A DNA stretch of 40,512 nt, taken from assembly GCF_900499005.1 (NCBI RefSeq), contig NZ_LS991316.1:378204-418715 (forward strand). The letters run 5' to 3'. Positions 1-40,512 of the stretch are shown piece by piece. Source of the DNA: Actinomyces culturomici. GTDB lineage: Bacteria > Actinomycetota > Actinomycetes > Actinomycetales > Actinomycetaceae. How positions within the stretch are numbered: the first letter of the stretch is position 1; each line of letters starts with the position of its first letter. A program made the translations under genes and the position numbers. The notes beneath the pieces were generated by a model. It saw only the letters and a list, made by a program, of their open reading frames with translations, did not search any database and was not told the origin of the DNA.

Positions 1-12
1 GTGTTTCCCCTC

Positions 13-50
13 CAGCGTCGGATGTGTATAGGAGACAGGATAAGAGACAG
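13..50. other. Sequencing-adapter sequence (Nextera Read 1 / mosaic end)
   Basis: Positions 13-38 match the 3' part of the Nextera Read 1 adapter (CAGCGTC, then the 19-base mosaic end) at all but two bases, both G in place of A (20 and 31). A second partial copy, TAAGAGACAG, occupies 41-50. Genomic sequence therefore starts at about 51. The first 12 bases are probably not genomic either. Confidence 0.9.
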
Positions 51-51
51 G

Positions 52-1392
52 TCATTCGCTCGGGGGGCAGGTCTCGGGGGAGGTCGTCGCGGTCGAACCG
101 GTGTCGGTCGAGCCGGTCGTATCGGTCGTGTTCGTCGTTTCAGTGGTAGTCGCCGTGTCCGACGTCGAGCCCGTGTCGGAGGCGGTCCCGGACTCGGCGG
201 CCGCGGCGGACTGGGCTTCCGGATCGGGCACGGTCTGGGTGTTGCCCGCGCCGTCCGTGTAGGCGGTGCCGATGGGGAGGGACTCGTCGGCCGCGAGAGC
301 CTTCCAGACGTTCGTCGCCTCGGGCTCGGTCGCGACGACGCGATTCCGGTCCCAGGACGCCAACCCCCAGGGCATGGTGACGAAGCGGATGTTCGCCTTG
401 TCGACGCCGAGGAGCGAACTGAGGAGGCCCGCGTCGGCGTTGATGTCGGCGAGGTTCGTCGAGACGGTGAGCGAGGCGATCGTCGCCCTGAGGAACGTGA
501 TGAGCGCCGGAAGGTCGGTGACGTAGTTCTTCGAGAGGACCTCGCGGAGCATCGCGGAGACGAGCTGCTGCTGGCGGCCGATCCTCGAGATGTCCGAGCC
601 GTCCCCGACCTCATAACGGGCGCGGGCGAAGGAAAGGGCCGTTGCGGCATCGAAGCGCTGGCAGCCCGCCTTGACGTCGAGGCCGGAGTAGGTGTCGTAC
701 ATGTCCTCAGGGACGTTGAACCACACGCCGCCGAGGGCCTCGATCATCCCCTTGAAGCCGGTGAAGTCGACGACGACGAACGCGTCGATCGTCAGACCCG
801 TGAGCTGCTCGACCGTCGCCTTCGTGCAGGCGATTCCGCCGCCGACGTCGTCCGTCACCGCTCCGGTGGAGAAGGCGGAGTTGAACATGCCCTCGTAGGA
901 GGCGGTCGTCTCACCGCTCGACAGCGTGCACGAGGGGATGTCGGTGACGAGGTCGCGGGGGATCGAGACGACGGTGACCGACTTCCGGTCCGCGGAGATG
1001 TGCGCGATCATCGTCGTATCCGAGTGGATCGTGGCGAGTTCCTCCGACGATCCGTAGCCCGCATCGTCCTGGTTGTACCGCGAATCGGTGCCGGAGACGA
1101 GGATGTTGATCGCTCGGCCCTGGAACTGGTCGATGGCTGTGATTGCCTTCGCCGTCGATCCCGACTGGTTCGTCAGATTCGAGATATCGAGCGCGGAGCT
1201 TCGAACCTGGGCGGCGAGGGACCCGTAGAGGAACCCGACCGCGGAGACGAAGAAGAGGAGGACCGCGAGGAGGACCGCCACGGTCGAGCGCAGCGCGCCG
1301 AATCGGAACGGATTCGTCGCGGCGTGTTGAACCGGGCGCAGGCGCTTGTCGATCGCGTGTTTGCTCATTGAGTGCGATCGTAGCGCCGTCAC
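52..1392 (-). CDS. LytR-CpsA-Psr (LCP) family glycopolymer ligase
   Basis: LCP proteins transfer lipid-linked anionic or secondary wall polymers onto peptidoglycan at the outer face of the membrane. The 446-residue product has a basic cytoplasmic N-terminus, one membrane segment (about 36-57) and an extracellular LCP domain. Family hallmarks are seen: HSDTTM followed by SIPRDL, and the arginine-rich SFARARYEVGDG...SRIGRQQQL segment. A Ser/Thr/Asp-rich, probably disordered tail ends with one cysteine near the C-terminus. The GTG start overlaps the stop of the upstream DUF2304 gene as GTGA, which favours it over an ATG at 1368. The stop lies two bases after the adapter, so the gene is complete. 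It is the likely step attaching the glycan made here to the wall. Substrate specificity is inferred from context only. Confidence 0.9.
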   Translation of the reverse strand: MTALRSHSMSKHAIDKRLRPVQHAATNPFRFGALRSTVAVLLAVLLFFVSAVGFLYGSLAAQVRSSALDISNLTNQSGSTAKAITAIDQFQGRAINILVSGTDSRYNQDDAGYGSSEELATIHSDTTMIAHISADRKSVTVVSIPRDLVTDIPSCTLSSGETTASYEGMFNSAFSTGAVTDDVGGGIACTKATVEQLTGLTIDAFVVVDFTGFKGMIEALGGVWFNVPEDMYDTYSGLDVKAGCQRFDAATALSFARARYEVGDGSDISRIGRQQQLVSAMLREVLSKNYVTDLPALITFLRATIASLTVSTNLADINADAGLLSSLLGVDKANIRFVTMPWGLASWDRNRVVATEPEATNVWKALAADESLPIGTAYTDGAGNTQTVPDPEAQSAAAAESGTASDTGSTSDTATTTETTNTTDTTGSTDTGSTATTSPETCPPSE

Positions 1393-1835
1393 CGCGGCGT
1401 TTCGACGTCCCCGGGGCGTGACGCGCCTCGCGAGGGGGCTTCTCCGGGAGATTCAGGCGCGTCCGCGGCGCCCCCGGCTCGGGGGCCGTAGCGCCTTTCG
1501 GCATCCGCGAGGGCGACGGCGCGCGCGAGCTGGGTGAGACGGGCCTCGGTGTCCGAATCCCGCCGATAGGAGCCCGCCATCGCTCCGAAAAGGGCGAGCA
1601 CCACGCCGTACACGAGAAGGTTGATTCCCCGTTCGATGCCGACGAGATGCGCGAGGTCGTTGAGGATGTGGGGGAAGAGGACCGCGAAGCAGGCGAAGAG
1701 GATGAGAACGAGCATCCCGAGTCGGCGGAGTGCGAGGTGCGAGGCCGTTCGGGGCCGCCTGAGGATGAGGAACGCCACGAGGCCGAGGCCGACGAGGAGG
1801 AGGAGTTTGGCGAGCCAGTAGGTAGTCATCATCAC
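1389..1835 (-). CDS. DUF2304 small membrane protein
   Basis: This 148-residue protein has three hydrophobic segments (about 5-24, 38-58 and 66-88), a characteristic GINLLVYG stretch, and a charged, Ala/Arg-rich cytoplasmic tail. It matches the DUF2304 family, whose members usually sit beside GT2 enzymes that make polyprenyl-phosphate sugars. The streptococcal GacJ protein, which supports GacI, is a comparable small partner. The GTG start overlaps the stop of the GT2 gene (GTGA) and the gene's own end overlaps the LCP start, so the three genes are translationally coupled. Inferred role: membrane partner or activator of the preceding GT2 enzyme. Confidence 0.8.
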   Translation of the reverse strand: MMMTTYWLAKLLLLVGLGLVAFLILRRPRTASHLALRRLGMLVLILFACFAVLFPHILNDLAHLVGIERGINLLVYGVVLALFGAMAGSYRRDSDTEARLTQLARAVALADAERRYGPRAGGAADAPESPGEAPSRGASRPGDVETPR

Positions 1836-2509
1836 CCCAGGAAGAGCTCGACGAGGATGTTCACCGAATTGAGAAGGGACTGCCCCTTCGCCTTCGAGTA
1901 GTCGGTGTACCGGATGTGGACGGGCATCTCGGCCCAGGGGAGCTTCGAGGCGATGAGCTGCTCGACGATCTCGCTGGCGTGCGCCATCCGATTGTGCCGG
2001 AGCCTGATGGAGGCGAGCGCCCGACGGTCGAGGAGGCGCAGTCCGTTGTGCGCGTCCGTGAGGCGGGCTCCGGTCCGAAGCCTCGTCATCGCCGCCGCGG
2101 TCCTGAGGACGAGGCGACGGAAGCCCGACATCTCTCGGGAGGCTCCTTCGAGGAAGCGCGAGCCGAAGACGATCGCCAGGTCCTCGGCGAGGGCCTTCTT
2201 CCTCATCGCGACGACGTCGTCGACGCTGTGCTGGCCGTCGGCGTCGAAGGTGGCGACGAAGCGCCCGCCGGTCGAGCGCATGACGAAATCGAATCCGGTT
2301 TGGAGGGCCGCGCCCTGTCCGAGATTGATCGGGTGACGGACGACGAGCGCGCCGGCCGATTCGGCGACCTCGGCCGAGTCGTCCCGCGATCCGTCATCCA
2401 CGCAGACGACGTTCGGAAAGACCCGTCGGACCTCGGAAACGACGTCGCCGACGACGGAGGCCTCGTTGTACAGGGGGACGACGACCCATGTATCGGTGAG
2501 CGTCTCCAT
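1832..2509 (-). CDS. GT2 glycosyltransferase, polyprenyl-phosphate sugar synthase type
   Basis: This 225-residue GT-A enzyme has the dolichyl/polyprenyl-phosphate sugar synthase signature: VVPLYNEA near the start, VDDGSRDDS, NLGQGAALQTGFD and the metal-binding TFDADGQH. It lacks the C-terminal membrane helices of GtrB/ArnC proteins, consistent with reliance on the separate DUF2304 partner. It probably loads one sugar onto undecaprenyl phosphate at the cytoplasmic face, giving a donor for decoration outside the membrane. The sugar cannot be read from the sequence. It is the first gene of a three-gene operon ending in the LCP ligase. The ATG lies six bases after a GATACT box with no Shine-Dalgarno sequence, so translation may be leaderless. 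Confidence 0.85.
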   Translation of the reverse strand: METLTDTWVVVPLYNEASVVGDVVSEVRRVFPNVVCVDDGSRDDSAEVAESAGALVVRHPINLGQGAALQTGFDFVMRSTGGRFVATFDADGQHSVDDVVAMRKKALAEDLAIVFGSRFLEGASREMSGFRRLVLRTAAAMTRLRTGARLTDAHNGLRLLDRRALASIRLRHNRMAHASEIVEQLIASKLPWAEMPVHIRYTDYSKAKGQSLLNSVNILVELFLG

Positions 2510-2515
2510 GTCTGC

Positions 2516-2521
2516 AGTATC
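2516..2521 (-). promoter_or_regulatory. Probable -10 box, leaderless promoter of the GT2-DUF2304-LCP operon
   Basis: GATACT on the minus strand ends six bases before the ATG at 2509, which would place the transcript start at or next to the start codon. No Shine-Dalgarno sequence and no clear -35 box are visible. Confidence 0.45.
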
Positions 2522-2567
2522 CCATGCGGGCCGCGGCGACGAAGAAGGGGCGGAGCCGGAGGTCCTC

Positions 2568-2573
2568 TATGCT
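2568..2573 (+). promoter_or_regulatory. Probable -10 box of the acyltransferase-aminotransferase-dehydrogenase operon
   Basis: TATGCT lies 41 bases before the GTG start at 2615 in the divergent intergenic gap. The -35 region is weak. A GGAGGG ribosome-binding site at 2603-2608 decides the downstream start. Confidence 0.4.
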
Positions 2574-2614
2574 GTTGCTCATAAGGCGACGTCTTCTCGA
2601 CTGGAGGGATCGAA

Positions 2615-3211
2615 GTGCGCATCGCGGAATCCGCCGACGTGGACGCTCGGGCGACGATCGGGGAGGGGAGCTCGATCTGGCACCTCGCGCAGATCCGGGA
2701 GGACGCCGTCCTCGGCGAGAACTGCATCGTCGGTCGCGGCGCGTACATCGGCTCGGGCGTGAGGATGGGCGACGGCTGCAAGGTGCAGAACTACGCCCTC
2801 GTCTACGAGCCGGCGGTTCTCGGGAACGGCGTCTTCATCGGCCCCGCCGTCGTCCTCACGAATGATCACTTCCCGCGCGCGGTCAACCCCGACGGCTCTC
2901 CGAAGTCGGCGCACGACTGGGAGCCCGTCGGCGTGACGATCCGCGACGGCGCCGCGATCGGCGCGCGGTCGGTGTGCGTCGCGCCTGTGACGATCGGGGA
3001 GTGGGCGACGGTCGCCGCGGGGGCGGTCGTCACGAAGGACGTTCCCGCCTTCGCCCTCGTGGCCGGGGTTCCGGCGAAGCGGATCGGCTGGGTCGGCGAG
3101 GCCGGCGTCAAGCTCTCCGCCACGGATGATCCCGCCGTCTTCGAGTGCCCGGCGACGGGCGCGCGCTATCGTCAGATCGACAACGACACTCTCGTGAAGG
3201 AAGCAGAATGA
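2615..3211 (+). CDS. Left-handed beta-helix acyltransferase (WbpD/WlbB-like N-acetyltransferase)
   Basis: This 198-residue protein is built of hexapeptide repeats (for example ATIGEG, AVLGENCIVGRG, VTIGEWATVAAGAVV), the fold of trimeric acetyl-CoA acyltransferases. It carries the FIGPAVVLTNDHFPRA segment typical of WbpD/WlbB enzymes, which N-acetylate the 3-amino group of UDP-2-acetamido-3-amino-2,3-dideoxy sugars. The last ~40 residues are a small non-helical tail. The GTG start has a strong GGAGGG site six bases upstream. The gene overlaps the next by ATGA, and that gene encodes the matching aminotransferase. The context strongly supports the WbpD role; the general family assignment is firmer than the exact substrate. 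Confidence 0.85.
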   Translation: MRIAESADVDARATIGEGSSIWHLAQIREDAVLGENCIVGRGAYIGSGVRMGDGCKVQNYALVYEPAVLGNGVFIGPAVVLTNDHFPRAVNPDGSPKSAHDWEPVGVTIRDGAAIGARSVCVAPVTIGEWATVAAGAVVTKDVPAFALVAGVPAKRIGWVGEAGVKLSATDDPAVFECPATGARYRQIDNDTLVKEAE

Positions 3212-4311
3212 CTCGCGACATGATCCCCGCTGCGAAGCCCATCATCGGCGAGGAGGAGATCGAGGCCGTCTCGGCCGTCCTCCGGTCCGGAATGGTCGCG
3301 CAGGGCCCGCAGGTGAAGGCCTTCGAAGAGGAATTCGCCGCGCGGCTCGTGCCGGGGACCGAGGCCGTCGCCGTCAACTCGGGCACCTCGGCCCTCCACC
3401 TCGGTCTGCTCGCCGCCGGAATCGGCGCGGGCGATGAGGTGGTCGTCCCGTCCTTCACCTTCGCGGCGACCGCGAACTCCGTCGCCCTTACCGGCGCGAC
3501 CCCCGTGTTCGCCGATATCGAGGACGACTCCTTCTGCCTCTCCCCGGAGTCGATCGAGGCCTCGATCACCGAGCGGACGAAGGCGATCATGCCCGTCCAC
3601 CTCTACGGCCATCCGGCGAACATGACGGCGATTCGCGCAATCGCCGAACGCCACGGCCTCATGGTCTTCGAGGACGCGGCGCAGGCCCACGGCGCCTCCC
3701 TCGACGGCACGCCGGTCGGCGCCTTCGGGACCTTCGGCGCCTTCAGTCTCTACCCGACGAAGAACATGACCTCGGGCGAGGGCGGCATGGTGACCACCGC
3801 GGATCCCGAGGTCGCGCGCCGCGTGCGTCTCCTGCGCAATCAGGGAATGGAGAAGCGCTACGCGAACGAGCTCGTCGGCCTCAACAACCGCATGACCGAC
3901 GTCCACGCGGCGATCGGGCGCGTCCAGCTCGGCAAGGTCGGCGCCTGGACCGCGAAGCGCCAGGAGAACGCGGCCTTCCTCGACGCCCACCTCGAGGGCG
4001 TCGTCGTCCCGCCGGTCGCGCCCGGCGCCGTCCACGTCTACCACCAGTACACGATCCGCGTCGTCGACGTCGACCGCGACCGCTTCATCGAGGCGCTGCG
4101 CGACGAGTGGCAGGTCGGTTCGGGCGTCTACTACCCGATCCCCAACCACCGACTCCCGTCGCTCGCCCCGTACGCCCCCGGCCTCGAGCTTCCCGCGACG
4201 GAGAAGGCGGCCCGAGAGGTCGTCTCCCTTCCGGTCCATCCCTCGCTCTCGGGCGCCGACCTCGAGCGTGTCGTCGAGGCCGTCAACGCGTGCGCGAAGG
4301 CGGGCGCCTGA
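3208..4311 (+). CDS. DegT/DnrJ/EryC1 PLP aminotransferase (WbpE-like, 3-amino sugar forming)
   Basis: This 367-residue PLP-dependent sugar aminotransferase shows the full family pattern: NSGTSALHL near residue 57, PSFTFAATAN at 81-90, FEDAAQAHGA at 154-163, and the PLP-binding lysine K185 in LYPTKNMTSGEGG. Enzymes of this type transfer an amino group from glutamate to a 3-keto UDP-GlcNAc or UDP-GlcNAcA. The ATG overlaps the acyltransferase stop (ATGA) and has a GAAGGAAG site, so it is preferred over an earlier in-frame start that would lie inside the acyltransferase gene. The gene ends in a TGATG overlap with the dehydrogenase that would make its 3-keto substrate. Confidence 0.9.
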   Translation: MTRDMIPAAKPIIGEEEIEAVSAVLRSGMVAQGPQVKAFEEEFAARLVPGTEAVAVNSGTSALHLGLLAAGIGAGDEVVVPSFTFAATANSVALTGATPVFADIEDDSFCLSPESIEASITERTKAIMPVHLYGHPANMTAIRAIAERHGLMVFEDAAQAHGASLDGTPVGAFGTFGAFSLYPTKNMTSGEGGMVTTADPEVARRVRLLRNQGMEKRYANELVGLNNRMTDVHAAIGRVQLGKVGAWTAKRQENAAFLDAHLEGVVVPPVAPGAVHVYHQYTIRVVDVDRDRFIEALRDEWQVGSGVYYPIPNHRLPSLAPYAPGLELPATEKAAREVVSLPVHPSLSGADLERVVEAVNACAKAGA

Positions 4312-5300
4312 TGACGAACATCCGCGTCGGCGTCCTCGGCATCGGATCGATGGGGCGTCACCACGTTCGCAACGTCCGCGCGACCGAGGGCGTCGACCTC
4401 GTCGCCGTCGCCGATCCCTCCGGTGATCGCTTCGGCGTCGCCGGAGATCTCGAGGTCCTCCCCGACGTCGAGGCGCTCATCGCCGCCGGCATCGACGCGG
4501 CGGTCGTGGCCGTTCCCACCGCGTTCCACGAGGACGCGGCGCTGAAGCTCGCCGAGGCGGGTGTCCACGCCCTCGTCGAGAAGCCGCTCTCCGTGTCCGT
4601 CGAGTCGGGGGAGCGGATCGCGAGAGCCTTCTCCGACGCCGGACTCGTCGGAGCCGTCGGCTACGTCGAGCGCTGCAATCCGGCTCTCCTCGAGATGCGC
4701 AAGCGGATCCAGGACGGCCAGCTCGGGCAGGTCTACCAGATCTCAACGCGCCGCCAGTCGCCCTTCCCCGCGCGGATCGCCGACGTCGGCGTCGTCAAGG
4801 ACCTCGCGACCCACGACGTCGACCTCGCCGCCTGGGTAGCGGGTTCCACCTACGAGGAGGTCTTCGCCCAGACGGCGTACCGCTCGGGTCGCGAGCACGA
4901 GGATCTCCTCGTCGCCTCGGGCCGATTCGCGAACGGCGTCCTCGTCAGCCACCTCGTCAACTGGCTCACTCCGTACAAGGATCGGACGACGATCGTCACC
5001 GGTGAGCGCGGAGCGCTCGTCGCCGACACCGCGATGGGCGACCTCACCTTCTACGAGAACGGCTCGATGCCCGTCCAGTGGGATCAGATCGCGAACTTCC
5101 GGGGCGTCTCGGAGGGAACGGTGACGCGCTACGCGCTCCGCAAGCGCGAGCCGCTCGCCGTCGAGCACGAGCACTTCCGCGACGCGATCCTCGGGGTGTC
5201 GGCCGAGCACGTGTCCATGGAGGAGGGCCTCGCGACCCTGCGCGTCACGGATGCGATCCTCGAATCGGCCGCGACCGGCCAGTCGGTGCGCTTCGACTGA
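4311..5300 (+). CDS. Gfo/Idh/MocA-family sugar 3-dehydrogenase (WbpB/WlbA/GnnA-like)
   Basis: This 329-residue NAD-dependent oxidoreductase has an N-terminal Rossmann fold (GVLGIGSMGRHH, then VADPSG), the family motif VEKPLSVS near residue 88, and a substrate segment GYVERCNPALLEM followed by KDLATHDVDLAAW. These features fit the dehydrogenases that oxidise C3 of UDP-GlcNAc or UDP-GlcNAcA for a partner aminotransferase. The start is the ATG sharing one base with the upstream stop (TGATG). A longer reading from 4107 would overlap the aminotransferase by 200 bases and is unlikely. It is the last gene of the operon and is followed at once by a strong hairpin. Confidence 0.87.
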   Translation: MTNIRVGVLGIGSMGRHHVRNVRATEGVDLVAVADPSGDRFGVAGDLEVLPDVEALIAAGIDAAVVAVPTAFHEDAALKLAEAGVHALVEKPLSVSVESGERIARAFSDAGLVGAVGYVERCNPALLEMRKRIQDGQLGQVYQISTRRQSPFPARIADVGVVKDLATHDVDLAAWVAGSTYEEVFAQTAYRSGREHEDLLVASGRFANGVLVSHLVNWLTPYKDRTTIVTGERGALVADTAMGDLTFYENGSMPVQWDQIANFRGVSEGTVTRYALRKREPLAVEHEHFRDAILGVSAEHVSMEEGLATLRVTDAILESAATGQSVRFD

Positions 5301-5305
5301 GCGCT

Positions 5306-5356
5306 TGAGAAACGGGGGCGGGCGAAGGATCATCCTTCGCCCGCCCCCGTCTCTCA
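5306..5356. terminator. Bidirectional terminator between convergent genes
   Basis: A perfect 19-bp inverted repeat (5312-5330 with 5332-5350) extends to 5306-5356 with one mismatch. It separates the dehydrogenase operon from the convergent asparagine-synthase-like gene, whose stop codon overlaps the right arm. There is no long U tract. Confidence 0.75.
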
Positions 5357-6967
5357 GTTCGCGCGCGTGTCCTCGTCCTCGGGAACGATGAGGGCGTTCG
5401 AGCCCCAGGAATTGGCGAGGAAGAGCCTCGCCCAGAGCCCGGTCGAACTCGCGCCCATCGCGAAGGCGCGCGCCTGCTCGAAGCGGTTCAGGGGGGCGGC
5501 GAACGCTTCGAACGCCATCGGGTGGTCGAGCATCGTCCGGATCGAGCGGGCCTTCGACAGCGCGCGATCGGCGCGCGTCGCCCGCATGAGGCCGAGGGCC
5601 GCGGCCTTGAGCCCCGCGGGCAATCCGTGGTCGTTCGACGTCGAGTAGAGGGACGGGCCCTCATCGCGCGCGCCCGTCGCAGTCGAGTAGACGTCGGAGA
5701 CGTACGCCGCGTACCACTGCCGGTTCTTCGTCAGCGCGAGATCCCCCGACAGCCAGACCCTCCACAGCTGCGCATCGAGCATCGGCGCGGCCCACGTGAA
5801 TCCGAAGGACTCGTAGGCGCGCATCGAATGATTGATGTACTTCGCCTGCCGCTCGCGGAGGTTGAACCATTCGAGCCACGACATCGATGCGGCCGGGGAG
5901 CCGTCGTATTCGACCTCCCGCGCCGCGCGCTCGACGGCTCCGACGACCAGCGGATCGGTGTCGATCGAGCGGGGGCGTCCTTGGAGGACCCCGTGGTGGT
6001 CGGCGATGAGGCGGCCGAGGGCCGCTGCCGGCATCCCCGCGAGGACCTCTTCCTCGTCGTGCGAATTCCCGACGATCGTGTGCCCGGGGAGGAAGACCGC
6101 GTCGTCCCCGACGAGGCCGTCGGACCTCAGATGATGGAGTGCGAACCAGTCCTGTACGTGGGGCAGGGACACCCCGCACCAGTTCGACCTGCGGAATGCC
6201 TCTCCCTCGGGGCCCGTCCACAGCCGCCGCATCTCGTCGACGACGCACTCGATCCCGATCCACGGCACGCCGAGCGATTCGGCGACGCTGCGGGAGATCG
6301 CGGTCTCCCGCGATCCCGCCTTCCCGTAGGTGAAGGCCGTCAGACGGTCGGCGCCGAGGGCCCTCAGGCGCGCGAGGAGCAATCGGGAGTCCAATCCGCC
6401 CGACAGGGGGACGACGAGGGGCCGGGAGCCGCTCGCCTCGAGGAGCCGCGCGAGCGCTCCGTCCAGGGCCCGCGTGAACTCCTCGGCGAACTCCTCCGGC
6501 GACTCGATGAGGTCGTCATTCCGCCGGTATCGCGCGAAGAGCGTCGACGAGGACGTCCCGTCGTCGTGGAGCGCGACGACGGACGCCGCCTCGCACGCCC
6601 GCACTCCGTCGATGAGCGTGCCATCGCCGAGGGCGTAGCCGAAATGCGCGAAGACCGCCGCCTGGGAGGCGTCGAGCCGCCAGTCCGGAAGACGGCCGCG
6701 CATCGCCTCGACGTCGTCGGCGACGATCCATCGCGATCCGACGCGCGCGTAGAGCAGTCCGAGCGACCGCATTCGGTCGGTCGCGACGATCACTCGGTCC
6801 GCTCGCTCTTCGACGAGGACCCATTGCCCCGGAATCGAGGCGAGATCCTCGAAGCCGGAGTCGAGGACCGTGCGCGCGAAGTCCGGGAGAGGAGCCCAGG
6901 CCCAGCGGCGCGCCCTCTCGTCCGCCAGCCATCCGGGTCGTTCGAGGAGGAGCTCTACGCGATCCAC
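5354..6967 (-). CDS. Asparagine-synthase-like amidotransferase without glutaminase cysteine
   Basis: This 537-residue protein resembles class B asparagine synthetases. A degenerate N-terminal Ntn-hydrolase-like domain (about 1-140) precedes an ATP-pyrophosphatase synthase domain with the PP-loop SGGLDS at 189-194. The N-terminus reads MDRVELL, with no cysteine at position 2, so glutamine hydrolysis is not expected. An in-frame TAA 12 bases upstream of the GTG excludes a longer start. An AAGGA site precedes the GTG. Such proteins occur in O-antigen and capsule loci (for example WbpS in Pseudomonas aeruginosa), where uronic acids become uronamides, but some are adenylating enzymes of other pathways. 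Here amidation of the diacetamido uronic acid made by the neighbouring operon is a reasonable inference. Ammonia or another nitrogen donor would be needed. Confidence 0.8.
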   Translation of the reverse strand: MDRVELLLERPGWLADERARRWAWAPLPDFARTVLDSGFEDLASIPGQWVLVEERADRVIVATDRMRSLGLLYARVGSRWIVADDVEAMRGRLPDWRLDASQAAVFAHFGYALGDGTLIDGVRACEAASVVALHDDGTSSSTLFARYRRNDDLIESPEEFAEEFTRALDGALARLLEASGSRPLVVPLSGGLDSRLLLARLRALGADRLTAFTYGKAGSRETAISRSVAESLGVPWIGIECVVDEMRRLWTGPEGEAFRRSNWCGVSLPHVQDWFALHHLRSDGLVGDDAVFLPGHTIVGNSHDEEEVLAGMPAAALGRLIADHHGVLQGRPRSIDTDPLVVGAVERAAREVEYDGSPAASMSWLEWFNLRERQAKYINHSMRAYESFGFTWAAPMLDAQLWRVWLSGDLALTKNRQWYAAYVSDVYSTATGARDEGPSLYSTSNDHGLPAGLKAAALGLMRATRADRALSKARSIRTMLDHPMAFEAFAAPLNRFEQARAFAMGASSTGLWARLFLANSWGSNALIVPEDEDTRAN

Positions 6968-7111
6968 ATGCGATCCTTACATCTCGACGTCGGGGCCTTC
7001 GCGGATTCTAGCCCTCGAGAGCGCATGCTTGAATAGTGGGGTGCCAGTGACGAGGTCGGGGCCCGGATCCTGACTCGTCGTGCGGAAGAGCATCAGTGAG
7101 AAGGTTGTCGA

Positions 7112-8404
7112 GTGGCTGACAAGGCGTGGGGACGTGGCCGCTGGCGCAGCGTGCTCTCGACGAGTCCGCTCCTGAGGGGCGTTCTCACGCTGATGTCGGG
7201 CACTCTGCTCGCCCAGGTCATCACCTTCGTGCTGCAGATCTTCATCGCGCGCGTCTACACCGACGTCGACAAGGGCCTGCTCGGCATCTACGGCTCGATC
7301 ACCTCGCTCGTCATCACGGTGGCCGCACTGCGCTACGACCTCGCGGTCATGCTTCCCGACGACGACCGGGCCGCTCGCGTCGTTCATCGGCTCGCGACGC
7401 GGTCGATCGTCGTCGTCTCGCTCTTGACCTCGCTCGCTCTGATCCTCGCGTCGCACTGGCTGACCGTTCACTACCATCACTCGCCGGAACTGTCGCGCTG
7501 GCTCATGGGGTCCGGCGTCACGGTCTTCCTCATCGCCGAGGCGACGAACCTCCGCTACTGGCTCACTCGGAAGGGGCGATTCGGGGATATCGCGAGGAAC
7601 GGCGTCGTCAACGCCCTCGCGATCGCCGGGCTCCAGCTCGCGCTCGGCGTCGTCTTCCACGGCGGGCTCACGGCGCTCCTGTGCGGCACGATCCTCGGTC
7701 AGCTCGTCTCCCTCGTCTTCCTCGCCGTTCGCGCCGGCGATGCGCGGACTCGTGAGGCGGGAGAGCCGACGATGCGCGCAGTCGCCGCGCGCTACAGGCG
7801 CATGCCGCTCCTCAACGGGCCGAACGCCCTCGTGGACGCGGTGCGCAACACGGGGATCAACCTCCTCATCGGGGCCGTCGCCGTCGCGGCTCTCGGTCAG
7901 TTCCAGCTCGCCTGGAACATCCTCCAGGTCCCGGTGGGCCTCATCGCCGGAAGCGTCGGTCAGGTCTTCCTCAAGAAGCTGTCCGACACTCCTCGAGGCG
8001 AGATGCGCCCGCTCGTCGTGCGGACACTCGTTCGCGCCGCCCTCGCGGTGGCGATCCCCTTCGCCGTGCTCTACGTCATCGCGCCGTGGCTGTTCCCCCT
8101 GGTGTTCGGCGCTCGATGGGATCAAGCCGGATACTTCGCCCGGGCTCTGACTCCGTGGCTGTACATGACGGTCCTCACCTCGCCGATCTCCAATCTCTTC
8201 GTGGTGACGGAGAACCAGCAGAAGATGCTCGTCTTCGCGATCTTCTACTGCGTCGTGCCGCTCGCCTGGCTGCGCTTCTCCCCCTACGCGCTGCTCCCCA
8301 CGATCACGATCCTCGGCCTCCTCATGGGAGCGATGCTCGGGGCGCTCGTCGTCCTCTCCGTCCTCACCGCCGCCCAGTACGACCGCGAAGGAGCGCGCGC
8401 ATGA
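7112..8404 (+). CDS. Wzx-type oligosaccharide flippase (MOP/MATE superfamily)
   Basis: This 430-residue polytopic protein has about 12 hydrophobic segments. The N-terminal pattern VLTLMSGTLLAQVITFVLQIFIARVY and the internal LLIGAVAVAALGQFQLAW region are typical of polysaccharide-biosynthesis flippases. It would move an undecaprenyl-diphosphate-linked oligosaccharide, or a decorated lipid carrier, across the membrane. The GTG start has a GAGAAGG site eight bases upstream. The gene overlaps the following glycosyltransferase as ATGA. It diverges from the asparagine-synthase-like gene across a 144-bp gap. No clear Wzy polymerase is adjacent. Confidence 0.85.
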   Translation: MADKAWGRGRWRSVLSTSPLLRGVLTLMSGTLLAQVITFVLQIFIARVYTDVDKGLLGIYGSITSLVITVAALRYDLAVMLPDDDRAARVVHRLATRSIVVVSLLTSLALILASHWLTVHYHHSPELSRWLMGSGVTVFLIAEATNLRYWLTRKGRFGDIARNGVVNALAIAGLQLALGVVFHGGLTALLCGTILGQLVSLVFLAVRAGDARTREAGEPTMRAVAARYRRMPLLNGPNALVDAVRNTGINLLIGAVAVAALGQFQLAWNILQVPVGLIAGSVGQVFLKKLSDTPRGEMRPLVVRTLVRAALAVAIPFAVLYVIAPWLFPLVFGARWDQAGYFARALTPWLYMTVLTSPISNLFVVTENQQKMLVFAIFYCVVPLAWLRFSPYALLPTITILGLLMGAMLGALVVLSVLTAAQYDREGARA

Positions 8405-9594
8405 GGGTCTGCTTCGTCCCCTCCTGGTATCCGAGGCCCTCCGCCCCGTTCAACGGAACCTTCTTCCGGGAGCAGGCTCGGATGCTCGCGGACGCCGGCC
8501 ACGACGTGAGCGTTCTGTCGGCGGAGCCGGTGCGGGCCGAATCGCGGGACTGGATCGTCCGACCGAGGCTCGCGATCGAGGACGGCCTTCGCGTCGTCCG
8601 AGTGGATCTCCCCACGCTCCCGAGGGGCGCGCGGCTCCTCGAGGAGCGCCTGCACCGCTCGCTCCTCGCGCGCGCCGCGCGACTCCTCGAGCACGAGGTC
8701 GGAACGCCGCACGTGGTTCACGGGCACACCGTGTTCCCCGGCGGGACGAGCGCCGCGTTTCTCGCCGAGCGGTGGGGCGCTCCTCTCGTCCTCACCGAGC
8801 ACCGGCCCTCGTCGATCTCCGCGCCCGCGTTCCTTTCGCGGCGCCGTCGGATCGATGCGGCGGTCGGCCGCGCCTCCCTGCTGACGACGGTCTCGTCGGG
8901 ATTCGCTTCCGCCCTCGACGCCCGCTACCCGCGCACGAGCTGGGTCGCGATCCCGCTCCCGGTGCCGGACCTCTTCTTCGAGGCGCGGCGCGTCGACCGC
9001 GAGCCGTCCGCGCCGATCCGCTTCCTTCACGTGTCGCACATCGACGATAACAAGAGAGTCGTCGAAACCTGCCGAGCATTCGCCGACGCGTTCCCCGAGG
9101 GCGGGGCCCGCTTGACGGTGATCGGGGGGACGCCCGAGTCCATCGAACGAGTGCGAGGCGGACTCGGGGGCGAGATCCCGGCTCATGTCGAGTTCGTCGG
9201 CCGTAAGCCGCGATCCGAGATCGCCGCGGCGATGGCGGCCTCCGACGTGTTCATCCTCGTGAGCGCCGTCGAGACGGGCGGGGCGGTCTTCTCCGAGGCG
9301 CAAGCGGCCGGCGTGCGGATTCTCGCGTCGGCGACGTGGGGGGGACGGTTCGCGGTGCGGGACGGCCTCGGCGAGCTCGTGCCGGTGGACGACCATGACG
9401 CGCTCGTCGACGCGATGCGGCGGCTCGCGAACGATGAGGGGTACCTCGCTCCCGCAGACATTCGCGCCCGGGCTCGCGAGCGCTACTCGGAGTCTTCCTT
9501 CACCGATCGCTGGACGGCTCTGTATCGTGAGGTGACGGATGAGGCCGATGATCCGTCGAGGCGCGCTCATCGCGAAAGGAGACGACCGGCGTGA
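8401..9594 (+). CDS. GT4-family (GT-B) glycosyltransferase
   Basis: This 397-residue retaining GT-B enzyme starts with MRVCFVPSWYPRP, followed by FNGTFFREQ. The acceptor domain contains VVHGHTVFPGG and the linker LTEHRPS. The C-terminal nucleotide-sugar half has LHVSHIDDNKRV and an EX7E motif in AVETGGAVFSEAQAAG. It likely adds one sugar to the lipid-linked repeat at the cytoplasmic face; donor and acceptor cannot be told. The start is the ATG overlapping the flippase stop. A longer in-frame reading from 8086 would lie inside the flippase gene. It is cotranscribed with the flippase and the next glycosyltransferase. Confidence 0.87.
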   Translation: MRVCFVPSWYPRPSAPFNGTFFREQARMLADAGHDVSVLSAEPVRAESRDWIVRPRLAIEDGLRVVRVDLPTLPRGARLLEERLHRSLLARAARLLEHEVGTPHVVHGHTVFPGGTSAAFLAERWGAPLVLTEHRPSSISAPAFLSRRRRIDAAVGRASLLTTVSSGFASALDARYPRTSWVAIPLPVPDLFFEARRVDREPSAPIRFLHVSHIDDNKRVVETCRAFADAFPEGGARLTVIGGTPESIERVRGGLGGEIPAHVEFVGRKPRSEIAAAMAASDVFILVSAVETGGAVFSEAQAAGVRILASATWGGRFAVRDGLGELVPVDDHDALVDAMRRLANDEGYLAPADIRARARERYSESSFTDRWTALYREVTDEADDPSRRAHRERRRPA

Positions 9595-10691
9595 AGCGAA
9601 TGGTCTTCCACGCGCCCAGCGTCGTCGCGGGCGGCGGCTCCGCGGGCTCCTCGATCCGACCGTATCGGATGCTCGAGGCGTTCAAGGAGGCGGGCTACGA
9701 GGTCATCGAGGTGACGGGCCGCTCCGAGGAGCGGCGGCTCAAGGCGCTCGACGCCCGACGAGCCCTCGCCGACGGGGACGTCGAGTTCTGCTACTCGGAG
9801 CTCTCGTCGAGCCCGATCGCCATGTCCGAGCCGCGATCCGCGCACGTCGACCCCGGAGTCGACTTCGACCTCTTCGCCGCATGCCGACGATCGGGAGTTC
9901 CCGTCGGCGCGTTCTATCGGGACATCTACTGGCGCTTCCCCGGTTTCCTCACGCTTCGGCAGCTGCCCTACAGGGCGATGCTGAAGCTCAACTATGTGAG
10001 GGATCTTCGACGTCTCGAGCGAACCGTTGACATTCTCTTCCTCCCGTCGATGCGGATGGGCGACTACGTGCCCATCGTCTCCCCGAGCAAATTCCGGGAG
10101 CTGCCGCCAGGCGCACCAGTGGAGCGCATCTCCGAGGGCGAGGGCGTCGAACTCTTCTACGTCGGGAGTCTCGGCGCGTTCTACGACATCACGGAGTGCC
10201 TCGCAGCGGTCGGCGATGCGCCGGGATGCGGACTCACGATGTGCGTTCCCCAGGACCAGTGGTCGCGGCTGCGGGGGGACTACGAGGATCTCCTCTCGGA
10301 TCGGGTGGCGGTCGTCCACGGTCGCGGTGCCGAGCTCGATCCCTATTTCGATCGCGCGACGATCGGGGTGCTCGCGATGCGCCCGATCGAATACCGATCG
10401 TTCGCCGCGCCGGTCAAGCTCTTCGAGTACATTGGGCGCGGGCTTCCGATTCTCGCGAGTGCCGACACGTTCGTCGGGGATTTCGTCGAACGGAACGGCA
10501 TCGGGTGGGCGCCCCGCTTCGATCGCGCGGAGATCGGCGCGGTGCTCGAGCGGCTCATCTCGAATCCCGACGAGGTCGAGCGGGCGGCGAGCAGAGTCCG
10601 GGAGATCCGGGGGGACAACACCTGGAGGGCGCGCGCCGCTCAAGCCGCATCGGCCCTGCAGGAGGCCGGCGGGAAGGGCCGCACGGCGTAG
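9591..10691 (+). CDS. Divergent GT-B glycosyltransferase
   Basis: This 366-residue protein has the general layout of GT4-like enzymes but weak motifs: an N-terminal GGGSAGSSIRPYRML, an unusual GAFYRDIYWRFPGF segment in the middle, VELFYVGSLGAFYD at the start of the second domain, and PVKLFEYIGRGLPI, which matches the donor-site K-x-x-E region. The GTG start overlaps the previous stop (GTGA) and has an AAAGGAGA site. It is the last gene of the flippase operon, 13 bp from a convergent gene with no clear hairpin between them. The substrate is unknown. Confidence 0.8.
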   Translation: MKRMVFHAPSVVAGGGSAGSSIRPYRMLEAFKEAGYEVIEVTGRSEERRLKALDARRALADGDVEFCYSELSSSPIAMSEPRSAHVDPGVDFDLFAACRRSGVPVGAFYRDIYWRFPGFLTLRQLPYRAMLKLNYVRDLRRLERTVDILFLPSMRMGDYVPIVSPSKFRELPPGAPVERISEGEGVELFYVGSLGAFYDITECLAAVGDAPGCGLTMCVPQDQWSRLRGDYEDLLSDRVAVVHGRGAELDPYFDRATIGVLAMRPIEYRSFAAPVKLFEYIGRGLPILASADTFVGDFVERNGIGWAPRFDRAEIGAVLERLISNPDEVERAASRVREIRGDNTWRARAAQAASALQEAGGKGRTA

Positions 10692-10704
10692 CCGGACGGC
10701 GGCG

Positions 10705-11874
10705 TCACGCCCCGAGAAGCTCCTCGTAGTGGACTCGGAGCTCGGCCACCGCTGTGCGCGTGCTCCGGTTCGCGACGACCCATTCCCGGGACGCCGCCCC
10801 GCGCGCGCGGCGCTCCGAGGCTCCCATGCGGATGACCGCGCGCATCGCCGAGGCGAGGGAATCAACATCGTACTCCCGGGTGAGCAGATCCGAGCACGAG
10901 GGCGCCGACATCTCGGCGGCGCCGCCGACATCGTTGACGATCACGGGGAGCCCGCACGCCTGCGCCTCGAGCGAGACGAGTCCCGCCGCCTCCGCGCGTC
11001 CTCGAGTGGTCCGGGTCGGCAGAATCAGGGCGTCGGAGCGGCGCATCGCGTCCCGGACGCCCTCTCGGGGGAGCGGCCCCGCGTACGTGAGGGCGGGGTC
11101 CCCCGCGGCGGCTCGTTCGACGTCACGTCGCAGGGGGCCGTCGCCGACGATGACGAGGCGATGGCGATCGGAGACGGAAGCGTGCGCGCGAAGAAGGTCC
11201 GGCACGCCCTTGAGGTCGCTCAGGGCGCCGACGAAGAGGAGGGACGGGATCTCGCCCCTCTCGCCCGCCTCATCGTCCGCGCGCCACCATTCGGTGTCGA
11301 CGCCCTGATAGTGGACGTGGAGGGTACTCGGGTCGAATCCGGAGGCGACGGCGACGTCGGCGAGATACCGGGAGACGGCGAGCACTCTCGTCGATTCGCG
11401 CGCCGCTCGAAGATTGCGCTCGGTCCAGGCCGATCCGGCGCGTTCGATGAGGCGCTCGGGCGCCGGCAGCAGGGAGGAGGCGTAGGCGTCGCCGCCGTGC
11501 AGGGTGGTGAGGAGGGGGACTCGCATTCTCCGCGAGGCCCTCAAGGCCGGGAGCGACCACGTCGCCTGGTGCTGGTGGATCAGGTCGGCGCCCGAATGGG
11601 CGATGAGGCTCGAGTAGTGGCCGATGAACCCCCACTTCATCGCCTCTCTCATCCGCATCGGCAGGACGCCGGCGCCGGGCACGGCCTCGTCGATGGGAAG
11701 GGAGATACGCGGATCGTCGACGGCGGCCGCGAGAGCGAGGAGTCGCCAGTCCACATCCGGCATCTCGAGGGCGTGCTGCACCGCGAAGTAGGTCGGCGGG
11801 ATGCGGAGAGTGCCCTTCGTCAGCGCGATTCTGGGACGTGCTCCCGGTGCGTCCGACGAATCGGAAACGCTCAT
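10705..11874 (-). CDS. GT4-family (GT-B) glycosyltransferase
   Basis: This 389-residue enzyme shows GT4 hallmarks: ADLIHQHQATW and LLTTLHGGDAY in the acceptor domain, LLFVGALSDLKGVPDLL at the start of the donor domain, VIVGDGPLR, and the EX7E motif in EAAGLVSLEAQACGLPVI. The start is the ATG overlapping the 2-epimerase stop (ATGA); an in-frame extension to 12222 would run inside that gene. It is the last gene of a three-gene leftward operon (GT4, 2-epimerase, GT4). This arrangement suggests transfer of the epimerase product or of a neighbouring residue, which is inference. Confidence 0.87.
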   Translation of the reverse strand: MSVSDSSDAPGARPRIALTKGTLRIPPTYFAVQHALEMPDVDWRLLALAAAVDDPRISLPIDEAVPGAGVLPMRMREAMKWGFIGHYSSLIAHSGADLIHQHQATWSLPALRASRRMRVPLLTTLHGGDAYASSLLPAPERLIERAGSAWTERNLRAARESTRVLAVSRYLADVAVASGFDPSTLHVHYQGVDTEWWRADDEAGERGEIPSLLFVGALSDLKGVPDLLRAHASVSDRHRLVIVGDGPLRRDVERAAAGDPALTYAGPLPREGVRDAMRRSDALILPTRTTRGRAEAAGLVSLEAQACGLPVIVNDVGGAAEMSAPSCSDLLTREYDVDSLASAMRAVIRMGASERRARGAASREWVVANRSTRTAVAELRVHYEELLGA

Positions 11875-12947
11875 CGGGGCTCCGCGCTCGCGAGGAGGAC
11901 TCGCGCCACGGCTTCGGCGGCGCGCCCGTCGCCGTACGGCGTCGCGTCGGTGTCCGCGGGCCTGGGCCGTTGCGCCGCGGCGACGAGGTCGGGGCCGGGC
12001 TCCACGAGGACGTTCCACCCCAGACGCACGGTCTCCACCCATTCGGTCTCCGGACGGACCGTCGTCGCGGGGACGCGAAGGAGGAAGGCCTCCTTCTGAA
12101 GGCCGCCGGAGTCGGTGATGATTCCGCGCGCGTGCAGCGCGCTCGAAATGAGATCGGGATAGGGGAGGGGCGCGTGACCGATGAGGTTGCCGCGGTCGAG
12201 CGCGATCCCGAAGGATTCGCATTTCGCGACGAGCCGGGGATGGGCGAGAAGGACGACGGGATGGTCGATCGCCCCGAGGGAGTCGAGGAGCCGCTCGAGG
12301 CGCTCGGGATCGTCCGTGTTGTCGGGCCGATGGATCGTCGCGAGCGAGTACGAGGACGGGGCGAGCCCGAGGGAGTCCATGACCGGGGAGGTCGGACGAT
12401 CGCGGACGGCATCGCGGACTCTCAGGAGCACATCGGTCATGACGTCTCCGACGACGACGGTGCGTTCGGCCAGGCCCTCGTTCGCGAGGTGCTGGGCGGC
12501 GACGTCGGTCGGGGCGAGCAGGAGGTCGGACGCGTGATCGGTGAGGACGCGGTTGATCTCCTCGGGCATCCGGCGATTGAAGGAGCGGAGACCCGCCTCG
12601 AGGTGGGCGACGGGGATGTGGAGCTTCACCGCGCCGAGCGCCGCCGCGATCGTCGAATTCGTGTCGCCGTAGACAAGGACCCAGTCGGGCGCGAATTCAC
12701 CGAACACGTTGTCGAGCGCTGAGAGCATCGCGCCCGTCTGTCGTCCGTGGGTTCCCGATCCGACGCCGAGATGGACATCGGGAGCGGAGATCCCGAGGTC
12801 GGTGAAGAAGACGTCGGAGAGCAGCGGGTCGTAGTGCTGCCCGGTGTGGACGATGATGTGCTCGATGCCCGACGCGGCGAACGCGTGGTCGATGGGGGCG
12901 AGCTTGACGAACTGGGGCCTCGCCCCGACGACGGACATGACGCGCAT
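11871..12947 (-). CDS. wecB: UDP-GlcNAc 2-epimerase family enzyme (non-hydrolysing; WecB/WbpI-like)
   Basis: This 358-residue protein has the family pattern: SVVGARPQFVKLAP at the N-terminus, HTGQHYD, VYGDTNST, HLEAGLRSFNRRMPEEINR, and in the second half TDSGGLQKEA and RPETEW. Such enzymes interconvert gluco and manno UDP-2-acetamido sugars. With the dehydrogenase, aminotransferase and acyltransferase elsewhere in the window, the substrate may be UDP-GlcNAc3NAcA (WbpI activity) rather than UDP-GlcNAc (WecB activity). The sequence alone does not separate these. The ATG shares one base with the upstream stop (TGATG) and has an AAAGG site. The long in-frame upstream reading lies over the neighbouring gene and was not used. 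Confidence 0.87.
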   Translation of the reverse strand: MRVMSVVGARPQFVKLAPIDHAFAASGIEHIIVHTGQHYDPLLSDVFFTDLGISAPDVHLGVGSGTHGRQTGAMLSALDNVFGEFAPDWVLVYGDTNSTIAAALGAVKLHIPVAHLEAGLRSFNRRMPEEINRVLTDHASDLLLAPTDVAAQHLANEGLAERTVVVGDVMTDVLLRVRDAVRDRPTSPVMDSLGLAPSSYSLATIHRPDNTDDPERLERLLDSLGAIDHPVVLLAHPRLVAKCESFGIALDRGNLIGHAPLPYPDLISSALHARGIITDSGGLQKEAFLLRVPATTVRPETEWVETVRLGWNVLVEPGPDLVAAAQRPRPADTDATPYGDGRAAEAVARVLLASAEPR

Positions 12948-14107
12948 CAGTAGACCTTTCGGCGACGGGGGGAGGGGGAGTCGAGTGCGGTCGCGTAGGC
13001 CGCGACGAGGCGATCCGCCTGCTCGTCCCACGTGGGGATCCTCGGCGGTCGGGTTCGGAACCGACGGACGTCCTCGGGGGTGATCCGTTCGATCGCACGA
13101 TCGAGTTCGACGGCGGGGTCCTCGATGATCCACGTGTCGGCGTCCTCGCCGAGGAGACGACGGGCCTCGACGAGGTCGGTGCTCAGCGGCGGGGTTCCGG
13201 CCTTGAGGGACTCCATGAGCTTGTTCGGCGTCGACAGGCGCATGGAGAGGCAGGCGGGCTCGATGAGGCAGAGCGAGACGTCCGCGCCGCGGACGTGGGC
13301 GACCACGTCCTCGGGAGGAACCGGATCGAGGCGATGGATGTTCCGGTGGGATCGGGCGGCCGCGTCGACCGCCGCGCGGAGCGCCCCGTTGCCGAGGAAG
13401 ACGAGATGCGCGTTCGGGTGCCGGGCGAAGACCTCGAGGAGAAGGGGGATCGATCGTCCCTCCGAGAGGAAGCCGACGTGGATGTAGACGAGGGCGTCCT
13501 CGGGAATCGAGAGGCGCGAGCGCAGGTCGACGCGGCCGCCGTTGTCGGCCGGCGAATTCGTGACGACGACCGGGCGGATCCCGGGGTACGCGTCCCGGTA
13601 CCACTGGGCGATCGGCTCGTTGACGACGGAGACGACGTCCGTCTTGCGGATGTAGTGACGCTCGATGACCCTTTGGATGCGCTGTCGCAGGCCGCGCGAG
13701 GCGATCGTCTCGGTCTCCAACTCGTGCGCGTTGTACGCGAAGATCGCGCCGGTCCGCCTCGCGAGCGCGTGCGCGAGCGGGAGGACGAAGAGATTCTGAG
13801 CGGCGACCGCGCCGAGATCCGCGGACCGGTACGCCGAGAACACCCGCAGCTGCCAGGCGACGAGGATCCGGAGGGCGCCGAGGCGCTGGGACATGTGGGC
13901 GCCCCGGATGCGGCGGATCTCCGCTCCGTCGCCGATGACCTGGCGCGTCGGCAGGTCGGTCGAGTCGACGCCGACCACGTGCGTCGCCGTGAACCGCCCC
14001 GAATCCTGAAGGCTGCGGGCGATCTTGGAGACGCGCCCGGGACCCGCCAGGGGAGAGGGGTAGATGAGGAGGTTGAGACCGCTTCGGGACCGATCCGTCG
14101 AGACCAT
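12947..14107 (-). CDS. GT4-like (GT-B) glycosyltransferase
   Basis: This 386-residue GT-B protein begins with LNLLIYPSPLAGPGRVSK. It has FAYNAHELETETIASRG in the first domain, YIHVGFLSEGRSIPLLLEVF at the domain junction, VFLGNGALR, and PNKLMESLKAGTPPL in the donor site in place of a classic EX7E. HELETE after an Asn-Ala pair is common in GT4 enzymes of surface-glycan loci. The ATG has a GAGAAGGGGG site. It is the first gene of the operon containing the 2-epimerase. Confidence 0.84.
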   Translation of the reverse strand: MVSTDRSRSGLNLLIYPSPLAGPGRVSKIARSLQDSGRFTATHVVGVDSTDLPTRQVIGDGAEIRRIRGAHMSQRLGALRILVAWQLRVFSAYRSADLGAVAAQNLFVLPLAHALARRTGAIFAYNAHELETETIASRGLRQRIQRVIERHYIRKTDVVSVVNEPIAQWYRDAYPGIRPVVVTNSPADNGGRVDLRSRLSIPEDALVYIHVGFLSEGRSIPLLLEVFARHPNAHLVFLGNGALRAAVDAAARSHRNIHRLDPVPPEDVVAHVRGADVSLCLIEPACLSMRLSTPNKLMESLKAGTPPLSTDLVEARRLLGEDADTWIIEDPAVELDRAIERITPEDVRRFRTRPPRIPTWDEQADRLVAAYATALDSPSPRRRKVY

Positions 14108-14171
14108 CGCGCACCCCCTTCTCGCGCCGCGCCGGCGATACCACTGCGGACCGCGGTGGGGCCGCTCCGCG

Positions 14172-14177
14172 ATGATA
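14172..14177 (-). promoter_or_regulatory. Probable -10 box of the GT4-epimerase-GT4 operon
   Basis: TATCAT on the minus strand lies 65 bases before the ATG at 14107 in a divergent gap. The -35 region is weak. Confidence 0.35.
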
Positions 14178-14210
14178 TCAGCGAGCGGCGGCGCGCCCTC
14201 GGGTTGCGAC

Positions 14211-14216
14211 TACCCT
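14211..14216 (+). promoter_or_regulatory. Probable -10 box of the 14251 glycosyltransferase gene
   Basis: TACCCT lies 34 bases before the ATG at 14251. A GGAGGGAG ribosome-binding site sits between them. Confidence 0.35.
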
Positions 14217-14250
14217 GGGCAGGGCAGAACGTCGCGGAGGGAGACCGATC

Positions 14251-15450
14251 ATGGCCGGTTCGGCAGGCACGATGCGGGTATTGGTCGTCTCGCGCATTCA
14301 CATGCCCGAGGCGTCGGCCGCCTCATTCCGCCTGCAGGCGGTCGAGCGCGCGCTCGCGGCGGCGGGCGCCCGGGTGCGGGTTCTCACGACGACCGCGCCC
14401 GGGGCGGAGGCCCCCGACGACGGGGACGCGGTCGTCTCGCGCTGGCCCGCGCTGCGGGACGCCTCCGGCTACCTGCGCGGCTACCTCCCCTACATGAGCT
14501 TCGACCTCCCGGTCTTCTTCCGCATCCTCGCGTCCTCGAGGCCGCGGATCGCGCTCGTCGAGCCGCCGCCGACGACGGGCGTCGTCGCGAGGTGTGCCTT
14601 CGCCCTCCGCCGCATCCCCTACGTGTGGTACGCCCCCGACATCTGGTCGGACGCGACCGACGCGACGGAGGCTCCGGCCCTCGTCAAGCGCGCGGTCCGC
14701 GCGATGGAGTCCTTCGCCATGCGGGGGGCGCGCGCTGTCATCGCGATCAACGAGGACGTGGCCGAGCGGGCGTCCGCCCTCGGCGCCCGGCGGGTCGCCA
14801 TCGTTCCCAATGGCATCGACACCCGGTCGTTCCGCTTCGAAGGGGACGGTCCGGACGACCGGGTCCGCGAGGAGGCCGGGCTCGGGGACGCCTACTTCGT
14901 CTACGCGGGCACGGCCTCCGAATGGCAGGGCGCCGAGGTCTTCGTCGACGCCCTCGCCGCGGTCCGCGCCGTTCGCCCCGACGCGCAGGTCGTCTTCCTC
15001 GGGCAGGGGGCGGCGTGGCCGGAGCTGCGCAGGCTGGCCTCCCGAATCCCGGACGGACCGACGGGCCGCCCACCGGTGGTCTTCCTGCCGTCGCTGCCTC
15101 CGGAGGAGGCGGCCGCGTGGCAGCGCGGAGCGGTGGCGGCGCTCGTCTCGATCAAGCCCGGAATCGGCTACGACTTCGCCTATCCGACGAAGGTGCTCGC
15201 CGCCCTGGCGTGCGGGACGCCCGTCCTCTACTCCGGCGCGGGCCCCGCGATCGACGACATTCGCGCCGATCGACTCGGCTGGGCCGTGCGCCACGAGTCC
15301 GGCGAGGTCGCGGACGCGATGCGCGAGGCGCTCGCCCTCGCGCGCGACGAGGACGAGCGGCGTCGTCTCCACGACTGGGTCGAGGCGAATCGATCGATCG
15401 AGCGGACCGGGCGCGACGCGGCCGCCGTCGTCCTCGAGTCGAGCCGCTGA
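14251..15450 (+). CDS. GT4-family (WbuB-like) glycosyltransferase
   Basis: This 399-residue enzyme starts LVVSRIHMPEASAASFRLQ. It contains YVWYAPDIWSD in the acceptor domain, IVPNGIDTRSF at the inter-domain linker, FVYAGTASEWQGAEVFV at the start of the donor domain, and YDFAYPTKVLAALACGTPVL in the donor site. The pattern resembles WbuB-type enzymes that add an amino sugar to lipid-linked intermediates. The ATG follows GGAGGGAG by seven bases. It reads alone, ending 112 bp before the dehydrogenase gene, and diverges from the epimerase operon. The sugar transferred is unknown. Confidence 0.86.
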   Translation: MAGSAGTMRVLVVSRIHMPEASAASFRLQAVERALAAAGARVRVLTTTAPGAEAPDDGDAVVSRWPALRDASGYLRGYLPYMSFDLPVFFRILASSRPRIALVEPPPTTGVVARCAFALRRIPYVWYAPDIWSDATDATEAPALVKRAVRAMESFAMRGARAVIAINEDVAERASALGARRVAIVPNGIDTRSFRFEGDGPDDRVREEAGLGDAYFVYAGTASEWQGAEVFVDALAAVRAVRPDAQVVFLGQGAAWPELRRLASRIPDGPTGRPPVVFLPSLPPEEAAAWQRGAVAALVSIKPGIGYDFAYPTKVLAALACGTPVLYSGAGPAIDDIRADRLGWAVRHESGEVADAMREALALARDEDERRRLHDWVEANRSIERTGRDAAAVVLESSR

Positions 15451-15524
15451 CCCTGTCACGAGCCGGCGCGCCGCGAAGGTCCGAGCCTGCCGTCGCCGAG
15501 TCGTGGCGATGCGGCGCCGCTGAC

Positions 15525-15530
15525 TAGACT
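15525..15530 (+). promoter_or_regulatory. Probable -10 box of the UDP-sugar dehydrogenase gene
   Basis: TAGACT lies 32 bases before the ATG at 15563. The same hexamer precedes the GH25 and rmlCD genes, which supports it as a local housekeeping -10 form. Confidence 0.4.
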
Positions 15531-15562
15531 CGGGGAGGAACGAGGACAACAAGGAGTCTCAC

Positions 15563-16858
15563 ATGCGCATCGCAGTCGTCGCACTCGGCAAGATCGGCCT
15601 GCCCCTGGCCGTCCAGTACGCCTCGAAGGGCCACGACGTCATCGGAGTCGACGTCAACGAGACGACCGTGCGCCTCGTCAACGAGGGCGAGGAGCCCTTC
15701 CCGGGCGAGGCCGAACTCGCCGAGCGCCTCGCCGAGCTCGTGCCCGCGGGTCGGCTTCGTGCGACGACCGACTACGCCGAGGCGATCCCGGGAGCGGATG
15801 CGATCGTCCTCGTCGTCCCCCTCTTCGTCGACGACGAGACCTGGGAGCCCGACTTCGGATGGATGGACGCGGCGACGCGGTCCCTCGCCGAGTATCTCGA
15901 GCCCGGGACCCTCGTCTCCTACGAGACGACCCTTCCCGTCGGCACGACGCGCAACCGGTGGAAGCCGCTCATCGAGGAGATCTCCGGGCTGAAGGAGGGC
16001 GAGGACTTCGACCTCGTCTTCTCGCCCGAGCGCGTCCTCACCGGCCGCGTCTTCGCCGACCTGCGCAAGTACCCGAAGCTCGTCGGCGGACTCACGGACC
16101 GCGGGACGAGGGCGGGCATCGCCTTCTACGAGTCCGTCCTCGACTTCGACGAGCGCCCCGACCTGCCGCGTCCGAACGGCGTGTGGGACATGGGATCCGC
16201 CGAGGCCGCCGAGATGGCGAAGCTCGCGGAGACGACCTACCGGGACGTCAACATCGGACTCGCCAACCAGTTCGCCGTCTACGCCGACAAGGCCGGCATC
16301 GACGTCGAGAAGGTCATCGACGCGTGCAACTCCCAGCCGTACTCGCACATCCACCGTCCGGGCATCGCTGTCGGCGGGCACTGCATCCCCGTCTACCCGC
16401 GCCTCTACCTCTCGACCGATCCCGACGCCTCGATCGTCCGCACCGCGCGCTCGTTCAACGCCACAATGCCCGAGTACGTGATCTCTCGGGCCGAGGAGAT
16501 CCTCGGCGACCTCGCCGGCCTCACGGTCGTCGTCCTCGGAGCGTCCTACCGGGGGCGGGTGAAGGAGACCGCCTTCTCCGGCGTCTTCCCGACGGTCGAC
16601 GGCCTGAGAGCCCGCGGCGCGAAGGTCCTCGTCCACGATCCGATGTACTCCGACGAGGAACTCGCCCGCTTCGGCTGGGCGGCCTACCACTTCGGCGAGC
16701 CCGCCGACCTCGCGATCCTCCAGGCCGACCACCCCGAGTACAAGGAGATCTCGCCGTCCGATATCCCCGGCATCCGCCTGCTGCTCGACGGGCGTCGCGC
16801 GACGGACGCCGCGAAGTGGGCGGGAGTGCCGCGCCTCGTCATCGGGGGAGGGGAATGA
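15563..16858 (+). CDS. UDP-sugar 6-dehydrogenase (WbpA/WecC-type nucleotide sugar dehydrogenase)
   Basis: This 431-residue NAD-dependent enzyme oxidises C6 of a UDP-sugar to the uronic acid in two steps. The N-terminal domain starts VVALGKIGLPLAVQYASKGHDVIGVDVN, with YETTLPVGTT and FSPERVLTGR following. The central domain has the EMAKLAETTYRDVNI helix, and the catalytic cysteine lies in GIAVGGHCIPVYP. The C-terminal domain begins VVVLGASYRGRVKE. The family includes UDP-GlcNAc, UDP-ManNAc and UDP-Glc dehydrogenases. The amino-sugar genes in this locus favour an N-acetylated substrate. An AAGGAG site precedes the ATG by six bases. The gene overlaps the following membrane-protein gene as ATGA. 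Confidence 0.88.
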   Translation: MRIAVVALGKIGLPLAVQYASKGHDVIGVDVNETTVRLVNEGEEPFPGEAELAERLAELVPAGRLRATTDYAEAIPGADAIVLVVPLFVDDETWEPDFGWMDAATRSLAEYLEPGTLVSYETTLPVGTTRNRWKPLIEEISGLKEGEDFDLVFSPERVLTGRVFADLRKYPKLVGGLTDRGTRAGIAFYESVLDFDERPDLPRPNGVWDMGSAEAAEMAKLAETTYRDVNIGLANQFAVYADKAGIDVEKVIDACNSQPYSHIHRPGIAVGGHCIPVYPRLYLSTDPDASIVRTARSFNATMPEYVISRAEEILGDLAGLTVVVLGASYRGRVKETAFSGVFPTVDGLRARGAKVLVHDPMYSDEELARFGWAAYHFGEPADLAILQADHPEYKEISPSDIPGIRLLLDGRRATDAAKWAGVPRLVIGGGE

Positions 16859-18435
16859 CGCTCGGGGGCGCTCACTCGGGGACGAGGCCGGGGGCGACGA
16901 CGCTCCGAGCGGTCGTCGGCCGACTGATTCTCGCGCTCCTGCTCTTGGCGACGGGCGCGTGCTGGGCGCTCTCGTCCCCCGTGGCGAGTGCCCCGGACGA
17001 CGACTACCACCTCGCATCGATCTACTGCCCGATGCGCGCATCCGGTCCGGAGTGCGGGGAGACCGTCGTCAATGGAGCCCGTGCCGTCAACGTGCCGTCG
17101 GGAATTCTCCAGACGGAGTGCTTCCGCTTCAAGTACACGGAGTCCGCCGCGTGCACCGGAGACCTGGACTCCTCGTCGCGGGTACGGACGACACGGGTCG
17201 ATGCCGGCGCGTATCCCTACGGCTACTACCAGTTCAATCACCTGCTCGTCGGGCCGACGCTCTTCTCGACGACGATCCGCGTGCGTCTCGCCAACGTGGT
17301 TCTGGCGGTGCTCGGCCTGGTCCTCGTCGGCTCCACCCTCCCGACGGGGCAGCGTCGCCCGTTCGTCCTCGCGATGTCGATCGGTTGGATGCCCATGGGC
17401 CTCTACTTCGTCGCGTCGACGAATCCGAGTGCGTGGGCCCTCATCGGGGTGCCGCTCTTCGGGGCCTGCATTCTCGGCGCGTTCGCGAGCGACGGTCGCC
17501 GACGGGCGGTACTTCTCGTCGAAGCCGCAGCATTCGCCGCGATGGCGATATTCAGCCGAACGGACTCGAAGATCCTCTGCGCCGTCGTCGCATTGGCCGC
17601 GATCCTGCTTCACCTCAGGGGGCGGATGGATCGTCGCGTCCTTCTCGTCGCCGGAGTCCTCGGAGTGGCGGGCGTCGTCACCTACCTCACGGGCGGGCAG
17701 AAGGTCGCCGGCCTCAGGCAGGCGATCGAGAGCTCCGCGTCCTCCACGGCCACGAACTCGCTGACCGGCCCGGACGATTCATTTTTCGTGCTGATCGCGA
17801 AGACGATGCTGCGATTCCCGTCGTATTTCGCAGGGTACTTCGGCATCGATGGGGGAGCGATGGGGTGGCTCGACGTCACCCTTCATCCGCTGGCCCGTTA
17901 CGGGCCCCTCGTCCTCTTCAGCGCGCTCATGCTCATGGGAGCAGCGCGTCCCGCATGGTCGAAGATCGCCTCCGCCGGAATGATCCTCGCCTTCATGCTG
18001 GTCGTCCCCGCGTACTACATGGCGGTCAAGGGCCTGGTGAACGACGGCTTCTTCGAGTCGCGCTATCTCCTCCCGCTCATGCCCTTCCTCCTCTTCCTGT
18101 GGATGATTCGTGCCGATGGGCGCCAATCGGACGCGGAGGAGTTCCGTCTCACCGGACTCCAGCTCGGCATCGTCATCGCCATTCTCGCGGTCTCCCAGTC
18201 GATGTCCCTCCACTCCGTTCTTCGTCGATTCATCACCGGTGCGGACGTCGAGGCCTACAACCTCGCGGCGTCCGTGGAATGGTGGCCGTACAGCGGATTC
18301 TCGCCCAACGTGGTGTGGGCCGTCGCTTCGATCTGCTTCGTGCTCGCGCTCGTGCTCGCCTCCCTTCTGTCGCGATCGCCAGGAGTCCAGCGCTCGGCGC
18401 CGGGGCGAGTCTCCGACTCGGCCGCTCGTCATTGA
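16855..18435 (+). CDS. DUF2142-like polytopic membrane protein
   Basis: This 526-residue protein has about ten hydrophobic segments, an extended outer loop after the first (roughly 45-130, with several cysteines), and an acidic APDDDYHLASIY motif just after the first helix. The latter resembles the PDE-type motif of DUF2142 proteins and other GT-C-like enzymes that use polyprenyl-phosphate sugars. It may be a glycosyltransferase or polymerase acting outside the membrane; no function is proven. The ATG overlaps the dehydrogenase stop and has a GGGGGAGGGG site, so the pair is coupled. The gene is followed by ~180 bp without a gene, holding the next gene's promoter and leader. Confidence 0.7.
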   Translation: MTLGGAHSGTRPGATTLRAVVGRLILALLLLATGACWALSSPVASAPDDDYHLASIYCPMRASGPECGETVVNGARAVNVPSGILQTECFRFKYTESAACTGDLDSSSRVRTTRVDAGAYPYGYYQFNHLLVGPTLFSTTIRVRLANVVLAVLGLVLVGSTLPTGQRRPFVLAMSIGWMPMGLYFVASTNPSAWALIGVPLFGACILGAFASDGRRRAVLLVEAAAFAAMAIFSRTDSKILCAVVALAAILLHLRGRMDRRVLLVAGVLGVAGVVTYLTGGQKVAGLRQAIESSASSTATNSLTGPDDSFFVLIAKTMLRFPSYFAGYFGIDGGAMGWLDVTLHPLARYGPLVLFSALMLMGAARPAWSKIASAGMILAFMLVVPAYYMAVKGLVNDGFFESRYLLPLMPFLLFLWMIRADGRQSDAEEFRLTGLQLGIVIAILAVSQSMSLHSVLRRFITGADVEAYNLAASVEWWPYSGFSPNVVWAVASICFVLALVLASLLSRSPGVQRSAPGRVSDSAARH

Positions 18436-18511
18436 CGTCGTCGGCGGCGTTCGCGGCGTCGGGCTCCCCGACGTCCGATCGTCGCCGGAGGCGGCGCGGT
18501 CTCTCCTCGTT

Positions 18512-18517
18512 CTATGA
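18512..18517 (+). promoter_or_regulatory. Probable -10 box of the NlpC/P60 gene
   Basis: TATGAT lies about 100 bases before the ATG at 18617, giving a leader of about 93 bases. No -35 box or known riboswitch pattern was recognised. Confidence 0.4.
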
Positions 18518-18616
18518 TTCACGAGTAAAGGTTCGATGGGGCGAGCGGTCGTCCCGTTCGAGCGGAAACTCGAGTTCGGCGATGTTCTGAGGCCGACGGA
18601 TGACGAGGAGGTCGCG

Positions 18617-20182
18617 ATGCGTTCGCGCCGCTTCCCCGGAAGGATGGCTCTCGCCGTGTGCGCGGTCGCCTTCTCGGTTTCCACAGTGATGGGCGCTGCT
18701 GCGTTCGCCGCTGAACCTCCACCTCCCGACGTCGCTGCGACTGTGGGTCAATCGGGCGAGGCGCGTGCGGATGCGGAGCAGTCGGCGGGCGCACCGCAAT
18801 CCGGGAATACCGAGGCGGAGCAGAGCGGTGGGTCGTCGGACGACGCATCGCCGCTCGCGACGACTGACGCCGAGGAAACGGCGGGCGTTGCGTCTCCGAG
18901 GGCACTGACTCGCGGTTCGTCGGTGTCCGTGGACTCGATCGGTCTGACGTGGCTGGTGCGCGATGAGGACATCGCGGTCGGCGCCGCGGTCGCGCCGCTC
19001 TCCCCGCGGCTCCAGTTCCGCTGGCAGCAGTACGACGTCGCGGCGAAGAAGTGGGGCTCGATCTCCGATTGGTCGGCGGGGAATTGGGCGAGTTGGCGCT
19101 CGACTCCGGGCGTGTACTGGTTGCACCTCGAGGTTCGTGATTCCGCGACGGGGGAGACGGTGGGGACGAAGACCATCCCGTTCCGGTACTCCGCTGGGAC
19201 GACGCGCATCACGGGGACGTACGCCGGGTGGAAGGACGGCGGCGTTCTTCTCGGAGTGGCCTCGAGTAATCCGCGTGCTCGGTACGCCGTGAAGATCTAC
19301 AGCGTCGATCGCAAGCAGTGGGTCGTCGGATTCTCGGGTCAGTGGGCGATGTGGCGTCCGTCGAAGGGGACGTATTGGACGCACTTCGAGGCGTACACGT
19401 CGGATGGCCGCCTCGCGGATACGCGGACGTACGCGTTCGGCGTCGGGCTCAAGGGGTATACGGCGCCGGCGGGGTATCTCGACGTGACGGATCGGATCAC
19501 CCCCCTCAATGGTCGGACGAACACTCTCACTCCGGGTTTCAACGGGGTCAAGGTGCGCATCGTGCAGCAGAAGCTGGGAGTGTGGTACTCGTCGAAGCTC
19601 GCGACGATGGACGCGGCGACGGTGCAGGCGGTGAAGACCTTCCAACGACGGGCGGGGCTCTCGCAGGATGGCGTCGTCGGCGTCGCCACATGGAACGGGC
19701 TCAACACCGGCTGGGGGTGGGACATCGATACCTACCAGGCGCAGCCGATCGGCTTGACCGCCACTCGGAACGAACGGATCGAGAAGATGATCGACTACGC
19801 GTGGCGTCAGTCGGGTTCGGACTACGTGTGGGGCGGAGCCGGCTCCTACTACTTGGGGTACGACTGCTCGGGCTTGGTTCTTCAGTCGCTGTACGCGGCG
19901 GGACTCGATCCTCAGCCCATCGACGTCCTCGTCCACGCGTACCCGTCGTATCGGACTTCGCAGGAGCTCTACAAGCATCCGTGGTTGATGCACGTGCCGG
20001 TCGGGCAGCGTCAGCGCGGGGACATCGTCTTCTACGTCGATTCCTCGGGAACGGTCTATCACACGGGCATTTACATCGGATCGGATCAGATCATCCACAC
20101 GGATTGGATGGGTCGTCCCGCGCGGCAGGACACCGTCTACCAGGGGACCCTCGCCCCGACCGTCGTGAGGCCGTTCCCGTGA
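18617..20182 (+). CDS. Secreted NlpC/P60 peptidoglycan endopeptidase with Y_Y_Y-like repeats
   Basis: This 521-residue secreted wall hydrolase has a signal peptide (1-32, ending AAAFAAE) and an acidic Ala/Glu/Ser linker. A two-repeat module of ~168 residues (109-277) is rich in Tyr and Trp. A PG_binding_1-type domain (about 311-365, FQRRAGLSQDGVVG) and a C-terminal NlpC/P60 domain follow. The catalytic triad is visible as C417 in GYDCSG, H482 in VYHTG and H494 in IIHTDW. It should cleave peptidoglycan stem peptides. The start at 18617 gives the signal peptide directly and has GAGGAGG five bases upstream; the earlier in-frame start at 18536 would add 27 charged residues before it. It overlaps the lipoprotein gene (GTGA). 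The repeat module recurs in the GH25 protein at 27430-29172. Confidence 0.9.
   Translation: MRSRRFPGRMALAVCAVAFSVSTVMGAAAFAAEPPPPDVAATVGQSGEARADAEQSAGAPQSGNTEAEQSGGSSDDASPLATTDAEETAGVASPRALTRGSSVSVDSIGLTWLVRDEDIAVGAAVAPLSPRLQFRWQQYDVAAKKWGSISDWSAGNWASWRSTPGVYWLHLEVRDSATGETVGTKTIPFRYSAGTTRITGTYAGWKDGGVLLGVASSNPRARYAVKIYSVDRKQWVVGFSGQWAMWRPSKGTYWTHFEAYTSDGRLADTRTYAFGVGLKGYTAPAGYLDVTDRITPLNGRTNTLTPGFNGVKVRIVQQKLGVWYSSKLATMDAATVQAVKTFQRRAGLSQDGVVGVATWNGLNTGWGWDIDTYQAQPIGLTATRNERIEKMIDYAWRQSGSDYVWGGAGSYYLGYDCSGLVLQSLYAAGLDPQPIDVLVHAYPSYRTSQELYKHPWLMHVPVGQRQRGDIVFYVDSSGTVYHTGIYIGSDQIIHTDWMGRPARQDTVYQGTLAPTVVRPFP
18941..19447 (+). repeat. Two-repeat Tyr/Trp-rich module, copy in the NlpC/P60 protein
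   Basis: Residues 109-277 form two ~85-residue repeats. Each contains a Tyr- or Trp-bearing strand, a short W-x-W or W-x-x-W turn and a GxYW strand, followed by a GW-type link. The same module, with blocks such as RDEDIAVGA, YDVAA and YTSDGRLA conserved, forms residues 412-580 of the GH25 protein (28663-29169). It resembles the Y_Y_Y fold. Cell-wall or glycan binding is inferred. Confidence 0.75.
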
Positions 20183-20802
20183 CCGCGACCGGGAGAGCTG
20201 CGCGCGCCCGCCTCCGCTCGTGCGGCTCGACGCTGCTCGTCGTCGGTCTCGTCGCTCTCGGAGGGTGCTCCACCGGTCCCGTTGATGCCGCGGAGTCGTC
20301 CGCGATGTCCGCCTCGATCGGACCGAACTCGGAGCTGCCTCCCGCGCGGGCGGCGTCGAGCGGGTGCGCGCGAATGGACGGGATCCTCGCCGACGCGTTC
20401 GTCCGCTCGGACGCCGGGCGCGCCTTCGTGGAAGCGCAGGCGCAGGTCGCGCCCGAGAACGATGCGGCCGCGTCCGAAGCGCGCGCGGTAGCGGTGAGGG
20501 ATTCGTGGATCGCGTTCCTCGCCGCATTCTCGGCTGCTTCATCCGCGGACCTCGCAGTGGCCGCGACCGAGGATGCGAAGGGACGGGCCGCCCTGGAGGC
20601 GCTGCGCGACTACGCGGAGAAGGCGCCACCGATGCTCTGCGGGGAGGTACCGCAGTTCGCCGACGAGGCGCAGGCGATGCAGGACCTCGCGGCGGGGCGC
20701 CAACCCGCGCTCAACCCCGAGTACGAGCGGCTCGCGAGTGAACTCGCCTCCGACGTCGACATCCTCAGCGAATGCATGCCGGCCTGGCCACTTGTCTTCT
20801 GA
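20179..20802 (+). CDS. Predicted lipoprotein of unknown function
   Basis: This 207-residue protein has a lipoprotein signal: an arginine-rich start, a hydrophobic stretch and the lipobox LGGC with C30 as the lipidated residue. The mature part is mostly alpha-helical in composition, Ala/Glu/Asp-rich, with three further cysteines (in SSGCARM, MLCGEV and SECMPAW). No known domain is recognised. The GTG start overlaps the NlpC/P60 stop (GTGA), so the two are made together. A role as membrane-bound partner, inhibitor or retention factor for the hydrolase is possible but unproven. Confidence 0.75.
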   Translation: MTATGRAARARLRSCGSTLLVVGLVALGGCSTGPVDAAESSAMSASIGPNSELPPARAASSGCARMDGILADAFVRSDAGRAFVEAQAQVAPENDAAASEARAVAVRDSWIAFLAAFSAASSADLAVAATEDAKGRAALEALRDYAEKAPPMLCGEVPQFADEAQAMQDLAAGRQPALNPEYERLASELASDVDILSECMPAWPLVF

Positions 20803-20846
20803 ACTCGTGCGCGCCGATGAGTCCGCGGCGCAGCCGCGATCCCCGA

Positions 20847-20852
20847 TACACT
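20847..20852 (+). promoter_or_regulatory. Probable -10 box of the coiled-coil GT2 gene
   Basis: TACACT lies 40 bases before the ATG at 20892, in the 89-bp gap after the lipoprotein gene. Confidence 0.4.
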
Positions 20853-20891
20853 GGATCGGTCACGAACCATCGCCCAGTGGAGAACCTCGCA

Positions 20892-21956
20892 ATGACGCCA
20901 CGAGTCCTCATTATCACGCGTACGAAGAATCGCCCCCTGTTCCTCGAGCGAGCGCTCGCGTCCGTCGGCGGGCAGACGTTCACCGACTACCTCCTCGTCA
21001 TCGTGAACGACGCGGGCGAACCGGAACCGGTCGAAGACCTCGTCTCGCGGCAGAGCGACGAGTTCCGCTCCCGTATTCGCGTCGTGCACAACCGAGTCTC
21101 CGAGGGGCGTGAAGCGGCGCTCGAAGCCGGATTCGAGGCCGCCGATCTCGAGTTCTACGCGGTCCACGACGACGACGACACGTGGGCGCCCGAGTTCCTC
21201 GAACGCGCTGTCGCGGCGCTGGACGCCGATGCGGAACTCGGCGGGGTGGCCGTTCGATGCGCGCTCATCACGGAGCACATCGAGGCCGGGAGCATCGTTG
21301 AGGACGACCGCGGGATCGTCGCCCCGGAGCGGCTCTCGTGGACGCTCATCGACACGATGGTGTCGAACTTCGTACCGCCCATCGCGCAGCTCTTCCGCCG
21401 AGCCGCCGCCGACGAGGTCGGACATTGGGACGGATCGATCGAGACCCAGGCGGACTGGGACTTCAACCTGCGGATGATGCTCCGCCACAGGGTCGGCTTC
21501 ATCGACGGCGATCCCCTGGCCTTCTGGCACCTTCGCGCATCGCAGGACGGGGAGGAGGGGAATTCCGTTTACGTCGACGCCGCGAGGCATCGTCGGGACA
21601 ATCTGGGGATCCGCGAGAAGCGCCTCGCCGCTCTCCTGTCGGGCGACGACGGCGAAGAGGAATTCGCTCGCCTACTCGTCATGGCCGAGTACACGAGGCG
21701 GCTCGAGGAGCGCGTCGACAAGGCGCGCGAGGAGCTCGCCGAAGTCGGCGCTTCTCTCACGCGACTCCATGATCGGCTCGGCGTGATCGAACCGAAGATC
21801 GATCGCGTCCTCGGTACGTCCGAGTCGACGTACATCGAGTTCTCGCGCTTCAGGGAGCGAGTCCTCTCGATCCTTCACGGAATCGAGACTCGCACGAGCC
21901 CGAAGTACTGGGCGAAGGTCGCGGGCTCGAAGCTCAAGGGCCGCGTCGGGCGCTGA
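20892..21956 (+). CDS. GT2 glycosyltransferase with C-terminal coiled coil
   Basis: This 354-residue protein has an N-terminal GT-A domain (about 1-235) with VLIITRTKNRPLFLERAL, IVNDAG, a run of aspartates in AVHDDDDTW (DxD metal site) and TQADWDFNLRM near the acceptor site. A helical, heptad-like tail follows (about 255-354; LEERVDKAREELAEV, LTRLHDRLGVIEPKIDRV) and ends in basic residues. The tail suggests oligomerisation or membrane docking. ATG at 20892 is preferred because it starts the GT fold and has GGAG nine bases upstream; an earlier ATG at 20772 lies within the lipoprotein gene. The gene stands alone, convergent with the ABC exporter genes. The substrate is unknown. Confidence 0.85.
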   Translation: MTPRVLIITRTKNRPLFLERALASVGGQTFTDYLLVIVNDAGEPEPVEDLVSRQSDEFRSRIRVVHNRVSEGREAALEAGFEAADLEFYAVHDDDDTWAPEFLERAVAALDADAELGGVAVRCALITEHIEAGSIVEDDRGIVAPERLSWTLIDTMVSNFVPPIAQLFRRAAADEVGHWDGSIETQADWDFNLRMMLRHRVGFIDGDPLAFWHLRASQDGEEGNSVYVDAARHRRDNLGIREKRLAALLSGDDGEEEFARLLVMAEYTRRLEERVDKAREELAEVGASLTRLHDRLGVIEPKIDRVLGTSESTYIEFSRFRERVLSILHGIETRTSPKYWAKVAGSKLKGRVGR

Positions 21957-21962
21957 ACAGAA

Positions 21963-21994
21963 GAGCGGGAGCCGGCTGCGACCGGCTCCCGCTC
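21963..21994. terminator. Bidirectional terminator between convergent genes
   Basis: A perfect 13-bp inverted repeat (21963-21975 with 21982-21994) around a 6-base loop sits in the 44-bp gap between the GT2 gene and wzt. CCTTCATT follows on the plus strand. Confidence 0.75.
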
Positions 21995-22000
21995 CTTCAT

Positions 22001-23236
22001 TCAGTAGTCGAAGACCTCGAGTTCAGTCGTGGGCTCGATGCCGTCGAAGTGCGCATCCAGCGCCACGATTCCGCCGGATTCCATGTGGGGGCCGACGCCG
22101 ATGTCGAAGGACGTCGCCCTCTGCAGGACATCGATGGGGGTCGACAAGTCCCTCGGCTGAATCGAGGCCGAGAGGACGTAGGAATTCGGCCGGAGCATGA
22201 GGCGCGGGATCACGACGTCGACCGAACCGCGGCCCTTCGACAGGCGCTTCGGAACGTATCGGTCATCGAGGCCGTGGAGGCCCCAGGCGAAGAGTCCGTC
22301 GCGGGTGTCGATCGACGTGCCGAAGACCGGACGATCGATGTCCTGCTTCGCGTTGTAGTGGATGCGAATCGTCACCTGATCGCCGGTCTGCACGAGGTTG
22401 CGGGGGGAGCCGGAGGAGTCGAGCAGCTCGATGCGCTCGATCTCGGCCTCTCCGGAACCGAATCGGGAGCCGCCGCCCTCGACTTCGCGGACCTTGTGCG
22501 CGATGTCCGCGTACTTGTCGATGATCGTCGCCGCGGGGCCGATCTCCTGAAGCTTCCCGTGATCGAGCCATGCGACCTCGTCGCAGAATGACTTCATCTG
22601 GTCGAGACCGTGGGAGACGACGACGACGGTCCTACCAGCGTTGCGCAGTTCGGCGAACTTCGCGCGGCACCGATCCTGGAAGTCCATGTCGCCGACGGCG
22701 AGGATCTCATCGACGAGGAGGATGTCGGGCTCGACGTGGATCGAGACGGAGAATCCGAGGCGAACATACATGCCCGAGGAGTAGTTCTTCACCGGCTGAT
22801 CGATGAACTCGGAGATTCCCGAGAAGTCGACGATGTCGTCGAACTTCTTGTCGATCTCCCGCCGCGACATCCCGAGGATCGCGCCGTTGAGGTAGACGTT
22901 CTCCCTGCCCGAGAGCTCCGGATGGAACCCGGAACCGACCTCGAGCATCGCCGCGACGCGACCCCGGGCTGAGATGGATCCCTCGTCGGGCGTGAGAATG
23001 CGCGCGATGCACTTGAGGAGCGTCGACTTCCCGGAGCCGTTGTGGCCGAGAAGGCCGAAGGTGCGACCCTCCGGGATCTCGAGCGAAACGTCCTTGAGCG
23101 CCCAGAAGTCCTCGTACTTGCCCCGCCCCCCGTGAAGGAAGGCCCCCTTGAGGGACTGATCCCGGTCGGAGTAGATCCGGAATTTCTTCGAGACGTGCGA
23201 GACGGCGATGGCGGGATCCACGGTCGTTCCTTTCAT
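22001..23236 (-). CDS. wzt: Wzt, ATPase of the polysaccharide ABC exporter with carbohydrate-binding domain
   Basis: This 411-residue protein has an ABC ATPase domain (about 1-245) with Walker A GHNGSGKST, signature YSSGMYVRLGF and Walker B ILLVDEILAVGD. A C-terminal domain of ~150 residues fits the Wzt carbohydrate-binding beta-sandwich, which in several O-antigen systems recognises the modified non-reducing end before export. It works with the permease upstream to export a finished, lipid-linked polymer. The ATG lies two bases after the permease stop, with a GAGGAG site inside the permease end. The gene is last in its operon and ends at a bidirectional hairpin. Confidence 0.92.
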   Translation of the reverse strand: MKGTTVDPAIAVSHVSKKFRIYSDRDQSLKGAFLHGGRGKYEDFWALKDVSLEIPEGRTFGLLGHNGSGKSTLLKCIARILTPDEGSISARGRVAAMLEVGSGFHPELSGRENVYLNGAILGMSRREIDKKFDDIVDFSGISEFIDQPVKNYSSGMYVRLGFSVSIHVEPDILLVDEILAVGDMDFQDRCRAKFAELRNAGRTVVVVSHGLDQMKSFCDEVAWLDHGKLQEIGPAATIIDKYADIAHKVREVEGGGSRFGSGEAEIERIELLDSSGSPRNLVQTGDQVTIRIHYNAKQDIDRPVFGTSIDTRDGLFAWGLHGLDDRYVPKRLSKGRGSVDVVIPRLMLRPNSYVLSASIQPRDLSTPIDVLQRATSFDIGVGPHMESGGIVALDAHFDGIEPTTELEVFDY

Positions 23237-23238
23237 CT

Positions 23239-24108
23239 TCAGAGCTCCTCGACGATACGGGGCGAGTGGCGCTTGAAGAACCACGTGCCGAAGCCGAAGG
23301 CCGCGAAGGACCAGAAGACGCATGCCGCGGTGACGGGAAGGGAGGGGAGCGCGAAGTCGTAGAGGCACGACCTGTACGCCTCGAGGAAGGTCTCCGCCGG
23401 GTTGAGTCGGAAGATCGTCGTGAGAGGGATCGGTCCTCCGTTGAACGACCAGCCCTTCCGCAGGAGGACGTTCTCGACGTCGTGGAGCATCCCGAGCGAG
23501 AAGACCACGCCGGAGGCGTACATCCAGATCTGGTTGAAGATCGACCACAGATGAGCGATGTCGCGGAAGTAGACGGTCGCGATCGAAAGGACGAGGGAGA
23601 CGCCGGTGGAGAAGAACGCGGTGAGGACCATGACGACGAGCAGCGCCGGGATCATCGCGAAGACTCCGGGACCTCCCATGAGGGCGGAGATGATGACGAG
23701 GACGATCAGCTCGAAGATGAAATCGACCGCCATCGCGAGGACCGTCGAGTAGATGAGCGCCTCGCGCGGGAAGTAGACCTTGGTGAGAAGACCGGCGTTG
23801 TCGATGAGGGAGGACATTCCCGAAAGGATCGCTCCGGAGAGGAACGACCAGCAGATGACGCCGATGCCGATCCACAGGGCGAAGGAGTCGATTCCGGAAT
23901 TGCGGCCCGGATCGACCGAACCGCGGAAGACGACGCCGAAGATCAGCGCGAAGACCGCGACGGTCGCGAGGGGATTGATGAACGACCAGAGGCGGCCGAG
24001 GGCCGTACCCTTGAACTCCGAGGAGACGGTGCGCTGCGTGAGCCTCAATGTGAGGTCGACGAGCCTGCGCCGCTCACTCGGGAAGCCGTTGTCGTCTGGA
24101 CTTGCCAA
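23239..24108 (-). CDS. wzm: Wzm, ABC-2 permease of the polysaccharide exporter
   Basis: This 289-residue protein has an amphipathic N-terminal helix (VSSEFKGTALGRLWSFINPL, typical of Wzm/TagG/RfbA permeases) and six membrane segments. It should form the homodimeric channel for a lipid-linked polysaccharide together with Wzt. The start is a TTG, with GAGAGGA about ten bases upstream; no in-frame ATG exists before the second membrane segment, and a nearer ATG is out of frame. It is separated from the acyltransferase gene by 121 bp that contain a possible internal promoter. Confidence 0.9.
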   Translation of the reverse strand: MASPDDNGFPSERRRLVDLTLRLTQRTVSSEFKGTALGRLWSFINPLATVAVFALIFGVVFRGSVDPGRNSGIDSFALWIGIGVICWSFLSGAILSGMSSLIDNAGLLTKVYFPREALIYSTVLAMAVDFIFELIVLVIISALMGGPGVFAMIPALLVVMVLTAFFSTGVSLVLSIATVYFRDIAHLWSIFNQIWMYASGVVFSLGMLHDVENVLLRKGWSFNGGPIPLTTIFRLNPAETFLEAYRSCLYDFALPSLPVTAACVFWSFAAFGFGTWFFKRHSPRIVEEL

Positions 24109-24173
24109 CTCGTGACATCCTCTCGCTGTTCTCGGCGAACCCAGGAGCGCGGTGGCGCCCGGTTCGCCCGTTT

Positions 24174-24179
24174 ACCCTA
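24174..24179 (-). promoter_or_regulatory. Possible -10 box of wzm-wzt
   Basis: TAGGGT on the minus strand lies 66 bases upstream of the wzm TTG start. It could drive wzm-wzt apart from the upstream genes, or the four genes may be one transcript. Confidence 0.3.
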
Positions 24180-24229
24180 CGACGCGCGCCCCGCGCCTCG
24201 GAAACGCGCCGCGCGAATCGAGGGGGGAA

Positions 24230-25333
24230 TCACGGCTCCTCCGGGTGGACGATCGGCCGCCATGTCGCGCCCTTGAAGGAGCGGGTGATGTAGGTGACGA
24301 CTCTCCTGGTGATCGCGTCGAGACCCACTGCGGTCGCGAAGGTCAGGACGAGGACGCCGGCGAACATGGCGAGTCGCTGCTTGAGTCCGAAGGCGGTCCA
24401 CGGCATCGAGTTGTACATCACCATGATGACGACGTGATGGGTGAGGAAGATCGGGTACGAGTACTTCGCGATGAGAGAGACGAACTCGCGGACCGGCTGG
24501 AAGCAGATGTAGCGGCCGATGATGACGAGGAGAAGGAAGAAGGCGATGCCGACGAAGGTCGTCGCGATGTCCTCGGGAATCTCATTCGGGTAGCGCGCCG
24601 AGACGGCGAGAACCGCGGCGATCGGGAGGAGGGTCGCCCAATGCACCCTCTTGACGTACTTCGTGAAGTACATGCCGAAGAGGAGCTCGGGAAGCCGGGT
24701 CGGAAGGAGGACCGCGGTCGGCAGTCCCGGGAAGCGCTGGAAGAGGAGGAAGGACGCGACGTAGATCGCGATGCCGAGAATCGCGGTGATCACCGGATGC
24801 TCGTCGACTCCCCAGAGCAGGAGGGGGAAGACGAGGTAGAAGATGAGAATGAAGCCGAGGAACCACTCGCCGAGAAGGTAGGCGGTCGCGATGTGGAAGT
24901 TCGCGGCGAGGCCGTCGACGCCGAGGATCGTGAAGATGAAGTTCCTCGCCGGGGGGTTGACGGGGGAGATGCCGTGCGACGTCGTGAAGAGGTAGACGAA
25001 TGCGAGGATCCACGCGGTCCAGAACATCGGGTAGATGCCCTTGGCCCTCTTCCAGTAGAAGGTCCTCAGCGAGTACGGACGGTGGTACGTGTAGGTGAGC
25101 GCCGCGCCGGAGATCGCGAGGAACAGTGAGACGCCGAGGCCGCCGACGTAAATGCCGAAGGGCGTGTTCGTCAGGAGGTAGCCCCCACCGGCGAGGTACG
25201 GATTGTTGAAGTGGGTGAGGACGATGATGAGCGTCGCCAGGGCCCGGATGAAATCCAGGTAGAAGAGACGAGCGCGTCGGGGAGTCGTAGGGGAAGGCGC
25301 GTCGGCCACGACGGCCGCGTGGGACGTCGTCAT
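24230..25333 (-). CDS. Acyltransferase 3 family membrane O-acyltransferase
   Basis: This 367-residue integral membrane protein has about ten helices and the family start YLDFIRALATLIIVLTHF, with the invariant Arg and His. RAKGIYPMFW follows the third helix, and FLTHHVVIM lies near the end. These enzymes transfer acetyl or other acyl groups to sugars at the membrane. The ATG overlaps the stop of the RgpF-like gene (ATGA), so it probably O-acylates the rhamnan-type glycan or its precursor. Confidence 0.88.
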   Translation of the reverse strand: MTTSHAAVVADAPSPTTPRRARLFYLDFIRALATLIIVLTHFNNPYLAGGGYLLTNTPFGIYVGGLGVSLFLAISGAALTYTYHRPYSLRTFYWKRAKGIYPMFWTAWILAFVYLFTTSHGISPVNPPARNFIFTILGVDGLAANFHIATAYLLGEWFLGFILIFYLVFPLLLWGVDEHPVITAILGIAIYVASFLLFQRFPGLPTAVLLPTRLPELLFGMYFTKYVKRVHWATLLPIAAVLAVSARYPNEIPEDIATTFVGIAFFLLLVIIGRYICFQPVREFVSLIAKYSYPIFLTHHVVIMVMYNSMPWTAFGLKQRLAMFAGVLVLTFATAVGLDAITRRVVTYITRSFKGATWRPIVHPEEP

Positions 25334-27210
25334 CGCATGCGCCTCCTCACTGAACGGTACGCGCGACCGAGCGGCTTCTGCAGGCTCCTCGGAACGAACG
25401 GCCGGATGGCCTCCTTGATCGCCGCGGTCGTTCGCGGCGGCGCCTTGCGGACCCGCTCGACCATGCCGTGAAGGGTGTCGCGCGGAACGGTGAGCGAGAT
25501 GGCCTTCGTCATCTCCTGGAGCGCGAAGGTGAGGTTGGTGAGCTCGGTGCGCGCGAAGCGGTCCGAGAGAAGCCAGCCGCAGAAGTAGCCGCTGGATTGC
25601 GCGACGAATCCGTAGGCGCGCTCGATCGCGTGGAGCCTCGTCCCGTCGATCGCGTTCGGCTCGGGCGGGAAGTCCTCATAGGTCCACGCGCGTTCGAAGA
25701 GCGGCGCGAGGGCCTTCGGTCGGAACCAGAACATCGTGCCGAGGGGGGAAACAGGCTCCTTGTCCTCGGAAATCGGGACCGAGATCCCCATCTCCTCGAG
25801 GAATTCGACGGTGATGTCGTAGTTCGGCCCCCACGACATCGAATAGCCGGGGAAGTACTCGGCGTGGTTCGGCGGCGGGGGAGTGAGGAGACCCATCCGG
25901 GGCTCGCGCTGGAACTCCGCGATGACGTTCGAGACGAATTCCTTCGAGGCGAGAAGATTGTCGAAGCACTTGAGCGCGAATCCATCGCCCTTGGAATAGG
26001 GGGAGAGCTGGGTGACCTTCTTGTCGTGGACGAAGCAGACGAGGTCGTACTCCATGACGACGTCGCGCGCGCCGACGAGAAGGGCGGAGACGTCGCGGCC
26101 CCGATTCTCGATCTTCCGAACGTCGACGACGTAGGGCAGGTCGGCGACCGCCTCGCGAATCGTCGCGATCTTCTCATCGGACCCGGCGGTGAGGATGATG
26201 TCGCAGCCCTCCGGCATGGACCGGATGTACCCGAGGGTCTCCTCCAGGAGATCCATGTAGTACAGGTGGGCGACGAGGGCGACCTTCATCGGGGCGGGAT
26301 CGTGAGCGGTCGACTCCGTGGGAAGGACGTACGTGAGGTTGAGCGAGTGCTGAATGTCGACCATGTGCATGGTCCGCAGCGCGTTCTCCCAGATGAGGTC
26401 CGTATCGTATTCGGTCTCGTCCCGCAGGTAGTCGTAGAGCTCGCGAGTCGAGGCCCCGACCGACTGCGTGAGGGTGTCGTAGTAGTCGTGGAAGAAGGAA
26501 CGCCGCTTGAAGACCGGGCAGCCGCGCTCCTCGATGAGGTCGCGAGGATAGAACATCAGCGGATAGAGCGTCCGACCCTCGTAGTCCTCGGTATCGACGT
26601 AGACCCCGGACTTGAAGCCGAGGCGTTCGAATCGCTGCGTGAAGAGGGACTCGTGGTAGCCGATGGACTCGGTGTAGGAGCGGATCTCGGGCATGTCGTC
26701 CCAGTACGCCTGGAACACTCGGGAGGAGACGAGGCTGCGCCGGTACGCGTGGAAGTGCGACTGAAGGTGACGCGGTAGATAACCCTCGGGCGCCATGCCG
26801 AAGGGATCGCCGTCGACGCGGTGGAACCAGTTCATCCCCCAGAAGTCGAGATCGCGCTCGTTCATCGTCGCGAACATCTCGGCGAAGGGGTGGACGGGAC
26901 CCATGATCGTCGCGTTGAAGAGGATCACCTCGTCGAAGCCGACGAGCGCGTCCCAGCCGTAGGACTCCATCGCGGTCTTGTACGCCCAGACGTCGAGGCC
27001 CGTGTTCTCCCTGACGATGATCTTCTTCGTGAAACGCTCGAGCCGCTCGCGGCCGGCGTCCTGAAGTCGACCGTTGACGACGATGGTGAGGTCGGAGAGG
27101 CTCTTCGTCATGTCCTCGAGGAGGACCTCGACATAGCGGTCGACGACCCCGTCTCGGTCGTAGAAGAAGAAGATCCCCAGTCGATTCGGGGAGCCCTCGG
27201 CGATTCTCAT
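25330..27210 (-). CDS. RgpF-like rhamnan synthesis protein
   Basis: This 626-residue protein matches the rhamnan synthesis F family. Its N-terminal half has LGIFFFYDRDGVVDRYV, ENTGLDVWAYKTAM and FWGMNWFHRVDG. The second half has VALVAHLYYMDLLEETL, VRKIENRGRDVSALLVG and CFVHDKKVTQLSP, then GTMFWFRPKALAPLF. Streptococcal RgpF extends rhamnose-glucose polysaccharide, so the main chain here probably contains rhamnose, in agreement with rmlA and rmlCD in the same window. The two similar halves may be two GT domains. The ATG has a GGAGA site. It is the first gene of a leftward block with the acyltransferase and ABC exporter. Confidence 0.88.
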   Translation of the reverse strand: MRIAEGSPNRLGIFFFYDRDGVVDRYVEVLLEDMTKSLSDLTIVVNGRLQDAGRERLERFTKKIIVRENTGLDVWAYKTAMESYGWDALVGFDEVILFNATIMGPVHPFAEMFATMNERDLDFWGMNWFHRVDGDPFGMAPEGYLPRHLQSHFHAYRRSLVSSRVFQAYWDDMPEIRSYTESIGYHESLFTQRFERLGFKSGVYVDTEDYEGRTLYPLMFYPRDLIEERGCPVFKRRSFFHDYYDTLTQSVGASTRELYDYLRDETEYDTDLIWENALRTMHMVDIQHSLNLTYVLPTESTAHDPAPMKVALVAHLYYMDLLEETLGYIRSMPEGCDIILTAGSDEKIATIREAVADLPYVVDVRKIENRGRDVSALLVGARDVVMEYDLVCFVHDKKVTQLSPYSKGDGFALKCFDNLLASKEFVSNVIAEFQREPRMGLLTPPPPNHAEYFPGYSMSWGPNYDITVEFLEEMGISVPISEDKEPVSPLGTMFWFRPKALAPLFERAWTYEDFPPEPNAIDGTRLHAIERAYGFVAQSSGYFCGWLLSDRFARTELTNLTFALQEMTKAISLTVPRDTLHGMVERVRKAPPRTTAAIKEAIRPFVPRSLQKPLGRAYRSVRRRMR

Positions 27211-27273
27211 GCGCGATCTCCAAAATGCGGCGAGGGCGCTCTCGGCGCCGTCCTCGTTCGATGATTCGCGTCG

Positions 27274-27279
27274 AGTATA
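27274..27279 (-). promoter_or_regulatory. Probable -10 box of the rgpF-acyltransferase-exporter block
   Basis: TATACT on the minus strand lies 63 bases before the ATG at 27210. It is the best -10 match in the window. The -35 region is weak. Confidence 0.5.
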
Positions 27280-27385
27280 CGGTTCCGACCGATTCGGGCC
27301 CTGAAACGAGATGAATTCGACGCGCTGCCGTCGCGGGGAGGTGCGTTGGCCTCAGCCGGTCCGGGACTCGCCGAAGGGGAGCCGG

Positions 27386-27391
27386 TAGACT
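27386..27391 (+). promoter_or_regulatory. Probable -10 box of the GH25 gene
   Basis: TAGACT lies 38 bases before the ATG at 27430, with a GGAAGGA ribosome-binding site between. Confidence 0.45.
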
Positions 27392-27429
27392 CGCACCATC
27401 CCCATTCGCAACTGGAAGGATCTCCGATC

Positions 27430-29172
27430 ATGAGGAACGCCCGTGCGAAGATCGTTTCGGCGGCGCTGTGCGCAGTCGCCGCGTTCGCCCTCGCCAATCC
27501 GTCGGCCTCGGCCGCGGATCCGGTGGTGGAATCGCTACCCGCAACGGCGGCCGAGCAGGCGGGGGCGCCCGAGCTCCCGGAGGTCGTCTCGCCCTCCATC
27601 GCGGATGACGATCTCCTCGTCTCCGACGACCTGGTCATGACGCCCGAGGGCGACGTCAAGGATGTCCGAACGGGCGAGGTCGTCACGGATCCGGCGATCG
27701 TCGGAACCCCGGATGCGCCGCCGGATCCCCTTGCGAAGACCGATGGGCGGCGTTTCATCCCCGTGGAGGTCGGCGAACTGCGTGCCGCGGAGAGTTCCGG
27801 TACGGGCGAGACCTCGGACGGGTCCGGCGCCGGATCCCAGTCGAGCCAGGACGCTCGAGAGTCGGGAGCCGCGTCTGCGGCACCCTCCGCATCGCGGAAT
27901 CTCGTCGGCGCCGATGGTGCTTTCGCCGCCTCTCCCGCGGCGTTCTCGTCTTCTCCGAGCGCGTACGGCGCCTATTGGGGGACGTACCTCGGCGAGCCCG
28001 CGTTCTTCGACGGAAAGGGGCGCCTCTTCGCCCAGCAGGCGACGACGGTCATCGACGTCTCCCAGTGGCAGGGGACGATCGACTGGTCCGCCGTGAAACG
28101 CTCCGGAGTCGATGCCGCGATCATCCGTCTCGGATACTCGGACACCGGGATCGACACGAAGGTGATGACGAACATCTCCGAGTGCAAGCGGCTCGGTATT
28201 CCGTTCGGCGTCTACCTGTTCTCCTACGCGGAGAACGCGACGGATGGCGCCAATGAGGCGAAGCACGTCCTCGCCCTGCTCCGACAGGCCGGGGTCAAGC
28301 CGTCCGATCTCGCGTATCCCGTCTTCTACGATCTCGAGCGCTGGAGCTACACGGGCGCGTCCTCGCCGACCACGACGAAGGCGTACGAGTCGATCGTCGG
28401 AGCATGGTGGAGCACGATGACGGCCGCCGGATACGAGAGGCTCTCGCTCTACTCGTACACGGACATGCTGAAGAACGAGCTCAACTCCTCGAGTCTCCAC
28501 GCGAAGACGATGTGGGCCGCTTCCTACGGGGCGACCGTCGACTACGCGTACCCCGCGAATTACCGCGGCTGGCAGTACACGTCCGAGCAGCGCGTCCAGG
28601 GGATCACCGAGAACGTCGTGGACGTCAGCGCGTTCGGCAATGGGGATTGGACCACCGATGTCAACCTCACGTGGTTCCTGCGCGACGAGGACATCGCGGT
28701 CGGCGCTTCGCTCGCGAAGACCTATGCGAAGCCGGTCGAGTACCGATTCCAGGAGTACGACGTCGCGGCGGGGAAGTGGCGGACCTTCGCGGATTGGACG
28801 GGTGCGAACTGGGCGGGGTGGGCGTCGACCGCCGGGACGTACTGGCTCCACGTCGAGGCGCGGGACGCGTCGACGCACAAGACCCTCGGGACGCAGACGA
28901 TCGCCTTCGCCTATAAGGCGGGCACGACGCGAATCACCGGGACGTTCGCAGGATGGCGTTCGGACGGCATTCTCCTGGGGGCGGTGTCGAACAATCCGAA
29001 GGCGACGACGCGCATCAAGATCTACGACACGGCGACGAAGCAGTGGGTGGCCGACTTCAAGGGGCCGTGGGCGCTGTGGCATCCGAAGAAGGGCGTCTAC
29101 TGGACGCACTTCGAGGTCTACACGTCCGATGGTCGCCTCGCGCAGACGCTCACCTACGCCTTCGGTGTCTGA
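27430..29172 (+). CDS. Secreted GH25 lysozyme with Y_Y_Y-like repeats
   Basis: This 580-residue secreted muramidase has a signal peptide (1-28, ending ASAAD), an Asp/Glu/Ser-rich linker to about 200, a GH25 domain (about 206-405) and a C-terminal two-repeat module (412-580). The catalytic region shows D209 in VIDVSQWQG and D301/E303 in FYDLERW, the expected acidic residues for cleavage of MurNAc-GlcNAc bonds. The C-terminal module is a clear paralogue of residues 109-277 of the NlpC/P60 protein at 18617-20182. The start at 27430 gives the signal peptide directly and has GGAAGGA; an earlier start at 27346 would put 28 extra residues before it. It is the last gene before the lower-G+C region. 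Confidence 0.9.
   Translation: MRNARAKIVSAALCAVAAFALANPSASAADPVVESLPATAAEQAGAPELPEVVSPSIADDDLLVSDDLVMTPEGDVKDVRTGEVVTDPAIVGTPDAPPDPLAKTDGRRFIPVEVGELRAAESSGTGETSDGSGAGSQSSQDARESGAASAAPSASRNLVGADGAFAASPAAFSSSPSAYGAYWGTYLGEPAFFDGKGRLFAQQATTVIDVSQWQGTIDWSAVKRSGVDAAIIRLGYSDTGIDTKVMTNISECKRLGIPFGVYLFSYAENATDGANEAKHVLALLRQAGVKPSDLAYPVFYDLERWSYTGASSPTTTKAYESIVGAWWSTMTAAGYERLSLYSYTDMLKNELNSSSLHAKTMWAASYGATVDYAYPANYRGWQYTSEQRVQGITENVVDVSAFGNGDWTTDVNLTWFLRDEDIAVGASLAKTYAKPVEYRFQEYDVAAGKWRTFADWTGANWAGWASTAGTYWLHVEARDASTHKTLGTQTIAFAYKAGTTRITGTFAGWRSDGILLGAVSNNPKATTRIKIYDTATKQWVADFKGPWALWHPKKGVYWTHFEVYTSDGRLAQTLTYAFGV
28663..29169 (+). repeat. Two-repeat Tyr/Trp-rich module, copy in the GH25 protein
   Basis: Residues 412-580 align along their length with residues 109-277 of the NlpC/P60 protein, without large gaps. 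The module is C-terminal here and N-terminal to the catalytic domain there. The two genes lie ~8.5 kb apart on the same strand, with unrelated catalytic domains. Confidence 0.75.
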
Positions 29173-29804
29173 GTCGACGACGCCGATACGTGGGCATGGC
29201 CGATGGGAGACATTCAACCGGGCCCGCGTGGAGGCGGGAGCCTTCAAGTGCGCAAAGCAGACACGGCAAGTTTATGCGCATAGGAGGGCTGAGAAGGGGC
29301 AGGAGGCGGACCTGCCGGCGGTTGTCGGGGGCAAAAGAGTTACGTGCTCTCAAGAGGCGGCACCCAGTCCTCGACCAAGAGAACGAGATTCCGCCAAAGG
29401 CGGCAGAGCTCTTCGGTCGGGAAACTATTCCCACGGATGAAATATCCGCTCGTCGGCGAGCTGGGCGAAAACGGAGCTCCGGCCACGCAGTTATGCCACG
29501 TGGTGGGTTGGGGGATCGAGCCGTCAGCACAAATACCGCAGGGCGAGAACAACACGCGCATGGATGCGAACGTCTCGCTGCGTACCGTGCAGACATTCGT
29601 CTCGGCGCGCCTTGTGCGCAAATGGTCGCGTGTCCCGTAAGCGTATGAAAGATCTGTCGTGTTTGCGGCGCACTCTTCTCCGAAAGGTGCAACTCCTGTC
29701 GTCGCAAAGCCACACGTACAGGCTTCGATCCAGGGGGGACTCACCGATCTGTCTGCCCAATCATGGGAACGCCTTAGGCGCTCGATCTGCGCTTCCTTGC
29801 AAGA
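29173..29804. other. Gene-poor junction into the lower-G+C cassette
   Basis: This 632-bp stretch between the GH25 gene and the GtrA gene holds no convincing intact gene. Short open frames on both strands have no recognisable domains. An IS3-like transposase remnant lies at about 29300-29510. Base composition falls within it, from the GH25 side to the gtrA side. No tRNA or CRISPR pattern is seen. Confidence 0.7.
29300..29510 (+). pseudogene. Decayed IS3-family transposase remnant (orfA end and orfB start)
   Basis: From 29334 one frame reads KELRALKRRHPVLDQENEI then PPKAAELF, which looks like the C-terminal leucine-zipper end of an IS3-family OrfA (usually LRALKRRNRVLEQENEILRKAAAYF). In another frame 29437-29508 reads MKYPLVGELGENGAP and QLCHVVGW, which resembles the start of an OrfB. 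The frames are joined by a frameshift, and no DDE core follows. Inverted repeats were not found. Confidence 0.5.
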
Positions 29805-30227
29805 TCACCTATTCGCTCTGGGCTCGATGAATGCCTTACGTGAAATGAAGTTGTATGTCATCACGACGGCGATTGCTGCCAATTTACCAAATGATGGTGG
29901 CGCGCCCGCCCACTCCACGAATGCAAATATTGCCATCTGATTTAGGATAAGTCCGACTAATGTAAGGGCTGTGTATAGGCCGAATTCAGTTGTCTTCGAG
30001 CGAGATTCGTTGGACTCGAATACGAAGCGCATGCTCAGCCAGTAGTTTACGAAAATTCCAACCGAATATGAAAGAGTCGATGAAATCAAGTACTGCAATC
30101 CCATTACGCGGTGAAGGAGAAGGAATCCGCCGTAATCAACGCCGGTCGATATGAGCCCGACGAAACTGAAACGAATAATCTGCGAAATCAGCGCAGGTAT
30201 CATATGGCCGCCAATCCGTTCTCTCAC
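29805..30227 (-). CDS. GtrA-family membrane protein
   Basis: This 140-residue protein has four membrane segments and the GtrA pattern: FSFVGLISTGVDYGGFLLLHR, VGIFVNYWLSMRFVF and AVVMTYNFISRKAFIE. GtrA proteins are thought to help move polyprenyl-phosphate sugars to the outer face of the membrane. The GTG start overlaps the GT-C gene stop (GTGA). With the GT2 (32696-33733) and GT-C (30224-31705) enzymes it forms a three-part decoration system. G+C content is clearly lower than in the flanks. Confidence 0.88.
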   Translation of the reverse strand: MRERIGGHMIPALISQIIRFSFVGLISTGVDYGGFLLLHRVMGLQYLISSTLSYSVGIFVNYWLSMRFVFESNESRSKTTEFGLYTALTLVGLILNQMAIFAFVEWAGAPPSFGKLAAIAVVMTYNFISRKAFIEPRANR

Positions 30228-31705
30228 TTGAAGAGGATCTCTCTGAAATAGAGTGCGAGAGAAGGGAGAATGAATACATAAAGGCCTGCGTTATATAGGA
30301 TTACGGACGTTTGAGAAGGAAGTCTCAACGGAGGGTCGTAAGAGCGGTAGGCGTCCACCGGTGCTGAATTAGGATTCTTGCCGTCAAGGAGGGCATGTCG
30401 CTGTGTTCGAAATAGGACTGCGACCGTCGCGAGGATTAGTCCGAGTGTGAGGCTGTATAAGAGCGCGGGCGTATGGGAGGTCACACCCCCAAGAATGGAC
30501 TGGAATGATGGTCTGCCAGAGTAGTGGAATCCGAATACTCTGGCAAATATGCCTCCATTGACCATGTTCTGATCCATATAGTAGCCGAAGACGACCGGAG
30601 AAAAGAGGAGAAGGAATGCTGCAAATCCTGTCATCGTAAGCATTAGTTCGTCAATCTTTTCGTGACCGGCAATGAGGATTGCGGCAAAAGGTGTTACGAA
30701 AATCCACCAATATGTGTTGGCCTGGAAGAGCGCAAACGGTACTGCAATACTCGTGAACGCGGTAAGAGTTGCGCGATACTTGAAAGAATGTTCAAACTGG
30801 GGTTCGGCAAACAGGCTGAAAACGGTGATTAGGACGATAGCGACGATCGCGAGCGATATGCTTCCAAATCCTGTTCCGATGCCGATGTCGAACAACTTGT
30901 CAAGAATGTGGGCGCGGAGTCCGGTGGCGACGTCGTATCCCGGCATTCGGTGTTGTATGGCTTCTGTGATGACCGGTAGCGACATGCCGATCGCGGCATA
31001 GCCGAGTAGGCGAGAAATGTGTTTCTCTGAGAGGCATAGCAGGGGGATGAAGGCGAAAAATGCGAACAGTTTACACGAGATTGCGAAGGCCATGATCGCG
31101 GCAAACGGCAGTAGGCGTCGTTGGAAGTAGTAGTTCATCGCCACGATGAGGAATATTATCGTGATAATGTCGTATTGCCAGAAAATTGTATCAGAGAAAA
31201 GGGTGATCGGTGATGCGAGGAATAGGTATGCCGCCCAGCTTGCGCGATTTCTGCTGTATCCCAGTCCAAGTGAGAGGCGGTAGATGAGAAGGGTACCCAA
31301 AAGCACTAGAAGGATGATCCAGATCTGCATGATCCGTGTGAAAATTTCGACTTGGAGGGCGTTCGTGTAGTCGAATGTTGAAAAGGCGGCAAATCCGAAT
31401 GCGAATGGTGCTAAGAGGAGTGCGAAGATGGCATAGAAGGTGATGCCATACATGGCCGGCATGATTGTTGTGGACACCGAGGTTTCGTAGAAGCTAGTCA
31501 GATGCCCATGGGCGACCGAGTCAAGAAGAAGCATCGCGTGCTGAACGGTTGCGAGGAGGTCCGAAGGGGTTCGGAGAAAAAAGACGAAACCGATCGCAAT
31601 CGAAATAAACGGAATGCTCCACTGGAACCAATTAGGTCCGAAGTCGGCATCGGCCGTGAGAGCGCGTTTTGGTGTTCTGAGACGAATGGAGGGAGGTAAG
31701 TGCAT
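30224..31705 (-). CDS. GT-C-type polytopic glycosyltransferase
   Basis: This 493-residue membrane protein has about 11-12 hydrophobic segments. An acidic residue lies in the long loop after the first (TVQHAMLLLDSVAHG), and FWQYDIITIIFLIVAM lies in the middle. This layout fits GT-C enzymes that use polyprenyl-phosphate sugars to modify glycans outside the membrane; a specific family was not recognised. The location between the gtrA and epimerase genes of a GT2-GtrA cassette supports the role. The ATG has an AGGAT site about eight bases upstream. Codon use is markedly more A/T-rich than in the flanking genes. Confidence 0.72.
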   Translation of the reverse strand: MHLPPSIRLRTPKRALTADADFGPNWFQWSIPFISIAIGFVFFLRTPSDLLATVQHAMLLLDSVAHGHLTSFYETSVSTTIMPAMYGITFYAIFALLLAPFAFGFAAFSTFDYTNALQVEIFTRIMQIWIILLVLLGTLLIYRLSLGLGYSRNRASWAAYLFLASPITLFSDTIFWQYDIITIIFLIVAMNYYFQRRLLPFAAIMAFAISCKLFAFFAFIPLLCLSEKHISRLLGYAAIGMSLPVITEAIQHRMPGYDVATGLRAHILDKLFDIGIGTGFGSISLAIVAIVLITVFSLFAEPQFEHSFKYRATLTAFTSIAVPFALFQANTYWWIFVTPFAAILIAGHEKIDELMLTMTGFAAFLLLFSPVVFGYYMDQNMVNGGIFARVFGFHYSGRPSFQSILGGVTSHTPALLYSLTLGLILATVAVLFRTQRHALLDGKNPNSAPVDAYRSYDPPLRLPSQTSVILYNAGLYVFILPSLALYFREILFK

Positions 31706-31726
31706 CGAGGCGATCCTGCTCTTTCC

Positions 31727-32692
31727 TTATTGCGTTGTTGATCGAGAGTTCGTCTCTCCGGCTCGGAAACGGTGTCCGATGTCGATGTTGGTTGCCATTA
31801 GGCCGGAGGGAAAGGAGTGCTTTGAGAAGGCGTCGAGTTCAGGCATTACGTTCGATCGTAGACGAAGGTCGCGGGCCTGGAGAGAAGTAAGATGTGAAAT
31901 GACTTGGAGAAATGGTGCGGGACGCTTGAGAATCGCGTTTGCGGTTCCGATAATTTCGGCGATCGAGAGGGAGGAACCGTTGATAATGTTCTTGACTGTG
32001 ACTTGGTTTGTGGCGTTCGTCGTGCATTCATCTGCGAATGCGATAATCAGTTGCGCGGCGTCATCGATGAAGATATAGTCTCTCAGAGTGTCTAGGGATG
32101 TGTAGAGTGTTGAAATTGCGCCGCTATGGTACGCGAGACAGATGTGAGAGATTAGTCCCTGTGGTTTGCGGACGTCCTGCCCTGGACCATATAGATTCGA
32201 TATTCTGCCGATGGAGACTGTCGCTCCGGCGTCAGATAGTGAGGGGAGGATTCTCTCGCAGGTCAGTTTGGAGTGGCCGTATGGAGAAATTGGGCTAGGG
32301 GGTGTTGCTTCGGTGAAGGGCGGATTGGAAGAGCCTGCGTATAGACCGCCCGCCGAGGAGGCGTAAAAGAAGGTGAGATTTGTAGCACAGGGACTGTATT
32401 TGGTTGTGAGGCGATCGATGAAGGAGCGGAAGGTCCGAATTTCGTTTTCAAAGGCGGTTTCCGAGGTGGCGGTCGTTCCGGCTCCGGCGCACCAGAAGAT
32501 GGACCAATCGGTAGCGTCCCCGGAAATCATTTCAGAAACGGCTTCGTCGAGCGCTTCAACTGCCAAGAGTGGATCGGACCACGGTACGTTCTGGGGGACG
32601 TGAACGTCTCGTCCCAGCAGTCGTGCTCTCGTGGCGACTGCCCTTCCTAACATTCCGCCGCCCCCGATGATGAGTGTCCTTGGCGTACACAT
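31727..32692 (-). CDS. NAD-dependent epimerase/dehydratase (extended SDR)
   Basis: This 321-residue extended short-chain dehydrogenase has an N-terminal LIIGGGGMLGRAV nucleotide-binding loop, FYASSAGGLYAG around the catalytic Ser/Thr, YGHSKLTCE as the YxxxK motif, and SNLYGPGQDVRKPQGLI plus DYIFIDDAA of sugar-nucleotide epimerases. It probably makes or interconverts the sugar used by the cassette. No reaction can be assigned. It starts three bases after the GT2 stop, without a clear ribosome-binding site. G+C content is low for the window. Confidence 0.82.
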   Translation of the reverse strand: MCTPRTLIIGGGGMLGRAVATRARLLGRDVHVPQNVPWSDPLLAVEALDEAVSEMISGDATDWSIFWCAGAGTTATSETAFENEIRTFRSFIDRLTTKYSPCATNLTFFYASSAGGLYAGSSNPPFTEATPPSPISPYGHSKLTCERILPSLSDAGATVSIGRISNLYGPGQDVRKPQGLISHICLAYHSGAISTLYTSLDTLRDYIFIDDAAQLIIAFADECTTNATNQVTVKNIINGSSLSIAEIIGTANAILKRPAPFLQVISHLTSLQARDLRLRSNVMPELDAFSKHSFPSGLMATNIDIGHRFRAGETNSRSTTQ

Positions 32693-32695
32693 GAT

Positions 32696-33733
32696 TCAAG
32701 GCCGTTCGTCAGGGCGTTGATGGTTGTTCAGGGGCATCACGTCGCGCAGAGGGCCCAACGCGGGATCGGATGTTGAGAGATAGAGTGGATGTCCCATCGC
32801 CATGGATACGGCTACGCCGAGATACTCGGCGATGACGCCGAGGGAAAGTAGTGTAAGACCGCCCATGACGAGGATGGCGATAATGATTGACGACCAGCCG
32901 ATCTGGACGCTGGGAGTAATGATCTTATGAATGAGGACGAAGATCGCCATGGCGATTCCGGCAATTGCGGTGGAGAGCCCGAGAAGGCTGACTATTCGCA
33001 GACTTCGCGTCCCTGAAGAGAGGACCATGCGCCAGAAATGAGCGAAGAGCTTCCGATAGGAGTAGCCGGACGTTCTCTCGCCTTCTTCGCGAACGGAAAC
33101 GCCGACTGCGGTGACTTCGGCAACCCAGCCGAGTGCGACGTCCATGTAGACGCCATTGCCCGCGTATGCAGAGGCGGATCTTGCCACCTCGCCGAGGATG
33201 AGACGGAAGCTGTTGTATCTCGCCGAGTCATGAGAACTGAGGAAGATATCAAGAAGCCTCTTGGCTGCGCGGGAGCAGAGATTGCGCACGAATCCGTGGG
33301 GTGGAGGATTGAGAGGCTTGGCGTATACGAGTGTCGCCTGGTTGTTGACGGCAGCATCCAACAGTGTGCCGATGTCCCGTGGGTCTTGCTGACCGTCTTC
33401 GTCGATAGTGGCAACCCATGAGCTACCGGTCGCTGAAATTCCCGCCATCGTCGCGGGATGCTGTCCGAAATTCCTCGAGAGCCAGATAATGCGCAACCAA
33501 TCGTACTTCTTCGCGAGTGCTCGAAGGACGTCCGGAGAGTCGTCGTGACCATGGTCGTAGACGCAAATGGCCTCGGCAATCCGCCAAGTTCGTCCCTCTG
33601 GAGAACGGCAATGTTCGGTGAGGCCCTCGAGTTCCTCGAATAGTCGGGGTAATGTCTTCGCGCCCTGGTATACAGGGATGACGACAGATACGTCATGGAC
33701 AAAGAGATCGTGCGAATCGAGTACAGAATTCAT
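32696..33733 (-). CDS. GtrB/ArnC-like GT2 polyprenyl-phosphate glycosyltransferase
   Basis: This protein of about 345 residues has the bactoprenol glycosyltransferase pattern: VSVVIPVYQGAKTL, VYDHGHDDS, NFGQHPATMAG and the metal site TIDEDGQQDP, then two C-terminal membrane segments (about 230-262 and 266-294). It should transfer a sugar to undecaprenyl phosphate at the cytoplasmic face for GtrA and the GT-C enzyme. ATG at 33733 is chosen because AGAAGGA lies six bases upstream; an ATG at 33739 would be directly adjacent to that site. It follows rmlCD by 20 bp and shares the lower G+C of the cassette. Confidence 0.88.
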   Translation of the reverse strand: MNSVLDSHDLFVHDVSVVIPVYQGAKTLPRLFEELEGLTEHCRSPEGRTWRIAEAICVYDHGHDDSPDVLRALAKKYDWLRIIWLSRNFGQHPATMAGISATGSSWVATIDEDGQQDPRDIGTLLDAAVNNQATLVYAKPLNPPPHGFVRNLCSRAAKRLLDIFLSSHDSARYNSFRLILGEVARSASAYAGNGVYMDVALGWVAEVTAVGVSVREEGERTSGYSYRKLFAHFWRMVLSSGTRSLRIVSLLGLSTAIAGIAMAIFVLIHKIITPSVQIGWSSIIIAILVMGGLTLLSLGVIAEYLGVAVSMAMGHPLYLSTSDPALGPLRDVMPLNNHQRPDERP

Positions 33734-33753
33734 CGGCATTCCTTCTATTGAGT

Positions 33754-35196
33754 TCAGTGCTCAAGATTCAAGCTTGAAAGGTATTCGGCGATCCGTGACC
33801 GCGAGTCTGGAGGAATGAAACCAGTGGATTCGATCTTTTGAAGGTGCAACAGAGAGCATAGCGGGCGTCGTGCGTGTTCGCCCGATGAGGTGTACTCCTC
33901 CGAAGATGATTCGGCAATGTCATTGGGGTTTCGGCCGAGCGACTCGAAAACGACTCGCGCGATTTCGGCCCATGACATTGCGGCTCCGGACCCGGTTATG
34001 TTGTAAGTGCCGAATTTCTGGTCGGTGCTAAGCAGATGGATAATGCCGCGCGCGAGGTCGTCAGCAAAAGTAAGCCGTCCGACTTGGTCCGACACGACCT
34101 TCGGCGTCGCACCCGAGTGGGCGAGACCGGCCATTGTCCGAAGGAAGTTCCTTCCGCTGCCAACCACCCAACTCGTCCGTATGAGGTAGTGATACGGGTA
34201 GGCCGTAACGGCCGCGTCTCCGCCGGCCTTCGATTGCCCATAGACCCCCAGTGGAGAGGGGGTGGCGTTTTCGTCATACCCTTCGGCCCGTTTGCCGTCG
34301 AATACGTATTCCGAAGAGACATGCACCATCTTCGTTTGCGCTCGGGCTGCTGAGTTCGCGAGAAGTGCCGGACCGACTGCGTTTGCGCGCCAAGCGAGCA
34401 AGCGTCCTTCGTCGGTTTCTGCTCCGTCGACGTCGGTCCACCCGGCGGCGTTGATAACTACGTCGTACGAGGAGATACCGAGGGCTTCGACTGACGTTGC
34501 GTCGGAGATGTCGACGTCGGGGAGATCGACTCCGGTCGCGGCGTAACCGGCCTCGGGGAGCTGCTTCATGAGTTCGCGGCCGAGCTGCCCATTGGCTCCG
34601 GTGACGAGGACGCGCCCGCCGGTCGGGATCGGGGCCGGGAAGGGCGTGACCTCGGCGAGGCGCGGGTGGGCCCTGTCCTTGTCGGACTGGATCGCCTCGG
34701 ACAGTGGGATCGGCCAGGGGACCGCGACGGTCTCGTCGGCGAGGTTGAGGAAGGTGTACTTCGCGTCGGGCGACCAGTGGTCGTTGACGAGGTACGTGTA
34801 GGCGGTGTTCGGCTCCAGGGTCTGGTAGGCGTTTCCGACGCCGCGCGGGACGTAGACGGCGACCGAGGGGTCGATCTCGGTCGTGTACACGGTCCCGAAG
34901 GACGGGCCCTCGCGGAGATCGACCCAGGCGCCGAAGACGCGGCCGGTGGCGACCGACACGAACTTGTCCCAGGGCTCGGCGTGGATGCCCCGGGTGACGC
35001 CGACCTCGTCGTTGAAGGAGATGTTGTTCTGGACCGGATGGAAGTCCGGCAGACCGAGTGCGATCATCTTCTCGCGCTGCCAGTTCTCCTTGAACCACCC
35101 TCGATTGTCTCCATGGACGGTGAGGTCGATGCGGAGGAAGCCCGGGATCGGAGTCTCCTCGATGCCCAGGGGCTTGCCGGTCGGCGTGGTCGTCAT
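33754..35196 (-). CDS. rmlCD: Bifunctional RmlC-RmlD (dTDP-rhamnose synthesis)
   Basis: This 480-residue fusion has an N-terminal RmlC-type epimerase (about 1-190; [25 protein letters not shown] with the active-site His, and [13 protein letters not shown]) and a C-terminal RmlD reductase (about 198-480; [20 protein letters not shown], and YGQSKAGGD as YxxxK). Together they convert dTDP-4-keto-6-deoxyglucose to dTDP-L-rhamnose. Such fusions are common in actinobacteria. The RmlC half has the ordinary high G+C, while the RmlD half declines below ~34.5 kb toward the cassette's composition. The ATG has an AAGAGGAG site, and a TAGACT box lies 60 bases upstream. Confidence 0.92.
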
Positions 35197-35255
35197 GCTC
35201 TCCTCTTCCCTCGCTGGAGACCAATTCGGGGCGGATTCCCGCGATTCTCCCGGAC

Positions 35256-35261
35256 AGTCTA
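35256..35261 (-). promoter_or_regulatory. Probable -10 box of rmlCD
   Basis: TAGACT on the minus strand lies 59 bases before the rmlCD ATG. The -35 region is weak. Confidence 0.4.
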
Positions 35262-35375
35262 CCCGCAGGACCGGGGATTTCCCGGACGGCGTTCGAGCGC
35301 CGCGACGCGCCCCACGAGACGAACTGGGGGCATGCCCGCCCGGCCGAAGTCCCCGAGATGCGCGCGGACACCGGG

Positions 35376-35381
35376 CATAAT
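35376..35381 (+). promoter_or_regulatory. Probable -10 box of rmlA
   Basis: CATAAT lies 51 bases before the rmlA ATG at 35433. rmlA and rmlCD diverge from this 236-bp gap. Confidence 0.4.
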
Positions 35382-35432
35382 GGTCCGGACGACTCCGGAA
35401 TTCGGAGATCGGCCGACATCGATGGAGGAACC

Positions 35433-36299
35433 ATGAAGGGCATCATTCTCGCGGGCGGTTCGGGCACGCGTCTCAACCCGATCACCCTGGGGACGTCGAA
35501 GCAGCTGGTCCCGGTGTACGACAAGCCGATGATCTACTACCCGCTGTCGACCCTCATGCTCGCGGGGATCCAGGACGTCCTCGTCATCACGACGCCGCAC
35601 GACGCGTCGGCCTTCCACCGCCTGCTCGGCGACGGTTCGCAGCTGGGCGTCAACATCTCGTACGCGGTCCAGGAGGTCCCCAACGGCCTCGCCCAGGCCT
35701 TCGTCCTCGGCGCCGACCACGTCGGTTCGGATGCGGCGGCCCTGGTCCTCGGCGACAACATCTTCTACGGACCCGGCATGGGCACGCAGCTGCGCCGTCA
35801 TGTCGACCCCGACGGCGGTGCTGTGTTCGCGTACCACGTGGCCGATCCGACCGCCTACGGCGTGGTGGAGTTCGACGAGAACTTCACCGCCCTGTCGATC
35901 GAGGAGAAGCCGGAGAAGCCGAAGTCGAACTACGCGGTGCCCGGCCTGTACTTCTACGACAACGACGTGGTGGAGATCGCGAAGAACCTCGAGCCCTCGG
36001 CGCGAGGGGAGTACGAGATCACCGATGTCAACCGCGTCTACCTCGAGGCGGGCAAGCTCCAGGTGGAGGTCCTGCCGCGCGGCACCGCGTGGCTCGACAC
36101 CGGCACCTTCGATTCGCTCGCCGATGCGACCTCCTTCGTCCGCACGGTGGAGGCGCGCCAGGGCATGAAGATCGGCGCTCCCGAGGAAGTGGCGTGGCGC
36201 ATGGGCTTCATCGACGACGAGGGTCTGCGCGAGCGCGCATTGCCGCTCGTGAAGTCCGGCTACGGGCAGTATCTTCTCGACCTTCTCGAGAAGGACTGA
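35433..36299 (+). CDS. rmlA: Glucose-1-phosphate thymidylyltransferase RmlA
   Basis: This 288-residue enzyme, of the usual RmlA length, makes dTDP-glucose, the first step to dTDP-L-rhamnose. It shows [67 protein letters not shown], and [15 protein letters not shown] at 35433 has GGAGGA and begins exactly at the family N-terminus; an earlier in-frame ATG at 35358 lies before the promoter box and is less likely. It diverges from rmlCD and ends at a bidirectional hairpin. rmlB is not present in the window. Confidence 0.95.
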
Positions 36300-36329
36300 G
36301 GCGACTTCGAAGAAGGGGAAACCTCGAAT

Positions 36330-36379
36330 GAGGGGCGGGTGTCGGAATCGTCTTCAGACGATTCCGACACCCGCCCCTC
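36330..36379. terminator. Bidirectional terminator between rmlA and the GH3 gene
   Basis: A perfect 24-bp inverted repeat (36330-36353 with 36356-36379) lies in the 101-bp gap between convergent genes. It is the longest hairpin in the window. Confidence 0.8.
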
Positions 36380-36400
36380 GTCGTCGACGACTCTCGTCGA

Positions 36401-39295
36401 CTACGCCGAGTCCTTCGAGCGCGCATTGAGGAAGCCCCGAATGGATTTCGTCTCCCAACGAACGAGGCCGAAGGCGAGAAGCAGGAGTGCGCCCCACGCC
36501 GCGTACTCCCATCGAGCGGGGCCGCGGGACGCCGCCGTCGGATCGTTGAGCCATGAGTTCGCGGTCGTGTAGAGGATGTTGTGGGCGGCCTCGCGCAGCG
36601 CCGATACGGCGGCGGGCGAGAGGGCCGTGACCCGATTCGTGCCGACGTCGATCGTCGCGAGCATCGCGTCGCCGCCATTGCGCACGATCTGGTCCGCGTT
36701 CTGGTAGCCGAAGCCCGCGAAGTAGTCGGTGAGGACCATGCCGCGGAAGCCCCACTCATCGCGGAGGACCGTCTGGAGGAGCGCCGGGGTCGCGCCGGCG
36801 TACACAGTACCGACGTAGTTGTAGGCGCTCATCACGGCGGTTGCCCCGCCCTCCTTGACCGCGATCTCGAACGGACGGAGGTAGATCTCGCGGATCGCCT
36901 GCTCGTTCGACCAGGTCATGAGCATCCGGGATCGGTTCGTCTCTTGGTCGTTGAGGGCGAAGTGCTTGACGAAGGCGTACACGCCGACCGCCTGGACCGC
37001 TGCGATCTCGCTCGCCGCCATCGTTCCCGTGAGCAGCGGATCCTCCGAGAAGTACTCGAAGTTGCGGCCCCCGTAGGCACTGCGATGCGCGTTGACGGCC
37101 GGAGCGTACCAGCCCGCGACGTTCATGTCGTGCGCCATCGCTCCGATAGTCGTGCCGAATCGCTCGGCGAGTTGACGATTGAATGAGGCGGCGATCGCCA
37201 CGGATGTCGGAAGACCGATGGAGCCGACCTTCGTGAATGGGTTGTTAACCGCGGCCGGACCGTCGAGGTCCGTCATGCGGCGCTTTCCGATCGAGTCGAT
37301 TTCGGGAGTGCCGTATCCGGCATGAGCGGACAGCGTCGACATGTCGTCGACGGTCAGCTGATCGAGCAGCTCGTCCCACTTCGGATCGTCGTACGCGAGA
37401 CCGTACATATCGCCGAGGACGAGGCCGTTCTTCGCGCCCGTCGTCGGCATCGTGGCGTCCGCACTCTCATCGTCGTCGCTCGTCGGATCGTAGTTCTGGT
37501 TCGCGATGAACGTCGCCTTGTCCGCATCCGACAGCTCCATCGAGGCCGGAGCCGCCGTCGCCTCCGCGTAGTTGGCGAACTTGTCGGCGCGCGACAGGTA
37601 TTCGAGCCCGTCGTTCGCCGAATCGAACTCGTTCGTCGCCGGCACGGCGTCGCCGTTGTGCGTGCTGTCAGCGGTGTTGTACGTGATCTTCTCCGCGACG
37701 TTCACGTCCTTCTCGTCGATGATCTCGTGCGAGTTCGCGCGGATCGACACCTTGTAGTCGCCGGCCTCGAGGACCCACGCCTTCGCGGTCTTGGAATCGT
37801 AGGACGCCATGTCGTCGTCGTTGAAGGAGATCGTCACCGTCTGCGAAACGCCCGGCTGAAGAAGATCCGTCTTCTCGTACGCGACGAGGTTCGCCGCCGC
37901 CTTCTCGATGCCGCCGTTGGTGTACGGAGGGTTGTAGTACGCCTCGACGACGTCCTTGCCGGCGACGTCACCGGTGTTGGTGACCGTCACGTCGAAGGAG
38001 ACGACGCCGTCGGAGTAGGAGACGTCGCCCATCTCCTGCTCGAACGACGTGTAGGAGAGGCCGTAGCCGAACGGGTAGACGACCTGCTCGTCGTAGTCGA
38101 CGACGCCCTCGGCGGCCGCGGTCTCCCACCAGCGGTAGCCGACGTAGATGCCCTCGACGTAGTCGACGAACGACGGTATCGCCTCCTCATTCGAGAAGGC
38201 CGCGTATTGCTTGAACTCGTCCATGTTCGTGTAGAGGAATCTGCCGAAGTTGTTGGCGGTCGGCGTCCGGGTGAGGTCGCGGACGAAGGTGTCCGGGGTC
38301 TTGGCGGAGGGGTTGAGCTCGCCGTCGAGGATGCGACCGAGCGCGTTGAAGCCGACCTGGCCGCCGGGGATCGCCCAGACGATCGCGTCGATCTTCGGGT
38401 CGTCCTGAAGCTCGCCGAGCTGGAAGGCGTTCGAGCCGTTGTACACGACGACGACTCTGTCCGCGCTGTCTTCCGCGAGGGCGATCATGTCCTTCTCGGA
38501 GTGCGTGAGGGAGAGGTAGCCCTGGCCCTTGTCGAAGTCCTGGTACGACGCCGAGTTCTCCGTATAGGAGAACGGACCGATCTCCGCGACTTCTCCGGGT
38601 ACATCCTGAGGGAGGTCGTAGCCCTCGCCGCCCGATCGGGCGATCGTCACGATCGCCGTGCGAGAGAACGATTCGATCGTCGCGCGCAGGTCGGCGTCAT
38701 AGGTCGCCACCGGCGGCTCGGGCAGAGTCCAATCGGTCACGCCGAACATCGAGATCACCGGACGGTCGCTCCGATAGCTCGTATAGAAGCTCGTCAGGGC
38801 ATGATTCGTCGTGAATCCCGCGTTCTCCAATCCGTCAATAAGGGAGACGGTCGGGTACTGGTCGGAGATGGAACCCGATCCCGTTCCCCCGTACACGGGA
38901 TTCGACGAGGCCCACCCGAAGACGTTGAGCGGCGCGCCCTTCTCGAGCGGAAGCGTTCTCTCCGTGTTCTTGAGGACGACGATGCCCTCATTCGCGATCT
39001 CCTCGCCGAGACGGGCTGCGGCGTCCTCGGTCGTCGAAGAGAGACGACCGTCGCCCGATGCGAGATCGAGGACCGTCTTGAAGCCTCCGTAGAGCATGGA
39101 GACGACGGCGACGGCGATCGCGGCGAGGGCGGCGATCCACGTCGTGGAGCGGGTGAGCTTGCGGGCGGGCGCGTTCATTTCGCGCACGGCGACCGTCACG
39201 ACGATCGCGAGCAGGAGGATCGCGCCGATGGCGATGAGCTGGCCCTTGACGGAGATCGCGATCCGAGCGACGTCCTCCCAGTTGATCGTCAGCAC
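36401..39295 (-). CDS. Membrane-anchored GH3 glycoside hydrolase with swapped domain order
   Basis: This 964-residue protein has two N-terminal membrane segments (about 18-37 and 51-70) and one C-terminal (about 929-945). The GH3 C-terminal alpha/beta domain (about 95-420) comes first, starting ANEGIVVLKNTERTLPL. A fibronectin-III-like domain (about 435-535) follows, then a linker and the GH3 TIM barrel (about 645-905) at the C-terminal end. The barrel has KHFALNDQETNR and VLTDYFAGF with the likely nucleophile D857. In most GH3 enzymes the barrel is first; the reverse order is known in some clostridial beta-glucosidases. The catalytic part should face outside. The GTG start has a GAAGGGA site. 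A role in trimming the locus glycan or in host-glycan use is open. Confidence 0.88.
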   Translation of the reverse strand: MLTINWEDVARIAISVKGQLIAIGAILLLAIVVTVAVREMNAPARKLTRSTTWIAALAAIAVAVVSMLYGGFKTVLDLASGDGRLSSTTEDAAARLGEEIANEGIVVLKNTERTLPLEKGAPLNVFGWASSNPVYGGTGSGSISDQYPTVSLIDGLENAGFTTNHALTSFYTSYRSDRPVISMFGVTDWTLPEPPVATYDADLRATIESFSRTAIVTIARSGGEGYDLPQDVPGEVAEIGPFSYTENSASYQDFDKGQGYLSLTHSEKDMIALAEDSADRVVVVYNGSNAFQLGELQDDPKIDAIVWAIPGGQVGFNALGRILDGELNPSAKTPDTFVRDLTRTPTANNFGRFLYTNMDEFKQYAAFSNEEAIPSFVDYVEGIYVGYRWWETAAAEGVVDYDEQVVYPFGYGLSYTSFEQEMGDVSYSDGVVSFDVTVTNTGDVAGKDVVEAYYNPPYTNGGIEKAAANLVAYEKTDLLQPGVSQTVTISFNDDDMASYDSKTAKAWVLEAGDYKVSIRANSHEIIDEKDVNVAEKITYNTADSTHNGDAVPATNEFDSANDGLEYLSRADKFANYAEATAAPASMELSDADKATFIANQNYDPTSDDDESADATMPTTGAKNGLVLGDMYGLAYDDPKWDELLDQLTVDDMSTLSAHAGYGTPEIDSIGKRRMTDLDGPAAVNNPFTKVGSIGLPTSVAIAASFNRQLAERFGTTIGAMAHDMNVAGWYAPAVNAHRSAYGGRNFEYFSEDPLLTGTMAASEIAAVQAVGVYAFVKHFALNDQETNRSRMLMTWSNEQAIREIYLRPFEIAVKEGGATAVMSAYNYVGTVYAGATPALLQTVLRDEWGFRGMVLTDYFAGFGYQNADQIVRNGGDAMLATIDVGTNRVTALSPAAVSALREAAHNILYTTANSWLNDPTAASRGPARWEYAAWGALLLLAFGLVRWETKSIRGFLNARSKDSA

Positions 39296-39343
39296 GTCTG
39301 CGCGTTCCCTTCGTCGCTGATCCCCTTATTCGAGAAGGATAAC

Positions 39344-39386
39344 GGGCGCGGGGCGCCTCCGGCCGTGCCGAAGGCGCCCCGCGCCC
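39344..39386 (-). terminator. Terminator-like hairpin downstream of the SDR gene
   Basis: A 15-bp inverted repeat (39344-39358 with 39372-39386) around a 13-base loop lies after the SDR stop on the minus strand and before the GH3 start. It suggests that the GH3 gene is transcribed separately. Confidence 0.55.
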
Positions 39387-39402
39387 CACCGGGTCGGTGC
39401 GG

Positions 39403-40242
39403 TCACTCGTCCTTCGCGAGGATCGAACGGATCTTGGTCGCGTCGCCCCAGACACCGGGGGAGTCGTACGGCCGGTCCGGGAAGGCGCCGTATTCGAGCG
39501 AGATGTCGAGGTCGTTCTCGCGGATGTACGCCTCGACGCGCTGCGCGAGGGACATCGGCTCCCCGGAGCAGGCGTTGACGACGCCGCTGACCTCGGTCTG
39601 GTCGAGGATCGCCGCGATCTGCGCCGCCAGGCCGTCGACGGAGATGAAGTCGTAGAGGTTCTTCCCGGTGGTGAAGGGGAAAGTCTTCTTCCCCGCTTCG
39701 GCGGCCGCGAGCAGCTTCGAGAAGATCGAGTTGCCGAACTTGTCGTCGCCGACGATGTAGTAGGCGCGGATCCACTGCATGATCGCGTCGTTCTGGGCGG
39801 TGGCGAGCTCGGTGAGGCCGCGGAGGGCGTTCTTCGAGATCCCGTAGAGCGAGGCCGGGCGGCAGGGCGTCGATTCGTCGATCGCGCCCTCCCAGTATCC
39901 GACCTCGTGCATGGTGCCCATGACGGCGATCTGCCTCAGACCGCCCTTGAGGAGGTTCTCGATGAAATGGAAGTGGGAGGGGAGGTCGTCGATGTGGGCG
40001 GGCGAGTTGTGCTTGAACCCGTCGCGCCACGCCATGTGGAGAACGGCGTCGGGCCTGCCGAGCTCGTCGTAGATGTCCTCGGCCCCGGTGAAGATGTTCG
40101 CCTGGATCTTCTCCGCGCGATCATCGACGCCGTCGAGACGAAGGTCCGCGGCGCGGACCTCGAGGCCCCGATCGAGAAGGGCGGTGACGACGTGGCGACC
40201 GATGTAGCCGCCCGCTCCGGTGACGAGGATTGTCTTTCCCAT
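39403..40242 (-). CDS. NAD-dependent epimerase/dehydratase (extended SDR)
   Basis: This ~279-residue extended SDR has TILVTGAGGYIGRHVV, an early acidic residue typical of NAD binding (VRAADLRLDG), AVMGTMHEVGYW near the catalytic Thr/Ser, and SLYGISKNALRG as the YxxxK motif. It is shorter than RmlB and lacks RmlB signatures, so it is not the missing dehydratase. A reductase or epimerase of a deoxy sugar is possible. ATG at 40242 is preferred: a TAGTAT box ends seven bases upstream, which fits a leaderless transcript, and the protein then starts at the usual MGKTILVTG. An ATG at 40251 would overlap that box. Confidence 0.8.
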   Translation of the reverse strand: MGKTILVTGAGGYIGRHVVTALLDRGLEVRAADLRLDGVDDRAEKIQANIFTGAEDIYDELGRPDAVLHMAWRDGFKHNSPAHIDDLPSHFHFIENLLKGGLRQIAVMGTMHEVGYWEGAIDESTPCRPASLYGISKNALRGLTELATAQNDAIMQWIRAYYIVGDDKFGNSIFSKLLAAAEAGKKTFPFTTGKNLYDFISVDGLAAQIAAILDQTEVSGVVNACSGEPMSLAQRVEAYIRENDLDISLEYGAFPDRPYDSPGVWGDATKIRSILAKDE

Positions 40243-40249
40243 GCGCGAC

Positions 40250-40255
40250 ATACTA
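40250..40255 (-). promoter_or_regulatory. Probable -10 box, leaderless promoter of the SDR gene
   Basis: TAGTAT on the minus strand ends seven bases before the ATG at 40242, so transcription may begin at the start codon. No Shine-Dalgarno sequence is visible. Confidence 0.45.
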
Positions 40256-40329
40256 TCAGCGGGCGGAATCTTGGGGATCTGGGCGTATTCCGTGAGAGGA
40301 GCGCTGAGATGCAGGCACCATCCCGCAGA

Positions 40330-40512
40330 CTAGGTGTACTTCCTCGTGAGGTTGTGAACGCGTTGTGCGGGGGGGTGGCCTTTGATGCCGGTGTGGGGTC
40401 GGTGGTGATTGTAGGTGTGGAGCCAGTGCGTGTAGGCGGCTTCGCGTTCGGTTTCGCTGGTGTAGGGGCGCGCGTAGGCCCATTCGGCGAGCAGGGTCCG
40501 GTTGAAGCGTTC
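40330..40512 (-). CDS. IS481-family transposase, C-terminal fragment (cut by the window end)
   Basis: The last 60 codons of a transposase read ERFNRTLLAEWAYARPY, then WLHTYNHHRPHTG, ending TRKYT before a TAG stop at 40330-40332. The glutamate of the DDE triad is probably the first residue shown, and the YNHHRPH motif is characteristic of IS481/IS3-type integrase cores. The 5' part lies outside the window. No other transposon end was identified with confidence. Confidence 0.85.
   Translation of the reverse strand, partial: ERFNRTLLAEWAYARPYTSETEREAAYTHWLHTYNHHRPHTGIKGHPPAQRVHNLTRKYT

Follow-up and report, generated by a model that had tools for sequence, protein, structure and literature searches.

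Genes for all five activities of a route to a UDP-2,3-diacetamido uronic acid were found by family profile searches in one genome, that of Actinomyces culturomici, all within positions 2615-16858 of the analysed stretch of 40,512 nucleotides (the window). They comprise an acetyltransferase (AcT), an aminotransferase (AT), a 3-dehydrogenase (DH3), a 2-epimerase (EPI) and a 6-dehydrogenase (DH6), the complete set that an earlier note on this DNA had claimed. Judged from the sequences, the five genes have a high probability of forming one pathway from UDP-GlcNAc to UDP-ManNAc3NAcA, destined for a teichuronic-acid-like wall glycan. Very probably they would make a single UDP-2,3-diacetamido uronic acid, as the earlier note had proposed; the epimerase residues W303 and Y93, the co-occurrence of the genes across genomes and the solved relatives agree on this point and suggest UDP-ManNAc3NAcA as the most likely product.

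Gene content and organization of the locus

The best family E-values per protein ranged from 3e-23 (AcT) to 4e-124 (AT), thus the five assignments are not due to chance. The following features were identified:

52..1392, - strand, LytR-CpsA-Psr (LCP) protein, candidate for glycan attachment to the wall (PF03816, 138.7 bits)
2615..3211, + strand, AcT, hexapeptide N-acetyltransferase of the WbpD/WlbB type for the 3-amino group (Hexapep, 80.8 bits; solved relative 3mqg)
3208..4311, + strand, AT, PLP aminotransferase of the DegT/DnrJ/EryC1/StrS family, WbpE type, Lys at 185 (PF01041, 414.8 bits)
4311..5300, + strand, DH3, UDP-sugar 3-dehydrogenase of the Gfo/Idh/MocA family (NF040723, 203 bits; GnnA 7bvj)
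5354..6967, - strand, asparagine-synthase-like protein, at most a putative role in the pathway (PF00733, partial, 33.6 bits; matched in one of the 38 actinobacterial loci)
7112..8404, + strand, putative Wzx-type flippase (Polysacc_synt, 19.1 bits, below the cut-off of 28.2; match in 3 of 38 loci)
8401..9594, + strand, GT4-type glycosyltransferase
9591..10691, + strand, probable glycosyltransferase (weak group 1 matches, below cut-off)
10705..11874, - strand, GT4-type glycosyltransferase on the strand of EPI
11871..12947, - strand, EPI, non-hydrolysing 2-epimerase of UDP-sugars, UDP-GlcNAc3NAcA type, with W303, Y93 and L16 (Thermus match, residues)
12947..14107, - strand, glycosyltransferase on the strand of EPI
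14251..15450, + strand, glycosyltransferase upstream of DH6
15563..16858, + strand, DH6, nucleotide-sugar 6-dehydrogenase, GHC motif with C274 (TIGR03026, 303 bits, above cut-off)
16855..18435, + strand, DUF2142 membrane protein, start overlapping the DH6 stop (PF09913, 116 bits)

AcT, AT and DH3 constitute one tightly packed group on the + strand (2615-5300), in which the start of AT overlaps the stop of AcT and the start of DH3 the stop of AT. EPI is encoded on the - strand and DH6 lies in a separate unit. Strands and spacing are fairly read as three transcription units, in accordance with the three operons of the earlier note. Genome-wide family searches revealed a single Epimerase_2 protein, located in the window, and a single UDPG_MGDP_dh protein, DH6, so that no second pair is available for another uronic acid.

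In the flanks of EPI in the 38 actinobacterial loci, RgpF had no match in any locus and RmlA had a match in two, both of Schaalia; a rhamnan as conserved partner of the pathway was therefore rejected, and a place of the sugar in the rhamnose glycan is at most putative. A WbpG-like acetamidino formation by the asparagine-synthase-like protein was also discarded, the two NCBIfam matches of this protein including no such model.

Acetyltransferase, aminotransferase and 3-dehydrogenase

The best solved relative of AcT was 3mqg, the lipopolysaccharide biosynthesis acetyltransferase WlbB (129.5 bits; the next relative reached 77.1), and this comparison places AcT in the WbpD/WlbB type. AT reached 218 bits with WbpE structures, below its top match (289). 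AT is generic, with WbpE not its top solved relative, which counts against the reading of one pathway. The lysine claimed for the aminotransferase indeed sits at position 185, where it presumably has the catalytic role.

DH3 had been described as WbpB-like. The family was borne out, and the co-occurrence described below supports an action on a UDP-GlcNAc-type sugar; the label needs correction, identities to the WlbA structures being 21-25 %. The nearest solved relative, by phmmer and by Foldseek, was GnnA of Acidithiobacillus ferrooxidans (7bvj), yet the identity was 24-26 %; the GnnA pathway is not known to have a uronic acid step. The structure model (mean pLDDT 93.6) gave tied scores for GnnA and for 1,5-AF reductase, inositol and levoglucosan dehydrogenases (VIA-align), the family being functionally mixed. 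K91 and H168 were invariant in an alignment across 32 relatives. The best NCBIfam model was NF040723, an archaeal UDP-GlcNAc 3-dehydrogenase, for which DH3 scored 203 bits against a required 450. In the tree, which has long branches, a midpoint root and unsure placements outside the clade, DH3 belonged to an actinobacterial clade apart from WlbA, and the nearest rows outside were from Chloroflexi and a euryarchaeote; two of these (L072, L079) scored 299.8 and 342.6 bits with NF040723. The row of L012 was a distant paralogue (32 %) outside the clade.

2-Epimerase and 6-dehydrogenase

EPI matched the UDP-GlcNAc3NAcA 2-epimerase of Thermus thermophilus with 372 bits and WecB of Escherichia coli with 121 bits. 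According to PMC10622841, Trp307 and Tyr96 of the Thermus enzyme are tied to the 3-acetamido and C6 differences of the substrate, and Trp replaces the Arg that binds the C3 hydroxyl in UDP-GlcNAc 2-epimerases. W303 and Y93 of EPI align with these residues; thus EPI has the Thermus-type Trp for the Arg, and Tyr for His/Gln, and the Arg expected at the C3 site for a WecB/WecC pathway is replaced by Trp303. The Trp was kept in all 38 actinobacterial relatives of EPI, the Arg in all 20 other 2-epimerases of the class, which were hand-picked to span the scores. EPI differs from the Thermus enzyme in its C6 pocket, with Leu16, typical of UDP-GlcNAc enzymes, in the position of Ala18. The same Leu is present in all 38 relatives from actinobacteria, among them those of five Streptomyces loci; an Ala after the conserved Lys was not taken as defining, since it has been seen in one characterised enzyme and is missing in the Streptomyces homologues. 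Of the WecB/WbpI-like epimerase previously suggested, a 2-epimerase of the UDP-GlcNAc3NAcA type remains, while the likeness to WecB is far lower than to the Thermus enzyme, although EPI passed the NCBIfam model TIGR00236 wecB (252.4 bits, cut-off 210.15). This model does not separate the substrates UDP-GlcNAc and UDP-GlcNAc3NAcA. The gene lies inside a longer open reading frame of 757 codons.

DH6 scored 249.6 and 196.2 bits with UDP-ManNAc dehydrogenase models and 105.8 with TviB, all below cut-off. Its tree (midpoint root, long branches, E. coli WecC absent) placed the window in a group of 42 rows (support 100/99) with the UDP-ManNAc dehydrogenases 4r16 and Cap5O outside. Loci beyond the actinobacterial set contributed 14 rows, and 12 of these likewise lay apart from the window. 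DH6 thus appears to belong to an actinobacterial clade apart from these two enzymes, the placement outside the clade being unsure. The label WbpA/WecC-like would thus fit the 6-dehydrogenase family rather than a close relation to 4r16 or Cap5O.

Co-occurrence of the genes

One hundred forty-eight genomes of the class were compared, the own genome included. All 25 genomes with an EPI-type gene possessed both DH3 and a DH6-type gene, and DH3 was present in all 33 genomes with a DH6-type gene; 112 of the 148 genomes lacked DH3, and EPI-type or DH6-type genes occurred in none of them. Fisher tests of EPI-type and DH6-type with DH3 yielded 4e-20 and 7e-30; when tested by family label, the values were 5e-8 and 4e-10 (with 40 families, the labels among the rows listed, to which further genomes may add). 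The cut-offs were set after the score gaps had been seen, for EPI-type with scores of 384, then 298.5, then 289 (298.5 is one of two pieces of the single EPI in G115, counted as EPI-type) and for DH6-type with 427, then 207; DH3 was searched with a limit of 1e-60, and its gap from 385 to 90 bits came from another genome set. Seventeen named genomes, which account for 17 of the 38 actinobacterial loci, were searched in full, and 16 of them had a DH3 scoring at least 385 bits. Together with this co-occurrence, the Trp-versus-Arg marker suggests a simple genome test that may distinguish makers of the manno sugar from organisms that may stop at the gluco form.

Eight genomes had DH3 and a DH6-type gene without an EPI-type gene, thus DH6 there needs no manno substrate, which fits an epimerisation at the end and the GlcNAc3NAcA residue in Streptomyces griseus. 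DH3 without the DH6 type was observed in three genomes (G068, G131 and G067, whose locus reaches the contig end, so that the absence may be an artefact), and the first three genes may therefore serve another product. AcT occurred without DH3 in seven genomes.

Proposed pathway and alternatives

In the proposed pathway, DH3 would oxidise C3 of the UDP-sugar, AT would add an amino group at C3 from an amino-acid donor and AcT would acetylate it. DH6 would oxidise C6 to the acid, and EPI would invert C2 from gluco to manno, most likely as the last step. Glycosyltransferases around the genes probably build the repeat, the Wzx-like flippase would export it and the LCP protein may attach the glycan to the wall. 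Substrates, order, product, export and attachment are in this way predicted from the genes observed.

A division into two pathways, with a WecB/WecC-like pair forming UDP-ManNAcA and the trio AcT, AT and DH3 a separate 3-acetamido sugar, e.g., UDP-GlcNAc3NAc, is very improbable. It would accord with the separate units, the TIGR00236 match of EPI, the higher scores of DH6 with the UDP-ManNAc dehydrogenase models than with TviB, and the loci L115 (G131) and L116 (G068), which hold the trio with no match to EPI or DH6 in 20.0 and 15.6 kb, respectively. However, EPI has a Trp in place of the Arg said to bind the C3 hydroxyl of UDP-GlcNAc (PMC10622841), EPI-type and DH6-type genes never occurred without DH3 in the 148 genomes, and the eight genomes with a DH6-type but no EPI-type gene argue that DH6 is not tied to ManNAc. 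On the EPI residues and the co-occurrence, an independent ManNAcA pathway was rejected.

The reading of one pathway to UDP-ManNAc3NAcA leaves two possible orders of oxidation in the actinobacterial lineage. In methanococci, the C3 steps precede C6 oxidation. The same final sugar would be reached if C3 oxidation, amination and acetylation came first, via UDP-GlcNAc3NAc, and C6 oxidation later, unlike the order in Pseudomonas aeruginosa; we give this route nearly an even chance. It is suggested by GnnA, titled UDP-N-acetylglucosamine 3-dehydrogenase, as nearest solved relative of DH3, by the archaeal enzyme as its best, though below cut-off, NCBIfam model, by the Chloroflexi and euryarchaeal rows next to the clade with their higher scores, and by the trio without a DH6 of the window type in G068 and G131, likewise in G067 at its contig end. 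Somewhat less likely than not is an actinobacterial version of the pathway in its own right, with DH3 and DH6 not close to WlbA or the compared UDP-ManNAc dehydrogenases, C3 oxidised first on UDP-GlcNAc and C6 later, a C6 pocket of EPI (Leu16, Tyr93) unlike that of Thermus, and a trio that would be movable and able to run alone. It is rather unlikely that UDP-GlcNAc3NAcA, the gluco form, serves as a precursor in its own right, with only part of its pool converted by the epimerase. The S. griseus glycan contains both sugars, with GlcNAc3NAcA at the reducing end (PMC13274773), but both uses would also be compatible with the main explanation.

Comparison with known systems

The earlier note regarded such a sugar as unusual in a Gram-positive actinobacterium. 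This view is contradicted by NMR-based structures in two reports: the wall polysaccharide of Cutibacterium acnes consists of Gal, Glc, two ManNAc3NAcA and GalNAc (PMC6598116), and a teichuronic-acid-like glycan of S. griseus, a receptor for antibacterial toxins, has ManNAc3NAcA repeats (PMC13274773). The sugar and a similar gene set are thus known from other actinobacteria, and the window is a further member. In S. griseus, the five functions are assigned to utrA, utrB, utrD, utrH and utrJ (PMC13274773). The utr locus, compared by published gene functions, shares all five with the window; it has two operons and other neighbours, whereas EPI and DH6 of the window lie in two further units beside LCP and rhamnan genes. 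C. acnes was compared by its sugar only; its congener C. porci has EPI (63 %), DH6 (76 %) and DH3 (59 %) in a different gene arrangement, with AcT and AT sought in its flank. The five activities are also shared with wbpA-B-E-D-I of P. aeruginosa, likened by activity and not by sequence, with wlb of Bordetella and with T. thermophilus. AcT and EPI are closest to this kind, whereas DH3 stands apart from WlbA and EPI differs from the Thermus enzyme in Leu16.

A shallow literature check, covering 10 of 362 matching papers, found no diacetamido sugar together with Schaalia or Actinomyces. The window adds a member of the Actinomycetaceae, near Schaalia by 16S, to the actinobacteria very probably making ManNAc3NAcA, an acidic wall sugar. 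Five Streptomyces loci (L016, L025, L027, L031 and L035) carry homologues of the whole set with 55-71 % identity.

Gene arrangement

Gene calls in the window rested on reading frames, codon-position GC and family matches, and they bore out an earlier note that placed the five pathway genes in three units: the trio of acetyltransferase (AcT), aminotransferase (AT) and 3-dehydrogenase (DH3), the 2-epimerase (EPI) and the 6-dehydrogenase (DH6).

Gene order in the window
Left end, - strand: LCP, DUF2304 and GT2 genes, first of the order
2615-3211, + strand: AcT, first of the trio
3208-4311, + strand: AT, starting on the AcT stop
4311-5300, + strand: DH3, starting on the AT stop
5354-6967, - strand: asparagine-synthase-like (AsnB-like) protein, after DH3
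After the AsnB-like gene, + strand: Wzx-like flippase and two glycosyltransferases
11871-12947, - strand: EPI, between two glycosyltransferase genes of the same - group
15563-16858, + strand: DH6, with a glycosyltransferase before and a DUF2142 membrane protein after, all +
Right of the DUF2142 gene: NlpC/P60 protein, Wzm/Wzt-type ABC exporter genes, RgpF and rhamnose genes

The AsnB-like protein has a partial synthase match, a glutaminase domain match was not found in it, and a 37 % match lies in an Arcanobacterium locus (L008); it could amidate a uronic acid or have another role.

Epimerase specificity

The top solved relatives of EPI were five sequences of the Thermus thermophilus UDP-GlcNAc3NAcA 2-epimerase (370-372 bits), against 250 bits for the next, 4neq, and only 121 bits for E. 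coli WecB. EPI also passed the NCBIfam wecB model, which spans non-hydrolysing 2-epimerases at large. Specificity of the Thermus enzyme is attributed to Trp307 in place of the Arg of UDP-GlcNAc enzymes, Tyr96 in place of His/Gln and Ala18 in place of Leu/Met (PMC10622841). In the alignment EPI presents W303, Y93 and L16, two of three as in Thermus, and keeps the counterparts of Arg12, Lys17, Asp98, Glu120, Glu132, His208, Ser284, Glu290, Arg302 and Glu306. Among the best 80 of 589 matches, Leu-Tyr-Trp occurred in all 38 actinobacterial loci (L003-L039, L067), five Streptomyces loci sharing Leu16, which is therefore a clade trait; the remaining 42 loci, one of them from Coriobacteriia (L060), had Trp in 41 cases and Leu in L076. 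At the Trp site, the 20 further 2-epimerases retrieved from genomes of the class all carried Arg.

Eleven of these 20 (L095-L098, L101, L102, L104-L107, L109) form a second actinobacterial type reading Ala-Tyr-Arg, with C6-side residues as in the Thermus diacetamido-uronate enzyme, yet Arg at C3. A 6-dehydrogenase-like match within about 4 kb in 10 of the 11 loci would fit a UDP-GlcNAcA 2-epimerase.

Dehydrogenases and co-occurrence

Window and actinobacterial DH3 formed one clade of 39 rows (support 100/100), outside which fell WlbA (3q2k) and an 11-row group of other loci. The best solved relative was the UDP-GlcNAc 3-dehydrogenase GnnA (7bvj) by phmmer (87.3 bits; WlbA 75.8) and by Foldseek, while in VIA-align many family members tied, 1,5-AF reductase first. 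In the midpoint-rooted DH6 tree, the window and actinobacterial rows grouped with Bacillota L056 and Chloroflexota L072 (42 rows, support 100/99), split from 4r16, Cap5O and 12 rows drawn from elsewhere. Given these placements, the labels WbpB-like and WbpA/WecC-like hold at family level and not beyond.

A set of 148 genomes of the class, host included, was searched for EPI, DH3, DH6 and AcT (at E up to 1e-30). EPI-type epimerases, close relatives of EPI set off by a score gap, occurred in 25 genomes, DH3 in 36, DH6-type enzymes, delimited likewise, in 33 and AcT in 41. Every EPI-type genome had both DH3 and DH6-type, and DH3 was present in all 33 DH6-type genomes and in 34 of those with AcT. 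Eight genomes had DH3 and DH6-type without EPI-type, three DH3 without DH6-type. Kinship among the genomes makes genome-level p-values too strong; the association persists across the 40 family labels seen (EPI-type in 13, DH6-type in 15, DH3 in 16). Within the flanks examined, several loci ending at contig ends, all five genes lay near the epimerase in 21/38 actinobacterial loci and the trio in 25/38. Whole-genome searches of 17 genomes with such loci found DH3 at 385 bits or more in 16, the sole exception being a Brachybacterium MAG.

In four loci (L043, L047, L077, L081) one open frame covers both 3-dehydrogenase and acetyltransferase matches, which suggests gene fusions. A trio without EPI or DH6 nearby (L115, genome G131, 9536-12204) lies about 3 kb from two genes resembling, by eye, flagellar hook-associated proteins; it may supply a 3-acetamido sugar for flagellin glycosylation.

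Product and order of steps

Earlier chemical work reportedly found ManNAc3NAcA in P. acnes and Geobacillus. The matrix and wall polysaccharide of C. acnes is described with two ManNAc3NAcA per five-sugar repeat (PMC6598116). For S. griseus, NMR gave a teichuronic-acid-like ManNAc3NAcA-GalNAc polymer with a GlcNAc3NAcA residue, and utrA, B, D, H and J were placed in the pathway through structural modelling (PMC13274773). The sugar and a comparable gene set are already known in actinobacteria, and the window set is most likely one more case. A second sugar, ManNAcA, would need the same two enzymes, since the host genome (2.56 Mb, 19 contigs, estimated 100 % complete) encodes a single Epimerase_2 and a single UDPG_MGDP_dh protein by whole-genome family search.

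In methanococci, oxidation at C3 precedes that at C6. For the window set, C3 first is weakly favoured by the kinship of DH3 to GnnA and by two genomes that hold just the trio; the P. aeruginosa pathway is a precedent for the opposite order (PMC10622841) and leans to C6 first. Epimerisation last is favoured by the eight genomes with DH3 and DH6-type that lack EPI-type, and by the presence of GlcNAc3NAcA in the S. griseus polymer. GlcNAc3NAcA is a constituent of methanococcal glycans (PMC2952790).

Host and glycan context

Among 14 named genomes searched, the host 16S was 95 % identical over full length to Schaalia canis and at most 90 % to the remaining full-length matches, S. georgiae yielding fragments only. 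Rows of S. canis adjoin DH3 and DH6 of the window in both trees. By these sequences the host is a member of the Actinomycetaceae near Schaalia.

Beside the set, within the flanks examined of the 38 actinobacterial loci, matches were obtained to Wzx (3), LCP (2), Wzt (11), Wzm (3) and RmlA (2, both Schaalia), and none to RgpF. A rhamnan is a possible though unsupported acceptor of the sugar. RgpF, acyltransferase and Wzm/Wzt genes at 22001-27210 (- strand) constitute a separate ABC-exported rhamnan cluster adjoining the Wzx-type one, which gives the window two neighbouring systems for glycan export. Further right, 33754-35196 (- strand) encodes RmlC and RmlD domains fused in a single protein, and 36401-39295 (- strand) a permuted glycoside hydrolase family 3 protein, in which the C-terminal and Fn3-like domains precede the N-terminal domain.
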